Shown here one piece after another: positions 1 to 53,301 of a DNA stretch of 53,301 bases. The translations under genes were made by a program, and so were the position numbers. The DNA is taken from IMG/VR virus record IMGVR_UViG_3300043219_000190, positions 1-53,301 of that record; one strand, given 5' to 3'. A model generated the notes under the pieces. The model worked only from the letters and a program-made list of their open reading frames with translations, was not told the DNA's origin and did not search any database. The first letter of the stretch is position 1. The number at the start of each line of letters is the position of its first letter. This DNA is from a virus.

Positions 1-62
1 GGTCTATTTGCGAGGGGTTTTGTAAAAATTCTGAGTTGTTAAAAAGTAAAGTAAAGTAAAAA

Positions 63-92
63 TTGACTAGTTAATATTTAAAATGCTATACT
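63..92 (+). promoter_or_regulatory. Promoter of the packaging/head operon (leaderless)
   Basis: TTGACT (63-68), an 18-base spacer and TATACT (87-92) preceded by TG at 84-85 (TGC before the hexamer). The ATG at 101 lies 8 bases after the hexamer, so the transcript probably starts at or next to the start codon. Three tandem GTAAA units lie just upstream (46-60). Confidence 0.7.
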
Positions 93-100
93 TTACTTAT

Positions 101-766
101 ATGATAATCACTAGGTATGGACTTCACAAAATTACAAATATAAATGAATCGGTTTTTTCTCAAATGTGGAAACGCCATCAAGCTGGAAAAGATTTTTATA
201 GTTTTTTTACAGACGACGGAAAAATAGATATTGAAGATAATGGATTCATAAAAAAATATTCACATAAAATAATTCCTGAAGAATTGGAAAAATTAAAAGC
301 TAAAAAAAATAAGAAAAATAATGTTGTAGTTAAAAAAGTTGTAGTTAAAAAAGATAGGGTTGTTAAACCTAAGAATGAAAAAAAAGATACAGAACCAGAA
401 AAACCGAAAGATGAAGAGTTGCAAAAATTAGCACGTAAGGCAACTATTGCAAAACATAAATCTGATATTTTTAAAGCAGATAAAGCAGAATTGGAACTAA
501 AAAAATCCCGTGCTGAAGTTGCAGAAATACAAACCATAGGCCAAGTTTGCATAGGTTACTTAATGGCCTTAAATCAAACATTACTAGACCAACCCCGTTC
601 ATGGATAGATGAAATTTCACTAGGAATTAAAGCTGGAAAATCAAAAACAGATTTAACCGATATGGCACGTAAACCAGCAATGGAAGCGATCGCCGAAAGT
701 ATAGAAATAATAAAAAAAGAGATCAAAAAATATAAGCGAGACACAAAGAGTTCTTTAAATGAGTAA
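101..766 (+). CDS. Putative terminase small subunit
   Basis: Product of 221 aa, called from position directly before the large terminase, which it overlaps by 8 bases, and from its make-up. Residues 1-50 could hold a DNA-binding fold. They are followed by a Lys/Glu-rich region (about 65-115) and a helical C-terminal half likely to oligomerise. The ATG at 83 lies inside the -10 element, so it cannot be on an mRNA from this promoter; the ATG at 101 (MIITRYGLHK) is used instead. No Shine-Dalgarno site precedes it, as expected for a leaderless mRNA. No clear helix-turn-helix is seen, so a different DNA-recognition or head role remains possible. Confidence 0.6.
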   Translation: MIITRYGLHKITNINESVFSQMWKRHQAGKDFYSFFTDDGKIDIEDNGFIKKYSHKIIPEELEKLKAKKNKKNNVVVKKVVVKKDRVVKPKNEKKDTEPEKPKDEELQKLARKATIAKHKSDIFKADKAELELKKSRAEVAEIQTIGQVCIGYLMALNQTLLDQPRSWIDEISLGIKAGKSKTDLTDMARKPAMEAIAESIEIIKKEIKKYKRDTKSSLNE

Positions 767-2780
767 TACGAGATATCTAAAAATAAAAAAACCACACCTC
801 CAAGATTTAGAATGGTTAGAGAAACAATTAGATTCTTTACCTAAATCAAAAATTACATCGAATGTGGCAGAAACAGCAGAGAGGCTTCGAATACTTCCGT
901 CAACATCTCCGTTCCCTGGGAAATATAAATTTTCAAGATCGTCATACATGTACGAGATAGCAATGGAGTTAAGCCCGCAATCAATTACAGAAATAATTAA
1001 CATATGCAAAGCCGGTCAAATGGGGGCCACGGCAGGAAGTACTGAAAACCTAATACTTTTTAAAATTGCAGAAGATCCAGGACCCGTGTTATGTATGGTC
1101 CCAACAAAAGAGTTTTTAATAAAATGGGATGAAACACGATTAGGTCCCATGATTGACGCATCAGGATTAAAATTAAAATCTTCATATAAAAAGAATTCCC
1201 AACATGGCGGGAATGGTGACGCTGTCGGGCGTAAATCTTGGATCGGTGGAAAACTTGATATTTTAACATTTGCACAATTAAACCAACTAAGAAATCAATC
1301 ATATCAAATAATTTGCATAGAAGATGCTGAAGAGTTAGTTTTAACAGCACAAAAAGGTGGCGGTCAAGGTAACGTTAAAAAAGTTGCGTTTATTAGATCC
1401 ATGACTTTTGCAGGCAGAAGGAAAATATTGGACATATCTACCCCAATATTTAAAGACAATTCACACATCTGGGCGGAGTTTGAAAAAGGGGACCAGCGAT
1501 ATTATTATATAAATTGTCCAGATTGTGGCCACTCTCAAAGATTAATATGGGAACATTTAAAATATACAAAAGATGAACACAACCATGTTATAGAAGATTC
1601 CGTTTACTACGAATGTCAATCAAAAGACTGTGATTACCATATCAAAGAAGAGGAAAAACCAGACTTTTTATTATGCGAGGAATTAGGCGGTACAGCAAAA
1701 TGGATTCCACACAATGCAGAAAAAGCAGAACCGCTAACAAAATCTTATCAATTTTCAGCATTATATGCGGGTCCTGGATTTGACACATGGTATCAATTAG
1801 CAAAAGAATGGGTTGCAGCAAAAGGAAGTTCAAAAGATTTACAAGCTTTTTATAATTTAAGACTAGGTTTACCATTTTCCGATTACTCAGAAGCCCCACC
1901 AGAATCTGGTTTGCATATACTAAAAGGTCTATATAAACGTGGCCAACTTCCAAACACAGAACAAGGAATGCCAATATATACAATGTTAGGTGCAGACGTT
2001 CAGGCCGGAAATACAAAAGATGGAAAATATATAAAAAATAAAGAACCCAGAATTGAAGCTAGTTTATGGGGTTATGGATTAAACGGCCGAGAATGGTTAA
2101 TTGACCACTATATTATCCCAGGTGAAGTGACCGATTGGAGATCAGGAGCATTTGCAAAATTTAGGAAAATGCATGAAAAAAATGTTTTCCCAATTCCACC
2201 AACATATACATTTATCGACTCCAGACACCAAACAAACCAAGTTAAAAATTTCTGCAACGGTGGTAAAAACATATATCCAGTTATGGGGCAAGGTATAACA
2301 AAAAAAGGAATATTTAAAAAAGTAGATTTACAAGGTTATCAATCTGGTTTTGGTGGACCATTGCCACTATACGAACTAAATAACGACTCTTTAAAATTAG
2401 ATTTATATAACGCCCTAGGATTAAGACAGGACCTAGTAACAAAAGAATATCCTGCAGGTTACATGATGTTCCCACACGATTTAGACCATACATATTTTAA
2501 ACAATTAGTATCAGAAAGAGCAGTTCCAATAATTAAAAACGGCGCACACCATCACTACGAATGGCAAGCCCACGGAGCAAACGAAACATTCGACTGCGCT
2601 CTATACGCAAAACAGGCAAAAAATGTATTCATGTACAATATGTCAATTCTAAACGGTTGGGAATCTACAAACGATTATGAATTTTGGAAATGGGCAACAA
2701 TTAAATTCGGAATACCAAAAATAACGATAGAAGAATTAGCACAAAAACAGAAACGATTATGGGAAATATTGATTGCTTGA
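759..2780 (+). CDS. terL: Terminase large subunit, GpA family
   Basis: Product of 673 aa, the usual length for lambda-type GpA. It is the ATPase motor and nuclease that packages DNA into proheads. The N-terminal ATPase half has a glycine-rich Walker A-like segment (GQMGATAGSTEN, 86-97) and a Walker B-like strand ending in Glu-Asp (IICIEDAEE, 184-192). A zinc-ribbon-like insert follows (CPDC at 253-256, second Cys pair near 286-291). The nuclease half has the acidic positions expected of the family: GADVQ (411-415), FIDSRH (D487) and a late ETFDCALY segment near 620. It overlaps the small-subunit gene, so the two are probably translationally coupled. Confidence 0.93.
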   Translation: MSNTRYLKIKKPHLQDLEWLEKQLDSLPKSKITSNVAETAERLRILPSTSPFPGKYKFSRSSYMYEIAMELSPQSITEIINICKAGQMGATAGSTENLILFKIAEDPGPVLCMVPTKEFLIKWDETRLGPMIDASGLKLKSSYKKNSQHGGNGDAVGRKSWIGGKLDILTFAQLNQLRNQSYQIICIEDAEELVLTAQKGGGQGNVKKVAFIRSMTFAGRRKILDISTPIFKDNSHIWAEFEKGDQRYYYINCPDCGHSQRLIWEHLKYTKDEHNHVIEDSVYYECQSKDCDYHIKEEEKPDFLLCEELGGTAKWIPHNAEKAEPLTKSYQFSALYAGPGFDTWYQLAKEWVAAKGSSKDLQAFYNLRLGLPFSDYSEAPPESGLHILKGLYKRGQLPNTEQGMPIYTMLGADVQAGNTKDGKYIKNKEPRIEASLWGYGLNGREWLIDHYIIPGEVTDWRSGAFAKFRKMHEKNVFPIPPTYTFIDSRHQTNQVKNFCNGGKNIYPVMGQGITKKGIFKKVDLQGYQSGFGGPLPLYELNNDSLKLDLYNALGLRQDLVTKEYPAGYMMFPHDLDHTYFKQLVSERAVPIIKNGAHHHYEWQAHGANETFDCALYAKQAKNVFMYNMSILNGWESTNDYEFWKWATIKFGIPKITIEELAQKQKRLWEILIA

Positions 2781-2810
2781 AAAAAAACAAAAATAGGGGT
2801 ATTATAACTT

Positions 2811-3053
2811 ATGGCATTATATACAGTTGAAGAATTGAAAACAAAAATAAAAACTCTAATGGAAGATTTAGACGACGGCGTATCTAGTTCAGATTTAGAT
2901 ACTAGTCAATCTAAACATGGTTTTAAAATATCAGTTAGAGCAAAGAGAGAACAATTAGAAAGATATTTAGCAATGCTAAAAAAACAAGATCCAGCATGCT
3001 ACTACTCTTTTATGCCACCCTCAGTAATTAGTTTCGGCGGTAATAGATGTTAG
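2811..3053 (+). CDS. gpW-like head-tail connector
   Basis: Product of 80 aa lying between large terminase and portal, exactly where lambda W lies. The sequence (YTVEELKTKIKTLMEDL, then REQLERYLAMLKKQ) has the helix-strand-helix character and length of gpW proteins. In lambda, gpW enters the head after DNA packaging and prepares the portal for the head-closure protein. A run of AGGGG upstream may serve as ribosome site. The 3' end overlaps the portal start by 7 bases. The family call rests on position, size and a loose sequence pattern. Confidence 0.65.
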   Translation: MALYTVEELKTKIKTLMEDLDDGVSSSDLDTSQSKHGFKISVRAKREQLERYLAMLKKQDPACYYSFMPPSVISFGGNRC

Positions 3054-4804
3054 AAAAACAAAAATGGCAATATGCTAAATTAAAAGTTAACAGATCAGTA
3101 AACACATTAGCAAAATACGGCTTTGGATATTCCCCAACCGCTGGATTAGTTGGTAATACTAAAGGTTTAGAACCAAAAGTTATAAATAAATTAACCATGG
3201 CTGCCAATGACATGCAACGTTTCGAAGCTGCATATTATCCAAGAGCAAATAATAAAAACAATAATTCAAATACTCCAAATATTTCACCAGCACATTATGA
3301 CGCAATAAATTTATCAGATCATGAAGAGGTTCAGGAAAAAGCAATTTCTCAATCTAAAACATCTATGGAATTAAGAGCAGTTCAAACTTTTATCCGTAGA
3401 ATATTATATGCACCCCGGATGCAATCACACCCAAACCGTAGAGTTTTAGGAATCGATGCAGAAACCGCAAATAATTGGAGCGCAGAAACTGAAGCATTAT
3501 TTCGTCAAGACCGTGAACTTAAATCATGGGATGAATCATTAAAAAATACTTACGATCAATTGGCAGATATGGCACTAGGACAATATTTAACAGTAGGGGA
3601 ATTTTTCGCAGTTACTAGATCATATTTTGAAGATCCAGAACGACCAACAAATGTATCAATACAACTTTTTAATCCTCTACAAGTGCAATCCCCACATTTT
3701 GCATATGGCAACTATTACTATAACATCCAAACTCATAACGATTGTGGACAGATTATTAATGTATCATATGCAAGTTATCACGATGATATAACCAAAAAAG
3801 GTAACTATATTGAAAAAGGAATTGAGTTCAATTCTAAAGATCAAGAAATAGCAATATTCTTAGCACCAACAAAATTTGGTGAACCATATGTAAGGATCCC
3901 ATTTAAAAATAAAAATGGTTTTGTTCAGGTTATCCACGGTTTTGTTCAAACTGAACCAGGACAAAAAAGAGGTTTACCAGATTCCGCATTTGCACACCAC
4001 GAATTTATGAACACAACAGATTTAAAGAAATTTGAAATGCAATCAGCACGGCTTAGTAGTTCTGTTATGGGATCAGTTACAGCAGACAGTAATGCACAAC
4101 CTGGTGGAAATCAAGGCGGTCTGGATGAACTAGGGACAAGTTTTGCCCCTGGTCCTCTGTCTAATGGAACACTAGAAAAATACGAACCTCCAGGATATGA
4201 AACAAGAGAAGTAAACGGCGGTGCAATAATATTACAAAACTTTACACCCGGATATAAATTTACAGAACATACAACATCTAGACCAAATTTAAACATCCCC
4301 CTATTTATAGAAAAAAACTTAGATTATACATTTGTTGCTACTTATGGGGTAGCAAATGCTCTAGTGACTCAAAAATTTGAAGGTTCTTACAATGCATCAA
4401 AAGGGAAAATAGATATTTCTTGGAAAACAGGTATAGAATACTATTTAAAACAATTCTCCAGCGATTGGGCAAAAGTTATTTATCCTATATGGTTAAACGG
4501 TAAAGTAGCAACAAGTGAAATTATGTGTCCAGGATGGGAAATACCAAAAAAGCGTTTTGCATGGTCTAGTATGTCAGTTATCACACCACGAAAACCATCA
4601 TTAAACCCATTGCAGGAAGCAAAAGCAAATGATTTAAACATGACAAACTTTTTAATTAATGGAGAAGTCGCAGCACAACAAACCTCTGATACAAGTTTTG
4701 AAGAAAACGCAGAACGTGGCGTATTAGAGAAAAAATTAAAAGATAAAGTTAATCCACCAGAAATAATACAACCAGTTAAAAAGGAGATTACCGAAAATGC
4801 CTAG
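3047..4804 (+). CDS. Portal protein, lambda gpB-like
   Basis: Product of 585 aa. Portals of this family form the twelve-fold ring at the head vertex through which DNA enters and to which the tail joins. The N-terminal part carries the aromatic/basic pattern of lambda-type portals (YDAINLSDHEE, then IRRILYAPRMQSHPNRR). The C-terminal part has the conserved block around NASKGKIDISWKTGIEYY and VIYPIWLNG. The gene overlaps the gpW-like gene upstream and the protease gene downstream by 8 bases. A pro-rich low-complexity stretch near residues 345-375 is probably a surface loop. Confidence 0.88.
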   Translation: MLEKQKWQYAKLKVNRSVNTLAKYGFGYSPTAGLVGNTKGLEPKVINKLTMAANDMQRFEAAYYPRANNKNNNSNTPNISPAHYDAINLSDHEEVQEKAISQSKTSMELRAVQTFIRRILYAPRMQSHPNRRVLGIDAETANNWSAETEALFRQDRELKSWDESLKNTYDQLADMALGQYLTVGEFFAVTRSYFEDPERPTNVSIQLFNPLQVQSPHFAYGNYYYNIQTHNDCGQIINVSYASYHDDITKKGNYIEKGIEFNSKDQEIAIFLAPTKFGEPYVRIPFKNKNGFVQVIHGFVQTEPGQKRGLPDSAFAHHEFMNTTDLKKFEMQSARLSSSVMGSVTADSNAQPGGNQGGLDELGTSFAPGPLSNGTLEKYEPPGYETREVNGGAIILQNFTPGYKFTEHTTSRPNLNIPLFIEKNLDYTFVATYGVANALVTQKFEGSYNASKGKIDISWKTGIEYYLKQFSSDWAKVIYPIWLNGKVATSEIMCPGWEIPKKRFAWSSMSVITPRKPSLNPLQEAKANDLNMTNFLINGEVAAQQTSDTSFEENAERGVLEKKLKDKVNPPEIIQPVKKEITENA

Positions 4805-6104
4805 ATTATTATTTGCAATGAATGAACCAGAATTAAATGCGTATATTTCGCATATGAATAATATATCCCTAATCCGTGGAGATATGGCAGCCGATGAAGT
4901 AAAAAACACTATTCAGTTAATTTCAGATACAAGAGAGAGTCAAAAAGAGTCTTTTAATGTAGATGAATCAGGTGTTAGTCATATAAATATTGTCGGAGTC
5001 CTACAACCAAAAGTAGATCCATGTGCAATTTTATTTGGAATAGAAGCTACAGCCTATTCCGAAATAATGGATGCAATAGCAAAAGGTGAAGCCAATTCAG
5101 ATGTAAAAGAACACCTATTCCACTTTGATACTCCAGGTGGTTACTTGGTCGGATTAGAAAAAACCGCATTAGCAATAAAAAACGCAAAAAAACCAACAAA
5201 AGGGATAATCCACGGACAAGCTTGTTCCGCTGGTTTGTTTTTAGGTTCACAATGTGATATATTTGAAGCAGAAGGGGAACTTTGCGAATCTGGTTCATTG
5301 GGTGTAAAAATCGTAATGACAGACACAACCGCAAAAGATCGAGCATCAGGAATAACAAAATATACTATAGTTTCTGAAAATGCACCGTTAAAAACAATTG
5401 ATCCAGCTAAAAAAGAGGATCGATTAAGATTAAAAGCACACATAACTAAAATGGAAGATATATTTACTTTTTTTGTAGCAGACGGTCGGAACACCACCCC
5501 CGAAAATGTTAGAAAAACTTACGGAAAAGGTGCAACATTATTAGCACGAGAAGCCTTAGACGTAGGAATGATTGACAGTATACAAAATGAAATGACTGAT
5601 TCTATTTTAGAAAATGATACTAGCAACACCAGCAGTATTGATAAAAAAACAATACCAAAAACCAATACGGAGGACAATAATAATATGGAAATGACAGCAG
5701 AAGAAATTGCAAAAATTGCAAGTGACGCAGCTACTCAGGCATCAGCAAAAACAGAGCAAAACATGATTGAGATGTTAGATAAAAGAGATTTAGCAGCATC
5801 AGCAGAAACAAACAGAAAAGCAGGTTTTGCACCACTATTAGCAAAATTCCCAAATCAGGTAACAATGATAACTGAAGAAATGGCGAAACCAGAAGGTGCA
5901 GCAAGTTCTGATTTTACTATTAAGTTAATGGAAACTGAGAGTGCGAGATTAAGTGCAGAAGATGAATTAAAGAAAAATTCAGGTGATAAAACAGATCCCT
6001 TAAAAACAAAAAAACCAGATGAAGAAAAACTTTCAGCAGAAACAGACATTGCTGAAATGTCCGAAATGATGGGCGTTGAATTACCAAAAATGGAGGCGAA
6101 CTAA
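4797..6104 (+). CDS. Prohead protease, S49/ClpP-like, with C-terminal scaffold domain
   Basis: Product of 435 aa, the counterpart of lambda gpC. Residues about 1-265 form the peptidase. Visible motifs are FDTPGG (near 110-115), the putative nucleophile Ser144 in ACSAG, and ESGSLGVK (164-171). The region after about 295 is charged, Ala/Glu-rich and helical, as in scaffolds. A Shine-Dalgarno AAGGAG precedes the ATG at 4797. An in-frame internal start at 5685 with its own strong ribosome site would make the C-terminal part alone (listed separately). Expected role: cleavage of scaffold and trimming of the prohead before packaging. Confidence 0.9.
   Translation: MPRLLFAMNEPELNAYISHMNNISLIRGDMAADEVKNTIQLISDTRESQKESFNVDESGVSHINIVGVLQPKVDPCAILFGIEATAYSEIMDAIAKGEANSDVKEHLFHFDTPGGYLVGLEKTALAIKNAKKPTKGIIHGQACSAGLFLGSQCDIFEAEGELCESGSLGVKIVMTDTTAKDRASGITKYTIVSENAPLKTIDPAKKEDRLRLKAHITKMEDIFTFFVADGRNTTPENVRKTYGKGATLLAREALDVGMIDSIQNEMTDSILENDTSNTSSIDKKTIPKTNTEDNNNMEMTAEEIAKIASDAATQASAKTEQNMIEMLDKRDLAASAETNRKAGFAPLLAKFPNQVTMITEEMAKPEGAASSDFTIKLMETESARLSAEDELKKNSGDKTDPLKTKKPDEEKLSAETDIAEMSEMMGVELPKMEAN
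5685..6104 (+). CDS. Nested capsid scaffold protein (Nu3-like)
   Basis: The ATG at 5685 is in frame with the protease gene (residue 297) and is preceded by GGAGG at 5669-5673. It would yield a 139 aa protein starting MEMTAEEIAKIASD that is rich in Ala, Glu and Lys and predicted helical. This mirrors lambda, where scaffold Nu3 is made from an internal start in gene C. The protein would guide capsid assembly and be removed before DNA entry. Support is the strong internal ribosome site, the change of composition exactly there, and the precedent. Confidence 0.75.
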   Translation: MEMTAEEIAKIASDAATQASAKTEQNMIEMLDKRDLAASAETNRKAGFAPLLAKFPNQVTMITEEMAKPEGAASSDFTIKLMETESARLSAEDELKKNSGDKTDPLKTKKPDEEKLSAETDIAEMSEMMGVELPKMEAN

Positions 6105-6490
6105 TGGCACCACAAACACGATTAGATTACAATGAACTAATGTTTGCAGTTCACGATATAGACTATAAATATAAAGATGGAATTGTAGTAGCAGGAGCCG
6201 ACTTAGTAGAAGGTCAAGTTGTTGTTTTAGACACTGGAAAATATAGAGCTGCAATTGATGCAGATAAAGGTGTTGTTATATCAGGTTGGAGAATCTTACT
6301 TGCAGATGCAGCAGCAGCAGGTGGAGACGTTCCAAATATTCCTATGGGAATTTCTGGTGGAATTAACACTGATAAAATAGTTGGTGCAGGTCTAGCAGTA
6401 GACGACGAACTTTTAAACATTTTAGAAGTGAATAGAATTATAGTTCAAGGTGGAACTAATGCAATACAAGTAGCAGGGGAGGACGCATAA
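6104..6490 (+). CDS. Head decoration protein, gpD-like
   Basis: Product of 128 aa between protease/scaffold and major capsid, the position of lambda D. The pattern is typical of this trimeric beta-rich family that clamps the expanded capsid lattice: LVEGQVVVLDTGKYRAAI, then a Gly/Ala-rich middle, then a C-terminal VNRIIVQGG. The start overlaps the upstream stop (TAATG), giving coupled translation, with a GGAGG ribosome site just before it. It is probably one of the most abundant head proteins. Confidence 0.82.
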   Translation: MAPQTRLDYNELMFAVHDIDYKYKDGIVVAGADLVEGQVVVLDTGKYRAAIDADKGVVISGWRILLADAAAAGGDVPNIPMGISGGINTDKIVGAGLAVDDELLNILEVNRIIVQGGTNAIQVAGEDA

Positions 6491-6491
6491 T

Positions 6492-7739
6492 ATGTCTAGT
6501 ACAATAACAACAACACGGTTTGTAATGAACAGTCAAATGAATCAAAGTGCAAAACTTGCAAGAATTGCAACTCCATTTTTAGCAATGTATAATTTACAAC
6601 AAGCTATTATAGATATGGCATCAGATCAAATTACCGTAGAACTTTTTAAAGGTAATGAAAAAGTAGCCGTATTAGTTAGACGTTTAGTAGGTTCAGGTTC
6701 AAGTGCCGATAATAACACAATTAGACCTGGAATATCTGGTGCAGATGATTATTTATTTGCTTTAATTGAACAAAAAATGGCATTACCAGAAGGAACTTTA
6801 AATAAAAGAGTTCCAGGTGAACCAGAAAGAGTTACAGGTGGAGATAAAGGCGAACGTAAAAGATTTAGACGTCGTTATTGGTTTATGAAATTATCTCTTG
6901 ATATGATTTGTCGTGTTATTAGAAAAAATGAGCAATTATGTCAACAATCTCACTTTGATTCAGAAATGGAAATTAAAGATAATTTTCAAGGTGATACTAA
7001 ATTAGTATTCCCACGTTCTGCAGCTCTTGGAAACAGAACAGTAACAGCAGCATGGTCTGACGCTGCAAATGCAAAACCTTGGACAGATATTGCCCTTGCT
7101 TTTAAAGCAATCAGAAAGCATTCACAAATTAATAATAACAAACTTAGATATGCTTTTTTATCTGATTCTGCAATGACTAACCTAAGAGCTATTTACAGAG
7201 ATCAAAGACCAGGCGAAGGACCAGACGTTAATAAGCTAAACAACACTTATAACTTTAACCCAGACAATGGCGAACCAAAACCATTTAGTTTCCTAATTAA
7301 CAACGGAATGGAATATGGTGGATGGTTAAGAGGTGAAGAGTTTGGTAACGTAAAAGTACACCTTTTCACACTTCCGGAAGGTTATGACACAATAGAGGAC
7401 GATTCAAGTTCAAACTTTGAATCATGGATAACAGGCGAAACAATATGTGTAGGTTTATTTGATCCATCGTACTATAGATCATACTATGGTCCTGGAACAA
7501 AAGTACCACCAGAAGATTCTGTAATGACAAAGGCTATTGGTAAAAAAGGAATAATTCAGGTTCCAGCAATCGCAGGTTTAACTATCGGTAATTCTGGAAT
7601 TCCAACAGAAACAATGATGGTCAACCTTTACCCTCTTGGTCAAGACGATGGTTTTGGTGCATCAACACAACATGCTCCAATTTATGCCCCTGAAGTGTTA
7701 GACATTACAGCAACAATTGACACAGAAACAACAGTTTAA
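6492..7739 (+). CDS. Major capsid protein, gpE-like
   Basis: Product of 415 aa and the main shell protein with an HK97-type fold in this family. It directly follows the decoration protein, with GGGGAGG about 10 bases before the ATG. Lambda-E-like signs include an early beta-strand segment (VELFKGNEKVAVLVRR, near 54-70) and a long E-loop region rich in Arg and Gly (near 95-130). The C-terminal region has ITGETICVGLFDPSYYRSYYGPG. Codon use is A/T-ending like its neighbours. Confidence 0.87.
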   Translation: MSSTITTTRFVMNSQMNQSAKLARIATPFLAMYNLQQAIIDMASDQITVELFKGNEKVAVLVRRLVGSGSSADNNTIRPGISGADDYLFALIEQKMALPEGTLNKRVPGEPERVTGGDKGERKRFRRRYWFMKLSLDMICRVIRKNEQLCQQSHFDSEMEIKDNFQGDTKLVFPRSAALGNRTVTAAWSDAANAKPWTDIALAFKAIRKHSQINNNKLRYAFLSDSAMTNLRAIYRDQRPGEGPDVNKLNNTYNFNPDNGEPKPFSFLINNGMEYGGWLRGEEFGNVKVHLFTLPEGYDTIEDDSSSNFESWITGETICVGLFDPSYYRSYYGPGTKVPPEDSVMTKAIGKKGIIQVPAIAGLTIGNSGIPTETMMVNLYPLGQDDGFGASTQHAPIYAPEVLDITATIDTETTV

Positions 7740-7749
7740 GGAGATTTAA

Positions 7750-8100
7750 ATGTATTTAACACCAAATCAAGTATTTTGTAAGAAGGGTCTTAGAGGTGGT
7801 AATATCACTACAAAAGACGGTGAATATAGAAAATTGTCAGCAGTTGAATTAAAGATTATGGAAAAAAATATTCCAGGTCTTAAAATTAGAAAAATTGTTG
7901 TTGACAATAAACCAGAAGTTATTGAACCAGAAAAGACAGAAATTAAACCAGGTTCCGTAGAAGCTCTAAGATTAGAAGCTGAAGAGTTAGGAATTGATTT
8001 TAATTCTAAAACTAAAAAAGGTGATCTTGAAACATTGATTTCTGAAAAAAAACTTGAATTAGAAACAGAACCAGAAACAGAAGGTGAAGGGGACGAATAA
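7750..8100 (+). CDS. Small protein with C-terminal HeH/LEM-like motif after the capsid gene
   Basis: Product of 116 aa in the place of lambda FI. The N-terminal part (MYLTPNQVFCKKGLRGG) resembles short phage proteins found after capsid genes. Residues about 75-108 (EALRLEAEELGIDFNSKTKK, then a second helix) look like the helix-extended-loop-helix fold common at the end of such proteins, where it may bind DNA. The acidic tail is Glu-rich. AAGGAG overlaps the end of the capsid gene. A role in packaging or head completion is inferred from position. Confidence 0.6.
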   Translation: MYLTPNQVFCKKGLRGGNITTKDGEYRKLSAVELKIMEKNIPGLKIRKIVVDNKPEVIEPEKTEIKPGSVEALRLEAEELGIDFNSKTKKGDLETLISEKKLELETEPETEGEGDE

Positions 8101-8104
8101 ATAA

Positions 8105-8488
8105 ATGGATTTGCTCAACCGCCACGCCAAACTGATGAAAAAAATCGTAGAACCCTTTTCGGTAACTGTAACTTTAACAGATCCAGAAGGGACAGTATAC
8201 GAGAACTTAAAACCAATTTGGAACGATGTTGAGCACGTTTTAAAAATGGATAATCTTGACACCTCCAATCCTATGGGTGCAAGATCTTCCATTTATTTTG
8301 ATAAAGATACACTTTCCACACCTGGAATAGTACCCGGTAATAGTTGGATAATGACAGGATCACCGAACGCATATACAGCATCCGCTGATTATGTTTTAGA
8401 GATCCCGAAAGAGGATAACCAGTTACCAGGGGATTTATTTTTTATTAGTAGAGTAAAAGAAAAAGATGAAAGATGGGGAGCGCAATAA
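8105..8488 (+). CDS. Putative head-tail joining/head-closure protein
   Basis: Product of 127 aa lying where lambda FII or the Mu head-completion genes lie. The N-terminus (MDLLNRHAKLMKKIVEPF) is helical and followed by a beta-rich region with TVTLTDPEGTVYENLKPIW and a Gly/Pro-containing middle. Proteins of this size and place usually plug the portal after packaging and form the surface onto which the tail docks. The call rests mainly on gene order. Confidence 0.5.
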   Translation: MDLLNRHAKLMKKIVEPFSVTVTLTDPEGTVYENLKPIWNDVEHVLKMDNLDTSNPMGARSSIYFDKDTLSTPGIVPGNSWIMTGSPNAYTASADYVLEIPKEDNQLPGDLFFISRVKEKDERWGAQ

Positions 8489-9114
8489 TGCAGGTTTTTA
8501 GATTAGAGACACCAATTAAAAATAAGATTGAATTTATAGTTGGTGAAAAAATTACAGATGGTGAAATTCCAGCAAATTCTGATATTAAATATTTAGATTT
8601 TGAACCACCTGAAGGATTTTTTAATAGTTCTGATTTAGACGGAGCAATTGCAGTTTACGCCCCTAGTGTTACTTTTTCCGAGTCGTCAGGATCGAAAACA
8701 GAACAACAAGAATCAGACTCTATAATAAGAGTTGTTTCATATGGTTTTGGAGCTCCATTAAAAGACGACGACGATATTACTAAATATGAATCTTCAGTTC
8801 GTGAAGCACAAAACAGAGCGCAAATATTAATTACTTGTGCTTTCCGTGCAGTTATGGACAGAAGGGAAGTTGCAGGTTCACCAAGTGAAGGAATCGAACC
8901 GTCTTATGATAGTGGTATTGATGTAGGAGCAAATAAGTTCCCTCAATCAATGCAAAAAGTTACCCCAGAGGGTGCAATGACTACAAACCGTGGATTATGC
9001 ATTTATTTTCAAGATTTTAAATTCAAATTAGACGAATCCGCAATCAACGAAGAATTAGGCGTGGCATTTGCCGGATCGGACAATATTGAAACCGATACAA
9101 TAGACCCAATATAA
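8488..9114 (+). CDS. Putative tail terminator/tail completion protein
   Basis: Product of 208 aa. The ATG at 8488 is chosen over one at 8473 because it overlaps the upstream stop (TAATG) and has GGGGAG 7 bases before it. The protein is of tail-completion size, has an acidic C-terminus and a repeated-looking SSDLDGAIAVYAPS region. It sits between the head-tail joining gene and the sheath module, as in Mu-like tails where gp37-type proteins cap the tube. I see no diagnostic motif, so the name is positional. Confidence 0.42.
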   Translation: MQVFRLETPIKNKIEFIVGEKITDGEIPANSDIKYLDFEPPEGFFNSSDLDGAIAVYAPSVTFSESSGSKTEQQESDSIIRVVSYGFGAPLKDDDDITKYESSVREAQNRAQILITCAFRAVMDRREVAGSPSEGIEPSYDSGIDVGANKFPQSMQKVTPEGAMTTNRGLCIYFQDFKFKLDESAINEELGVAFAGSDNIETDTIDPI

Positions 9115-9135
9115 AACATAGAAAGGAGCAAATAA

Positions 9136-9363
9136 ATGAGAGCAAAATTTAGATGTGATTCTGTTACAGATTTTGGTGGAAGCAAAAAAGCCAAATTAAC
9201 AGCAATAACCAATGGATCAGAAGAAAATTCTGATTTTAATAAATATACTCCATCCGCTGAATTAGAAATTCACATATGCAACCCAAACGCATTGGATTAT
9301 TTTAAACCAGACGAAGAGTATTATTTAAATTTCTCTAAAGCAGAAAAAGGAGATATTTCGTAA
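9136..9363 (+). CDS. Small conserved-type protein before the tail sheath gene
   Basis: Product of 75 aa with AAGGAG at 9122-9127. It is beta-rich (MRAKFRCDSVTDFGG, then AELEIHICNPNALDYF) and ends KAEKGDIS. Small proteins of this shape are common directly before sheath genes in Mu-like and other contractile-tailed phages (position of Mu gp38). Their function is not established. The stop overlaps the sheath start (TAATG), suggesting coupled expression and a tail role. Confidence 0.55.
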   Translation: MRAKFRCDSVTDFGGSKKAKLTAITNGSEENSDFNKYTPSAELEIHICNPNALDYFKPDEEYYLNFSKAEKGDIS

Positions 9364-10931
9364 TGAGTAGTTTACCCAATAACGCCCTAGCGTCAATATA
9401 TACAGCTTTTACATTAGAAGCTATATTCGGCGTATTAAAAGCATTTTTGCAAGCTGATAAATTATTAGCTGGTGGATTTGACCCACTTAAAACCGAAGTC
9501 GTACAGGGACAAGCTTATACAATAATCTCACTAAAACAAGCCGGTGAAACTTTTGGTTTTGGTAGTCAATTATATAGAATGGTTCTGTACCAAATCAAAG
9601 GGGCTGGTGGTCAAATACCGATAACCTGTTTCCCATTAGATGCAGCATCAGGCGGTGCAACAGAAACCAAAACAATTACATTCGCAGAAGATGCAACCAG
9701 TTCTGGAAGTTATATTTTCCGTGTTGGTAGTTATCTATTACAAGATGTTATAGAAATCGGAGTAAGTTCAGGTTCAACACCGACTGAGATCGCTCTATTG
9801 TTAAACGATAAAATTAACGCAAATTCAGCACTTCCATTTAAATCAACCGTATTACTTGGAGTTGTTACAATAGTTTCTAAAACCGCAGATGTTACAGCAT
9901 CAGAAATGAGTGTAACCGTTAATCAAAAAGAATCTGATTTACTACCTGCAGATATGACCGTAGCTATATTAAGTACAGTTTCAGGTGCTGGTTCTTCAGA
10001 TTTAGCAGATTTATGGAGCTATGTCCAAGCTGAAACAACACCATGGCACACATCAATAATTCATCCATATACAGCAGAATTAGCACTAGATAGCGGAGCC
10101 GTAACAATTGGAAACCCTAATCAGCAAAGTGGTCAATATGATCCTAGAGACTACAGGCCAGCTAGTATTTACACTTGTGACACAACAGGCGGTGACGCTG
10201 GACTAGTTGCAGCATTAGCATTAGCAGATGGTAGGGAAAATGATTGTGGTAATGTTAGATTAGAAGCTCCAGACTATCCAGAATTAGGATATGAGATCGC
10301 AACTTACGTTTCCGCAACAATGGAAGTTGGCTCAATGTTTGAGAGTTCAAGAGCTTATACACATTTAGGTCTATCGGAACTATATGGACCATTAGATCCT
10401 AAAGAAGATTGGGCAATGTATAAAGAGGGCGGTAAAGCATACGATAATAGAGATTTAGCGGTAAAAGCTGGAATAACTCCAATTATGTACGCTAACAATC
10501 TTGCTAAAATTGGTGATATGACTAGCTACTGGCAACCAGAAAGCAATCAGAACGCACCATTTAAATTCCAAGTTAACCGATGGAAAGCATGGAACATTCA
10601 AAACCTTTATAGTATTTACATTAATGGAGATAAAAACGCAGGTCGAGCAATTGTTAACTCTATTGCAGCAACTAATCAAAGTGCAAACGCAATTGACGCA
10701 TCAGTATTAAATGCAGGTTTAGCATTAGTAACTAGTCAGTTGGAAAAAGAAGCATGGATATTTACGGCACTATTTACGCTAAAAAATACATTGATTATTC
10801 CATCAGAAACTAATCCAGATAGATTTGATTTTAAACTACCTGTTATATTGTCAGGTAATAACAGAATCAATGTTGGTGGTATTTTAATTGACAGAGATCA
10901 AACAGCAGTCGATATCATATTAGTAGCCTAG
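9363..10931 (+). CDS. Contractile tail sheath protein, Mu gpL-like
   Basis: Product of 522 aa. Sheath proteins polymerise around the tail tube and contract during injection. Sheath-like features are the Gly/Ser-rich beta inserts (SGGATETKTITFAEDATSSG), the LLNDKINANSALPF segment, a middle block ETTPWHTSIIHPYT, and the C-terminal core that ends NRINVGGILIDRDQTAVDII. It is followed 11 bases later by the tube gene, the order seen in contractile tails. It makes the tail a myovirus type. Confidence 0.85.
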   Translation: MSSLPNNALASIYTAFTLEAIFGVLKAFLQADKLLAGGFDPLKTEVVQGQAYTIISLKQAGETFGFGSQLYRMVLYQIKGAGGQIPITCFPLDAASGGATETKTITFAEDATSSGSYIFRVGSYLLQDVIEIGVSSGSTPTEIALLLNDKINANSALPFKSTVLLGVVTIVSKTADVTASEMSVTVNQKESDLLPADMTVAILSTVSGAGSSDLADLWSYVQAETTPWHTSIIHPYTAELALDSGAVTIGNPNQQSGQYDPRDYRPASIYTCDTTGGDAGLVAALALADGRENDCGNVRLEAPDYPELGYEIATYVSATMEVGSMFESSRAYTHLGLSELYGPLDPKEDWAMYKEGGKAYDNRDLAVKAGITPIMYANNLAKIGDMTSYWQPESNQNAPFKFQVNRWKAWNIQNLYSIYINGDKNAGRAIVNSIAATNQSANAIDASVLNAGLALVTSQLEKEAWIFTALFTLKNTLIIPSETNPDRFDFKLPVILSGNNRINVGGILIDRDQTAVDIILVA

Positions 10932-10942
10932 GAGGTAAATAA

Positions 10943-11350
10943 ATGTCAGTACATGGAGCAGTGAGAAAATTTGTATTAAACGGTTTAGAGAGATCTTTAT
11001 CAGGCGATAACGACCCAGCAGTAACTGAAGGTGGTCGATACGTTTCAGAAAAGCAGGAAACCAATAATGGTAAACCTGTTTTTATTATAGATATCGCAAC
11101 CGGTGTTGTATCAGGTTTAGAGGAAAGAGTTTCACATCAAGCTGGAACTTTTAAAACCTTAAACGACGCCATGAAAATATGCGGAGAAGGAACCGGTGTA
11201 TCTTGTGAGATCACTTACGCCGACGGTTACACATCAGTTGGTGCTGGTGGAGTTATGATAATTCCAGACAATGCAGCCGACGGGATGGTAACAGTCAGAG
11301 AAGGTAAAGCAGCCTACTCTGTCCACCCATTAGACGGTTATTGGACATAA
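10943..11350 (+). CDS. Tail tube protein, Mu gpM-like
   Basis: Product of 135 aa, right after the sheath gene with GGAGG 10 bases before the ATG. Length and beta-rich composition match the tube proteins of Mu-like phages (DIATGVVSGLEERVSHQAG, then EITYADGYTSVGAGG). It would form the rigid inner tube through which DNA passes. An intrinsic terminator follows the stop, so head, sheath and tube mRNAs can accumulate above those of downstream genes. Confidence 0.75.
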   Translation: MSVHGAVRKFVLNGLERSLSGDNDPAVTEGGRYVSEKQETNNGKPVFIIDIATGVVSGLEERVSHQAGTFKTLNDAMKICGEGTGVSCEITYADGYTSVGAGGVMIIPDNAADGMVTVREGKAAYSVHPLDGYWT

Positions 11351-11360
11351 TTGTAATTTT

Positions 11361-11396
11361 AGGGTAACTATAATATAATGTAGTTACCCTTTTTTA
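11361..11396 (+). terminator. Intrinsic terminator after the tube gene
   Basis: AGGGTAACTA (11361-11370) pairs with TAGTTACCCT (11381-11390) around a 10-base loop and is followed by T residues. The chaperone gene starts only 50 bases later with no clear promoter, so the element is probably leaky and lowers downstream expression. Confidence 0.8.
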
Positions 11397-11446
11397 GTTA
11401 TAAGGGAAAAAAATTAAAAGCAGAATCATCTGTAGGAGAAAAAATC

Positions 11447-11965
11447 ATGGACAATGAAAACGAAAATCAAGTTATGACACGTGAGAACGCAATTGCAGAA
11501 TTAAACAGAATTACAAAGTATTTCGGTTTTAATATCTCAATGGAAGTAGTCGAGCAGAAAATGACAGTTGAAATGAATAACATGCCTGTACACATCCAAC
11601 AAGAAAGAGTCGACGCAGATGTATTTATTACAAAAATTATGTCTGGGAAAATTAAATTTGACGACGATATAAATAAATTAGTTTTAACATTAAACGAACC
11701 AATTACAACAGATACAGGAACTACTTCAGAAATATGTTTTGGTAAAGTTACAATGGCAACAGTTAAAAGTATAAAATGGACAAATGATAAAAACAAAACT
11801 CAATCAGTCCAGTTAAAAGAAATCAATTTTGGAACTATGGACGATAAAAGAGCCGACGCCGTATTAATGGCCATGTCTGGAATATCAGATCATGAAATAT
11901 TTAGTAATTTAGAAATAACCGATATGTTAGACCTTAAATTCATCGGAGCATACTATTTCAACTAA
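11447..11965 (+). CDS. Tail assembly chaperone, zero-frame product (gpG-like)
   Basis: Product of 172 aa between tube and tape measure genes, the standard place for the tail assembly chaperone. GGAGA precedes the ATG. It has the mixed acidic/hydrophobic character of such proteins and a C-terminal helical block (DDKRADAVLMAMSGISDHEI, residues about 128-147). It coats and folds the tape measure protein during tail assembly and is not expected in the virion. The -1 frame continues open past its stop, see the extension feature. Confidence 0.7.
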   Translation: MDNENENQVMTRENAIAELNRITKYFGFNISMEVVEQKMTVEMNNMPVHIQQERVDADVFITKIMSGKIKFDDDINKLVLTLNEPITTDTGTTSEICFGKVTMATVKSIKWTNDKNKTQSVQLKEINFGTMDDKRADAVLMAMSGISDHEIFSNLEITDMLDLKFIGAYYFN

Positions 11966-12138
11966 TCCTTAATTGGGTATTTGTAATATGTACCCGATTT
12001 CAAGTTTTACCATCTTGGTATGTAAAAACAAAAACATGGGAAGATTTAGCCATGGATTACGAAATGGCTAAAACCGCCAATGAAATAGACCAACAGAAAG
12101 AAGATGCTAGGTATAAGCAGATTTCTGGGAATAAATAG
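11447..12138 (+). CDS. Tail assembly chaperone, frameshifted long product (gpGT-like)
   Basis: A -1 shift just before the 11963-11965 stop would add about 59 residues read in the -1 frame to the TAG at 12136-12138. The added part contains LPSWYVKTKTWEDLAMDYEM and AKTANEIDQQKED, protein-like and hydrophilic, with no start codon or ribosome site of its own. The -1 frame is closed upstream by a TAA inside CTTAAA (near 11932-11937), so the slip must lie between there and the stop. TTTC at 11956-11959 allows Phe-tRNA to re-pair and is the best candidate, but it is not a classical heptamer. Confidence 0.6.
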
Positions 12139-12142
12139 GATT

Positions 12143-12170
12143 AGTGGGAACCGAAATTCCCACTTTTTTG
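12143..12170 (+). terminator. Intrinsic terminator after the chaperone genes
   Basis: GTGGGAA (12144-12150) pairs with TTCCCAC (12157-12163) around CCGAAA, then T6. It ends the plus-strand operon before the minus-strand module, so the tape measure gene needs its own promoter, and one is found. Confidence 0.88.
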
Positions 12171-12179
12171 TTTATAAGG

Positions 12180-12356
12180 TTAATCTAAAACCCATCTTAA
12201 AATTCTTAAATCAGCTTTTATGTTATCAAGTTCACCCTCTAAATCTTCAATATCATAATTATCATCTTCTTTAGAATTTTTAATATAACCCCTTGTTTTA
12301 GATAAAGCTTTTTCTCTATCTATAATCCTTTCTTCTACTTGCTCAATTGTTTTCAT
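12180..12356 (-). CDS. Small charged coiled-coil protein, moron module A
   Basis: Product of 58 aa (MKTIEQVEERIIDREKALSK onward), highly charged and helical with heptad-like spacing, ending in IKADLRILRWVLD. The start is set by AAGGAG 6 bases before the ATG at 12356, although the frame stays open upstream. A GCCC-TTCG-GGGC hairpin sits 2 bases before that ribosome site. It is the second gene of a two-gene minus-strand unit inserted between plus-strand tail genes. Function unknown. Confidence 0.6.
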   Translation of the reverse strand: MKTIEQVEERIIDREKALSKTRGYIKNSKEDDNYDIEDLEGELDNIKADLRILRWVLD

Positions 12357-12367
12357 ATTATCTCCTT

Positions 12368-12379
12368 GCCCCGAAGGGC
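12368..12379 (-). promoter_or_regulatory. UNCG-tetraloop hairpin before a ribosome site (module A)
   Basis: On the minus strand GCCC-TTCG-GGGC forms a UUCG-capped stem 7 bases after the upstream stop codon and 2 bases before AAGGAG of the next gene. Module B has the same arrangement with a UACG loop (near 16931-16942). Confidence 0.65.
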
Positions 12380-12386
12380 TCAATTG

Positions 12387-12647
12387 TTATGCCAACATGT
12401 CTCCGATACAATCGGTACTAAAAGGGTTTTCCCAAGCATTTGGAACTTCCGCCCTTGTATCAATTGCGCCCATATTAGAAAGCTTTTCAACAGTATCCTG
12501 TAATTTTGAATATAATTTTTGATATGTCAATGTTTCAGGGTTTGACCACCTTAATTTGGCTATTAGGCTTGAAGTGATTGATTCTAAAGTCTCTTGGTCA
12601 TCTGTTCTATTTATTAACGCTATAGTAACTCTTTTAATCTCTGTCAT
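12387..12647 (-). CDS. Hypothetical protein, moron module A first gene
   Basis: Product of 86 aa (MTEIKRVTIALINRTDDQET start). AAAAGGGG sits 6 bases before this ATG; an adjacent ATG at 12650 is equally in frame but closer to the ribosome site. The protein is helical and polar with no motif I recognise. It is transcribed against the late genes from a TAGACA/TATTGT promoter 35 bases upstream and is probably expressed independently of the lytic programme. Confidence 0.6.
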   Translation of the reverse strand: MTEIKRVTIALINRTDDQETLESITSSLIAKLRWSNPETLTYQKLYSKLQDTVEKLSNMGAIDTRAEVPNAWENPFSTDCIGDMLA

Positions 12648-12678
12648 CATGTACCCCTTTTCTTCCCTAACTATCTAC

Positions 12679-12707
12679 ACAATACCACAACCATTTAATC
12701 ATGTCTA
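12679..12707 (-). promoter_or_regulatory. Module A promoter (TAGACA-17-TATTGT)
   Basis: On the minus strand, TAGACA (complement of 12702-12707), a 17-base spacer and TATTGT (complement of 12679-12684), then the conserved downstream GTAGATA. One of five near-identical promoters in the window. Confidence 0.75.
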
Positions 12708-12730
12708 CTATATCCAACAAAAAAACACAC

Positions 12731-12759
12731 TTTTTTTAATTTATTTTTAATGCTATAAT
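12731..12759 (+). promoter_or_regulatory. Leaderless late promoter of the tape measure gene
   Basis: T-rich -35 region (12731-12736), 17 bases, TATAAT at 12754-12759 preceded by ATGC. The ATG at 12767 follows after 7 bases, so transcription should start at or beside the start codon. The same arrangement occurs before 17290 and 19496. Confidence 0.75.
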
Positions 12760-12766
12760 AAAACCT

Positions 12767-14803
12767 ATGGGACGAAGATTTATTATTCAGACAGATTACA
12801 AATCAGATGGTTCACAAGTTTTAAAAACTCAATCAAAAATGTCACGGTCTTTTTCAAGATTAGCAACTAACATGGCAGATAAAAATTCCATGATTTCAAG
12901 ATCATTTGGAAAAGTTAATCAATCAATAAATCGTGTTGCTATGGTTGGACTAGTTGCATTAATTGGTGCTTTTGGTTTAGCTGCTAATGAGTTTATTAAA
13001 TTCGACCAAACCATAACTGGTGCGAATGCAAGATTTAAAGATACCGTTTTAGGATCACAGCAAGCCGTCACGAATTTAGCATTGCTCAAAAAAGAAGCAC
13101 GAGCAGTTGCAGCAACTTCACAATTCTTAGGAACAGAGACAGCAGCAGGTTTAAACTTCTACGCAAAAGCAGGTTTCACAACCACTGAAGCCATGGCAGT
13201 TTTAGCCGATACAATAGATTTGGCAACAGTAGCCGAAGCAGATTTTAATAGAACCGCCGATATTTCATCAGACTTGTTAGGTGCATTAGGTAAAAATGTT
13301 CAAGATTCAGCCAAAAAAATAGAGAATTTAAAAGATATAAATAGAGCATTAGGTTTAACCGCTAATAGTGCAAATGTAGATTTGGAAGATTTATTCGAAA
13401 CCTTAAAAGTAGCTGCACCGATCGCAACGGCTGCAGGTGAAGGAATGCATGAACTTTTCGCAATCACTGGAGCATTGGGTGGTGCAGGTATTAAGGGTTC
13501 AATGGGTGCAACAGCATTAAAGAATGCTTATATAAGATTAGCAGCACCAACGGACAAAGTTACAGCAGCATTGGATAGGTTGGGATTAAGTCAAAAAGAT
13601 TTTGTAACCGCCGATGGTGATATGAAATCCATGGTTAATATAATGAAACAGTTAGGGGATGCATCAAAAGATTTAGGTAATGCCGATCAATTAGGTATAT
13701 TCTCAGAAATATTTGGAAAGAATGCAGTAGCTGGAGCCGTTAATTTATCTAAATCATTATCAGAAATAGAATTTATTATGGCAAAACTTGAATCCGCAAC
13801 AGCCTTAAAAGATCTAGCCGATGAAATCAGAACAGGTTTAGGAATGCAAATAGAAATATTAAAATCGGGATTACTAGAATTAGGTTTTCAATTTGTCGAA
13901 ACGTTCGAGAAAGATGGTCGGGGAGCTTTAGAGGAAATGATTAAATCGGTTCAAAGTTTCGATATTCAACCCATTGTTGAAATTTCAAAAGTATTTGTAT
14001 CTTTCATTAAATTCATAGCCAAAAACTGGAAAACCCTAGTCATTTTTGCAGCTGGAATTAAAGCCGTTGGTATAGCAATGGGAATTTTAACAATAGCCAC
14101 ACAATTTTTTGGTGTAGCATTAGCAGCAACCCCTGTCGGAATGATAATAACCGCCGTATTCTTATTCGGTGCAGCATTAGCCTTTTTATGGACACACATA
14201 GACGAAGTTAACACAGTAGTTAAGATCATGGGTAATTGGTTCAAATGGTTAGGAAAAGTAATCCTAGATTTCTTAATAATGGTCGGAAAGAAAATATTAA
14301 ATCTTCTTTTAGCTCCAATAAGATTAGCCGTTTCAATAATACAGGTACTTGCAGAAAAATGGGACGCTATTAAAAAATCATTCGCAGACGGTGGTTTTTT
14401 AAATGGAATATTAGGATTAGGAAAGACTCTATTGTCGGCAGTATTAGCCCCAATACAGGCTATTTTGGAACTAATTAGTAAAATCCCTGGTATTGGAAAC
14501 CTTGCAAAAGGTGGTGCTCTAAAGATTGAGGAAATAAGGAAATCACTAATAGATTTTAAAGATATACCTGAACAAAATAAACCAGAATTTCTACAACCAG
14601 AACAACCAACACCACAATTTCCATCAGTATTTAATACTAACACAGCACAAACCCCACAACCAACACCGCCAGAAGGTTCAAGTGGATCGGGTACACTAGA
14701 TATTAATATAAATGATAAATCTAACGGCAATGCAGAAGTTAAACAGAGTCGTAACATGCCGATTGGTGTTAATATTGGTATTAGCCCAACTTATGGGTTT
14801 TAG
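12767..14803 (+). CDS. Tail tape measure protein
   Basis: Product of 678 aa that sets tail length and is ejected with the DNA. An N-terminal coiled region (1-60) is followed by a PhageMin_Tail-type block with KEARAVAATSQFLGTETAAG and ITGALGGAGIKGSMGATALK. Strongly hydrophobic segments lie at about 423-478. A Pro/Gln-rich linker (about 605-640) precedes a short C-terminal tail. The ATG has no Shine-Dalgarno site but lies 7 bases after a -10 box, so the mRNA is probably leaderless. It is the first gene of a transcription unit restarting behind minus-strand module A. Confidence 0.9.
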   Translation: MGRRFIIQTDYKSDGSQVLKTQSKMSRSFSRLATNMADKNSMISRSFGKVNQSINRVAMVGLVALIGAFGLAANEFIKFDQTITGANARFKDTVLGSQQAVTNLALLKKEARAVAATSQFLGTETAAGLNFYAKAGFTTTEAMAVLADTIDLATVAEADFNRTADISSDLLGALGKNVQDSAKKIENLKDINRALGLTANSANVDLEDLFETLKVAAPIATAAGEGMHELFAITGALGGAGIKGSMGATALKNAYIRLAAPTDKVTAALDRLGLSQKDFVTADGDMKSMVNIMKQLGDASKDLGNADQLGIFSEIFGKNAVAGAVNLSKSLSEIEFIMAKLESATALKDLADEIRTGLGMQIEILKSGLLELGFQFVETFEKDGRGALEEMIKSVQSFDIQPIVEISKVFVSFIKFIAKNWKTLVIFAAGIKAVGIAMGILTIATQFFGVALAATPVGMIITAVFLFGAALAFLWTHIDEVNTVVKIMGNWFKWLGKVILDFLIMVGKKILNLLLAPIRLAVSIIQVLAEKWDAIKKSFADGGFLNGILGLGKTLLSAVLAPIQAILELISKIPGIGNLAKGGALKIEEIRKSLIDFKDIPEQNKPEFLQPEQPTPQFPSVFNTNTAQTPQPTPPEGSSGSGTLDININDKSNGNAEVKQSRNMPIGVNIGISPTYGF

Positions 14804-14824
14804 ATATTTAAGGAGAAATAAACC

Positions 14825-15982
14825 ATGCCAGTACAAGTTAAATCAATAAAAGAAAATGCTCAAAATTCACTAACTGATATAGAGTCAAAAACTAATCAAA
14901 ACACTCCAGAGGTGGACGTTGCATATAATAGAATAGTTGCAAATGCACAAGCTGGTTTAGCTACATTGTGTCAAATCCATAATGTGGATCAAAGAAAAGA
15001 ATGTTTTCCACAAACCGCAACTGAAAAAGTGGGTCTATTATTTTGGGCTGGTTTAGTTAATAGGCCACGTGGTAAAGGTACGCAAGCAGAATTACAAGCA
15101 TTAGCAACAGGAACCGACGGTGTAACTTTAGGCTCTGGTAGTACCGGTCCACGTTGGATCGCAAACAGCGGAATAAACTACACAACTAAAACAGGTGGAT
15201 TAATCTCTGGTGGAAGTGTATCTATAACCGTTTTAGCTAATCAATACGGTGTTGAGGGTACTCTACAAATAGGTGACGAAATAACTTTAACAACTACAAT
15301 CCCAGGAGTTAATACAACCGCCACAATCACAGCAATAAACGTTGTAGGTGCTGAAGAGGAAAACGTGGAAGCGTGGAGATCCGCAATTATACAGTTAGCA
15401 GCCTTCCCACCAAACACTGGAACCTCTTCATGGTTTTTTAACGAAACTATATCAGTACCTGGTATAACTAGATGTTACCCATATGTAAATCAAACATTCC
15501 CGGGACAGGAACTATTATATTGTGTTGCAGATGATAATGTTGACGGAACCCCAACAGCCCCACAATTAGACGCCGTAGAAGATCACTATAAAACAGCAAA
15601 TAAAAATATAATGTGGTCAACCGATCTATTACCGAATGCAGAAAAAAGAATAATAGCTCTAGTTTCACCATTCGACGTTTACGATGTAGTAATAACGGAC
15701 GGAACCCCAGCACTTTCTGCAAGTTTAAAAACCAAAATAGAAGCATCAATAAATAATTATTTCCTAACACGTAACCCATTTATCCTTGGTCTATCCCTAT
15801 TAAATCAAGGCTCAGTCGAAAAAGTAGCAATAACAGCAGTTGCACAAAATACAATCGATGCACAAACAGGAGAAACTGGAAAATTCACAGATATCGGATT
15901 AACTAAACAAGGTTTTCCACCAGAAGATGCATATATACTAATGCCAGGTTATCGGGCTACAGCTAATATTAGTTATACTTAA
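14825..15982 (+). CDS. Baseplate wedge protein, gpJ/Mu gp47-like
   Basis: Product of 385 aa with AAGGAG before the ATG. It shows the pattern of the baseplate J family: an N-terminal region with TEKVGLLFWAGLVNRPRGKG, a central beta-rich domain with ITLTTTIPGVNTTATITAIN, the EEENVEAWRSAIIQL block (near 178-192), and C-terminal KTKIEASINNYFLTRNPF. These proteins build the wedges that hold sheath and fibres. The gene follows tape measure by 21 bases; the Mu-type hub genes normally found between them are elsewhere in this genome. Confidence 0.85.
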   Translation: MPVQVKSIKENAQNSLTDIESKTNQNTPEVDVAYNRIVANAQAGLATLCQIHNVDQRKECFPQTATEKVGLLFWAGLVNRPRGKGTQAELQALATGTDGVTLGSGSTGPRWIANSGINYTTKTGGLISGGSVSITVLANQYGVEGTLQIGDEITLTTTIPGVNTTATITAINVVGAEEENVEAWRSAIIQLAAFPPNTGTSSWFFNETISVPGITRCYPYVNQTFPGQELLYCVADDNVDGTPTAPQLDAVEDHYKTANKNIMWSTDLLPNAEKRIIALVSPFDVYDVVITDGTPALSASLKTKIEASINNYFLTRNPFILGLSLLNQGSVEKVAITAVAQNTIDAQTGETGKFTDIGLTKQGFPPEDAYILMPGYRATANISYT

Positions 15983-16015
15983 TTATTGACATTATGATGT
16001 ATCAAGACTATATTT
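15979..16015. repeat. 37-base direct repeat, left copy, carrying a promoter
   Basis: Bases 15979-16015 and 16429-16465 are identical but for one base. Each contains TTGACA, 17 bases and TATATT. They flank the 16044-16376 gene and its terminator. Confidence 0.85.
15986..16014 (+). promoter_or_regulatory. Promoter of the 16044 accessory gene
   Basis: TTGACA (15986-15991), 17 bases, TATATT (16009-16014), a perfect -35 with optimal spacing. It lies just after the baseplate J stop and gives the following gene independent expression. Confidence 0.8.
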
Positions 16016-16043
16016 TCATTAGGCAGACAGACAGGAGACACAA

Positions 16044-16376
16044 ATGATTTTAAAATTAGGTTACACAGATTTAGACGGTATCAATGTATTTAGGTATGTT
16101 GAAGATTTTACAGAGTTAAAGATTACTCCTTTTTTAACAACTAAATATAAATATAATAAAGAAAGTAATATGGTTATTTACAATAAAAAGCATGATGTTC
16201 AAGGGGTAGACCTTTTATTTAACCCTAAAATATTAGAAGATAACGAAGTTAAAGAAATGAATATTACATACCTTTATTTCTTAGATACTAAAACATCTAC
16301 ATATATTTCATACGCTTGTTTATCTGATTCAGTATTTTTAATGAATGATAACGGTAAAACAATAGATAAATATTAA
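16044..16376 (+). CDS. Hypothetical accessory protein with own promoter and terminator
   Basis: Product of 110 aa with AGGAGA 8 bases before the ATG. Beta-rich and soluble (MILKLGYTDLDGINVFRYVE start, a YLYFLDTKTSTYISYACLSD segment near the end). No family recognised. With its own strong promoter, terminator and flanking 37-base direct repeats it is a self-contained moron placed among baseplate genes. The protein could be made during lysogeny or early infection; its function is unknown. Confidence 0.6.
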   Translation: MILKLGYTDLDGINVFRYVEDFTELKITPFLTTKYKYNKESNMVIYNKKHDVQGVDLLFNPKILEDNEVKEMNITYLYFLDTKTSTYISYACLSDSVFLMNDNGKTIDKY

Positions 16377-16395
16377 AAAAATAAACAGTCTGCTC

Positions 16396-16426
16396 AAACC
16401 CTTTAATCTAATTAGAGGGTTTTTTT
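16396..16426 (+). terminator. Intrinsic terminator of the 16044 gene
   Basis: AAACCCT (16396-16402) pairs with AGGGTTT (16416-16422) and is followed by T residues to 16426. Confidence 0.8.
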
Positions 16427-16428
16427 AA

Positions 16429-16465
16429 TTAATTATTGACATTATGATGTATCAAGATTATATTT
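16429..16465. repeat. 37-base direct repeat, right copy, carrying a promoter
   Basis: The second copy of the repeat at 15979-16015, one base different. Its TTGACA (16436-16441) and TATATT (16459-16464) are intact, but no gene of normal size follows. Confidence 0.85.
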
Positions 16466-16470
16466 AACCC

Positions 16471-16563
16471 AGTCATGAAATTCAAAATTTTATTTTCTTA
16501 GTTATCTTGGCACAATACTCTCCTTAATGATTTAACTTAGTACCCGTCACAGGGTACTTTTTT
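16471..16563 (+). ncRNA. Putative short RNA from duplicated promoter to terminator
   Basis: Transcription from the right repeat promoter should start near 16471 and stop at the terminator 16539-16563, giving about 90 nt. The only ORF is an 8-codon one (MKFKILFS) without clear ribosome site. The 3' end would be antisense to the end of the minus-strand gene 16537-16737. It may be a regulatory RNA, or only the remnant of a moron duplication. Confidence 0.4.
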
Positions 16564-16737
16564 GTTTACAAGGTAGTTTTTATTTAAGTCCTGTAACCAA
16601 GATTCATAACCAAACCATTTAAAATTGTTTTCAATTTGCCTTTTATGAGTATTTTTTAAATTAATTATTGTCGCAATATCCATGTTACAGGATATTGCGT
16701 TATTTAAAGTTTCAGTAAATAGGATTTCTAGTTTCAT
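16537..16737 (-). CDS. Hypothetical protein, moron module B third gene
   Basis: Product of 66 aa starting MKLEILFTETLNNAISCNMD. The ATG at 16737 has GAGGTGAA 7 bases upstream, which also contains the stop of the preceding gene; a GTG at 16746 is a less likely start. No motif recognised. It ends within a plus-strand terminator hairpin, so the last codons (VPCDGY) are shaped by the opposite strand. Confidence 0.5.
   Translation of the reverse strand: MKLEILFTETLNNAISCNMDIATIINLKNTHKRQIENNFKWFGYESWLQDLNKNYLVNKKVPCDGY
16539..16563 (+). terminator. Intrinsic terminator before module B
   Basis: AGTACCC (16539-16545) pairs with GGGTACT (16552-16558) around a 6-base loop and runs into T6. The stem lies inside the 3' end of the oppositely oriented gene 16537-16737. 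Confidence 0.85.
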
Positions 16738-16742
16738 ATTAT

Positions 16743-16919
16743 TCACCTCAGTTCAGAAACAAGTCCACCTATAGCAGAAGGAGTAAACCCATATTTTTTA
16801 TACATCTTCTTAGAAAATACTAGCGTAATTTTATTATTATTCTCCTCTAAAAACTTTTTTATTTCATTTTTCACAACTTCTCTTCGTTGTAATCCATTAT
16901 TAATCCCATATTTATTCAT
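16743..16919 (-). CDS. Small basic protein, moron module B second gene
   Basis: Product of 58 aa: MNKYGINNGLQRREVVKNEI, then basic residues including KKMYKKYGF, ending VSELR. AAGGAG lies 6 bases before the ATG, itself 1 base after a GCCC-TACG-GGGT hairpin. The helical, Lys-rich sequence with a TPSAIGGLV segment could be a small DNA-binding (helix-turn-helix) protein, but this is a guess. It overlaps the ribosome site of the next gene. Confidence 0.55.
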   Translation of the reverse strand: MNKYGINNGLQRREVVKNEIKKFLEENNNKITLVFSKKMYKKYGFTPSAIGGLVSELR

Positions 16920-16930
16920 ATTATCTCCTT

Positions 16931-16942
16931 ACCCCGTAGGGC
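16931..16942 (-). promoter_or_regulatory. UNCG-tetraloop hairpin before a ribosome site (module B)
   Basis: On the minus strand GCCC-TACG-GGGT directly follows the stop of the upstream gene and directly precedes AAGGAG. Compared with module A the loop is UACG in place of UUCG, and both are stable UNCG loops, so the fold is kept while the sequence differs. Confidence 0.65.
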
Positions 16943-17167
16943 TTATTTGTTAAACCAAGTTGTAGCATCAATATGATTAACTGGATATTCTTTTGATACA
17001 TTACCAAGAACAACTCGAACTAATTCAGTCCCTTTCTTAGATACTCTAAAACCAACTAAATCAAAGTCACCATCACGTATCATCTCTTTTACAGTTTTAA
17101 AATCCGATTCAACAACCTCTTGGCTTAAAAACTCTCTTAATCTGTTTATTTCTTTTCTATTTAACAT
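16943..17167 (-). CDS. Hypothetical protein, moron module B first gene
   Basis: Product of 74 aa (MLNRKEINRLREFLSQEVVE start). AAAGGTGG lies 7 bases before the ATG at 17167. The N-terminal half is helical and charged, the C-terminal half beta-like (FDLVGFRVSKKGTELVRVVL). No family recognised. It is driven by a promoter of the TAGACA/TATTNT family and heads a three-gene unit opposed to the late genes. Confidence 0.58.
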   Translation of the reverse strand: MLNRKEINRLREFLSQEVVESDFKTVKEMIRDGDFDLVGFRVSKKGTELVRVVLGNVSKEYPVNHIDATTWFNK

Positions 17168-17200
17168 CACTGTACCACCTTTCCTTATTTAACTATCTAT

Positions 17201-17229
17201 ATAATACCCTTTATAACTAATCATGTCTA
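17201..17229 (-). promoter_or_regulatory. Module B promoter (TAGACA-17-TATTAT)
   Basis: On the minus strand TAGACA (complement of 17224-17229), 17 bases, TATTAT (complement of 17201-17206). Back to back with the late promoter at 17254-17282. Confidence 0.75.
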
Positions 17230-17253
17230 CAAAAATAACCAAAATAAACAATC

Positions 17254-17282
17254 TTTTTTAAATTATTTTTTCATGCTATAAT
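17254..17282 (+). promoter_or_regulatory. Leaderless late promoter of the gp48-like gene
   Basis: Six T residues (17254-17259), 17 bases and TATAAT (17277-17282) preceded by CATGC. The ATG at 17290 follows after 7 bases. No Shine-Dalgarno site is present. Confidence 0.75.
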
Positions 17283-17289
17283 AACCCTT

Positions 17290-18174
17290 ATGGATAACCT
17301 AATCGAAAAATCATTAAAATCATTATTTCCAACTGGTGAAATTGCATGGGACGGCATGAATAACGGAACCATGAGAGAGATTTCCGACGGTTTAGCAATT
17401 CAAGGTGATCGTGATTATAAAGACGGTAAATCAATAGTTACTGATTTCTACCCAAATACGACCACACTACAAACCGAATGGGAAGAAACATATAAACTAC
17501 CAGCAGGTGAGATATTAACCCCAGAACAGCGAACAGCGCGATTAAATGCCGTTTGGTCACGTGAAGAGGTGGCAAGTTTTGACGGTATGAATCATATGTA
17601 TGAATTATCGGGAATTCCAGTTATCGCACGACCTCTATTACCTAGTGAAGATCCAAGAGTTATTGCAGAAGCCAAACCCGTATTTGATGTTTTTACAACA
17701 GTATTCGATGATGTAGTTTTTGGTGTCGATTCAGTATTCGGGGGATTCTCAGAAATTGAAGCGGAATTTCTCCCAACAATATTTGCAGACGGTCGACCAG
17801 GTGATCCAGCAATTAATTATTTAACAGTTTTCGACGATATAGTTTTCGGAGTAGATTCAGTATTCGGAGACTTTGAAGGTTCAAGAGTAGATCCGCCACA
17901 ATTAACAATTCCAGATGAAACTTGGACATGGCCTATGATCTATATAATAGAAGGACTAGACGGTGAATTTGCAGAAATACCAATCGAATTAAAAGATGCA
18001 TATGAATTTTTAACATATAAAAATAAACCCAATTTTATGTGGGCAATATCGAGAGTTGTATTTTTTGAAGAACCAATTCCAGTATTTAACGAAAATATAG
18101 TAACAGACGATGGGTTTACATTTGTCACAGATGATGGATTCAATATAGTAACACAAACCACGGAGGAAATTTAA
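17290..18174 (+). CDS. Baseplate protein, Mu gp48/DUF2313-like
   Basis: Product of 294 aa. The N-terminal 115 residues show the gp48-type pattern (KSLFPTGEIAWDG, TEWEETYKLPAGEILTPEQR, TARLNAVW). These proteins sit at the baseplate edge and connect to fibres; the fibre gene follows after one base. Oddly, VFDDVVFGVDSVFG (near 139) recurs as VFDDIVFGVDSVFG 42 residues later, and VTDDGF is repeated at the C-terminus, so the protein is longer than usual through internal duplication. Leaderless start 7 bases after a -10 box. Confidence 0.75.
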   Translation: MDNLIEKSLKSLFPTGEIAWDGMNNGTMREISDGLAIQGDRDYKDGKSIVTDFYPNTTTLQTEWEETYKLPAGEILTPEQRTARLNAVWSREEVASFDGMNHMYELSGIPVIARPLLPSEDPRVIAEAKPVFDVFTTVFDDVVFGVDSVFGGFSEIEAEFLPTIFADGRPGDPAINYLTVFDDIVFGVDSVFGDFEGSRVDPPQLTIPDETWTWPMIYIIEGLDGEFAEIPIELKDAYEFLTYKNKPNFMWAISRVVFFEEPIPVFNENIVTDDGFTFVTDDGFNIVTQTTEEI

Positions 18175-18175
18175 C

Positions 18176-18895
18176 ATGGCAGATAAACCATTCAAAAGTA
18201 CATCATATGATGCAGCGCAGGACATAACAGAAGCACAGGACGGTTTTTTAATCGAGCAACCGTCATTCGCTGGAGTACGTAAACAAACATGGATTCTATT
18301 TTCATCAGTAAGAGCATGGATATTAACATTTTCCGAATTCGCCCAAATGACATATAATAAAAGTGCAATTGCTGCTAATAAAAATCAAATTGAAAACAAT
18401 AAAGGTGAAATTGACGGGCATAGTGTTGATATTAATAATAATAGTAATGCTATTAATAGTAATGTTACCGATATTGGTAATAATACTACTGCGATTGGTG
18501 TTAATGCTGGAAATATTTCTGATAATGATACCGATATTGGTAATTTACAAAATAAAACACCACAGAGCTATAAAACAACTGATGCTGTTGAATTTGTCAG
18601 TGTTAAAAGTTCAGTTTATTTTATCGAAGAGTCATCTAAGATTGCTGGTGATATATATGATGAAATGATAATATCAGTATTGAAAGATGTGGGAGATATC
18701 TGTATAGTATCTGGAACCGCAAATATTTCTGGTCTTAGAAGAAATATTTCATTCATGGAAAGAAAAACCTCTACACAGATATATGTTTACACTTATAACC
18801 ATGACTCTGGGGCTCTTATTACCGTGATTATTAATTCAGCTAGTGCATCAGTATGGTCTAATGTATTATTTTGCACTGGAATACATAAAGTATAA
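18176..18895 (+). CDS. Tail fibre protein with heptad coiled-coil stalk
   Basis: Product of 239 aa with GGAGG 9 bases before the ATG. The N-terminal 60 residues probably attach to the baseplate. From about residue 64 there are nine heptads ending in Ile with Asn in the middle (such as ENNKGEI, DGHSVDI, NNNSNAI), the signature of a trimeric stalk. The C-terminal region (after about 125) would be the receptor-binding tip. TACCGATATTGGTAAT is repeated 63 bases apart in the DNA, showing growth by whole heptads. A second fibre-like gene lies at 24335. Confidence 0.75.
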   Translation: MADKPFKSTSYDAAQDITEAQDGFLIEQPSFAGVRKQTWILFSSVRAWILTFSEFAQMTYNKSAIAANKNQIENNKGEIDGHSVDINNNSNAINSNVTDIGNNTTAIGVNAGNISDNDTDIGNLQNKTPQSYKTTDAVEFVSVKSSVYFIEESSKIAGDIYDEMIISVLKDVGDICIVSGTANISGLRRNISFMERKTSTQIYVYTYNHDSGALITVIINSASASVWSNVLFCTGIHKV

Positions 18896-18903
18896 AAGAT
18901 CAC

Positions 18904-19383
18904 TTAATAAAATAATTCATCAAAACTATAGCTATACTTGACATCACTATCAACCCTACGTCCTGTTTGTGGTTCAATTAAGTCACCGTTTGATAATTGA
19001 ACCACAGCATGATTTGCATTTCCACCTTCGATAATTGTTCTAGAATCCTCAATTAGTACTAAGTTAGCTTTTTCCCCTTTTTTTACATAAAGAATATTTA
19101 TATATAGTATAGCGAAATCTTCACAATCACCACTTTTGTTTAAAAAAGTTTCTTCAGGTGACTGAAATTCATCTCTAATGTCGACTTTATATTCAATCAT
19201 ATGCCTTAATTTAAACCCTAAGTTAAAGTAAGTGCTAAAATCAGGAAGATAATCACTGGCATATATTTCTAAACTACCATCATTTATGCGTTCATATATT
19301 AAAGAATCAATCCTCATGCTAGAACTTTCCAATTCACATCCCATAAACAAAATACAAAAAACAGTAATAATAATCTCTTTCAC
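18904..19383 (-). CDS. Lipoprotein with transglutaminase-like cysteine protease fold
   Basis: Product of 159 aa. A GTG start is chosen because GGAGGGG lies 6 bases before it; this leaves a compact signal peptide MKEIIITVFCILFMGC with the lipid-carrying Cys at 16. The mature part has NKSGDCEDFAILY with Cys87, then His125 in NANHAVVQL and acidic D134/E136 in GDLIEP, the Cys-His-Asp order of bacterial transglutaminase-like enzymes. It would act on the periplasmic or outer face of a membrane, cutting or cross-linking protein or peptide. It stands alone behind a moron-type promoter, suggesting a function for the lysogen or for exclusion of other phages. Confidence 0.7.
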   Translation of the reverse strand: MKEIIITVFCILFMGCELESSSMRIDSLIYERINDGSLEIYASDYLPDFSTYFNLGFKLRHMIEYKVDIRDEFQSPEETFLNKSGDCEDFAILYINILYVKKGEKANLVLIEDSRTIIEGGNANHAVVQLSNGDLIEPQTGRRVDSDVKYSYSFDELFY

Positions 19384-19407
19384 AATAAACCCCTCCAACA
19401 TATCTAC

Positions 19408-19436
19408 AGAATACCATCAATACTAACTAATGTCTA
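19408..19436 (-). promoter_or_regulatory. Module C promoter (TAGACA-17-TATTCT)
   Basis: On the minus strand TAGACA (complement of 19431-19436), 17 bases, TATTCT (complement of 19408-19413), then GTAGATA. It drives the lipoprotein gene and is back to back with the late promoter at 19461-19489. Confidence 0.75.
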
Positions 19437-19460
19437 TAACATACACCATTAAATACAATC

Positions 19461-19489
19461 TTTTTTAATTATATTAATCATGCTATAAT
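19461..19489 (+). promoter_or_regulatory. Leaderless late promoter of the gp46-like gene
   Basis: Six T residues (19461-19466), 17 bases and TATAAT (19484-19489) preceded by CATGC. The ATG at 19496 follows after 6 bases. The upstream CAATCTTTTTTAA is shared with the promoter of gene 17290. Confidence 0.75.
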
Positions 19490-19495
19490 AAAAGT

Positions 19496-19915
19496 ATGAT
19501 TAATATAACAAATAACACCCAATATAACGGCGAACCAGCAATAATAAACGGCGATGTAGTTAAAAACGGCGGTGATTATAAAAGAGTAACAGCCCTAAAT
19601 AATAAAATACTAATCTTGGTCGGTACAGATTCAGGTTATTGGGGTAATTTAATCGAACCTGTTAACTCTCAAATAAAAGGCGGTCTAGAATTATTAAAAG
19701 GGCGTGCGATCACATCAAACTTTTTAAAAGAACATACCCAAAAAGTAGAATCGTTATTAAGTCCCATGATTACAAGTAAACAGGCAAAAAGCGTAAAAGC
19801 AGAATCATTTAATAGATTTGCTGATCGTGTAGATTGGACTGCGTTAATTGTTTTAAAAGATGGACAGAAGTATTATTTTGAAAGTAGTACAGGTGAAGGA
19901 AAATTTATTAATTAG
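19496..19915 (+). CDS. Baseplate protein, Mu gp46-like
   Basis: Product of 139 aa. The core LVGTDSGYWGNLIEPVNSQI (about 41-60) followed by a helical ALL-type segment (FLKEHTQKVESLLSPMI) and a beta C-terminus WTALIVLKDGQKYYFE matches the gp46 family of Mu-like baseplates. In Mu, gp46 lies next to gp45 and gp47; here spike and gpJ-like genes are 7 and 4 kb away. There is no ribosome site; the start codon is 6 bases after a -10 hexamer. Confidence 0.65.
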   Translation: MINITNNTQYNGEPAIINGDVVKNGGDYKRVTALNNKILILVGTDSGYWGNLIEPVNSQIKGGLELLKGRAITSNFLKEHTQKVESLLSPMITSKQAKSVKAESFNRFADRVDWTALIVLKDGQKYYFESSTGEGKFIN

Positions 19916-19938
19916 TAAATAAAAGGAGATATATAGTT

Positions 19939-20214
19939 ATGGCAAATAATCCACAATTCCCAGTGAATTTAGTTAAAGAAACTTGGACAAAAATAGCAAC
20001 TGGAGTATTAACAGGAACAATTTACAACCGAAAAACTACAGTCGGGTATTTTCAAACATTTAGAGTGACAGGAGATCCAGCACCAACGGATTTAAACGAA
20101 GGGGTATCTATGTTTTTAGAACATCCAGATTACGAACCAATAGGAAGTGATAGTCCTATAGACGTGTGGGTTTTCTGTCGTGGTAAAGATGGAATTTTAA
20201 GGGTAGATCTATGA
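19939..20214 (+). CDS. Small putative virion protein
   Basis: Product of 91 aa with AAGGAGA before the ATG. The pattern FPVNLVKETWTKIATGVLTG, then a polar middle with FRVTGDPAPTDLNEGVSMF and a C-terminal DVWVFCRGKDGILRVDL, resembles small beta-sandwich proteins coded near tail or head-fibre genes of many phages. It overlaps the next gene by 4 bases (ATGA). Its exact place in the virion is unknown. Confidence 0.5.
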   Translation: MANNPQFPVNLVKETWTKIATGVLTGTIYNRKTTVGYFQTFRVTGDPAPTDLNEGVSMFLEHPDYEPIGSDSPIDVWVFCRGKDGILRVDL

Positions 20215-20747
20215 TAGGAAACGGCGGAATAAACATAAAACCATTACCTGCAGATGATGCAATTTATCAGGCTTTGGACACTGTGGGGGATGGTTCAGGA
20301 GCCACAAATCAGGCTGTAAACGGTAGTTCAACCCCTGTTAAGTTTTTAATAAAACCTCCCGTTACAGAAAAATATATTCTAAAAAGATTAAATTTACATG
20401 CAATAGATTCAAATTGGAACAATGCAGGTTTTTATGGTGCTATTGCACTATTAGCAAACGGAATTAGAATATACATTGAAAATGATGAGGGTATTATAAA
20501 AGAATATACCAGTAATTTTAAAATACAACGAACCCATGATTGGGCGCTATTAGCTGGTGCAGATGTTACGACAATAGGAAACGCCGGAGCCGATCCCTTG
20601 GTTGTAAGGTGGACATTCGCAAGTGGTTACTCAAATATCACTCTTGACGGTTCTAAAAATGAAAGATTTGTTATGGAAATACCCGATAATCTATCAGGAC
20701 TTGATTATCAAGTTGCAACCGTTCAAGGAGGTAAAACCTTATTATGA
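20211..20747 (+). CDS. Putative structural protein (MIGNGG start)
   Basis: Product of 178 aa, beta-rich, with no coiled coil or signal peptide. It starts MIGNGGINIKP and contains VKFLIKPPVTEKYILKRLNL and a C-terminal segment FVMEIPDNLSGLDYQV. The next gene starts with the same MIGNG, and both overlap their neighbours by 4 bases, so the three genes 19939-21298 are translated as a unit. A role as capsid or tail surface fibre, or adhesin-like tip, is plausible from location only. Confidence 0.5.
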   Translation: MIGNGGINIKPLPADDAIYQALDTVGDGSGATNQAVNGSSTPVKFLIKPPVTEKYILKRLNLHAIDSNWNNAGFYGAIALLANGIRIYIENDEGIIKEYTSNFKIQRTHDWALLAGADVTTIGNAGADPLVVRWTFASGYSNITLDGSKNERFVMEIPDNLSGLDYQVATVQGGKTLL

Positions 20748-21298
20748 TTGGCAACGGTAAATTTTCACCTGTAAAATCTATAATTCCTGGTTCAAACGTA
20801 ACATCTAATATAACCGTGGAACTTATTAAAAAAGGTTTTATGTATACTGTTCAAACTGTAATTACTGGATTAACAGTGGATTCTGTAAAAAACTTTTATC
20901 TTGATCCATCAGCATTCACAGGGGATTTTTTAGTTATTTATGAATTATCTTATGCAGTTTCACAAGGCAAAGGAGTTGGTGAAATTTTTGTCACGGGGGA
21001 TTATGAACAGGGAACACTTCTTTCTGCATTTAATAGAAACGAAAATTCTTCAAATACTCCTCAGTCTAAAATTTCAGTAGATCCAACAATAAACGATCTA
21101 GGAGTAGGGACTTTTAAATATTTAGCAGGTTCAGAAGCACAAGGTAATAATTTAGGTGGTGGCGGCTTTAAAGGAAATCCAGATTTCCCACTAGAAGTAA
21201 ATAAAACACTGGACAGAATATTTAGAGTAACACAATCAGGCGGTTCTGGAACTTATGACCTAGAATTAAGACTTGTATTCGCTGAAATAACCGTTTAA
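20744..21298 (+). CDS. Putative structural protein (MIGNGK start)
   Basis: Product of 184 aa, beta-rich with a Gly-rich loop (NNLGGGGFKGNPDFPLE, about 141-157) and a C-terminal beta strand LELRLVFAEITV. Shares the MIGNG start and size with the preceding gene, though the rest differs. The gene ends directly before a promoter for a regulatory operon, so it closes the late unit that starts at 19496. Surface or fibre-tip function is inferred from location. Confidence 0.5.
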   Translation: MIGNGKFSPVKSIIPGSNVTSNITVELIKKGFMYTVQTVITGLTVDSVKNFYLDPSAFTGDFLVIYELSYAVSQGKGVGEIFVTGDYEQGTLLSAFNRNENSSNTPQSKISVDPTINDLGVGTFKYLAGSEAQGNNLGGGGFKGNPDFPLEVNKTLDRIFRVTQSGGSGTYDLELRLVFAEITV

Positions 21299-21299
21299 T

Positions 21300-21315
21300 C
21301 TTGACATACGACAAG
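21300..21315. promoter_or_regulatory. Operator copy 1 (CTTGACATACGACAAG)
   Basis: Imperfect palindrome with half site CTTGWCRT, overlapping the -35 element of the promoter at 21301-21329. The same element occurs at 26984-26999 and 47068-47083, each over a -35 box. Confidence 0.7.
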
Positions 21316-21329
21316 ACCTGATATATATT
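21301..21329 (+). promoter_or_regulatory. Leaderless promoter of the winged-helix operon
   Basis: TTGACA (21301-21306), 17 bases, TATATT (21324-21329). The ATG at 21336 lies 6 bases downstream with no ribosome site. The -35 is inside operator copy 1, so the operon is probably regulated at this site. Confidence 0.78.
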
Positions 21330-21335
21330 TAATGT

Positions 21336-21590
21336 ATGGACAAAGAATTAATATTAGGTACAGATTATGAAACTATAGATTCTATAATTAAAAAAACCAG
21401 TCTAAAAACTAGACAGGCAATTAATTATAGAATCCAAGTTTTAAAGAAAAGAGGTGTCGTCATAGAATCGTTATACAATAATCGTGGAGTATATTGGTTA
21501 AGAAAAGACGCCGACAAAATTATGAATATTAAATTTACAAAGAATAGGAGCAACAATGTCACTAAATCCAAAAATGTTAAAAGAGTGTAA
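21336..21590 (+). CDS. Small winged-helix DNA-binding protein (candidate regulator)
   Basis: Product of 84 aa. Residues about 8-55 give a winged-helix reading: TDYETIDSIIKKTSLKTRQA, INYRIQVLKKRGVV (recognition-helix region), then a wing with NNRGVYWLRK. The Lys/Arg/Asn-rich tail may bind DNA non-specifically. It is the first gene behind a promoter that carries the shared CTTG palindrome, so it is a candidate for binding that palindrome and repressing its own operon. The mRNA is probably leaderless. It overlaps the next gene. Confidence 0.6.
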   Translation: MDKELILGTDYETIDSIIKKTSLKTRQAINYRIQVLKKRGVVIESLYNNRGVYWLRKDADKIMNIKFTKNRSNNVTKSKNVKRV

Positions 21591-21876
21591 AGATGTAATT
21601 TACTTAAATTCAAATTTACCAGAATCAGTAGTAGAACCCGTTCATGCAGTAGTTAAGACAATTATAGCTATGGAGTATAGTTATGAGGATTTCTTATCTA
21701 GAGAGTTGTGTGGTACCAATACCCGTGCAAATGTAATTAGAGAGTTAATCCTTGCACATGGTGGATCTATTCACAGTTTTGATGAATGGTTTTTACGTTA
21801 TGAAGGCGATGGATTAACAATGTCTCAAAAAATAGGTGGTGAAGAACCTGTAGTATTAGGTGCATGGGAAGCGTAA
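21556..21876 (+). CDS. Hypothetical protein in regulator operon
   Basis: Product of 106 aa with AGGAG 6 bases before the ATG and overlapping the winged-helix gene by 35 bases. Contains ELCGTNTRANVIRELILAHG and a C-terminal acidic GGEEPVVLGAWEA. Mostly helical, soluble, no recognised family. Tight packing between a DNA-binding protein and a membrane regulator suggests a regulatory or host-takeover role. Confidence 0.5.
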   Translation: MSLNPKMLKECKDVIYLNSNLPESVVEPVHAVVKTIIAMEYSYEDFLSRELCGTNTRANVIRELILAHGGSIHSFDEWFLRYEGDGLTMSQKIGGEEPVVLGAWEA

Positions 21877-22521
21877 TTGATATTAACGAACAAGCTATTT
21901 AAAATTATTATTATTTCTCTTTTAGCTTTTTTGTCATTTATCCATATTCAGAAAATAATATTTGTAGGAATTGGATTAAATCAGATAACGTTAATTGTTT
22001 GTATTGTTTTAGGAATAGCAATTTTAAAAGAGAATAAAATTTTATATTCTTGTTCGTTTTATCTTTTCACTGTAGCTTATTTTTTAACCACTCCAGATAT
22101 TAGCCTAACCCCTGTGGTTGGGTTTTTTATTGCATTATATTATTATCGTGACATTAAAATGATAGTTACTATAATTGTATCTACCCCATCATTTTTAGTG
22201 TTAAATTTCTTCATATATGAAAGACCAGATTTTTACAATTTAATTATCTTACTTGTTATGAATTTAGGTTTATTAACATTTTTATATATTGCATTTCTTA
22301 AACACAAAAAAAGAAAAGTAGATCTATGGAAAGAAATATCAGAAAAAGAAAAAGCGATTTTAAAACTATATATGAATGGTTACGATTACGCAAAAATAAG
22401 CACAACTCTAAACATCAATGATAAAAAAGAATCCATCAGGACACTAATAACTAGGGTAAGAAAAGAATCAAAGTGTGAAAATGATATACAATTTGGCATA
22501 TGGTTGTCTGAAAAGGGATAA
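21877..22521 (+). CDS. Membrane protein with C-terminal LuxR-type helix-turn-helix
   Basis: Product of 214 aa. Residues 1-145 hold about five hydrophobic helices (IIIISLLAFLSFIHI, ITLIVCIVLGIAIL, VVGFFIALYYY and two more). After a KHKKRK stop-transfer, residues 155-214 form a LuxR/GerE-like HTH: ISEKEKAILKLYMNGYDYAK, then a turn and a recognition helix SIRTLITRVRKES. The likely start is TTG directly after the upstream stop (TAATTG), as no ATG is found before the helices. A membrane-bound DNA-binding regulator is unusual in a phage; related layouts exist in host genomes, so acquisition from a host is likely. Confidence 0.65.
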   Translation: MILTNKLFKIIIISLLAFLSFIHIQKIIFVGIGLNQITLIVCIVLGIAILKENKILYSCSFYLFTVAYFLTTPDISLTPVVGFFIALYYYRDIKMIVTIIVSTPSFLVLNFFIYERPDFYNLIILLVMNLGLLTFLYIAFLKHKKRKVDLWKEISEKEKAILKLYMNGYDYAKISTTLNINDKKESIRTLITRVRKESKCENDIQFGIWLSEKG

Positions 22522-22522
22522 A

Positions 22523-22552
22523 TAGACAATACAGCCTAATATGTTGTATAAT
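22523..22552 (+). promoter_or_regulatory. Candidate promoter upstream of the lysis cassette
   Basis: TAGACA (22523-22528), 18 bases, TATAAT (22547-22552) preceded by TG at 22543-22544 in TGTTG. A strong terminator begins about 30 bases after the expected start, before the first lysis gene, so either a short RNA is made or antitermination is needed. Confidence 0.55.
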
Positions 22553-22590
22553 AATTTAATTAACAAGTTAATATTAGATAGTCCGATTAC

Positions 22591-22628
22591 GTCGGGTTAT
22601 TTGTTTTTAACAGTAGCCCGACTTTTTT
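22591..22628 (+). terminator. Intrinsic terminator before the lysis cassette
   Basis: GTCGGGTTA (22591-22599) pairs with TAGCCCGAC (22614-22622) with one G-T pair, followed by T6 (22623-22628). It ends the regulator operon. Confidence 0.85.
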
Positions 22629-22649
22629 ATTTAAAGGGGTTATTACAGG

Positions 22650-23183
22650 ATGGAGAATAAAATTTGTATGGCAGAAATTGAAACTATAGTAGCGTTATTG
22701 AAAGAGAATAACCTAAAACTTGAAGGGCTTAATACATCTTTTATGGCCTTACATTCTGATTTAACAACTTTTAAAGGTGAAGTTTCAACAGCACTTACAG
22801 ACACCAATGGAAAGTTAAAAGGCAATAATGAAGTTTTAACACTTAAAATTGACCAACTTTCAAAAGATTTAAAAAATATTACATCGAACCTTGGCGACCA
22901 AATACAAATAAATCATGACGACATATTAAGAAATAAAAATACAATAGCTAATTTATACGAATTAGATAGAGCTGCAACTAAACGCAATGACGATGCACAC
23001 ACAGAACTAATAAAAGGACTAGATGAAAAAATGTCTAATTGTTCTAGTGATTCTGGTGCAGAAATGAAAGAGATTAGAGATATAGCAAAAGATTCACAAA
23101 CTAAAATAAATATATTATTTGGTATATCTGGAGGTTTAGGTCTAGCGGTTATAGCTGGCCTAATAGATTTTTTCACTAAATAA
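22650..23183 (+). CDS. Coiled-coil protein with C-terminal membrane anchor, lysis cassette
   Basis: Product of 177 aa. A long polar coiled coil (about 10-145; LNTSFMALHSDLTTFKGE, LKIDQLSKDLKNIT) ends in one hydrophobic helix ILFGISGGLGLAVIAGLIDF at the C-terminus. This tail-anchored layout next to a peptidase and holin-like gene suggests a lysis helper (holin-associated or spanin-like), but tail-anchored coiled coils also occur in other roles. AGG at 22648-22650 gives only a weak ribosome site for the ATG at 22650; an internal ATG at 22668 (MAEIETIVALL) is an alternative start. Confidence 0.5.
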   Translation: MENKICMAEIETIVALLKENNLKLEGLNTSFMALHSDLTTFKGEVSTALTDTNGKLKGNNEVLTLKIDQLSKDLKNITSNLGDQIQINHDDILRNKNTIANLYELDRAATKRNDDAHTELIKGLDEKMSNCSSDSGAEMKEIRDIAKDSQTKINILFGISGGLGLAVIAGLIDFFTK

Positions 23184-23200
23184 AATAGGAGTCGGACACT

Positions 23201-23683
23201 ATGGAAAGAAAAGAAAAATGGGGTATATATGCACCCTCTGACGGCATTGTATCGCTAGTATATGAATCTAATGATTATGGGTTAACTGTAGTTATTGAAT
23301 ACCCTTGTGGCACAAAAACACTACAGGGACATAATAGTAAAATATTAGTAACAGAAGGTAATAGAGTTAAAAAAGGCGAACTAATCGCAATAATGGGAAA
23401 TACTGGCAAAGGTATTCCAAAACCAAACAGACATTCACACATTGGAGTTATCCCAAAAGGTAGACCACTAACAAATCTAAAAGTAAACTGTATAAATCCT
23501 GTGCCATTCTTAATTAAAAATAATTGCGTATATCCATGTAATACTTTAGTGTCTGGAGCATTCCACGAATGTTATGGTGATTATTTTCATGAAGGAATAG
23601 ACTTTTCTGGATTGACTAAAAATTTAATTGAAGGATGGGAAAACGGAATTATGGCGAATTCTCAGAGGTATTATAAAGTATGA
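23201..23683 (+). CDS. M23-like peptidase with permuted motif order, probable endolysin
   Basis: Product of 160 aa. M23 (LytM-like) zinc peptidases cut peptide cross-links in the cell wall. Here GHNSKILVTEGNRVKKGEL (42-60), IMGNTG (64-69) and RHSHIGV (H78, H80) follow the normal order of the second half of the fold. The first-half motif, normally before these, is found after them: FHECYGDYFHEGIDFSG with H130 and D134. All zinc ligands are thus present (H130, D134, H80, with H44/H78 catalytic) but in circularly permuted order. No signal peptide, so release would need a holin. It is followed by a holin-like gene. Confidence 0.72.
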   Translation: MERKEKWGIYAPSDGIVSLVYESNDYGLTVVIEYPCGTKTLQGHNSKILVTEGNRVKKGELIAIMGNTGKGIPKPNRHSHIGVIPKGRPLTNLKVNCINPVPFLIKNNCVYPCNTLVSGAFHECYGDYFHEGIDFSGLTKNLIEGWENGIMANSQRYYKV

Positions 23684-23886
23684 ATACCCAAAAACCATTC
23701 TATCAATCAGTTAAAAAAATGTTGGGAATATTCAATAATATTTGCTATTGGGGTATTCAATTTTATGTTGTTAAAGAAGATACGGCAATGATAGTTCCTT
23801 TTATTATTCCAGATGTTGCACTTATCACTGCATTTTTCGCATTAAAGAAAATGAACTTCGACAAAAAGGATAAAGGTAATGAGTAA
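23680..23886 (+). CDS. Small membrane protein, holin candidate
   Basis: Product of 68 aa overlapping the peptidase gene by 4 bases (ATGA). A hydrophobic helix is clear at about 36-57 (AMIVPFIIPDVALITAFFAL); a weaker one lies at 15-30 (LGIFNNICYWGIQFYVV). The charged C-terminus KKMNFDKKDKGNE is typical of holins. Position directly after an endolysin without signal peptide supports a holin role, though a positional call only. Confidence 0.55.
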   Translation: MNTQKPFYQSVKKMLGIFNNICYWGIQFYVVKEDTAMIVPFIIPDVALITAFFALKKMNFDKKDKGNE

Positions 23887-24268
23887 TGTTAAAAAAATCG
23901 GTATCGGTCTTATTATTATTGTTGTTATCATTTCAACCATTACTCTCACGGGATATATCTTTAAAGAAAGAGCTAAAAAAATCTACTCAGAACTTGAAGA
24001 TAGATATAGCAATCTTGAAAAATCAAATCGAGGCATCAGAGAAATCAATAATAGACTTGAAAAAAGCAATATCAGACTTAACAACACAATCGAACAACTT
24101 AACAACGGAATCATCAGAACAAGCGAAATTGTTGTTGAAATTGAATCTTCAATTATCGGAGCAGGAACTACAATTGAAAGAATTGAAAAAACAATTGAAG
24201 GACTTGAACGACTTATTGACCAGCTACCAGAAAAAATTATCATTCTGGAGAAAAGCAACAGCAATTAG
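23879..24268 (+). CDS. Type II membrane coiled-coil protein, inner-membrane spanin candidate
   Basis: Product of 129 aa. A single N-terminal membrane helix (KIGIGLIIIVVIISTITLTG, 6-25) is followed by a periplasmic coiled coil with recurring RLEKSN and ETIEG-type heptads. AAGGA at 23866-23870 is 8 bases before its ATG. The layout is that of lambda Rz-type i-spanins, which join inner and outer membrane and disrupt the latter after wall digestion. Almost the whole gene is overlapped in another frame by 23886-24335. Leu and Ile codons are unusually CTT and ATC compared with the rest of the genome. Confidence 0.55.
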   Translation: MSNVKKIGIGLIIIVVIISTITLTGYIFKERAKKIYSELEDRYSNLEKSNRGIREINNRLEKSNIRLNNTIEQLNNGIIRTSEIVVEIESSIIGAGTTIERIEKTIEGLERLIDQLPEKIIILEKSNSN

Positions 24269-24335
24269 TATCATTTTATTAATATTAGAAAATGTGATAA
24301 TATATATGTTAAATCAATATAAAGGAGTATTTTAA
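23886..24335 (+). CDS. Overlapping coiled-coil protein with N- and C-terminal hydrophobic ends, spanin candidate
   Basis: Product of 149 aa read one frame over from 23879-24268, starting only 7 bases later. Its own AAAGG (23872-23876) lies 9 bases before the ATG. It has a Sec-like N-terminus (SVSVLLLLLLSFQPLLS), a coiled coil (LKKELKKSTQNLKIDIAILK onward), and a C-terminal membrane helix ATAISIILLILENVIIYML. No lipobox Cys is present, so it is not a standard o-spanin or u-spanin, but the two-end anchor resembles the latter. Leu is coded mostly by TTG, unlike neighbours, as expected from double-coding constraint. Its stop overlaps the next start (TAATG). Confidence 0.55.
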   Translation: MLKKSVSVLLLLLLSFQPLLSRDISLKKELKKSTQNLKIDIAILKNQIEASEKSIIDLKKAISDLTTQSNNLTTESSEQAKLLLKLNLQLSEQELQLKELKKQLKDLNDLLTSYQKKLSFWRKATAISIILLILENVIIYMLNQYKGVF

Positions 24336-25156
24336 TGGCATTAAAATTAAGCGATAACACCCCAGATTCAAAAACCCCAACGGTAGATGAACCAGATGGG
24401 GCATTTTTAGATAAAAGTGCAGGAATTCCAGGGAGTCCAGTTCAAGCTGGTATGCGGAACGATATGGTTTATTTTTTCAGTAGAATAATGGCGGAGGTCG
24501 GAATTGCATTTAATAACATACAGGATAATATAACTAATTCACAATATTTCACGGCATTTGTTAATTTTCTAAAACCTGTAACCATTATTGCACTTGACGG
24601 TGTACCAATTACAGTTCCATTATCTAGGCACTTTACCGTTTTAATGGATTCAAGTCTTGGAGATCCAGACCTACCAGCATTTGACGGAACTTTCGAAGGT
24701 CAAAAATGTACTGTTATTTCAGACGGATCGGGAACTACAACAAATCTAGCTGGAACTGGTGAATATGTAAATGGTGTTTTTATTAGTCCTAGAGCTACAG
24801 GATTGAGTTATAAGAAAACTTGGTTGGATGGGGCTTGGTTTGTTGTTAATGAGGTTACAAATGATTTCATAAGTGGTGGTATTAGAGTAGAAAAACGTCC
24901 TAACGGATTCATGTCTCAATCTGGAAGATTCATAAAAGATAATGGACTAGTAACAGCCCAAGTGATCCCATATCAACAATCTTTTTTAGTGAATAATGGA
25001 ATTCTTTTAAATCAAATATCATCAGGTACTACAACGATGGTTACTGCCGAAGATGCCTTACTCTCTTATTTTAGTGCTATCATTATTGTTATGTCGACAG
25101 GTTCAGCATCACTTGTTGCAAGAGAATGTTATCAAAAATCAGAAGGAACGTACTAA
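24335..25156 (+). CDS. Second tail fibre/receptor-binding protein candidate
   Basis: Product of 273 aa with AAGGAG before the ATG. The N-terminus (DGAFLDKSAGIPGSPVQAGM, about 22-41) resembles fibre proteins that dock to baseplates. The rest is beta-rich and Gly/Thr-rich (FEGQKCTVISDGSGTTTNLAGTGEY), as in fibre shafts and tips. It is followed, with overlapping stop and start, by a small protein of a type often coded after fibre genes. Together with 18176-18895 the phage has two fibre loci, which may widen host range. Confidence 0.6.
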   Translation: MALKLSDNTPDSKTPTVDEPDGAFLDKSAGIPGSPVQAGMRNDMVYFFSRIMAEVGIAFNNIQDNITNSQYFTAFVNFLKPVTIIALDGVPITVPLSRHFTVLMDSSLGDPDLPAFDGTFEGQKCTVISDGSGTTTNLAGTGEYVNGVFISPRATGLSYKKTWLDGAWFVVNEVTNDFISGGIRVEKRPNGFMSQSGRFIKDNGLVTAQVIPYQQSFLVNNGILLNQISSGTTTMVTAEDALLSYFSAIIIVMSTGSASLVARECYQKSEGTY

Positions 25157-25563
25157 TGATAAAATTACAAACATACTACTATAAAGATACACCGTTATCA
25201 AATTTCAAGCTACAAAAACACACAATAACAGTAGATGGTAGAATTTTTGATTTAAGCAAAATAGAATCTATAACAGAGGATCAAGAAAGCCCTGTTTATA
25301 GACTTGGTGAAGATATCATAATAAACATAAACATACCAAAAAATAGAATGTTTATGTTTACAAATGGTAATCTTTTACGATTTTTTGATATTGATGGAAA
25401 TGGAATAATTTCTGTAGATGAATTAAAAGTTGCACTAGATTATATTTTAGAAACAGATACAGAAAAAGTACAAGCTGGTTTAAAAATTATATTAGATGAT
25501 TATTTAAAAGATCACACTAAACAAGAATGGTGGGATAAAGGATTCCCTGTTAAAGCTGCATAA
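25156..25563 (+). CDS. Fibre-linked protein with EF-hand-like loop
   Basis: Product of 135 aa; the ATG at 25156 overlaps the upstream stop (TAATG) and has AAGGA upstream. The N-terminal half (MIKLQTYYYKD, TVDGRIFDLSK, GEDIIININIPKNRMFMFTN) resembles small proteins coded after fibre genes in many phages. At about 85-96 DIDGNGIISVDE is a textbook EF-hand calcium loop. Both halves are related to minus-strand neighbours: the N-terminal half to 25595-25780, the C-terminal half to the end of the lipoprotein 25773-26735. Calcium binding and fibre maturation are inferences. Confidence 0.6.
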   Translation: MIKLQTYYYKDTPLSNFKLQKHTITVDGRIFDLSKIESITEDQESPVYRLGEDIIININIPKNRMFMFTNGNLLRFFDIDGNGIISVDELKVALDYILETDTEKVQAGLKIILDDYLKDHTKQEWWDKGFPVKAA

Positions 25564-25570
25564 ATAGTTA

Positions 25571-25596
25571 GCCCTCAATTGCGAGGGCATTTTTTT
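25571..25596 (+). terminator. Intrinsic terminator after the fibre-linked gene
   Basis: GCCCTC (25571-25576) pairs with GAGGGC (25583-25588) around AATTGC; A and T7 follow. It separates the plus-strand late genes from the convergent minus-strand genes. Confidence 0.88.
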
Positions 25597-25780
25597 AATT
25601 GAAACGAATAAGCTTTTTATTAATCGTCATAATATCATAAAATTCCTTACTTACATGTACAGGAATTACAATATCCTCACCATTCGGTAAATCATAACCA
25701 AAATTGTTTACATACACTTTCCCATGTTCCACTTTAATAATATCTGGATTATCAGATGGAATCATTTTTATTTTAATCAT
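25595..25780 (-). CDS. Short relative of the fibre-linked EF-hand protein
   Basis: Product of 61 aa starting MIKIKMIPSDNPDIIKVEHG. The start is set by GGGG 6 bases upstream and by overlap with the lipoprotein stop. It aligns by eye with the N-terminal half of 25156-25563: same MIK start, VYVNNFGYDLP against TVDGRIFDLS, GEDIVIPVHVSKE against GEDIIININIPKN, and the LIRF against LLRF end. It lacks the EF-hand half. Probably a duplicated, truncated copy now expressed with the lipoprotein. Confidence 0.55.
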   Translation of the reverse strand: MIKIKMIPSDNPDIIKVEHGKVYVNNFGYDLPNGEDIVIPVHVSKEFYDIMTINKKLIRFN

Positions 25781-26735
25781 CAAAGTACCCCATTTCAACC
25801 AATACAGGATTATTAGGATAATATTCAAATACAACATTTAATAAATATTCGCCAGTTCCATATCTTTCTAATACATCAATTGCAATTGTTAATTCTTCAA
25901 GACTCATATCAATAAAATCAAATCCTAAGAATCTAAACATATTACCATTACCGAATAGGAAACTATTTTTAGAATATGTATTTATTCGGATCGCAATAGT
26001 TTTAATAGTCTCCACTGTTGCACCCTCAGCATCCATAAAACTAGTTTCGATATCATTTATTAAATAACTATCATCTGTTAGTTCAAGTACGTCTACAGTG
26101 CCTTGGCAAGTACCAGATAGATTAAATAATAATGTTTCATAATCTGGGACAGGTTCGGTATAGTTTAATTTATCCAAAAATGTATTCATATTATCTACTG
26201 TCAATTCATCAATCGTAAATTCTGGGAAATGTACTCCCCAATTATCGTAACTTTGACTAAATATAAATGAGTCCATTCCACCGAATTTAAAATCCATATT
26301 GATATATACTAATCGTTCAGTATCGGTATAATTTGTTTTAACTTCAAATCCATTAACATCTGCAGCCATAGTTTCAATATTAAATTCCGTTCCCGAATGC
26401 GTAATATTTGGATAATCAAGAGTTACTAAAGTTGTAGAATCTCGATGTGTCCTGGGGATTAAAATAAATCTGGTTGTGTAGTTAATTATTATTGGTTCTG
26501 TTTCTGGTTCTGTTTCTGGAATAATTTCAACTGGTTCTTCCTCTTCCTCTTCTAAAATTACTGGTTCTGGTTCTTCAATTATTTCCTCTTCAATTACAGG
26601 TTCAGGCTCGACAGTTTCTATAACCACAACTTCAGTTTCTTCAATCTCTGCCTCTAATTCCGCTGTTGCTGGTTCTTGATCTAATTCACAATTAAATAAT
26701 AGTATTGCGAATGTTAGTAGTAGTAATTTTTTCAT
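25773..26735 (-). CDS. Glu/Pro-rich lipoprotein with EF-hand-like C-terminal domain
   Basis: Product of 320 aa with AAAGGAG 7 bases before the ATG. Signal peptide MKKLLLLTFAILLFNC with lipidated Cys16; LFNC is a loose lipobox as in spirochaetes. Residues about 20-88 are a Glu/Val/Pro tether. A globular domain follows, and the last 80 residues (INTYSKNSFLFGNGNMFRFL, DMSLEELTIAIDVLE) match the C-terminal half of 25156-25563, but the calcium loop has lost its DxDxNG residues. An exposed tethered domain related to a fibre-linked protein could act on the same receptor, for instance in superinfection exclusion; this is inference. Confidence 0.65.
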   Translation of the reverse strand: MKKLLLLTFAILLFNCELDQEPATAELEAEIEETEVVVIETVEPEPVIEEEIIEEPEPVILEEEEEEPVEIIPETEPETEPIIINYTTRFILIPRTHRDSTTLVTLDYPNITHSGTEFNIETMAADVNGFEVKTNYTDTERLVYINMDFKFGGMDSFIFSQSYDNWGVHFPEFTIDELTVDNMNTFLDKLNYTEPVPDYETLLFNLSGTCQGTVDVLELTDDSYLINDIETSFMDAEGATVETIKTIAIRINTYSKNSFLFGNGNMFRFLGFDFIDMSLEELTIAIDVLERYGTGEYLLNVVFEYYPNNPVLVEMGYFDD

Positions 26736-26947
26736 GATTGCTCCTTTAAGTATTGCCCTGCTCTCTCTACATAAATATATAGTTTATCGTTTTCGTTTTT
26801 ATGATCGACTATTTTATTTAAATGTATTCTAAGTTTCTCGTTTTCTTCTAGTATATCCAATACTAACTGATGCTCTAATCTAATTGATTCTGGAATGTAC
26901 TTTTTTAAAATACTTTCACAATGATCTTTTAATTCTATCCTATTCAC
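26732..26947 (-). CDS. Small helical protein ahead of the lipoprotein
   Basis: Product of 71 aa with a GTG start 6 bases after AAGGAGAG. Helical and charged (LVLDILEENEKLRIHLNKIV), possibly a coiled-coil dimer; no recognised family. It overlaps the lipoprotein start (4 bases), so the two are co-translated. Transcription comes from a promoter carrying operator copy 2, which links this operon to the winged-helix operon. Confidence 0.55.
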   Translation of the reverse strand: MNRIELKDHCESILKKYIPESIRLEHQLVLDILEENEKLRIHLNKIVDHKNENDKLYIYVERAGQYLKEQS

Positions 26948-26969
26948 TTTATTCTCTCCTTACCCTCTA

Positions 26970-26998
26970 ATTATTACACAACTCTTGTCATACGTCAA
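26970..26998 (-). promoter_or_regulatory. Promoter of the lipoprotein operon
   Basis: On the minus strand TTGACG (complement of 26993-26998) and AATAAT (complement of 26970-26975) 17 bases apart, or TAATAA with 16. Operator copy 2 covers the -35. Confidence 0.65.
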
Positions 26999-26999
26999 G
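26984..26999. promoter_or_regulatory. Operator copy 2 (CTTGTCATACGTCAAG)
   Basis: Palindrome with half sites CTTGTCAT and ACGTCAAG; it differs by two central-arm bases from copy 1 and sits at the same place relative to the promoter. Confidence 0.7.
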
Positions 27000-27014
27000 C
27001 ATTAAACCCTCAAT

Positions 27015-27043
27015 TTGTTATTATCTCGATATTATGATATATT
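27015..27043 (+). promoter_or_regulatory. Promoter of the spike gene
   Basis: TTGTTA (27015-27020), 17 bases, TATATT (27038-27043). It diverges from the lipoprotein operon. A GTG lies 6 bases after the -10, but the better gene start is 27113. Confidence 0.55.
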
Positions 27044-27112
27044 TATTGTGTGATTTTCTGGGGTTATTTTGTCCATGTGGCTCTGGGATCTCACATTTTA
27101 AGGGGTTTATTT

Positions 27113-27670
27113 ATGACATTATGGAGCGTAGTAACTGGTTATTTAGTTGATAAATATTTAAATAGTGATAATTCTGTTGCGATACATCAAATTAAAACAG
27201 ATGGAAAACCCGAAACGGTATTATCTGGGTTCGCTCCTGGACTTGAAATCAATGTAGCAGATGGTGAAAATATAGTATTCCAGAAAATAAAAGGGTCGTC
27301 TAGTTTTAAAATTGCGATCGGTGGAACTAATCAGTTGATTGCTCCAGATACAGAACGTGGGGAACGACGGATATATTCAGTTAGTGAAGATGGAACGGAA
27401 ATTAAATCTATTCTTAAATTAAAAAATGATGGTGAAATGATTTTAAATGGTGGGACTGATTCGGCGGTTTTATTTTCGGAATTACAGACGGCGTATGATC
27501 AATTAAAGTCGGATTTTGATAATTTTGTATCTACTGTTTATGGTGTGCATACTCATATTGTAACTACTCCAGACACTATTAACGGTTCAGCATCCCCAAC
27601 AACTGCACAAGGTAGCCCCTCAACTGGCGATATTACTCCAGCTGAGAGTGAGGATGTTAAATTAAGTTAG
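27113..27670 (+). CDS. Tail spike/baseplate hub tip, gpV/Mu gp45-like
   Basis: Product of 185 aa. The ATG at 27113 is taken because AAGGGG lies 7 bases before it; a GTG at 27050 would add 21 hydrophobic residues. The order is an N-terminal OB-like part (VAIHQIKTDGKPETVLSG), beta region, a helix (FSELQTAYDQLKSDFDNF) and a tip with HTH (H146, H148). In P2 gpV-type spikes this HxH motif binds iron at the membrane-piercing point. It is the only hub gene on the plus strand; its usual partners lie convergently next door on the minus strand, overlapping it by 14 bases. Confidence 0.7.
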   Translation: MTLWSVVTGYLVDKYLNSDNSVAIHQIKTDGKPETVLSGFAPGLEINVADGENIVFQKIKGSSSFKIAIGGTNQLIAPDTERGERRIYSVSEDGTEIKSILKLKNDGEMILNGGTDSAVLFSELQTAYDQLKSDFDNFVSTVYGVHTHIVTTPDTINGSASPTTAQGSPSTGDITPAESEDVKLS

Positions 27671-27929
27671 GTAACATTTTTAGTACCCAGTGGTCAGTAT
27701 CACTACCTTTTATATCTGGGCTGGTATTACATTCATGATCTTCTAGACAACCTTGTTCTATTTCGTATTGACCATTAACTATAGGGTCGTTTAAGCCACA
27801 ATTGCCACAACATTTTAATGATTCAATATAATTTTCTATATTTCTTAATGATTCAAAACAGTCTCTAACTGCTCCAGTTTGTCTAACCATTTTGGATAAA
27901 TATTCTAAATCTTTTTTAACATCACACAT
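27657..27929 (-). CDS. Cysteine-rich small protein
   Basis: Product of 90 aa, start at the ATG 27929 (MCDVKKDLEYLSKMVRQTGA) with GAGAGGTGG upstream. It contains CCGNCG (near 43) and later GCLEDHEC, suggesting a zinc site. The start overlaps the stop of the gpN-like gene, and the 3' end overlaps the spike gene on the other strand. Function unknown. Confidence 0.5.
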   Translation of the reverse strand: MCDVKKDLEYLSKMVRQTGAVRDCFESLRNIENYIESLKCCGNCGLNDPIVNGQYEIEQGCLEDHECNTSPDIKGSDTDHWVLKMLPNLI

Positions 27930-29247
27930 AATAAACCACCTCTCTCCCTTTATCCACCATAAAAATATTATCTCCATAGATCCCATTGGTATCTTTAAAA
28001 AAGTCTAATGTTGCAAGTTCTACGGAATTATATAATTTTGCACACCAACCAATTATAGATAATGTCTCTTCTGCGATAAAAACAACTTCCCTTGCACTAT
28101 TGAAAATTCTTTCATTTAGGTTTTTAACGGTATTACTCACGATTGTTTTATTTAGTATTGAATAATCAAAGTATTGTGTAAAAAATGTTGATGCACCAAA
28201 TATTGATGCTCGGTCGCCTAGTATTTCAGTAGTGTTTAATGCAGAACTTAAAACCGCTTGGATGGTCTCGATTATTTGTGGTCTGGATAAATAACCGCCT
28301 GTAACCTCTGTTTCACCCGATTGTATTTCTGATATTGTGATTGACTCTGTTGATACGGCACTGTAATTTATTGCGGAAATTCCAGCTAATGAAGATAAAC
28401 CGGCAACGCTTAAAATATTTTTACCTGAAGGCGAACCGCTTTTAAATTCGTTCTCGTCTGTTTCTGAGAATCCCAAAACATCATTAACATATTCTTGATA
28501 TGCGGATAATCTTAAAGTAGCTTGGTCTACTGCTAACATTGGTAACTGGATTAAATTCTGCATTTGCCGTGCAAGATCAAATGGCGCTCGTGCTAATGTG
28601 TCAATATCATCTAATATATTTCCAGCGGTTGTACTAAATAATATTGCAACTTCATCTACAGCACCAGCAATTGACGATAATCTTTCGGTCGCAGTATTAA
28701 CAGCAGATACAGCACTATTAACTAAACTTGCAAATCCTGCCCCTGTGGACAAATCAACACTATTTGCAAAGTCATTAGCCTGTTCTATATTTAATTCATC
28801 GATTGCTGAAGCCGTCGCACTTGCGGAACTGGATAACGGGTCACCACCCAATAGGTTAGGTATATCTTTTAAAAATGTTACAGTAATTTTAGCAATACCA
28901 GATTTTTTAGTAGTATTCTGTCCATAATTAATAGATGATATTACCACAGGAAAAGTTCCTAAACTTGGATCTGGATGTTCTAATTCACCAACACTATCCT
29001 CTGTCTTTTTCTCATTAAATGCATCCCGAATTTCTTTTAAAAAATCTTGATTATCAATTAATAATACAAATGTATAATCACCAGTATTTAATGAATTATC
29101 TTGATGAAATATTCCATCCTGTCCAGCGAATTGGAACGACCCTAAATTATGTATTACTGAGTCGTTTAATTCGCCGTCGAAAGGGAATTCAAGTCTAGTG
29201 CCTGTTTCTGGTGATGTGTAGGCTAGGTTTCTGTAGTTTGTTATCAT
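27922..29247 (-). CDS. DNA circulation/baseplate protein, Mu gpN (gp43)-like
   Basis: Product of 441 aa. The N-terminal domain matches the DNA circularisation family: RLEFPFDGELNDSVIHNLGS, then FQFAGQDGIFHQD, GDYTFVLLIDNQ and a Gly/Pro loop ELEHPDPSLGTFPVVI. The middle and C-terminal parts are helical and Ala/Ser-rich. In Mu-like tails it joins the tube tip to the baseplate hub. AAAGGA lies before the ATG. The start region is duplicated upstream of the next gene (29535-29560), showing an insertion in front of it. It is transcribed against the other late genes. Confidence 0.72.
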   Translation of the reverse strand: MITNYRNLAYTSPETGTRLEFPFDGELNDSVIHNLGSFQFAGQDGIFHQDNSLNTGDYTFVLLIDNQDFLKEIRDAFNEKKTEDSVGELEHPDPSLGTFPVVISSINYGQNTTKKSGIAKITVTFLKDIPNLLGGDPLSSSASATASAIDELNIEQANDFANSVDLSTGAGFASLVNSAVSAVNTATERLSSIAGAVDEVAILFSTTAGNILDDIDTLARAPFDLARQMQNLIQLPMLAVDQATLRLSAYQEYVNDVLGFSETDENEFKSGSPSGKNILSVAGLSSLAGISAINYSAVSTESITISEIQSGETEVTGGYLSRPQIIETIQAVLSSALNTTEILGDRASIFGASTFFTQYFDYSILNKTIVSNTVKNLNERIFNSAREVVFIAEETLSIIGWCAKLYNSVELATLDFFKDTNGIYGDNIFMVDKGREVVYYV

Positions 29248-29253
29248 GATAAT
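29228..29253. repeat. 26-base direct repeat, left copy (gpN start region)
   Basis: Bases 29228-29253 match 29535-29560 with one mismatch and include the palindrome TTATCATGATAA. The left copy holds the real start of the gpN-like gene; the right holds a dead copy that reads MITNYRKVEGV and stops. Confidence 0.8.
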
Positions 29254-29522
29254 TCCTTTATTTTAATTGGTTTAGCACAGTAAGGGCAAACTTTGAAGCT
29301 TTTATATTGATGTGGTTTTATAGCATTATCATGACCGCATGTTGTTTCTGCCACCCACTTGCTAAAGGGCTTCCATTCACATTCTTCTTTTTCCCATTCT
29401 GAACTTTTTAAAACTTCTGGTTCAGAACAAATCTCGACTTCACCTTTAAAACCTTTTTGATTTCTAACTAACTTATATTTAAAGCAATTAGGATATTTTA
29501 AGCAAAAATCTTTACAAGTCAT
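29244..29522 (-). CDS. Cysteine-rich zinc-ribbon protein inserted by repeats
   Basis: Product of 92 aa with GGAGGG 5 bases before the ATG. Cys pairs at the start (MTCKDFC, then YPNC), CEW, CGHD and a final VCPYCAKPIKIKE suggest one or two zinc sites. It lies between 26-base repeats that duplicate the gpN start, and it ends within 4 bases of the gpN ATG, so it appears to be a later insertion. Function unknown. Confidence 0.6.
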   Translation of the reverse strand: MTCKDFCLKYPNCFKYKLVRNQKGFKGEVEICSEPEVLKSSEWEKEECEWKPFSKWVAETTCGHDNAIKPHQYKSFKVCPYCAKPIKIKELS

Positions 29523-29534
29523 ACACCCTCCACT

Positions 29535-29560
29535 TTTCTGTAATTTGTTATCATGATAAT
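29535..29560. repeat. 26-base direct repeat, right copy
   Basis: One mismatch to 29228-29253. It overlaps the last codons of the YopX-like gene and the upstream region of the zinc-ribbon gene. Confidence 0.8.
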
Positions 29561-29946
29561 AAATCCTTGTTTTCGTGTATGTTTCCGATTATTTCAATAT
29601 AGTTCCCATCAGATTCTAAACTTCCCAATAAGGCTTCATTTGGGGTGGCTTCTTTTGTAATAAAATAATGTGCCCCTCTTATGTATTTAACCACACCTTT
29701 ACATGTAGCCATTGGAGCGTACCACATATTAATAATATCCCCTTCGTAAATATCAACACCATTTTTATCTTTTAATCCAGTAAATTGTTCAATAGGATAT
29801 TCGCCATTTATACCATCTATAAAATAGGATGATTTTTTGACATAATCCCAATTGACATATTGACCGCTACACTCCTTTGAATCTACCTCTGATATATCTT
29901 TTGGTATTGATTTATCCCATATCCTAAATTTTAATTCTCTTTTCAT
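29551..29946 (-). CDS. YopX-family protein
   Basis: Product of 131 aa. The YopX signature is clear: KFRIWDKS at 6-13 and IEQFTGLKDKNGVDIYEGDI at about 52-71, then a beta-rich C-terminus with GNIHENKDLL. The family is common in phages of many bacteria, and its function is not known. It overlaps the HTH gene upstream by 4 bases. Confidence 0.82.
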   Translation of the reverse strand: MKRELKFRIWDKSIPKDISEVDSKECSGQYVNWDYVKKSSYFIDGINGEYPIEQFTGLKDKNGVDIYEGDIINMWYAPMATCKGVVKYIRGAHYFITKEATPNEALLGSLESDGNYIEIIGNIHENKDLLS

Positions 29947-30221
29947 ACACCCTCCACACCATTCATTAATGCTTTAATCTTATCATACTTAGCAATCAAA
30001 CCCTCTAAGTTATCCACTTTTGACAGTTTTAATTCTAACTCTTTATTTTTATTATACATATCGATTAACACATAAATATATTTTGGTGGGGTAATTGCTC
30101 CCTCACGTGCTGAAATATAATTAGATAAAGTATTTCTCTTCACTCCAAATAATAAACCTGCTTCGGTCTGGTTAATGTTATTTTCTGCGATGAAATTTCT
30201 TATTGTTTGTTTATTGTTCAT
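29943..30221 (-). CDS. Helix-turn-helix protein
   Basis: Product of 92 aa with AAGGAGA before the ATG. Residues 3-35 form an XRE-like HTH: TIRNFIAENNINQTEAGLLF, then GVKRNTLSNYISAREG as recognition helix. A coiled C-terminal helix (KNKELELKLSKVDNLEGLIA) would allow dimerisation. It could be the phage repressor or an accessory regulator; its position in a moron-like unit makes either possible. One of three candidate DNA-binding regulators in the window. Confidence 0.65.
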   Translation of the reverse strand: MNNKQTIRNFIAENNINQTEAGLLFGVKRNTLSNYISAREGAITPPKYIYVLIDMYNKNKELELKLSKVDNLEGLIAKYDKIKALMNGVEGV

Positions 30222-30559
30222 TTTTTATTTGTCTCCTTTTCTGGTTTACCGTGATGATTAGCAATAATCACCTTACAACACTCTTTATCTATTTTACTAA
30301 AACAATGCTCTTTTAATACCCATCGTTTCTCGTGTGTTGGATTATTTACAGTCCAGACATATACAGGAGCATCATCAGGATAATTATCACCTGTTCTTTT
30401 TTCCCATTCTGAAACAGTTTCATGTTTAGGGATATCGATAACCTGTAATAATTCTTGACAATCTCTTCTACCTAATTCAATAGAACTTATTAATTCGCTA
30501 TCTGCAACATTGTGTAACATTTCAGAATATTTCTCTCTTAACTTCTCAATCACCGCCAT
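30218..30559 (-). CDS. Hypothetical protein
   Basis: Product of 113 aa if the ATG at 30559 (MAVIEKLREKYSEMLHNVAD) is used; a TTG at 30568 and a GTG at 30553 are alternatives around the same GAGGGAG site. Mixed helical/beta, with WEKRTGDNYPDDAPVYVWTV in the middle and CC near the end, a form seen in small phage proteins of unknown role. It overlaps the 41 aa gene upstream. Confidence 0.5.
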   Translation of the reverse strand: MAVIEKLREKYSEMLHNVADSELISSIELGRRDCQELLQVIDIPKHETVSEWEKRTGDNYPDDAPVYVWTVNNPTHEKRWVLKEHCFSKIDKECCKVIIANHHGKPEKETNKK

Positions 30560-30671
30560 CTCCCTCAACTTCTAATATCTCCAAATCAATCTCAGCTAAT
30601 TTTAACATCTTTTTTGCAAGCTCAATTTTTGTTTCCTGTAACTCTTTTTTTAGTTCTTCAAGTTTTGTCAT
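30546..30671 (-). CDS. Tiny coiled-coil protein
   Basis: Product of 41 aa: MTKLEELKKELQETKIELAK, then a second helix ending EVEGDGGD. Regular heptads indicate a coiled coil. Start and stop overlap the genes on both sides (ATGA-type at the start), which supports real translation. Function unknown; it may also serve to couple translation. Confidence 0.5.
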   Translation of the reverse strand: MTKLEELKKELQETKIELAKKMLKLAEIDLEILEVEGDGGD

Positions 30672-31297
30672 AATTTAATTATCCCTCTTTTTTGATACCC
30701 TGTATTAATCCACAATCCGACTCTAATTCTATCATTAAGCATATAAAAATCAGCCTTACAACAAGGACAATGTGCTTGTGTTATCCTAAAACCGCCATGT
30801 TTTTTATAGTCGTATGGTGGTTGTTTTAATGGTGGTTTTGATATTCCTAGTATTTTACGTTTAAAAGTATCGCTTTTATTTTCAATGTCTCTTAAATCTG
30901 TAGTTTTCATGAATTCATTTATTATATCAGGACATACTTTAATATTCCGTTTATCAGATTTATCCCATTTCCACGGTTCGCCCAATTTTTCAGATGTGAC
31001 TAAAAATTTCTGATAATGATTTATTTCATTTTTCCCAACATAACCGCAAGCTGGACATTTAATATTATCGTGTGGGTAGATCTCGTAACATAATGAGCAT
31101 AGTTTATTGCCTGTTTTATCTGGATCAATACGTTCTTTTTGCATTTTGTCGGAATCCTTTTTATTGGCGGATATAACAACCTTTCTCCAGTTACTAAAAT
31201 GTCGATCGCAACCGTCGCATAATTTACCGTTACAGGTTGAGCAATCCTCTATAAAAGTAAAGTTTTTTAGGAATGTTTTAATTTTGGTTAGGATCAT
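30668..31297 (-). CDS. Protein with several zinc-ribbon motifs
   Basis: Product of 209 aa from the ATG at 31297 (GGGGTG 6 bases before; overlaps the upstream stop). Three Cys clusters are visible: CSTCNGKLCDGC near 20-31, CSLC...CPACG near 68-86, and HCPCCKAD near 178. Multiple zinc ribbons suggest binding of nucleic acid or scaffolding of a protein complex. No recognised family. Part of the module driven by promoter D. Confidence 0.55.
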   Translation of the reverse strand: MILTKIKTFLKNFTFIEDCSTCNGKLCDGCDRHFSNWRKVVISANKKDSDKMQKERIDPDKTGNKLCSLCYEIYPHDNIKCPACGYVGKNEINHYQKFLVTSEKLGEPWKWDKSDKRNIKVCPDIINEFMKTTDLRDIENKSDTFKRKILGISKPPLKQPPYDYKKHGGFRITQAHCPCCKADFYMLNDRIRVGLWINTGYQKRGIIKL

Positions 31298-31506
31298 GAA
31301 ATGCACCCCATAAAACATTTTAAAGTTTTAACATGTTCGTGAATTGAAAATCTTAAACTAGCTTTAGACACCAAATATCCATCTTTGTTTTTTATTCTTT
31401 TCAACGTCTTACAACAATATTGACACTGTATTATTGTCTTTAAAAAGTCATTCCAAAAATTATCATTATACTTTTTTGCATTTTCTTCTACTTCTTTATA
31501 ATCCAT
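31294..31506 (-). CDS. Small zinc-binding protein, first gene of module D
   Basis: Product of 70 aa from the ATG at 31506 (GAGGAG 9 bases upstream). Contains CQYCC (near 28) and a later HEHVKTLKCFMGC, together a likely zinc site. It is the first gene after a TAGACA/TATTGT promoter located within the minus-strand hub genes. Function unknown. Confidence 0.55.
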   Translation of the reverse strand: MDYKEVEENAKKYNDNFWNDFLKTIIQCQYCCKTLKRIKNKDGYLVSKASLRFSIHEHVKTLKCFMGCIS

Positions 31507-31538
31507 AACTACGCTCCTCAACGTTCAAATATACTTAT

Positions 31539-31567
31539 ACAATACCATAACAATAACTTAATGTCTA
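31539..31567 (-). promoter_or_regulatory. Module D promoter (TAGACA-17-TATTGT)
   Basis: On the minus strand TAGACA (complement of 31562-31567), 17 bases, TATTGT (complement of 31539-31544). The -35 touches the stop codon of the LysM hub gene. Confidence 0.72.
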
Positions 31568-32851
31568 CTAAATAACACTATCGGCAGGGATTAAGCTTAA
31601 AATTGCGGTCTTTTTTTCTGTATTCGGCCTATTAAATTTAATTACTGATATCATCATAAGTTTAGGTTTTGCACCTGTTAGGGGGAACTGTAGTGTTATA
31701 TAATCACCTGTAGACCACTTTTTGCCAGTTATAGGGTTTAACCATGATGGGAATGGGATTTGATTATTATAGAAATTTTTAATCGATTTCTGTTCTTCCC
31801 ATTCTGTAACTGATTTAATATTGGATCCCGTTGCATCTTGGTAATCTGTTATTTTTACAGTTTGTTGTAATAATGTTTTAGATTGTACAACACTTTCAAT
31901 ATTTGCATCGTCTGGTGTTGTAGTTTTCCCGATATATTGACCGAAAAGGTTTTTAGTATCGAATGTAAAAGTTAATGATTCTATTCCTAGGAAAGTTACA
32001 AATTCAGAATCTACAATAAAATCCGCAACTGGATCTTTTAATACTGGTTTTATTATTAATAGTTTTCCTGTACCTGTTTTATCTACTATTAAATTATGTT
32101 CCCTTGCAATTCTGGATAAAAATAGGAATGGTTTTTCAGCATCTTCAATTGAGACTTTAGAGAATATTTGACTTGCTCCTGCAATTGCAGCTTCTTCTAT
32201 TTCAAAATCTACAGAATAGGCACGGCAGATAATACCAGTTAAATCTTCTAAGGACTGTTTTAAATATTCTCGTTCAATTGCTGGTAGTATATCGGATTTT
32301 TCAAGCGGAAACGTTGCAGAACGACCGCCTAGGGATTGTATGTTACTGGATGGGGTAATTGTGTTACTTGGTGTTTCAATCTCTCCAGTTAATGCTGGAT
32401 CTTTACCTATATGAATTCTAATTTTTGGTAGACCTTTAGTTTTAAAATCATCGATATTAATATTATATGCTGGATTTTTTAGGTCTTTAGAATATGGATA
32501 GGATAAAACATAATTATCTGAGCAAGTGCCGAAATATTGGGTTAATTCGAACTCATGGGGTAATGGGCATTTTTTATCATCTATAAAGATATTGAGTTCA
32601 TCTTCAGAGTCAACTTTTAAGACCTGTGCTTTTTTAAGATCATCCACCGCTGAGGAAACAATATTTAAAATGTCTCCTGGATAAATCAAATCATAATCAC
32701 CGCCGATTAGAGCCCGACTTCTTTTAATCCGATCTGGCGTGAAAACTTGCGGATTAGCGTCCACAATTTGCTGGACTGATAGATTGTTGTTTAATGCGAT
32801 TGCCGATACTGTGTCGCCGTCTTTTACGGTGTGTTGGGTTTTAATTGGCAT
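31568..32851 (-). CDS. Baseplate hub protein with N-terminal LysM, gpD/Mu gp44-like
   Basis: Product of 427 aa. Residues 5-63 are a LysM domain (HTVKDGDTVSAIALNNNLSV start, LIYPGDILNI end), which binds peptidoglycan. The rest has the look of late-control/gpP hub proteins, beta-rich with NPITGKKWSTGDYITLQFPL near the C-terminus and a KPFLFLSRIAREHNLIVDKT segment. These form the trimeric hub that carries the spike. AAGGAGA precedes the ATG. In Mu this gene is adjacent to gp43 and gp45; here about 2.3 kb of unrelated small genes separate it from gp43. Confidence 0.7.
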   Translation of the reverse strand: MPIKTQHTVKDGDTVSAIALNNNLSVQQIVDANPQVFTPDRIKRSRALIGGDYDLIYPGDILNIVSSAVDDLKKAQVLKVDSEDELNIFIDDKKCPLPHEFELTQYFGTCSDNYVLSYPYSKDLKNPAYNINIDDFKTKGLPKIRIHIGKDPALTGEIETPSNTITPSSNIQSLGGRSATFPLEKSDILPAIEREYLKQSLEDLTGIICRAYSVDFEIEEAAIAGASQIFSKVSIEDAEKPFLFLSRIAREHNLIVDKTGTGKLLIIKPVLKDPVADFIVDSEFVTFLGIESLTFTFDTKNLFGQYIGKTTTPDDANIESVVQSKTLLQQTVKITDYQDATGSNIKSVTEWEEQKSIKNFYNNQIPFPSWLNPITGKKWSTGDYITLQFPLTGAKPKLMMISVIKFNRPNTEKKTAILSLIPADSVI

Positions 32852-33221
32852 TGGTGGGGTTCTCCTTTATTTGATCTAATATGTATTTAATGGCTTGGGT
32901 TTTTGCTTGGTCTGTATCGTGTGTTCCTATAAAATAAAAGTCTTTGATATCATCTAAAACATTGTGAAATATCTCAAGACCACCCCTGTTTTGTCTTATC
33001 ATAAACATACCATCTTTTCTATTTATCCCTTCAATAACTCTTTGTAGAAATAGTGGGTATACAGTCAAATCTTCAATAAAATCTTTATAGTAGGATCTCG
33101 ATTTACTAGGACAGACAATTAAAAAACCATTCTCCCAAACCTTATGATAAAGAATTTCAAACCCATCCACAAACTCACACGCTTTCTTAATATCTTCAAT
33201 TGTTAATTTAATTTCTTCCAT
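32841..33221 (-). CDS. Hypothetical protein upstream of the hub gene
   Basis: Product of 126 aa with GGAGAGGAAG before the ATG. Mixed alpha/beta (KKACEFVDGFEILYHKVWEN, GGLEIFHNVLDDIKDFYFIG) with no motif recognised. It overlaps the LysM hub gene by 11 bases, so the two are probably translated together. A tail-assembly helper or unrelated moron are both possible. Confidence 0.5.
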   Translation of the reverse strand: MEEIKLTIEDIKKACEFVDGFEILYHKVWENGFLIVCPSKSRSYYKDFIEDLTVYPLFLQRVIEGINRKDGMFMIRQNRGGLEIFHNVLDDIKDFYFIGTHDTDQAKTQAIKYILDQIKENPTNAN

Positions 33222-33315
33222 CTTCCTCTCCTAAATAAACGGTGTCAACATCATCTACAAAACTAATTATAGTAACACCTATTATTATATGTACTATTAT
33301 TATCCATATTATCAT
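33208..33315 (-). CDS. Tiny single-pass membrane peptide
   Basis: Product of 35 aa: MIIWIIIVHIIIGVTIISFV, then an acidic tail ending EEDGRN. The start overlaps the upstream stop (ATGA) and the end overlaps the next start, the mark of a translated chain. It has no ribosome site of its own. Could be a toxin-like or regulatory membrane peptide; function unknown. Confidence 0.4.
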   Translation of the reverse strand: MIIWIIIVHIIIGVTIISFVDDVDTVYLGEEDGRN

Positions 33316-33494
33316 ATTATATCCCGACTTGCTAAATAATCTAAATAATCATCACCACAAGAATTTTCATAAACAACCTTTTCTTTTTTAGGTTTTATTT
33401 TTATTGGATGTTGCCCGATATATCCGCAATCATTACATTTGTAAAAATTCTTAGATAATCCATATATTTTAGTGTTTTTGTGTTTACAGTTCAT
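33312..33494 (-). CDS. Small zinc-ribbon protein
   Basis: Product of 60 aa. MNCKHKNTKIYGLSKNFYKC followed by CGYIGQHP gives a C-x2-H...C-x2-C zinc ribbon. GGAGC lies before the ATG, which follows the upstream stop by 3 bases. Function unknown. Confidence 0.6.
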   Translation of the reverse strand: MNCKHKNTKIYGLSKNFYKCNDCGYIGQHPIKIKPKKEKVVYENSCGDDYLDYLASRDII

Positions 33495-33497
33495 AGT

Positions 33498-33989
33498 TTA
33501 GCTCCTTTTTAACCATTTCGGTCTATTACCCTTAACATTAAAATCAGATTTACAGCCACGATCTAATAGACACATAGCTGATTCTGGTTCTATATCCATG
33601 GCGTTAAATAATAATGTCTCTGGTTCGATCTCGTCAAATATTTCAAACTTAATTGTTCTCTCTGGTAATTTTAAGAGACCGTTTGTTATTTTAAACTGTT
33701 CTTTTTCAAAAACTTTAGTTATAGATCTAATAGTTCCTGATGATACATAAAGAATTGTAGGAGTCTTTTTTACAGCTCCAATTATATTTTCAAATGCAGT
33801 AATTGCACCTTCTGGGTTATCTTGCCATAATAGTTGTGGTGGTTTTATCCTTGATTCTTCCACTCTTTCTAATGTATATCCGAGCTGAGTAGCACGAGCT
33901 ATTACATTATCAATCGGGCTTTCAGTAGCTCCACATGCAGAATGTTTTGTAATTGTAATTGTTATTTTTTTTATTGATCCGTGTAACAT
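33498..33989 (-). CDS. Hypothetical protein
   Basis: Product of 163 aa with AAAGGGG 8 bases before the ATG. Alpha/beta composition (TPTILYVSSGTIRSITKVFE, EIFDEIEPETLLFNAMDIEP). No recognised family. A hairpin (34014-34031) lies between it and the upstream gene, in the same place as in modules A and B. It belongs to the unit behind promoter E. Confidence 0.5.
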   Translation of the reverse strand: MLHGSIKKITITITKHSACGATESPIDNVIARATQLGYTLERVEESRIKPPQLLWQDNPEGAITAFENIIGAVKKTPTILYVSSGTIRSITKVFEKEQFKITNGLLKLPERTIKFEIFDEIEPETLLFNAMDIEPESAMCLLDRGCKSDFNVKGNRPKWLKRS

Positions 33990-34013
33990 AAATTCCCCTT
34001 TATAAAGTAAAAT

Positions 34014-34031
34014 AGCCCCGTTAAGGGGGCT
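34014..34031 (-). promoter_or_regulatory. Intergenic hairpin in module E
   Basis: On the minus strand AGCCCC-CTTAAC-GGGGCT, followed by ATTTTACTTT. It may be a weak terminator or a processing/stability element between the first and second genes. Confidence 0.5.
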
Positions 34032-34039
34032 TGATTTGG

Positions 34040-34204
34040 TTATTCTTTTATCATTGCCTGTACATAAATAACTTGTTTATTCACAGCTGAAAGACCAATA
34101 CCAACACTAATACCACCATGAGGTTTAAATCCTCTTTTTATTAAAGATAATACCCTTTCGGTAACCTTTGTTGAGTCCGAGTGTTTTACGATTATATATT
34201 CCAT
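34040..34204 (-). CDS. DUF1737-like small protein
   Basis: Product of 54 aa: MEYIIVKHSDSTKVTERVLS, LIKRGFKPHGGISVG and a closing QAMIKE. The pattern of Tyr-start, helix, GW/GF-x-PxGG and YxQAM is that of DUF1737, a small family in phages and bacteria with unknown function. AAGGAGC precedes the ATG. First gene after promoter E. Confidence 0.65.
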   Translation of the reverse strand: MEYIIVKHSDSTKVTERVLSLIKRGFKPHGGISVGIGLSAVNKQVIYVQAMIKE

Positions 34205-34237
34205 AATGTAGCTCCTTACTGCCTTTAATGTATCTAC

Positions 34238-34266
34238 AGAATACCACCAATATTAACTAATGTATA
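34238..34266 (-). promoter_or_regulatory. Module E promoter (TATACA-17-TATTCT)
   Basis: On the minus strand TATACA (complement of 34261-34266), 17 bases, TATTCT (complement of 34238-34243), then GTAGATA. A member of the TAGACA family with one changed -35 base. Confidence 0.7.
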
Positions 34267-34270
34267 TAGT

Positions 34271-35854
34271 TTAACTACATTTAATCTGCTTTTTTGCGAA
34301 ATGTGTCCATGAACTTTTAAAATCCATACTTCTTTGAATTCTGAATAATAAAGTTACATCTATTATATTTGTGTTTTGGCGTAACTTGTAATAAATCCAA
34401 AATGGTAAATTCCTTTTAGTCGTCAACGTCCTCCCAATCTCTTTTAATGCTTCAATGTCATTGTCAACTATCGCTTTACTGATTGTTTTATTGACTGCGG
34501 TTTTATCCTCTTCTGATCGGTCTTTTAGTGGGACTGGTGCGGTTAATTCGACAAGTTCGCCGTCCATGTTTTTAATCATTTTAACTTTTTTCTTTGGTTT
34601 TAATTTATCTGCTCCACATTCCTCGCACTGGACTTTCCCTATTGGGATTAAAGCATAACACAGTGGGCAAACGTGTTCCTCTCCTGTACCGACTGGTTTT
34701 TTGTTAAACTTGGTACTGTGAAAATTCCATTCTATATCGTAATAAATATTGTATTCTGGGAAGCACCTAAAATTCCCAACAAGATCTAAATAAACAGCGT
34801 AATCTTTACCTTCTGCCATTCGTGTGAATCTACCTGTTTTCTGTCTCTGTAGACTCCTTGACGGTGTTGGTTGGATATCTACACCCATTCTCAAATCTAC
34901 AATATCAACACCTTTTTGAACCATTTTACAAGTGATTAAAACCTGTGTCTTTTTTGTATTGAAGTTTTTCATAACTTTTCTACGCTGTTTTGGTGTTAAT
35001 GTTCCCTCTAAAACTTCTGCAGTATATCCGTGAGAATGTAAAATTGTTTCCATTTCATAACAGGCAGATACATTTCTACAGAAAAATAAAATATAATCCT
35101 GTATTTCTGGGAATTTCTGCATTTCTGTTATTGCGTTCCCGAAAGTTCCACGGTCTTTTAATAATTTTTCAATTTCTTTATCTTTAAAATCTCCACCTGC
35201 AATATGTAGATCCTCAACACCTTTTAATGGGATACTGAAATATCTAATTAATGATAAATGTCTAATTTTATCTGTACCGCCTAAACCATTATCCTCTTCT
35301 ACCCCATCGGTTAAATCCCACATTGTAACAGGTGATTTTAACATTACATCATAGATCCCATTACCTGACTCTCTGGATAATCCTTTTCCATTTGTTTGTT
35401 CACATGATGCGGAAACACCTAATATCTTTGTGGTTGGGTGTGCTTCAAATAAGTCCATATATCTTGGTGCTGTGGTAATGTGTGCTTCATCTGCAACAAA
35501 AAAAGCTGGTTCCCTTTTTGGTGGGTGTTTAGATAAAGTCTGTACAGTACAAACATGAATTTGTACGTCTCGACCTTCTTTATATCCTGCCCCTATAATA
35601 TCATGGCTAATATTTGTTACTGCTAAATGGTCGCTAAACTGGTCGAGCAGGAAAATTTCATCCACTAAAAAATATAAATGCCTATCCGTATTCCATTTCC
35701 TATTAAACTTTAAAAAAGAATCTACAATATCGGCAAGTATTACACTTTTACCTGCTCCTGTTGGTGCTTCAGCTAAAACCGCCCTGTTAGTTCTAAATGC
35801 TTCTCTTATGTTATCAAATATAGTTTGTTGGTATGGTCTTAGTTTGTATTTCAT
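34271..35854 (-). CDS. SF2 DNA helicase
   Basis: Product of 527 aa. Motifs of a DEAD/DEAH superfamily 2 helicase are clear: LRPYQQTIFDNI (Q-like, 6-17), APTGAGKS (30-37, Walker A), DEAH (122-125, Walker B), GVSASC (motif III-like), and a second RecA domain with KMVQKGVDIVDLRMGVD and SLQRQKTGRFTRM (motif VI). A zinc ribbon CPLC...CEEC follows near 400-417. It probably unwinds DNA at the origin, forks or in recombination. It lies directly after the methyltransferase gene. Confidence 0.88.
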   Translation of the reverse strand: MKYKLRPYQQTIFDNIREAFRTNRAVLAEAPTGAGKSVILADIVDSFLKFNRKWNTDRHLYFLVDEIFLLDQFSDHLAVTNISHDIIGAGYKEGRDVQIHVCTVQTLSKHPPKREPAFFVADEAHITTAPRYMDLFEAHPTTKILGVSASCEQTNGKGLSRESGNGIYDVMLKSPVTMWDLTDGVEEDNGLGGTDKIRHLSLIRYFSIPLKGVEDLHIAGGDFKDKEIEKLLKDRGTFGNAITEMQKFPEIQDYILFFCRNVSACYEMETILHSHGYTAEVLEGTLTPKQRRKVMKNFNTKKTQVLITCKMVQKGVDIVDLRMGVDIQPTPSRSLQRQKTGRFTRMAEGKDYAVYLDLVGNFRCFPEYNIYYDIEWNFHSTKFNKKPVGTGEEHVCPLCYALIPIGKVQCEECGADKLKPKKKVKMIKNMDGELVELTAPVPLKDRSEEDKTAVNKTISKAIVDNDIEALKEIGRTLTTKRNLPFWIYYKLRQNTNIIDVTLLFRIQRSMDFKSSWTHFAKKQIKCS

Positions 35855-35857
35855 ACC

Positions 35858-36424
35858 CTACATTTCCCCTCTTAAATCTAAATCATCAAACCAAGTTAAA
35901 CCAGTTTTAGTATTATTTTCTGAATCCCAGATGAACCAGCAATACATAGTATTACCACCACGTTTATTTTTGGATAGATCAAATTTAGGACTCATTTTAA
36001 TAATACCGACATATTCTGGTACATCCTGCCACTCTTTTTGTATACATAAATAATTCGATGCAACATGTGGAATTAGTGCGAAAACATATCTGGCTTGTTT
36101 CCGTGCCTTTTTTACAAACTTATATTTATTTGAATATGGTGGATTGAAAGTTATTACATCATAATTATTTTTATGTAATAAAAAATTCCCTCTTTTCTTT
36201 CCAAAATATCTATCAAAATAAGTTATATTATAAAAGACGTTTTTAAGACCTTTCCAGATTCTGCCATTTTCACCGCTACATGGATCCAATACTTTTAAAT
36301 GTTTATATTCTGGGATATTTTCTTTTATCCAGTCTGCTAAAGCATCGATCATAAAAGGGTGTGTTTCTACGTGATCTATGGTTTTTTCTAGTGGTGTTTT
36401 TTTAGTTCTGATTAGTGATTTCAT
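35858..36424 (-). CDS. DNA adenine methyltransferase-like protein
   Basis: Product of 188 aa. DPCSGENG (47-54) is an AdoMet-binding motif I and NPPYS (94-98) is the catalytic motif IV of N6-adenine methyltransferases. The length suits small phage enzymes that have only the catalytic core. It would mark phage DNA against host restriction or change regulation. Start overlaps the upstream gene (ATGA). An RNA or protein substrate cannot be excluded. Confidence 0.78.
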   Translation of the reverse strand: MKSLIRTKKTPLEKTIDHVETHPFMIDALADWIKENIPEYKHLKVLDPCSGENGRIWKGLKNVFYNITYFDRYFGKKRGNFLLHKNNYDVITFNPPYSNKYKFVKKARKQARYVFALIPHVASNYLCIQKEWQDVPEYVGIIKMSPKFDLSKNKRGGNTMYCWFIWDSENNTKTGLTWFDDLDLRGEM

Positions 36425-36564
36425 GTTGTGTACCCATCTTTTAAATTATTGAGCTGAGTACGCATTTTTTTATATTGAGTCATGTATAAACCGTTTAATC
36501 CATGGGTTTTCATAAACTTTGAAATTCTCTCTTCTAATCGTTCTATTTTTATTTCTGTTGCCAT
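36421..36564 (-). CDS. Tiny coiled-coil protein
   Basis: Product of 47 aa: MATEIKIERLEERISKFMKT, then TQYKKMRTQLNNLKDGYTT. GGAGGGG lies before the ATG and overlaps the end of the nuclease gene; the stop overlaps the methyltransferase start. Helical and charged, function unknown. Confidence 0.5.
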   Translation of the reverse strand: MATEIKIERLEERISKFMKTHGLNGLYMTQYKKMRTQLNNLKDGYTT

Positions 36565-37131
36565 CTACCCCTCCAACCCAAAACCAACACCGCCACATTC
36601 TGGGCAATCTTTAACAGGAATCCATTCTACAATGACACCTTTTTTATAGATCGGCTCCCAATTATCCCAGCAAGTAGAACATTCTCTAGCTAAGTAATGA
36701 ATCCCATTTATTGATTTTAACCAGTTTCTAAAGTTTTTCTGGTTTGGTTTTAATTTTGCATTTCCTGTTTTGCACTCTATTCCTGTTAGGATAGGGATAT
36801 GTTTTGTATTTACTGGACATTCTTTACAGTTATGATTAAATAAACACTTTCCGTTATCATCTCTTAAATACCAACAGAGAGAATAATAATTTTCCCCCAA
36901 TAAATCAGTACCGCCACTACCCTCTTTTTTAGATGGAATACCAGCATTTAGAGGTCTATAATTTTGTAGTGTTACTGTTCCGTTTTTAAACTCTGGATCA
37001 TTTCCAGCCCAACCGATTCCAGATGTATTATTAAATAATTTAGATCCTGGATTGTCTTTTTGATATGTTCTGCGGACTAATTTTACTAATCTGGCGTGTC
37101 GGATGTGTGGGGTTAGTTTTGGTTTTTTCAT
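36565..37131 (-). CDS. VRR-NUC-type nuclease with Cys-rich inserts
   Basis: Product of 188 aa. GGTDLLG (D76), then GIECKTG (E119, K121) and a Gln at 131 (KPNQKNF) give the D...ExK...Q order of VRR-NUC PD-(D/E)xK nucleases. Compared with the usual 100 residues it is enlarged by Cys clusters (NCKECP near 101; CSTCWDN and CPECGGVGF near the end), probably zinc sites. Likely acts on branched DNA during replication or recombination. It lies between the Gp3-like cluster and DNA-modification genes. Confidence 0.72.
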   Translation of the reverse strand: MKKPKLTPHIRHARLVKLVRRTYQKDNPGSKLFNNTSGIGWAGNDPEFKNGTVTLQNYRPLNAGIPSKKEGSGGTDLLGENYYSLCWYLRDDNGKCLFNHNCKECPVNTKHIPILTGIECKTGNAKLKPNQKNFRNWLKSINGIHYLARECSTCWDNWEPIYKKGVIVEWIPVKDCPECGGVGFGLEG

Positions 37132-37419
37132 TTATATCTTTCTCCCTATTTTTAATTCAAGAATACCGTCTCTTTCGTCCCATTCCGCCGAAATAAGCCC
37201 AAAACGTCCTTTTATTAATTTAGAGGATAATTCAACCTCAAAATATTTTTGTATCTCTGTTTTATATCGCAATGTCTCGCAAAATTTTAAAATATCATCT
37301 GTAACATGCATATAAAAAGTTGATGTTGTTTCTAAATTAAAACTGATGCTATTATCAAATCCATAAATGGGTTTGATTTCTCTTTCATCTATTTCTACTG
37401 TAAATTGTCCATGTAACAT
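37132..37419 (-). CDS. Hypothetical protein
   Basis: Product of 95 aa from the ATG at 37419 (MLHGQFTVEIDEREIKPIYG) with GGGAGAG upstream; the frame stays open to 37455 but that part contains a GGGG...CCCC hairpin instead. Beta then helix (LKFCETLRYKTEIQKYFEVE). No recognised family. Co-transcribed with recombination genes. Confidence 0.5.
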   Translation of the reverse strand: MLHGQFTVEIDEREIKPIYGFDNSISFNLETTSTFYMHVTDDILKFCETLRYKTEIQKYFEVELSSKLIKGRFGLISAEWDERDGILELKIGRKI

Positions 37420-37455
37420 GTTTTCTCTCCCAAGGGGCATTACACCCCATAACAA

Positions 37456-38382
37456 TTAAAATAATGCTTTAATATCGTTCTCTTTACCGATAACAGTTTT
37501 TTTATTATTTTTCAGTTCATCTTTTAATGTTTCTGTACCTGATTTCTGTTCAATAACTTCCTCGTTATTATTATAGAATTCCTGTTCAACGTCTGCAGCG
37601 TCGTCGTGATCTTCTAAAATATGGGAATTATCAATCAATTGGTTTTGTTTTATCATATCTACGGAACCGCCCAACCGTAGTTGTTTTTGTGTTGCTGCTT
37701 CTAACTGTAGCTTTGTTGTATCTCCAGCATATACAATATTAACAACTTTTACTTTGCCGTGTTTCTCGGTCTGTTTTTCGATTAGTTCCATTTTTAACGG
37801 GATTCCAAATAATACACCACCAGTAATTAGTTTAATTGTTTCTAATGATGATAAAATATTAATAATTGAGTTCCAAGAGTGAGTTCTAAACTTAGCTACC
37901 CCGCCGATTTTTGCAGACTGTGGAATCATGCAAGATAATATTCCAGATGGTTTACAGGCTTTACTTAATGCAAATTCACACGTTTCGGGATTACAGTCTA
38001 CATTATGGTAGATTGGAGGATCTAAGATTTTACCGTTATCATCTTTAGTTTTAATTCTGCTTGCTGTTTCACCATCTCCACGACATGCACAAGTTTTACC
38101 GGTATATAACTGGTATGCAGTCATGAAGTTTTTGTCGGGATCATCTGAGAGTAGCATTATATCAAGTGATTTTGGTTCTTTACCGACTTGGTCCATAATA
38201 ACCTTATCTATAATAAAATTATCGTTTTTATCTTTGTCTAATCCAGTTACTACAAAATGATTAAATTTAACAGGTAATCGGTATTTATTACCGCCCTGTC
38301 CTGTTTTCTCTTTTTCAGAATGTCCACCTATTTTAATTTTGTGGGTTTCTACTAATCTTCTGGTTAGGTTTTTAATTGCCAT
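37456..38382 (-). CDS. Gp3-like/recombination-directionality-factor-family protein
   Basis: Product of 308 aa. A Cys pair within CACRGDG (98-104), the following C..C..C group CNPETCEFALSKAC (near 128-141), PSGILSCMIPQ and the FRTHSWNSIINILSSLE block form the pattern of the phiC31 gp3-like family. A few members steer serine integrases; many sit in phages without integrases and may act in DNA replication or recombination. As no integrase is visible here, the latter is more likely. C-terminal region is acidic and disordered. Confidence 0.6.
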   Translation of the reverse strand: MAIKNLTRRLVETHKIKIGGHSEKEKTGQGGNKYRLPVKFNHFVVTGLDKDKNDNFIIDKVIMDQVGKEPKSLDIMLLSDDPDKNFMTAYQLYTGKTCACRGDGETASRIKTKDDNGKILDPPIYHNVDCNPETCEFALSKACKPSGILSCMIPQSAKIGGVAKFRTHSWNSIINILSSLETIKLITGGVLFGIPLKMELIEKQTEKHGKVKVVNIVYAGDTTKLQLEAATQKQLRLGGSVDMIKQNQLIDNSHILEDHDDAADVEQEFYNNNEEVIEQKSGTETLKDELKNNKKTVIGKENDIKALF

Positions 38383-38384
38383 GA

Positions 38385-38534
38385 CTATTTTACCTCTCTA
38401 TATTTAGAACAGGTATGCTCTCTTTTATTTTTTAAACAAAAAACAAAACCTCTAACTGTCGAATCAATACATCTAATACATTGACCGCCTAAATCTTTAC
38501 CGCTTTGGCAATTACCACATTTTTTATCTTTCAT
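38385..38534 (-). CDS. Tiny cysteine-rich protein
   Basis: Product of 49 aa: MKDKKCGNCQSGKDLGGQCI, RCIDSTVRGFVFCL and a closing CSKYREVK. Three Cys groups indicate zinc binding. GAGGGG upstream overlaps the neighbouring stop. Function unknown. Confidence 0.5.
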   Translation of the reverse strand: MKDKKCGNCQSGKDLGGQCIRCIDSTVRGFVFCLKNKREHTCSKYREVK

Positions 38535-38536
38535 AA

Positions 38537-38752
38537 CTATTTATCCCCTCTTTTAATTAATAATTTAACATCCGCTTTAATTACCCCAATCATGCAACCA
38601 CCACCAGCTCTACGCCCTTTACAGTCCTTTTTTGTGCATTCGTCACAAACTGTATAAGTTTTTCCGTTCTGATCGATGAAAGAACCGATATCCTGTGTTT
38701 TTAAGTTAGCTCTGTACTTTTGGTACTCTTGTAGTATTTTGTCTTGTTTCAT
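38537..38752 (-). CDS. Small cysteine-containing protein
   Basis: Product of 71 aa with GAGGAG 7 bases before the ATG. Helical start (KILQEYQKYRANLKTQ) and a Cys cluster CDECTKKDCKGRRAGGGC near 36-53, likely a metal site. No family recognised. Confidence 0.52.
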   Translation of the reverse strand: MKQDKILQEYQKYRANLKTQDIGSFIDQNGKTYTVCDECTKKDCKGRRAGGGCMIGVIKADVKLLIKRGDK

Positions 38753-38755
38753 TGT

Positions 38756-39178
38756 CTACTCCTCTTCCTCTTCTGTAAAATCCGCAAAATCAACATTCCA
38801 TTTGCTAATTTTCCCATCTTCTTCTATATCCATAATTATATAATCACCATATCCTGATTCTTTAGGACACATCATTTTAGGAACATAACCATCTATTTTA
38901 ACAATCTCTGTAAAATGGAGATCTAGCAAAGAATAAATACCAGCATCACAAATCTTAAAATGAATACTTGCCTTATTGCCCTTATCCCAATTAATAATAA
39001 TTCCACTATCAACATCAATAACAGGTTCCCATTGATCACCATTTTGACAGGGGAAATTATCACAATTTTCTAAAACTTCTTTACCGTTTAATTCTGCATT
39101 ATTCCAATACCGAACTTCTACTGATGCTTTTAAAAATTTAACATCAAACTCTTTTGTAATTTTCAATTCTATTTTCAC
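38756..39178 (-). CDS. Hypothetical acidic protein
   Basis: Product of 140 aa from a GTG at 39178, 9 bases after GGAGG; an ATG at 39196 is an alternative without better ribosome site. Beta-rich (KIELKITKEFDVKFLKASVE) with CDNFPCQNGD near 40 and a Glu-rich end. No family recognised. It lies behind the exonuclease in the recombination operon. Confidence 0.45.
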   Translation of the reverse strand: MKIELKITKEFDVKFLKASVEVRYWNNAELNGKEVLENCDNFPCQNGDQWEPVIDVDSGIIINWDKGNKASIHFKICDAGIYSLLDLHFTEIVKIDGYVPKMMCPKESGYGDYIIMDIEEDGKISKWNVDFADFTEEEEE

Positions 39179-39182
39179 TTCA

Positions 39183-40604
39183 TTATTCCTCCACATTCTT
39201 AGTCATAGTCAATCGTGCTTTACCTTCAGTCTCTTCTACAATTCCGTTTTCATAAAAGAAATTATACATTTCTGGTCTGTTTTTTTGGATTGTTTTGATA
39301 TGAGAATCTTTTGATAATAATTTAGATAACTTTAATGATTTAAGAAATTTAATACTATCTTTGTCAACCTCCATTATTAGTGCATCAATTAAATCACTAT
39401 TTACATCAACTTTTTCAATTTGTTTTTCTGTTAATAAAAGATCCCCCATAATATCCAGAAACGACGTTTTTTTCATTTCTTCATATAATTTCGGGCTATT
39501 ATCTTTTGCGGTATCGACCATTTTAGCACTGATTTTTGTTGATTTTCTTGGTCGGGAGATTGACGCTAATTTTCTTGCACCAGCATAAATGTTTAGTTTA
39601 TGATCTTCATTACCCTCTTTTACATTTTTCTTGGAATACTCGATTTGAATTAAACCAGCAAAACTATTTTTAATTTCGTAAATACGATCCTGCATTGATT
39701 TAATTTCATTTTCGGTTGAACACTTTTCGTCCCATAATCCAATCATTGCAATATGACGCTCTTTAGTAAATAATTCCTCTTCCGTGCAACCTTCATTTTT
39801 AGCGATCGGGCTACCATCTAACTGAATTTCACCTTCTGGAGATGCGAATAACCATTTAATATCATCATAACCGTTAATTGGTGGTGCTATTGATTTAAGA
39901 ATGTTTTCATTCCAGAAATAAACACATTGTTTTACTATTTCATTTTGGAGTTCTAAGTCTGCTTTTATGTAGAATTCATTGTAGTAGCCTAAATCTTTTA
40001 ACATTTTTGCAAAAACGAAAAGGTCGCCTCGTTCACCGTCAGGATATAATATAGATTCAAATTCCAGATCTACCCGATACCCCATTTTTTCCCACTCAGC
40101 TGGTGGTTTAGGAAATACAAGTGCGTTTAAATCTGTTTTGAATGTGTTAGATAATAACATTTGGACTTGAATTTGAATCATATAGCCTTTATCTATCATA
40201 TCAGATCCAGCGTCACCCCAACCCATTTTAAAAGCCATATCGAAAATAGTTTTGTTTTCTTGGTTTATAGTTTCACTGTTTACAATTGTTTGACCATCAA
40301 TATGGCAAGTAATAAATGGATAATCTGGATGAACAAAGGCTTTTTCTCTGTTTATCACATTTCCTTTTAAATCACAGATAGAATTTTCAAAAGATAAACC
40401 AAATCTTAATGATGCATGTTTTGAGTCTAATGGTTCCAAAAAAGGGTCAATTCTAACTGGTGTTGTATAGCCATTTTTTGCACAAAACCCAGGTTCTAGC
40501 TCTTCTTTAATTTCTAGCCATGCACGTAATGGTGATTTATATTTATTACAACCTAATATTGCAGAAATACGACTAGCACTTAAATTACTTGGTGTTGATC
40601 CCAT
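39183..40604 (-). CDS. YqaJ/lambda-type recombination exonuclease
   Basis: Product of 473 aa. The N-terminal YqaJ domain shows LSASRISAILGCNKYKSPLR (8-27), RFGLSFENSI (67-76), the DGQTIV...ENKTIFDM catalytic region (about 103-123) and YMIQIQVQMLLS (near 140-151). These enzymes resect double-strand ends 5' to 3' and feed single-strand annealing. No annealing partner is recognised next to it, though SSB is coded in the same operon. The start overlaps the stop of a 15-codon leader ORF (TAATG). Confidence 0.8.
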   Translation of the reverse strand: MGSTPSNLSASRISAILGCNKYKSPLRAWLEIKEELEPGFCAKNGYTTPVRIDPFLEPLDSKHASLRFGLSFENSICDLKGNVINREKAFVHPDYPFITCHIDGQTIVNSETINQENKTIFDMAFKMGWGDAGSDMIDKGYMIQIQVQMLLSNTFKTDLNALVFPKPPAEWEKMGYRVDLEFESILYPDGERGDLFVFAKMLKDLGYYNEFYIKADLELQNEIVKQCVYFWNENILKSIAPPINGYDDIKWLFASPEGEIQLDGSPIAKNEGCTEEELFTKERHIAMIGLWDEKCSTENEIKSMQDRIYEIKNSFAGLIQIEYSKKNVKEGNEDHKLNIYAGARKLASISRPRKSTKISAKMVDTAKDNSPKLYEEMKKTSFLDIMGDLLLTEKQIEKVDVNSDLIDALIMEVDKDSIKFLKSLKLSKLLSKDSHIKTIQKNRPEMYNFFYENGIVEETEGKARLTMTKNVEE

Positions 40605-40651
40605 TATTCACCGCCCTTTTTAAATTCTTCTTTATACGTTTTATCCAACAT
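40604..40651 (-). CDS. 15-residue leader peptide before the exonuclease
   Basis: MLDKTYKEEFKKGGE, preceded by GGAGGGG 4 bases before its ATG and ending TAATG, which is the exonuclease start. The exonuclease has only a modest ribosome site of its own, so the leader probably couples and tunes its translation. Confidence 0.45.
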   Translation of the reverse strand: MLDKTYKEEFKKGGE

Positions 40652-40936
40652 CTACCCCTCCCCCCGATTAAAAGCACTTTCAAGCAATGCTCTTTTTTTT
40701 GCTAATTTAGACAATCTTTCAGTATCTAAAATTTTAGTATTATCAATAAGTAAATCCATTTCAAAGAGTAAATCTTTCCAAATCTGTTTCATCTCTCTAT
40801 TATTATCAACATACTCTTTTAAGATGATACCGACTTGATCGCCGACCGCCCGTCTGTTGTGGGGTAATTTAGCAATGTTCTTTAATTTACCCCAAATTGT
40901 TTCGTCTATTGTTATGTATTTTTTTATTAATGCCAT
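40652..40936 (-). CDS. Hypothetical helical protein
   Basis: Product of 94 aa with AAGGAGG 8 bases before the ATG. The start MALIKKYITIDETIWGKLKN and AVGDQVGIILKEYVDNN look like a ribbon-helix-helix or similar small DNA-binding fold, followed by a coiled helix (LDTERLSKLAKKRALLESAF). It may regulate its operon; no firm family. Confidence 0.5.
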   Translation of the reverse strand: MALIKKYITIDETIWGKLKNIAKLPHNRRAVGDQVGIILKEYVDNNREMKQIWKDLLFEMDLLIDNTKILDTERLSKLAKKRALLESAFNRGEG

Positions 40937-40937
40937 A

Positions 40938-41105
40938 TTATAGAACCTCCTTTAATATCTTTTTAGCTTCAACAACATCATTCTCCATGGTCGAACTCAT
41001 ATCACTACAATATTTATACATAGGACAGCCTGGGCAACTATCTACAGCACTACAATTATTTAATGCTACTAATTCTTCTATGTGTTTTTTATATTTTTTA
41101 TCCAC
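40938..41105 (-). CDS. Tiny protein with four-cysteine cluster
   Basis: Product of 55 aa from a GTG with GGGGG 4 bases before it: MDKKYKKHIEELVALNNCSA, then CPGCPMYKYC. Cys spacing (x5, x2, x5) fits a zinc or iron-sulfur site. Its end carries the AAGGAGG of the next gene. Function unknown. Confidence 0.5.
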   Translation of the reverse strand: MDKKYKKHIEELVALNNCSAVDSCPGCPMYKYCSDMSSTMENDVVEAKKILKEVL

Positions 41106-41113
41106 TTTTCCCC

Positions 41114-41365
41114 CTAAAACCTAATCGCTTGCAACTTATGTTGCTTTTCAATTAATTCTTTTAACCATTCGTCCCGTAGTTCTGATGCTTTTGACATTAG
41201 TTCTATTTTTGAACAAGAGACGTAATAATTTTGGTTGTATTGTATAACCTCATTTTTTAAATCATGTCGTTCTATAAATTCCATCATTATAGAATCTTTA
41301 CTAATAGTAATGATTTGTAACTTGCTTTCTTCTTTATTAAAATATAATCCGTGTTTTTCTGGCAT
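41114..41365 (-). CDS. Hypothetical protein, first gene of the exonuclease operon
   Basis: Product of 83 aa with GGGAGG 6 bases before the ATG. Mixed composition (KLQIITISKDSIMMEFIERH, SKIELMSKASELRDEWLKEL), no recognised family. It is directly behind a strong consensus promoter and heads the operon running through exonuclease to helicase. Confidence 0.52.
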   Translation of the reverse strand: MPEKHGLYFNKEESKLQIITISKDSIMMEFIERHDLKNEVIQYNQNYYVSCSKIELMSKASELRDEWLKELIEKQHKLQAIRF

Positions 41366-41386
41366 AATGCCCTCCCTGTGTAACTA

Positions 41387-41415
41387 ATAATAAATTATTA
41401 ACAGGATAATGTCAA
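41387..41415 (-). promoter_or_regulatory. Promoter of the recombination operon (TTGACA-17-TATTAT)
   Basis: On the minus strand TTGACA (complement of 41410-41415), 17 bases, TATTAT (complement of 41387-41392). A normal leader of about 20 bases with GGGAGG follows. Confidence 0.8.
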
Positions 41416-41440
41416 GATATTGAGATTTTAAATGAGAGTA

Positions 41441-42223
41441 TTATAGTTTTTTGAATGCCTGAGTTAAGGATTTATCAAGTTCTTTACCGTAGATAGTGTC
41501 TATTTCGGTTTGTGTGAATGATTTGGAGGATTTGTCCATCCAGTTTGTGGGGTTTCTTTTTTTGTTTACTGAGTCTTTTTTTGCGTAGATTTTTTTTAAG
41601 TGTGGATATTGTCCACCGCTTAATGATGCACTTGAAAATTGGTACATACCTTCGTTAAATGAATTGGTTGGGTTTGGGATATTGTCGCCTTTTTTAATGT
41701 AGATTAGTTGGTTACTTTTTGGCATTGCGTAATGGCTTAGATATAATTTACGAATTGCAAAAAGTGAGTTTGAATTTGCAGATTGTGGTTTTAATACTTC
41801 AATTTTATTACGTCTAAAATTCCTTTTAATAACCTTATCTTTATTCTGGGATGGGTAGGCGTGTTTAGTTGGGATCATTCCGTTATGTTTAAAACCGTCC
41901 TCTTGTTTGACTAGAAAATCTAAATCGGTAGCACCCTTTTTAGCTGGAGCTCCCCATCTTGATTCTATTTTATTTAGGTCGTGATGTGGTTTGGAATTCT
42001 TGAATTTTAGAACTCCTTTACCTGGACCATTGCCGACCAGGTATTTATTAGATAGTGTAAATTCCTTTTTAAATTGTTGGTTTGATCTCTTCAGCCCTTT
42101 ATATGCAACTTTGTTAGCTGTTCCACTTAAAGCAAATCTGGTTGAATCTGGTAGAGCTTGATTAAAGTATTTCTCTACTTTTTTTTGGTTTTTAATTGTT
42201 GCGGTGAAGTTTTTTGTGGCCAT
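41441..42223 (-). CDS. Putative virion protein (minor tail/completion-like), leaderless
   Basis: Product of 260 aa, basic, no membrane segment. The N-terminal part (KKVEKYFNQALPDSTRFALS, GTANKVAYKGLKRSNQQFKK) resembles the helical start of lambda gpZ-type and gp10-type tail completion proteins; the rest is rich in Lys, Asn and aromatics. The ATG has no ribosome site but lies 6 bases after TATAAT, as for the plus-strand late genes, which supports late expression and a structural role. It stands alone among early genes. Confidence 0.45.
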   Translation of the reverse strand: MATKNFTATIKNQKKVEKYFNQALPDSTRFALSGTANKVAYKGLKRSNQQFKKEFTLSNKYLVGNGPGKGVLKFKNSKPHHDLNKIESRWGAPAKKGATDLDFLVKQEDGFKHNGMIPTKHAYPSQNKDKVIKRNFRRNKIEVLKPQSANSNSLFAIRKLYLSHYAMPKSNQLIYIKKGDNIPNPTNSFNEGMYQFSSASLSGGQYPHLKKIYAKKDSVNKKRNPTNWMDKSSKSFTQTEIDTIYGKELDKSLTQAFKKL

Positions 42224-42229
42224 GGGGGT

Positions 42230-42258
42230 ATTATATCATGTTTTCTTATGATTGTTTA
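42230..42258 (-). promoter_or_regulatory. Leaderless promoter of the 41441-42223 gene
   Basis: On the minus strand TAAACA (complement of 42253-42258), 17 bases, TATAAT (complement of 42230-42235) preceded by CATGA, then ACCCCC and ATG. Compare TATAATAACCCTTATG before gene 17290. Confidence 0.7.
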
Positions 42259-42475
42259 ATCCTACTTCAAAACAGCTTAATATTACAACTGAATCGTATC
42301 CGTTATTTCTTTTTAATTCAGCTTCGACCCACTCTACATTAATCATTGTCCTATTTATCTTGTAAGTTATAGATGTTGTCGCATCTTCGCCATTTCTTTT
42401 ATATCTGTATCCTATATAAAATTTACGTTTACGTTGTAATTTTAATTTATTTTTTCTTTTATATTTCATATTCAT
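42236..42475 (-). CDS. Small very basic protein
   Basis: Product of 79 aa; start at 42475 overlapping the upstream stop, or at 42469 (MKYKRKNKLKLQRKRKFYIG). The Lys/Arg-rich start suggests nucleic acid binding. The 3' end covers the promoter of the next gene. No family recognised. Confidence 0.5.
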   Translation of the reverse strand: MNMKYKRKNKLKLQRKRKFYIGYRYKRNGEDATTSITYKINRTMINVEWVEAELKRNNGYDSVVILSCFEVGLNNHKKT

Positions 42476-43014
42476 CCCTTACCTCTCTCAACAGTATTAT
42501 AAACCCTAGCAAAATGATTAATACTAACCTTACTAGCACCATACAACATATGTTGCAGATCCTTCATTTTATCAACTACCCCATTATCTTCTTTAAAATA
42601 GTCAATTATTGATTTCCCAAACTCACATGATTTATTTTGAACATTTAATAATTTTGAACTATTTACAATAACTAAAATCCCCTCTTTAACCGCTTCTGAT
42701 TCAGCATATGCAAGAATACTTTTAAAACTGCCAGTGTGTGGTTTCTCTCGCCGTCCATGTTTAACATAATCAATGTGGTGTGCTAATTCATGTATTGCAA
42801 CTTTCATTAACTCATTGTTAGTTTTAAAATGTGCGGTGTATAAAGTAATTTCCCCAGATATTAAAGTATAAATCCCTAGTGTGCGTTTTGGGTGCTGGTC
42901 GCTAAATATCACAGTGTATGGGGATTTATTGTATATCTTTTGTAGGTGGGTTAGTACTTCGTTTTGTGAGAGTGTTATATTTGTTTCGACTATTTGGATG
43001 TTATCGATTAGCAT
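42472..43014 (-). CDS. SprT-like zinc metalloprotease
   Basis: Product of 180 aa. HELAHH (H75, E76, H79) with a third His at 93 in KPHTGSFKSI gives the HExxH...H zinc site of SprT-like proteins; LYTAHFKTNNELMKVAIHEL is typical for the helix that carries it. Such proteins are linked to cutting of DNA-bound proteins, and phage members occur in replication gene clusters. The start overlaps the small membrane peptide upstream (TAATG). Confidence 0.75.
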   Translation of the reverse strand: MLIDNIQIVETNITLSQNEVLTHLQKIYNKSPYTVIFSDQHPKRTLGIYTLISGEITLYTAHFKTNNELMKVAIHELAHHIDYVKHGRREKPHTGSFKSILAYAESEAVKEGILVIVNSSKLLNVQNKSCEFGKSIIDYFKEDNGVVDKMKDLQHMLYGASKVSINHFARVYNTVERGKG

Positions 43015-43106
43015 TATGATTTGTCTCCATTATCTAAATAATAACAAATTCTAGGTAATATTATTCCTATAAAAAATAAAACTAAAAAACATATTAATGG
43101 CAACAC
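43014..43106 (-). CDS. Tiny single-pass membrane peptide
   Basis: Product of 30 aa from a GTG with AAAGGGTGA upstream: MLPLICFLVLFFIGIILPRI, then CYYLDNGDKS. Its stop overlaps the protease start. One membrane helix; function unknown. Confidence 0.42.
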   Translation of the reverse strand: MLPLICFLVLFFIGIILPRICYYLDNGDKS

Positions 43107-43110
43107 TATC

Positions 43111-43275
43111 TCACCCTTTCCTTTTACTAAACAATATCAATACACAAAATGCAAATCTAGTTTTAAAATCTGATTTTTTGAGCTCCAAAACAATATGCTC
43201 CATAACAATCTCTTTATGTTCTGCAATTGTTTTTCTAATTTCTTTTCTTATCTTTTTAGATGTTGATCCTGACAT
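43111..43275 (-). CDS. Small helical protein
   Basis: Product of 54 aa: MSGSTSKKIRKEIRKTIAEH, a central acidic-hydrophobic helix and the end FAFCVLILFSKRKG. The end could touch a membrane. A possible ribosome site lies in GGAGAGATAA upstream. Function unknown. Confidence 0.45.
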   Translation of the reverse strand: MSGSTSKKIRKEIRKTIAEHKEIVMEHIVLELKKSDFKTRFAFCVLILFSKRKG

Positions 43276-43277
43276 AG

Positions 43278-43448
43278 TTATTTATCTCTCCATTTATATA
43301 AATTTAAAACTGCATTATTTGATTTATTTAAATAATTTTTACTCCAATTCCATTTAAAAATAATGTCTATCAATAATACTAATAGACATGGCATAAATAT
43401 TAATATTTCTAAAGACCAACATAAAAGTGTTTTTAATATCTTTTTCAT
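43278..43448 (-). CDS. Small single-pass membrane protein
   Basis: Product of 56 aa: LEILIFMPCLLVLLIDIIF (about 13-31) forms one membrane helix, followed by a polar basic tail. GGGGAT lies before the ATG and overlaps the upstream gene. One of three tiny membrane proteins in the minus-strand region; function unknown. Confidence 0.48.
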   Translation of the reverse strand: MKKILKTLLCWSLEILIFMPCLLVLLIDIIFKWNWSKNYLNKSNNAVLNLYKWRDK

Positions 43449-43690
43449 AATATCCCCTTCATCCTCAATTCGCTTAATCCAACATGCTCTACAATTTCGC
43501 CACCATACATTTTTTTTAGTTTAAATATATATGGGTCTATCTCTTTATATTCTAATATTTCGCACTCAGTTTTATTATATGTTACATATTTATTCTCTAA
43601 ATCGGATAGTTCCTGTACTGTAACAAGTTCCGTATCTGTATCTAGTTTGCATTTTTTGTTTAATAGGTCTGAGTGGAAATAGGTTACCAT
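43445..43690 (-). CDS. Hypothetical protein
   Basis: Product of 81 aa. The ATG overlaps the end of the upstream gene (ATGGTAA), with no ribosome site, so translation is probably coupled. Soluble, mixed fold (TVQELSDLENKYVTYNKTEC, KKMYGGEIVEHVGLSELRMK). No family recognised. Confidence 0.48.
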   Translation of the reverse strand: MVTYFHSDLLNKKCKLDTDTELVTVQELSDLENKYVTYNKTECEILEYKEIDPYIFKLKKMYGGEIVEHVGLSELRMKGIL

Positions 43691-43848
43691 ATAATAACCA
43701 TATTTTTACTGACTGATTCATTTAATAAAACACCTAAAGGAGATTTAAACCATATTCTATATTGAGTAGTATTTATTGATTTAATGTCCTCTACTTCTCC
43801 AGTAAAAATTATATTGTTAAATGTGTCTTTAATGGTTATATTTATCAT
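43684..43848 (-). CDS. Small beta-rich protein
   Basis: Product of 54 aa: MINITIKDTFNNIIFTGEVE, then YRIWFKSPLGVLLNESVSKN. No ribosome site; the ATG lies at the foot of the terminator hairpin, so it is reached only by readthrough or by an unseen promoter. Supported mainly by its overlap with the next gene. Confidence 0.38.
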   Translation of the reverse strand: MINITIKDTFNNIIFTGEVEDIKSINTTQYRIWFKSPLGVLLNESVSKNMVIIW

Positions 43849-43851
43849 AAT

Positions 43852-43878
43852 AAAAAGAGGGCTATTTCTAACCCCCTC
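43852..43878 (-). terminator. Intrinsic terminator (minus strand) of the SSB operon
   Basis: On the minus strand GAGGG, a loop with GGTTAGAAATAG, CCCTC and T5. It follows the stop of gene 43886-44620 by about 8 bases. Confidence 0.75.
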
Positions 43879-43885
43879 GCTCCTT

Positions 43886-44620
43886 TTAACTGATTATTGG
43901 TATTTCTACTTCAATGTTTGAATCTAGATAACCAGCTATTATTTTTCTGGCATCTCTAACCCATGACCCACCGTCTGCTTCATGTAGTGTACAAGTTGCA
44001 CCACCTTCACCTGTAGCCATTCTGAATAAGAATTCGCTTTGTGGTTGCTCTAGCTCTTGGAATGTTCTAAAAGGTTTAAGTTTTACTTTTGATGGGATTG
44101 ATGCACGTTCTCCAGCAACTCCAGATGTTCCTGTTAATATTCTAACATTTTGACCAATTCCATCATCTTCAGTAATAACTTTATTTTCAGTATCAATTTT
44201 AGCAGTATAACGAATTATACTTGCTAAGTCGGTTGTATCTTGGAATAGAGAGTTACATTTAATAATAAATGCCTCTTGTCCAAGTTGTCTACCAAATGGA
44301 AATTCATTAACATCGTCTAATGTTGCAATCAATACAGTGTGTCGCTCGTTAGTTTCACCCTGGATTTTAGTTAACAATTTAACTGTTCTGTAATCTACAA
44401 CATGAATTATTAAATCTGCAATCTCGTATTTGTCTGGATTAGATTTAATATAATCAACTAAACCATCAAGGGATTTAATATTAATTGAACTTGGTCTTGG
44501 ATCGGAATAGACTCTTTTTAAGTTCTCAAAAGAATATTCTTTACCAGCACCATCTGTTATAATACCTGTATTTTTCTTAACTAATGTTTCTATTTTTTCA
44601 ATAAAATCTGAATCTATCAT
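43886..44620 (-). CDS. Conserved-type phage protein, possibly DUF2303-like
   Basis: Product of 244 aa. KLKPFRTFQELEQPQSEFLF (about 183-202) followed by RMATGEGGATCTLHEADGGS is the strongest motif and recalls phage proteins of the DUF2303 group, whose function is unknown. N-terminal half has VDYRTVKLLTKIQGETNERH. It lies with SSB and a replication-terminator-like gene, so a role in replication or recombination is likely. Its start overlaps the upstream stop. Confidence 0.5.
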   Translation of the reverse strand: MIDSDFIEKIETLVKKNTGIITDGAGKEYSFENLKRVYSDPRPSSINIKSLDGLVDYIKSNPDKYEIADLIIHVVDYRTVKLLTKIQGETNERHTVLIATLDDVNEFPFGRQLGQEAFIIKCNSLFQDTTDLASIIRYTAKIDTENKVITEDDGIGQNVRILTGTSGVAGERASIPSKVKLKPFRTFQELEQPQSEFLFRMATGEGGATCTLHEADGGSWVRDARKIIAGYLDSNIEVEIPIIS

Positions 44621-44973
44621 TATTGACCTCCCGCAGTTTTAAATTCTGTTACATTGTCTAAATCTGGTTGGATCTCTTCATGTCTAGAAAAAGCTTGAAC
44701 ATTTTTACCATCCCAATCTAAACTAATCATTGACTCATTAGGTTTTGGTGGTGCTGTGTTAAGGTTAACTTCAACAGAACTAGTTGCTGATTCTCTACTC
44801 TCGGAAGTTAATTTAACCTTTAACTTAATAACAATAGATCTTTCTTTTTTCCAGCTGCAATTTTCATCTGCTAAATTGTTTAATAATTTTTGGTACTCAA
44901 TTTCGAACAATTCTGTAATTGCGCCTTTGTTTATGTCCTCAATAGACATACTCTTTTTGTAACTTTCTGACAT
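44620..44973 (-). CDS. Replication-terminator-like family protein
   Basis: Product of 117 aa with GGAGGGC before the ATG. NKGAITELFEIEYQKLLNNL, ADENCSWKKERSIVIKLKVK and SSVEVNLNTAPPKP follow the pattern of a family often annotated as replication terminator in phages and mobile elements of Firmicutes; the name is inherited and its action is not proven. It sits between SSB and the 244 aa protein. Confidence 0.5.
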   Translation of the reverse strand: MSESYKKSMSIEDINKGAITELFEIEYQKLLNNLADENCSWKKERSIVIKLKVKLTSESRESATSSVEVNLNTAPPKPNESMISLDWDGKNVQAFSRHEEIQPDLDNVTEFKTAGGQ

Positions 44974-45015
44974 TTAATGCCCTCCATATAATTTTAATAT
45001 TGTGTTATGTGTTGG

Positions 45016-45417
45016 TTAAAATGGTATATTTGGATCTTCATAATTATTATTACCAGCAGGTGCATTACTAGCTGGAGTATTATTACCACTTACTCTGGTC
45101 TGTCCCTCATGTGGAAAACCTTCAACAATAAATAAAACTCTACTTCTATTATTGCCGTCCTGTTCCCATGTTTGTTGTTTTACTCTGGCTTCAATTGCGA
45201 TTGATTTACCTTTTACCAATCTGTTTAACCACTCAGTAGGTTTTTTAGTCCAATACTCACAATCAAACCATGATGTGATATTTTCCCACTCTTCACCAAC
45301 TTTCCGTGATTCCTCATTATTAGCGATACTGAATTTTAAACAACTGTATTCGCTACCGTCTGGACTAAAAACTTCTGGATCTTTTCCAATGTTTCCTGTT
45401 AAAAATGCTTTTCTCAT
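45016..45417 (-). CDS. ssb: Single-stranded DNA-binding protein
   Basis: Product of 133 aa. The OB-fold is evident: RKAFLTGNIGKDPEVF (2-17), CLKFSIANNEES, SWFDCEYW and KGKSIAIEARVKQQTWEQDG. A Gly/Asn/Ala-rich linker leads to the acidic tip DPNIPF, the usual docking site for partner proteins. Coats single strands during replication and recombination. AAGGAGC lies before the ATG. Confidence 0.92.
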   Translation of the reverse strand: MRKAFLTGNIGKDPEVFSPDGSEYSCLKFSIANNEESRKVGEEWENITSWFDCEYWTKKPTEWLNRLVKGKSIAIEARVKQQTWEQDGNNRSRVLFIVEGFPHEGQTRVSGNNTPASNAPAGNNNYEDPNIPF

Positions 45418-45419
45418 AA

Positions 45420-45791
45420 TTATTTTTGCTCCTTTTTACTAAACTGTTTGTATGAAAATGCTCTAATCCTATTGTTTAATATAAATTTTTCCATCCTTAA
45501 TTTATCTTTTAAAAATGCATCGGCTACTTCTTTCGTTAATTTAAGTTCCTCTGTTAAATCGTCAACTGCAATAAATTCTATCTTTGATTCTGGAGTATAT
45601 CTACGAGAGAATGACGGTAAATATATAATCTCTTTATAGTAAACATTCTTGCCCATTTCTTCTTCTAATTTTTTGCTTAACTTTAAAGCATCGTTCCTGT
45701 ATTCATCTACAAGATTTTCTAATTCCGTAATCCTTGAACTTGATTCTTTTAAAACAGCTTCTTCGAAAATTTGATTAAATTTATTATCCAT
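45420..45791 (-). CDS. Hypothetical coiled-coil protein
   Basis: Product of 123 aa starting MDNKFNQIFEEAVLKESSSR, with AAGGAGGG 8 bases before it and overlap with the upstream stop. Helical with a coiled coil (ITELENLVDEYRNDALKLSK) and a late helical block (EVADAFLKDKLRMEKFILNN). No family recognised; directly upstream of SSB. Confidence 0.52.
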   Translation of the reverse strand: MDNKFNQIFEEAVLKESSSRITELENLVDEYRNDALKLSKKLEEEMGKNVYYKEIIYLPSFSRRYTPESKIEFIAVDDLTEELKLTKEVADAFLKDKLRMEKFILNNRIRAFSYKQFSKKEQK

Positions 45792-46068
45792 CAATTGTTC
45801 CCTCCTTCTCAATTTCCCTGTCACATGCCATAATTCCCATATGTGCGTAATTAGCAACATCTGCAAATTCTCTTCTTAATGCTTTGTGGTCGATTACTTT
45901 TTTATTGTATTCTTCACAAACTTCATCTTTTTCTTCTAACATTCCATCCAGACATAAATATAAAGGAAGTTTATCAAATCCGTCTTTATGCTCATTCTCA
46001 TTTAGTTTTTCAATCTGTGCTGAGTTGCCGGCATGGAGTAGGTTATTTATGTTTCGTTCGTTGTTCAT
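45784..46068 (-). CDS. MazG-like/NTP pyrophosphohydrolase-like protein
   Basis: Product of 94 aa from the ATG at 46068 (AAGGA upstream, overlap with the HNH gene). The closing block LRREFADVANYAHMGIMACD resembles the E-x2-D-x2-N signature of phage MazG-like proteins, where acidic residues bind magnesium. Only this helix is clear, so enzyme activity is unsure. Confidence 0.45.
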   Translation of the reverse strand: MNNERNINNLLHAGNSAQIEKLNENEHKDGFDKLPLYLCLDGMLEEKDEVCEEYNKKVIDHKALRREFADVANYAHMGIMACDREIEKEGTIDG

Positions 46069-46316
46069 GATTTTTCCTTGTTGTGTGTAGAAAAGTGACA
46101 TTTTTGACATAATGCTTTTAATCTATCATCTGTTACATTCCAATTTTCTGGATCATGGTCTAAGTGTGCAATTGTTAAAACAACTTTTGAACCTCTTGGA
46201 TTTATAGCATAATTTTCAATACCACAAAACTCACATTTATGTTCAGCACGTTTTAAAATTCTCGGTCTAATTTCTGTTTTCCAATTTGGTGGATATTTTT
46301 TGTAATCTATCGGCAT
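46065..46316 (-). CDS. HNH endonuclease
   Basis: Product of 83 aa. CEFCG (28-32) and CQKCH (70-74) form the zinc clamp, with AHLDHDPEN (50-58) and the closing HFSTH as the HNH site. Small free-standing HNH proteins cut or nick DNA, acting in packaging or as homing enzymes. In this operon it overlaps genes on both sides, so it is fixed and not freshly inserted. Confidence 0.88.
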   Translation of the reverse strand: MPIDYKKYPPNWKTEIRPRILKRAEHKCEFCGIENYAINPRGSKVVLTIAHLDHDPENWNVTDDRLKALCQKCHFSTHNKEKS

Positions 46317-46693
46317 TAATCTATATCCCCCTCAATCCGATTTTCCAAATGTCTTAATATAGTTTCATCACTCATTAGTTTTGATCTATCGACAGGTTTG
46401 TTTGATCTTTTGCAGGCTTCATTATAGTCACATTTTGCAATTTTTTGTGATTTCTGAGATAAATTAAGGTTGGGATTTTTAACTATATCCATTACATAAG
46501 TATCATTTATGTTTGGAATTTTATATTTAGAAACTAAAGTACTAACTAAGCTGAGTTCTCTAAATGATAATTCATATTCACCTGTTTCGATATGGGTATA
46601 ATCTAATATTGACATATCCAGGTGAAAAGCCATTTCTAGGGTCGTGAATCCTAGCTCGTTTGTTCTGATTCTTGTTAGTTTTTCGCTGTTCAT
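46316..46693 (-). CDS. XRE-like helix-turn-helix protein
   Basis: Product of 125 aa. Residues 3-50 give an XRE-like HTH: KLTRIRTNELGFTTLEMAFH, LDMSILDYTHIETGEYELSF. The C-terminal part is basic and polar. Candidate regulator, in the operon under operator copy 3. Its start overlaps the stop of the gene upstream. Confidence 0.6.
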   Translation of the reverse strand: MNSEKLTRIRTNELGFTTLEMAFHLDMSILDYTHIETGEYELSFRELSLVSTLVSKYKIPNINDTYVMDIVKNPNLNLSQKSQKIAKCDYNEACKRSNKPVDRSKLMSDETILRHLENRIEGDID

Positions 46694-47031
46694 TTTGCTT
46701 GCTCCAAGTTTAATGATTTTATTTGTTCGTTTGATAGTTTGGTTAATGTTAATTTGTCAAAATCATACCAAGATGATAAACCGAAAAACAAAACTACTTT
46801 CTCGTTATCTATATTATCAAACTCAATAATTTTTGCGAAGAAAAACCCAAAAGATTTAGTTTCAACTTTTACCCAGTCCCCAACCTTAAATGGTTCAACC
46901 TTATACTTATTAATATAATACTGTAAATTACTAGCCTTAGTTCTCATTTCATCATTAAAACAAGGACTTTCAGATATTGCATATAAATCAGTTACAATAT
47001 TTTCAAACTCTATAATCTCTTTTTTTAACAT
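46690..47031 (-). CDS. Hypothetical protein, first gene under operator copy 3
   Basis: Product of 113 aa with AAGGAGC 8 bases before the ATG. Residues about 45-85 (VEPFKVGDWVKVETKSFGFF, AKIIEFDNIDNEK) look like a small SH3/KOW-like beta barrel. Helical start. No family recognised. Confidence 0.52.
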   Translation of the reverse strand: MLKKEIIEFENIVTDLYAISESPCFNDEMRTKASNLQYYINKYKVEPFKVGDWVKVETKSFGFFFAKIIEFDNIDNEKVVLFFGLSSWYDFDKLTLTKLSNEQIKSLNLEQAK

Positions 47032-47053
47032 AATTTCGCTCCTTATCCTCTTA

Positions 47054-47082
47054 AATATACTTTAACTCTTGTCGTATGTCAA
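47054..47082 (-). promoter_or_regulatory. Promoter of the HTH/HNH/SSB operon
   Basis: On the minus strand TTGACA (complement of 47077-47082), 17 bases, TATATT (complement of 47054-47059). Same -35 and -10 as the winged-helix operon. Confidence 0.8.
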
Positions 47083-47083
47083 G
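47068..47083. promoter_or_regulatory. Operator copy 3 (CTTGTCGTATGTCAAG)
   Basis: The exact reverse complement of operator copy 1, in the same position over the -35 of its promoter, so the regulator should see the same site in the same orientation relative to transcription. Confidence 0.75.
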
Positions 47084-47366
47084 TAATGTTTATATATTCT
47101 GTTATTTTATAGCCTAGTCCTGATATTTTTTGATCGTGGTATAATTTATATACGGTTGCAGGTGCTAATTTTGTAATGACCATTATTTCCTTCATTTTAG
47201 TTTTCTCTAAAACAATTTCGTCATTTTTATATAGATTGAAAAATTCAACAATTGTTGTTGATCCTCTTCTTGTTAAGCTATTGCATGAGCCACGTTTTGC
47301 AGAGGTGGAAATCATTCCGTTTGGTCGTTTTAGATAGTCTACGTAGTTGTGATTGTATGTTTTCAT
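47079..47366 (-). CDS. Hypothetical protein, HTH-like C-terminus
   Basis: Product of 95 aa. KMKEIMVITKLAPATVYKLY followed by HDQKISGLGYKITEY could be a helix-turn-helix. Basic start (KRPNGMISTSAKRGSCNSLT). The end overlaps operator copy 3. It overlaps the methyltransferase gene by 4 bases. No firm family. Confidence 0.5.
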   Translation of the reverse strand: MKTYNHNYVDYLKRPNGMISTSAKRGSCNSLTRRGSTTIVEFFNLYKNDEIVLEKTKMKEIMVITKLAPATVYKLYHDQKISGLGYKITEYINIT

Positions 47367-48634
47367 TGGTTCTCCTTTAATCCCTGTAAAATATGAACTA
47401 TCACTTTAATGTTCCATCCGTTACCAAATTGTTTATATAACTGTGTTTCAGAAACTCCGGCTTTAAGCATTTTATCAATTATATGCTCTGGTATAGTCTG
47501 CAGTCGCCCACATTCTCTTGGAGTGTATCTTCTTATTCTGTATTCGATGGGATCCAGTATTAAATCATATGAATGTTTTTTATTATATGAACTTTTTCCC
47601 CCAACTCTTAAAGTTTTTGATGTTTTATTTATATTGTTTGCCCCCATCTCTTCAGATAATAAAATCATAGAGTCTTTTGAAACGGTTGTTAAGCAATTTG
47701 ACAGGGTAGGCGTTTTACTTATTTCTAACATTTGTTCAGTTTCAAGACCTGATTCTCTTGATTTTGGATTATCTGGATTTCTTCCACGGACTGCACATGT
47801 TGAAATTTTTACATAACCATTTGCGTAACCGTGAGTTCCTGCACATAATGTTTGCGCTTGTTCAGTTTCAGATATAACTTTACTAGCTTGAGTATCTTGA
47901 TTTATATATCCTAAATGTGGTGATTTTTCTATAAATCCTTTTACCATTTCATCAGATAAATAATATTTTTCATCCACAATATCCTCTAAGATATCTTTTA
48001 TTTTTGGCTTTAAATCTTTAGGTTGAGAGATACAATTTCCAAATAAAGTTAATTCACTCCCAGGTATATTAGTCCAATACAATCTTTTTCTGTTTTGTGC
48101 AGAAACTAAGTTGCTATTTATTAGGACTGGCTCAATCCCGGTTGCATCATTAATAACAATATTCCAGTTCTTTTCCATTTTTACATTTTCCAACATAAAA
48201 AATACATCCGGATTATCTACTCTAATTTCCTTCAAGATTCTCATGTACTCCCAGAATAAATAAGAATATCCTTCAAATTGGAAATTTTCGTCTTTTAATA
48301 TTAAATACTGATCCAGTGTAGTAACTAATATATTTTCTATTGTTGTCATTCCGTTACGTTTACCAGCAAAAGAAAATGATTGACATGGGGACCCACCAAT
48401 TAAAGCACCAACTGAACCAACATAAAAAACGCCGTTATCTGTAGTTAAATAACCATCTTTATAGTATATATTTCTAACATCACCCATTTGTATATTATCC
48501 GGATATAAATATTTTTCCATTTTTAAGGCGTGTTTATCTACTTCGCTGGAATAATAACCTTCGTATTTTATACCGGCTTCATCAAATGATATGTTTCCGC
48601 CTGAATGGCCGTTAAATAGGCTTACTATATTCAC
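47363..48634 (-). CDS. DNA cytosine-5 methyltransferase
   Basis: Product of 423 aa with a GTG start overlapping the upstream stop and GAGGAG before it. C5-methyltransferase motifs: SLFNGHSGG (5-13, variant of motif I), GGSPCQSFSF with catalytic Cys84 (motif IV), FMLENVKM (ENV at 149-151, motif VI), QNRKRLYW (motif VIII) and late RRYTPRECGRLQTIPEH (motif IX/X region). The stretch between VIII and IX is the target-recognition domain. It probably protects phage DNA from host restriction; no matching endonuclease is seen. Confidence 0.92.
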   Translation of the reverse strand: MNIVSLFNGHSGGNISFDEAGIKYEGYYSSEVDKHALKMEKYLYPDNIQMGDVRNIYYKDGYLTTDNGVFYVGSVGALIGGSPCQSFSFAGKRNGMTTIENILVTTLDQYLILKDENFQFEGYSYLFWEYMRILKEIRVDNPDVFFMLENVKMEKNWNIVINDATGIEPVLINSNLVSAQNRKRLYWTNIPGSELTLFGNCISQPKDLKPKIKDILEDIVDEKYYLSDEMVKGFIEKSPHLGYINQDTQASKVISETEQAQTLCAGTHGYANGYVKISTCAVRGRNPDNPKSRESGLETEQMLEISKTPTLSNCLTTVSKDSMILLSEEMGANNINKTSKTLRVGGKSSYNKKHSYDLILDPIEYRIRRYTPRECGRLQTIPEHIIDKMLKAGVSETQLYKQFGNGWNIKVIVHILQGLKENQ

Positions 48635-48780
48635 TTCAATCTCCTCTCAATCTCCCTTAAATCCCTCTGCACTTCTATCGGTATATTACGATTAAACGAT
48701 AGCTCAAATGTTGTATTTAAGAATCTGGTTTTTAGTTTTTCTGTTATGGTTTTTAGGGTGGTTAGTTTTTGGGTTAACAT
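48631..48780 (-). CDS. Tiny helical protein
   Basis: Product of 49 aa: MLTQKLTTLKTITEKLKTRF, then EVQRDLREIERRLK. Amphipathic helices; its last codons contain the ribosome site of the methyltransferase and its stop overlaps the GTG start. Probably translated and coupled; function unknown. Confidence 0.45.
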   Translation of the reverse strand: MLTQKLTTLKTITEKLKTRFLNTTFELSFNRNIPIEVQRDLREIERRLK

Positions 48781-48782
48781 AA

Positions 48783-48986
48783 CTAACTGCTCCCTGCAAA
48801 TATTTTTTTTATTTCTTTTATTTCATCTTCGTAACATTTTGGAATCCATGCTATAAATTTGTTGCATTTTGCACATCTTAAAGCATATCTTTTTATTTTC
48901 TTATCTGAAAACTCTTCTACAAAATGTTTATTATTACACTTCTTACATGGCATATATTCTTTTTCGTCAATCCAATCTTTCAACAT
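48783..48986 (-). CDS. Small zinc-ribbon protein
   Basis: Product of 67 aa with GGAGA before the ATG. CKKCNNKHF (14-22) and CAKCNKF (38-44) form a classic four-Cys zinc ribbon. It lies just behind the primase-helicase gene and may bind DNA or RNA. Confidence 0.6.
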   Translation of the reverse strand: MLKDWIDEKEYMPCKKCNNKHFVEEFSDKKIKRYALRCAKCNKFIAWIPKCYEDEIKEIKKIFAGSS

Positions 48987-48995
48987 AATCTCTCC

Positions 48996-51545
48996 TTAAA
49001 ATGGTATATTGTCCGTTATTCCTTTATCTGCTTTTAAATCCGTTATATTTAATTCTATCTGGGTTTTTAATCTAATACCTGTTAAACCTCTTCGCCGTTT
49101 TTTAACATCCATATTGTATTCACCTTTTATAATAACCTCTCTTGATGCAGTCCCAATTGATCTATTATGTTTTTTTACTGAAGTTATTACCCATTTAGAG
49201 GATGCTTTTTTTAATCCTAGGTAATCCTTAAAAGCTTCTGTTATTTCATTTGATGTACAAAATGCATTAGGCTCTATTATACAAACATCATTTATGAATT
49301 TACCAAAATCATCATTATCCTGGATGTAAACATTTTTCTTATCTCTAGCTAATTCACTTTCGAATATTTTCCCTCCACCTTTTTGCAAATCAACATAGAT
49401 GTTTATTAAATGTCTTATTACTCCTGCTTTTTCACTAAATATATCTGCTTTTAATTTATTCTTAGGCTTAGAAATACCAATATGTTCTGGAAGAGTTCCC
49501 TGTGCTAAAAATCGTTGTTTTTCGTTATCATCTCTTGGGAATCTCATAACAAAAGGTAGTACTCTTAATCTTCCAATAAATGCTTCATCTGTAGAATTAA
49601 AGCGGGGTAAATCATTAACTGCCAATATTAATTGCCATGTTGGTTCTATTTCTCTTGATGATTTAAACTTAGGGTTTATTAGAATTGGATCTCCACCCGA
49701 TAGCTTTTTAATTGTTCCAAGTGAAAATTCTGCTGATTGTTCAACCTCTGTTGCCATTGCTGCATATGATCCTGGAAACTTTTCTAAATCAGGTGTTAAT
49801 TCTCCAGAACGTGCATATTTATCTGGTATAAGTAGATTAGAATTATATGTATTAGACTTACCTTTTAATATTTCTAAGATGATATCTATTAATGTACTTT
49901 TACCATTAGAACCTTCACCTTCCCATAATTGGAATATACGTTTTTCAACAGACCCAGAAATACATAACGAAACAAGTTGATTGGCCATTAGTAATGTTTC
50001 GTCGTCTGGAAATGAGTTTTTCATAAATTCTTTAAAATAAACAGGATCTTTAGAGTTTAATATTTCATCTGTAGTATAAGAAACAAAACTTCTTCTATAT
50101 TCGCCTCTATATCCTTTTCTTTTTATTATTTTCCCGTCCCTAAATTCTATTACCCCATCCGTAGTTGTTACAGTTTCCATAATAGCCGTAGGGTCCCAAC
50201 TAACAACATCTTCGCGTATCATTGAATTTAGTTCTGTAATTGTTTTAGATTTCCATGTTGTATCGTTAACACAATTTATTATCTTTAATAATCGGTCGTT
50301 GTTTTCTTTTCCTTCCTCTTGGTTCTGGTAATAAACCTTTGCAACCCTAATCATTATTGTATAAACAATAGAATACATATCTCTTAGGACTTCCCACTTG
50401 TTACCATCAAAATAAAATGTTTCTTTTTCTTGTTTTGAGTAAATAATGTTTCCACTAAATGCTTCAAATAGGATTTTTTTAGCTGAACTATTCCCTTGAA
50501 ATGTGAAAAACTCACTACACTCAGGCAACTCTACAAGATAGTTATAGTCTGGTTCTTTAAATGGTAAATCAGATTCTTTTTCTTCCGAACTTAAAATAGA
50601 GGTTGTTAATGAATCTATTTTAACAACCTGGTTTATTAAATACGGGCTTAAATTTTCTTCTCTTAATAGATTAATAAATGTGCCTGTAGTTATCCCACCT
50701 ACTGAAGATATAGAGCTTATTCTACTCCTTACGCTTCTATCTTGTGAGTAGTTCGGATCATTAGAACTCCAATCATCTAGGATTTCGACTATTTCAACAC
50801 TATCCCCTGCAGTAGAAATTACAGACATAATAAATTCTAACCATCTATCATTTGAATTAAAACTTTCTATTGGCAGCTTATTTAATATTGATTTTAATAA
50901 CTTAGGGGTAATTCTTTTTTTATTACCATATTCTGGATTATCTTGTTTTTTACTAGGCACGGTATTTGTTTTATTTTGTAAATCCAAAATCCATTCTTTT
51001 AATCTATCGGGCATAATCATAGGATCGTCGTTATTTATTGTTAAATACCCAGGTGATCCCGATGCTATAACGTAGCCTTTATTAGTTTTAATATCGATAC
51101 CAATTTCAGAACCGTCTATTTTTAATGTCCCTTGTTTGAATCCATGATCTTTCCCAACATAAAATAATAAATGATATCCACCGCCTGCAGTTTTAACAAA
51201 AGTCGTACTCATTGAAAAGTTAATATTTATATCGAGTTTTTTAATAATCTCTTTAAAACTATCAACCCCATCAGCCTTCCCTTCATGGGTATCTAAATCA
51301 ATAATAACAATATCTTCTGGAATCCACGCACCAATCATGTGACCTGTTTTTTGAAGTGTCTCGGCTTGATCTATGCTAATTTGATTTTCAGATTCTTTCC
51401 AATCTCTGTTAGGTATTTCAATATTATCTTTGCTATACTTTTTTCTACCAATATCTTTTGGAATAAATCCTTTTATTTGTGGGGACTTATCTATTTTACA
51501 TGGATGGAATTTAAATCCATTTTCGTTATATATTTCTAATGACAT
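48996..51545 (-). CDS. Primase-polymerase/SF3 helicase replication protein (D5-like)
   Basis: Product of 849 aa. The N-terminal third is a prim-pol/AEP-like domain: IVIIDLDTHEG (acidic pair near 82-84), TTFVKTAGGGYHLLFYV and GIDIKTNKGYVIASGSPG. The middle has the D5_N-type linker. The C-terminal SF3 helicase shows WEGEGSNGKST (near 541, Walker A), MATEVEQSAEF (Walker B region) and LAVNDLPRF (motif C) with RLRVLPF. It lays primers and unwinds DNA at the origin. The candidate origin with DnaA boxes lies directly upstream. AAGGG precedes the ATG. Confidence 0.9.
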   Translation of the reverse strand: MSLEIYNENGFKFHPCKIDKSPQIKGFIPKDIGRKKYSKDNIEIPNRDWKESENQISIDQAETLQKTGHMIGAWIPEDIVIIDLDTHEGKADGVDSFKEIIKKLDININFSMSTTFVKTAGGGYHLLFYVGKDHGFKQGTLKIDGSEIGIDIKTNKGYVIASGSPGYLTINNDDPMIMPDRLKEWILDLQNKTNTVPSKKQDNPEYGNKKRITPKLLKSILNKLPIESFNSNDRWLEFIMSVISTAGDSVEIVEILDDWSSNDPNYSQDRSVRSRISSISSVGGITTGTFINLLREENLSPYLINQVVKIDSLTTSILSSEEKESDLPFKEPDYNYLVELPECSEFFTFQGNSSAKKILFEAFSGNIIYSKQEKETFYFDGNKWEVLRDMYSIVYTIMIRVAKVYYQNQEEGKENNDRLLKIINCVNDTTWKSKTITELNSMIREDVVSWDPTAIMETVTTTDGVIEFRDGKIIKRKGYRGEYRRSFVSYTTDEILNSKDPVYFKEFMKNSFPDDETLLMANQLVSLCISGSVEKRIFQLWEGEGSNGKSTLIDIILEILKGKSNTYNSNLLIPDKYARSGELTPDLEKFPGSYAAMATEVEQSAEFSLGTIKKLSGGDPILINPKFKSSREIEPTWQLILAVNDLPRFNSTDEAFIGRLRVLPFVMRFPRDDNEKQRFLAQGTLPEHIGISKPKNKLKADIFSEKAGVIRHLINIYVDLQKGGGKIFESELARDKKNVYIQDNDDFGKFINDVCIIEPNAFCTSNEITEAFKDYLGLKKASSKWVITSVKKHNRSIGTASREVIIKGEYNMDVKKRRRGLTGIRLKTQIELNITDLKADKGITDNIPF

Positions 51546-51556
51546 ATAAGATCCCT

Positions 51557-51703
51557 TTATTTTTTATCAGTTTTATTTAAATGCTCTTTAATAAGATCCT
51601 TTATCTTTTCGGTCATAGATACCCCATCAGTAATACATCTGATTTTAAACTCTCGATGTTCTTCCTTAGTTAAATAATAAGTTCCTTGAATGTTTTCAGC
51701 CAT
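51557..51703 (-). CDS. Small ribbon-helix-helix-like protein
   Basis: Product of 48 aa: MAENIQGTYYLTKEEHREFK, IRCITDGVSMTEKIKDLIKE, then a polar end. A beta strand followed by two helices with GVSMTEKI at the turn fits a ribbon-helix-helix fold. AAGGAG lies 8 bases before the ATG. As first gene next to the origin it may regulate replication gene expression. Confidence 0.6.
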   Translation of the reverse strand: MAENIQGTYYLTKEEHREFKIRCITDGVSMTEKIKDLIKEHLNKTDKK

Positions 51704-51735
51704 TTAATAAGCTCCTTTGCTTTAATATAATACCT

Positions 51736-51763
51736 ATAATATACTATATTACTTTAATGTCAA
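51736..51763 (-). promoter_or_regulatory. Promoter of the replication operon (TTGACA-16-TATTAT)
   Basis: On the minus strand TTGACA (complement of 51758-51763), 16 bases, TATTAT (complement of 51736-51741). It points away from the origin region into the primase-helicase genes. Confidence 0.7.
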
Positions 51764-52358
51764 GATTATTTAATATTATTATATCAGTAAAACATCAATC
51801 CATGTAACGCATTAAATATCTACTATTTAGCTCTAAGTCCATTTAAAGAGGGCAGGGGTCGCAATAAACGCTACTAATAACCATTACTATAGAATGAGTT
51901 ACAAATGTACACATAAAAAAAAGCAGTTATCCACAAGGAAGCTATCCGTTACATACAAAGGGGAAACAGAGGTTATCCACAATTTATCCACAAGTTAATG
52001 TACACTTAAAAGTGTAAAACGACTTTCTACCCTATTTATAGTAAAAAGTTTTATTAAAAAAACAGTGTATTTTTTTTAGTTATAAAGGCGACTAACTCAA
52101 AAACACACTTAAAGCGTGTAAGTGTACATTGCTATTATCTACTCATTATCATAACGGTCACTTTCACCCCAATAAACCCACAAAAACCAATCAATCAAAC
52201 ATATCCAGTTAATAATCTATTGCATATCATAATGTAGGGGTAAAAATGACTATTAAAAGCTAATTGAATAACTCCTTAATAAATGATATTATTATCACAT
52301 AGGGAAAGTGACCACGAATCATTAGTACCTAATCTTAATACTTTCGTGGAGTATTTAA
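51764..52358. other. Non-coding region with candidate replication origin
   Basis: About 600 bases without a gene. It holds three perfect DnaA boxes TTATCCACA (51927-51935, 51973-51981, 51984-51992). AATGTACACTTA (51997-52008) and TAAGTGTACATT (52119-52130) are a perfect 12-base inverted repeat around an AT-rich stretch, with more ACACTT/AAGTGT copies inside. GGTCACTTTC (52156-52165) and GAAAGTGACC (52304-52313) form another inverted repeat. The layout fits a DnaA-assisted origin next to the replication operon. Confidence 0.7.
52312..52349 (+). promoter_or_regulatory. Stem-loop covering the ribosome site of the endonuclease gene
   Basis: CCACGAA (52312-52318) pairs with TTCGTGG (52343-52349). 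The latter includes the first bases of TGGAG, the ribosome site of the gene at 52359. Folding would reduce translation. Confidence 0.55.
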
Positions 52359-53231
52359 ATGTCTATACATTATATTTATATTACAACTAATCTTATTAAT
52401 AATAAAAAATACTTAGGTCAAAGAAAGTCTCAAAATACCAATATAAATAAAGATTACTATTTAGGTAGTGGCACTATGCTATTGTTAGCTATTAAAAAAT
52501 ACGGTAAAAACAACTTTTCTAAAGAGATTATATTTACTTGCGATAATAGAAAAGAAATAGATCTAGCTGAAATTAAATATATCAAAGAATATAATTGTTT
52601 AAACAATAAAGACTATTGGTATAATTTATCTCCAGGCGGTCAAAATTGGCGTAAAGATCATTCTAATTATGTTAGTGAGGTTATGAAAAGTTATTATAGT
52701 AATCCTGTTAATAAGGCTAATCTATTAAAGGCAACAGCAAAAAAGTTTGGATTTAATACTTATGATGAATACCTTATTGATAAAGAAAATAAAGAGATAG
52801 ATAGAAAACGGTTATCAAAGCTTATTAGAATTAAAAAACAACAGGTCATGGTATTAAAACAAAACGATATTAAAAGATATAAGAATAGCTCTGAATATAA
52901 AGCATTAGCAAAAAATAAAAGAGTTACAGCAAGTAGAAACACCTTAAGCAACGCTCAATCAAGAATTAGTCACAAACAGAAATTAGATAAAGACAATGTA
53001 ATTAAAATGAGAAAACATAACAATCCGCTATACAATTTCCTTCTTAATAATAACCTTTATCCATTTAAAGAGAACATAAAAGACATATATTTCTTAGCCT
53101 CATACAGAACAAAGAGAATAAAAGACATCAACAGAGTCAATGATAAGCTCCTTATTTTAGCAACAGAACTAAAAGAAAGACATGATATCATACTTGATGT
53201 TAATTTATTCCTAATATTATACGGAAACTAA
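52359..53231 (+). CDS. GIY-YIG homing endonuclease (Seg-like)
   Basis: Product of 290 aa. HYIYITTNLINNKKYLGQ (4-21) is the GIY-YIG core (YIY...YLG), followed by DYYLGSGTMLLLAIKKYG and EIKYIKEYN with the catalytic Glu region, and the NLSPGGQ motif near 89-95. The rest is Lys-rich and helical with a FGFNTYDEYLID block, typical DNA-binding parts of free-standing homing enzymes. TGGAG lies 7 bases before the ATG. It sits between origin and packaging site, where homing genes often insert. Confidence 0.85.
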   Translation: MSIHYIYITTNLINNKKYLGQRKSQNTNINKDYYLGSGTMLLLAIKKYGKNNFSKEIIFTCDNRKEIDLAEIKYIKEYNCLNNKDYWYNLSPGGQNWRKDHSNYVSEVMKSYYSNPVNKANLLKATAKKFGFNTYDEYLIDKENKEIDRKRLSKLIRIKKQQVMVLKQNDIKRYKNSSEYKALAKNKRVTASRNTLSNAQSRISHKQKLDKDNVIKMRKHNNPLYNFLLNNNLYPFKENIKDIYFLASYRTKRIKDINRVNDKLLILATELKERHDIILDVNLFLILYGN

Positions 53232-53286
53232 TAAATAAAACCAAATAAAGTTTTTAGGTACTCCTATCTAAACGAAGAAAAGAAGT

Positions 53287-53301
53287 GGTCTATTTGCGAG
53301 G
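53287..53301. repeat. 15-base direct repeat shared with positions 1-15
   Basis: The last 15 bases, GGTCTATTTGCGAGG, are identical to bases 1-15. This fits a circular molecule cut with a short overlap, or filled-in cohesive ends. It lies just upstream of the terminase genes, where lambda-like phages carry cos. Which explanation is right cannot be told from the sequence. Confidence 0.8.

Follow-up and report, generated by a model that had tools for sequence, protein, structure and literature searches.

Leaderless late promoters predicted behind antisense gene modules in the tail operon of an uncultured contractile-tailed phage

How might a phage carry small genes that are read against its own structural operon and still make the tail proteins encoded beyond them? 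The question is raised by a 53,301-base IMG/VR virus record with a GC content of about 33% ('the window' below means this whole stretch), which belongs to an uncultured, contractile-tailed phage of about 53 kb with the following layout.

Plus strand: late region with terminase, portal, protease, sheath, tape measure and baseplate genes.
Mostly minus strand: region with primase, methyltransferase, RecE-like exonuclease, helicase and two baseplate-hub genes.

The hub genes (27922-29247 and 31568-32851) lie on the minus strand amid the replication genes and apart from the plus-strand tail operon, and the same is true of the second relative described below. Near the right end (52359-53231) there is a GIY-YIG homing-endonuclease-like gene (SegE-like, E 6e-7), and in the proteins scanned we saw neither an integrase nor a CI-type repressor.

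Two relatives were used for comparison. The close one (L003/L004, a 25,980-base record) is about 79% identical to the window in nucleotide sequence across the head and tail-tube genes, the figure around the three sites considered here being 72-78%; the second (L050/G1, 44,209 bases, hereafter G1) is 52-59% identical in the amino acid sequences of its sheath, TerL and baseplate proteins. The window is probably a whole genome, as 15 bases (GGTCTATTTGCGAGG) are common to its two ends (1-15 and 53287-53301) and the related L003 record starts at the same base; the ends of G1 have GTCATTTTGCAACT in common, and together this pattern points to fixed, cos-like genome ends. Neither prophage nor host nor relative turned up in two scans of bacterial and archaeal genomes, and a search with the window TerL alone found no viral relative. 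When named phages were compared, the tape measure, sheath and TerL matched only distantly and the major capsid and tail-I-like proteins had no match.

The preliminary description of this DNA had drawn attention to three intergenic regions (12661-12769, 17181-17292 and 19387-19498) with the same order of elements, each separating minus-strand small genes from a plus-strand late gene. The sequence reads so at all three, the plus-strand genes being those for the tape measure (12767), a baseplate wedge/tail-I-like protein (17290) and a baseplate wedge protein (19496). The similarity, put earlier at about 110 bp, extends over about 105 bp and lies outside the promoter hexamers too, with many invariant columns between them (pairwise Smith–Waterman scores of 43.5-51.5, the best of 500 shuffles per pair being 31.5). 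Each region holds a minus-strand promoter (Pm) and a plus-strand promoter (Pp), both predicted, and Pm recurs at two further places in the window.

12668-12709, minus strand: Pm1, with TAGACA at 12707-12702, 17 nt, TATTGT at 12684-12679, then GTAGATAGTTA.
17190-17231, minus strand: Pm2, predicted module promoter.
19397-19438, minus strand: Pm3, predicted module promoter.
31528-31569, minus strand: Pm4, in sense orientation, overlapping the stop of the hub gene 31568-32851 and heading the small genes 29244-31521.
34227-34268, minus strand: Pm5, in sense orientation, heading the small genes 32841-34204 ahead of the hub gene 31568-32851.
12724-12761, plus strand: Pp1, with TATAAT at 12754-12759 and an extended −10; tape-measure ATG at 12767 without a Shine–Dalgarno sequence.
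17247-17284, plus strand: Pp2; baseplate wedge/tail-I-like ATG at 17290 without a Shine–Dalgarno sequence.
19454-19491, plus strand: Pp3; baseplate wedge ATG at 19496 without a Shine–Dalgarno sequence.

Every module of the window is preceded by a Pm, a conserved sigma-70-like predicted promoter whose late-region boxes read TAGACA-17-TATTGT/TATTAT/TATTCT. A matrix built from four late-region copies scored 38.4 at 34268 and 23.8 at 31569 on the minus strand, compared with a maximum of 15.7 in 20 random genomes, and a scan for the minus promoter gave matches in the close relative only. Of the five window copies, three lie at the head of antisense modules in the tail operon, the other two leading sense modules beside the baseplate-hub genes; these two sense copies rule out Pm as a marker of antisense modules only. 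Paralogs resemble one another about as closely as orthologs do, Pm3 being nearest to Pm5 (37/42, versus 28/42 for its own ortholog), and this may reflect copying within the genome by recombination, a weak indication given the AT-rich spacers.

The modules behind these promoters have a GC content of 0.27-0.32, against about 0.33 overall, and four are as follows.

12180-12650, minus strand: module 1, two small ORFs (67 and 87 aa) of no confident family.
16537-17170, minus strand: module 2, three small ORFs (69, 58 and 75 aa) of no confident family.
18904-19401, minus strand: module 3, one ORF of 165 aa with a weak transglutaminase-like match (DUF553, E 1.7e-4).
29244-31521, minus strand: sense module 4, six ORFs between the hub genes, including a YopX-like one (29551-29946) and a weak HTH-like one (29943-30221).

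No homology was found among the module proteins of different sites, and at the same site the module proteins of the window and of the close relative are unrelated. An element of about 40 bases (GCCCTTCGGGGCAAGGAGATAATATG), comprising a hairpin, a Shine–Dalgarno sequence and an ATG, is common to module genes whose proteins are unrelated (12345-12380, 16915-16954 and L004 13522-13568). Site 2 also has a near-perfect 37-base direct repeat (15979-16015 and 16429-16465) that flanks a plus-strand accessory gene (16044-16376). The repeat reads TTAATTATTGACATTATGATGTATCAAGAyTATATTT and so contains TTGACA-17-TATATT.

The plus-strand element has the form TTTTTT-17-TATAAT with an extended −10 (TGC), the ATG of the next tail gene lying 7, 7 and 6 nt past TATAAT at sites 1, 2 and 3. 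A conserved T-run takes the −35 position in place of TTGACA, so that the T-rich block noted earlier is itself the element at that position. Within the window Pp is unique to the three sites (PWM scores 41-49, the next being 7.4), and it is kept at all six orthologous sites of the two phages (about 79% nucleotide identity); these two are its only carriers, and with the outgroup at 52-59% identity such sparse sampling limits how far the change can be polarized. Searching IMG/VR with the plus core recovered the close relative plus many other contigs, and these others were set aside as seemingly unrelated, their T-run often resembling the terminator tail of the preceding gene. Pp probably serves as a late restart promoter for the tail genes.

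Shine–Dalgarno strength is zero at all six Pp genes (three in the window, three in the close relative) and good at most neighbouring genes, and at each of the six a −10 box stands 6-8 nt before the ATG. To judge from this spacing, transcripts from Pp would be leaderless. The same arrangement occurs at 21336, where there is no module, and at two further places.

63-103, plus strand: predicted promoter at the head of the late operon, TTGACT at 63-68, 18 nt, TATACT at 87-92 and ATG at 101, leaderless by position.
42221-42235, minus strand: leaderless start, by arrangement, of the minor tail-like gene 41441-42223, TATAAT-6-ATG.

The ORF listed from 83 probably begins too early, given the leaderless ATG at 101, and the G1 ortholog of 41441-42223 (30256, minus strand) is likewise leaderless by arrangement. 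Leaderless transcripts are, according to the authors of the AR9 study, frequent in phages. Since such starts occur at 101, 21336 and 42223 as well, Pp resembles the usual late-start style of this phage and not a foreign part.

Transcription arriving from upstream would meet predicted terminators at two of the three sites.

12143-12170, plus strand: predicted terminator that would stop the upstream late transcript before module 1.
16539-16564, plus strand: predicted terminator at the left edge of module 2, with the same TTTTTTGTTTA tail as 12143-12170.
16396-16426, plus strand: predicted terminator behind the accessory gene 16044-16376 at site 2.

At modules 1 and 2 the strong predicted terminators face the late transcript and the minus-strand ones are weak or absent; predicted terminators are also present at sites 1 and 2 of the close relative, and none was found at site 3.

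Comparison with relatives bears on how this arrangement arose. G1 has the tape-measure, tail-I-like and baseplate-wedge genes contiguous with their neighbours, with no module, Pp or gap at any of the three sites, in keeping with the earlier proposal that the late promoter would be missing where the module is missing; its counterparts of the Pp genes have Shine–Dalgarno sequences, that of the tape-measure gene being a partial match only. Vibrio phage CKB-S1 and Shewanella phage SppYZU01, both distant, have unbroken late regions with contiguous boundaries at sites 1 and 2. The modules thus lie, in the manner of morons, between genes that stand side by side in related phages, and this contiguity is most simply read as a gain of the interruptions and of Pp in the lineage of the window. 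In the close relative Pp is present at each of the three orthologous boundaries. Its site 1 has a module that lacks the conserved Pm and includes, within the tail operon, a minus-strand gene for a Mom-like DNA modification protein (L004 6569-7168; Pfam Mom, E 1.3e-36), and its site 3 has Pm, Pp and a module. At its site 2 there is Pp and no module; the 159 bases between the genes include a terminator hairpin and a short reverse-strand Shine–Dalgarno–ATG stub resembling the start element of module genes elsewhere, apparently the relic of a module. A late promoter at such a site without a module had been named in advance as counting against the idea, and technically that is what this site shows, with the apparent relic alongside it.

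The window supplies an internal contrast. The two modules headed by Pm4 and Pm5 run in the same direction as the surrounding operon, and in the window neither Pp nor any other leaderless start was found behind them; where the window has six Pm-headed genes between its hub genes, G1 has just one, unrelated and of 88 aa. Pp therefore accompanies antisense modules only (three of three, against none of the two sense modules), a comparison internal to five modules and made without a statistical test. This is as expected if Pp restarts an interrupted operon, and it lends support to the earlier suggestion that the late promoter is rebuilt behind the insertion.

We consider it rather probable that antisense accessory modules are here combined with a leaderless late restart promoter; promoter activity, timing, termination and leaderless translation are in this account predictions from sequence. 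The plus-strand tail operon would be broken at three gene boundaries by modules read backwards from Pm. Late RNA from the head promoter would stop before module 1 at the predicted terminator, and Pp1 would restart transcription through the tape-measure gene and the baseplate gene after it; the late RNA would stop again at the site 2 terminator, to be restarted from Pp2, while at site 3 it would meet opposing transcription of the module and be restarted from Pp3. As Pp would start at or beside the A of the ATG of the next tail gene, the mRNA would be leaderless, and this start would substitute for the Shine–Dalgarno sequence of the formerly continuous operon. Pp would have originated together with the interruption and, because the downstream gene would depend on it once in place, it would be retained even as the module decays. 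Besides the sparse sampling noted above, three observations stand against this account: no terminator was found at site 3, Pp at site 2 of the close relative has no module beside it, and leaderless late starts occur where there are no modules.

The last two of these are what would be expected if Pp were an ordinary late promoter, one per late unit, with the operon split first and the modules settling later in the gaps. No module accompanies the leaderless starts at 101 (the late-operon head), 21336 and 42223, of which the one at 42223 is conserved in G1. We regard this as possible but rather unlikely, as G1, CKB-S1 and SppYZU01 are unsplit at these boundaries, each of the three splits in the window falls where an antisense module lies and site 2 of the relative has the apparent relic.

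The version of the preliminary description, in which Pm and Pp make up a single portable cassette that moves together with its module by copying or insertion, is improbable. Pm and Pp do stand at a fixed spacing in four of the six sites of the window and close relative, paralogs match one another as well as orthologs do (Pm3 being closest to Pm5) and the phage encodes a RecE-like exonuclease. The halves are nevertheless separable, with Pp lacking Pm at site 1 of the relative and standing alone at its site 2, and Pm4 and Pm5 lacking Pp, and neither a target-site duplication nor defined ends were found, so the sites do not support a single portable unit. Chance resemblance of AT-rich intergenic DNA can be dismissed: the regions are AT-rich and sigma-70-like sites are in general no commoner than in shuffles, but the alignments outscored all 500 shuffles of each pair, the PWM gaps for Pm and Pp are large and a second phage retains Pp.

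Several known systems resemble the predicted combination of antisense modules and leaderless restart promoters in part. Phage P2 has multiple late promoters activated by Ogr, which acts at a site, TGT-N12-ACA, near −55. Here too the tail genes would be divided among several late transcription units, but that motif is present near −55 at only one of the six Pp sites, so that an Ogr-type activator was rejected for Pp, and no Ogr match was found among the proteins scanned. The late operon of P22-like phages carries variable non-structural modules, including the ant moron between genes 16 and 9 and the pid locus, which has the opposite orientation to its neighbours and a terminator (PMC2629481; PMC3573128); it is described with a single promoter, late transcription running through the ant moron (PMC8022706; PMC2629481). 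The likeness lies in variable modules inside a late operon, one of them (pid) reversed, whereas the window phage has a new predicted late promoter behind each antisense module and the same divergent pair at three sites. PeSL cassettes are repeated regulatory cassettes between the modules of T4-type phages, proposed as mediators of shuffling (Arbiol 2010; Comeau 2014; cited in PMC4503421). They share with the window a repeated regulatory element between modules; however, they join an early promoter to a stem-loop in T4-type genomes, whereas the repeat in the window is a divergent promoter pair in a phage that is not T4-type. Interruption of a late operon by morons is thus already known, and what sets this case apart is the predicted leaderless restart promoter behind antisense modules, of which we found no description in the literature searched, whose coverage was partial.

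As a tentative and somewhat doubtful generalization, there may be a phage-specific grammar of insertion in which antisense modules either bring along or favour the selection of a leaderless late promoter joined directly to the next ATG, so that modules could be inserted at gene boundaries with late expression kept, sense modules needing none. The rule that it offers can be read in sequence: an antisense module with Pp, a sense module without. The arrangement is a further predicted example of major structural genes with leaderless starts. A leaderless promoter brings its own start context and could serve any downstream gene, which hints at why some boundaries could tolerate such insertions and at how a phage carries genes against its own structural operon without losing its tail proteins.
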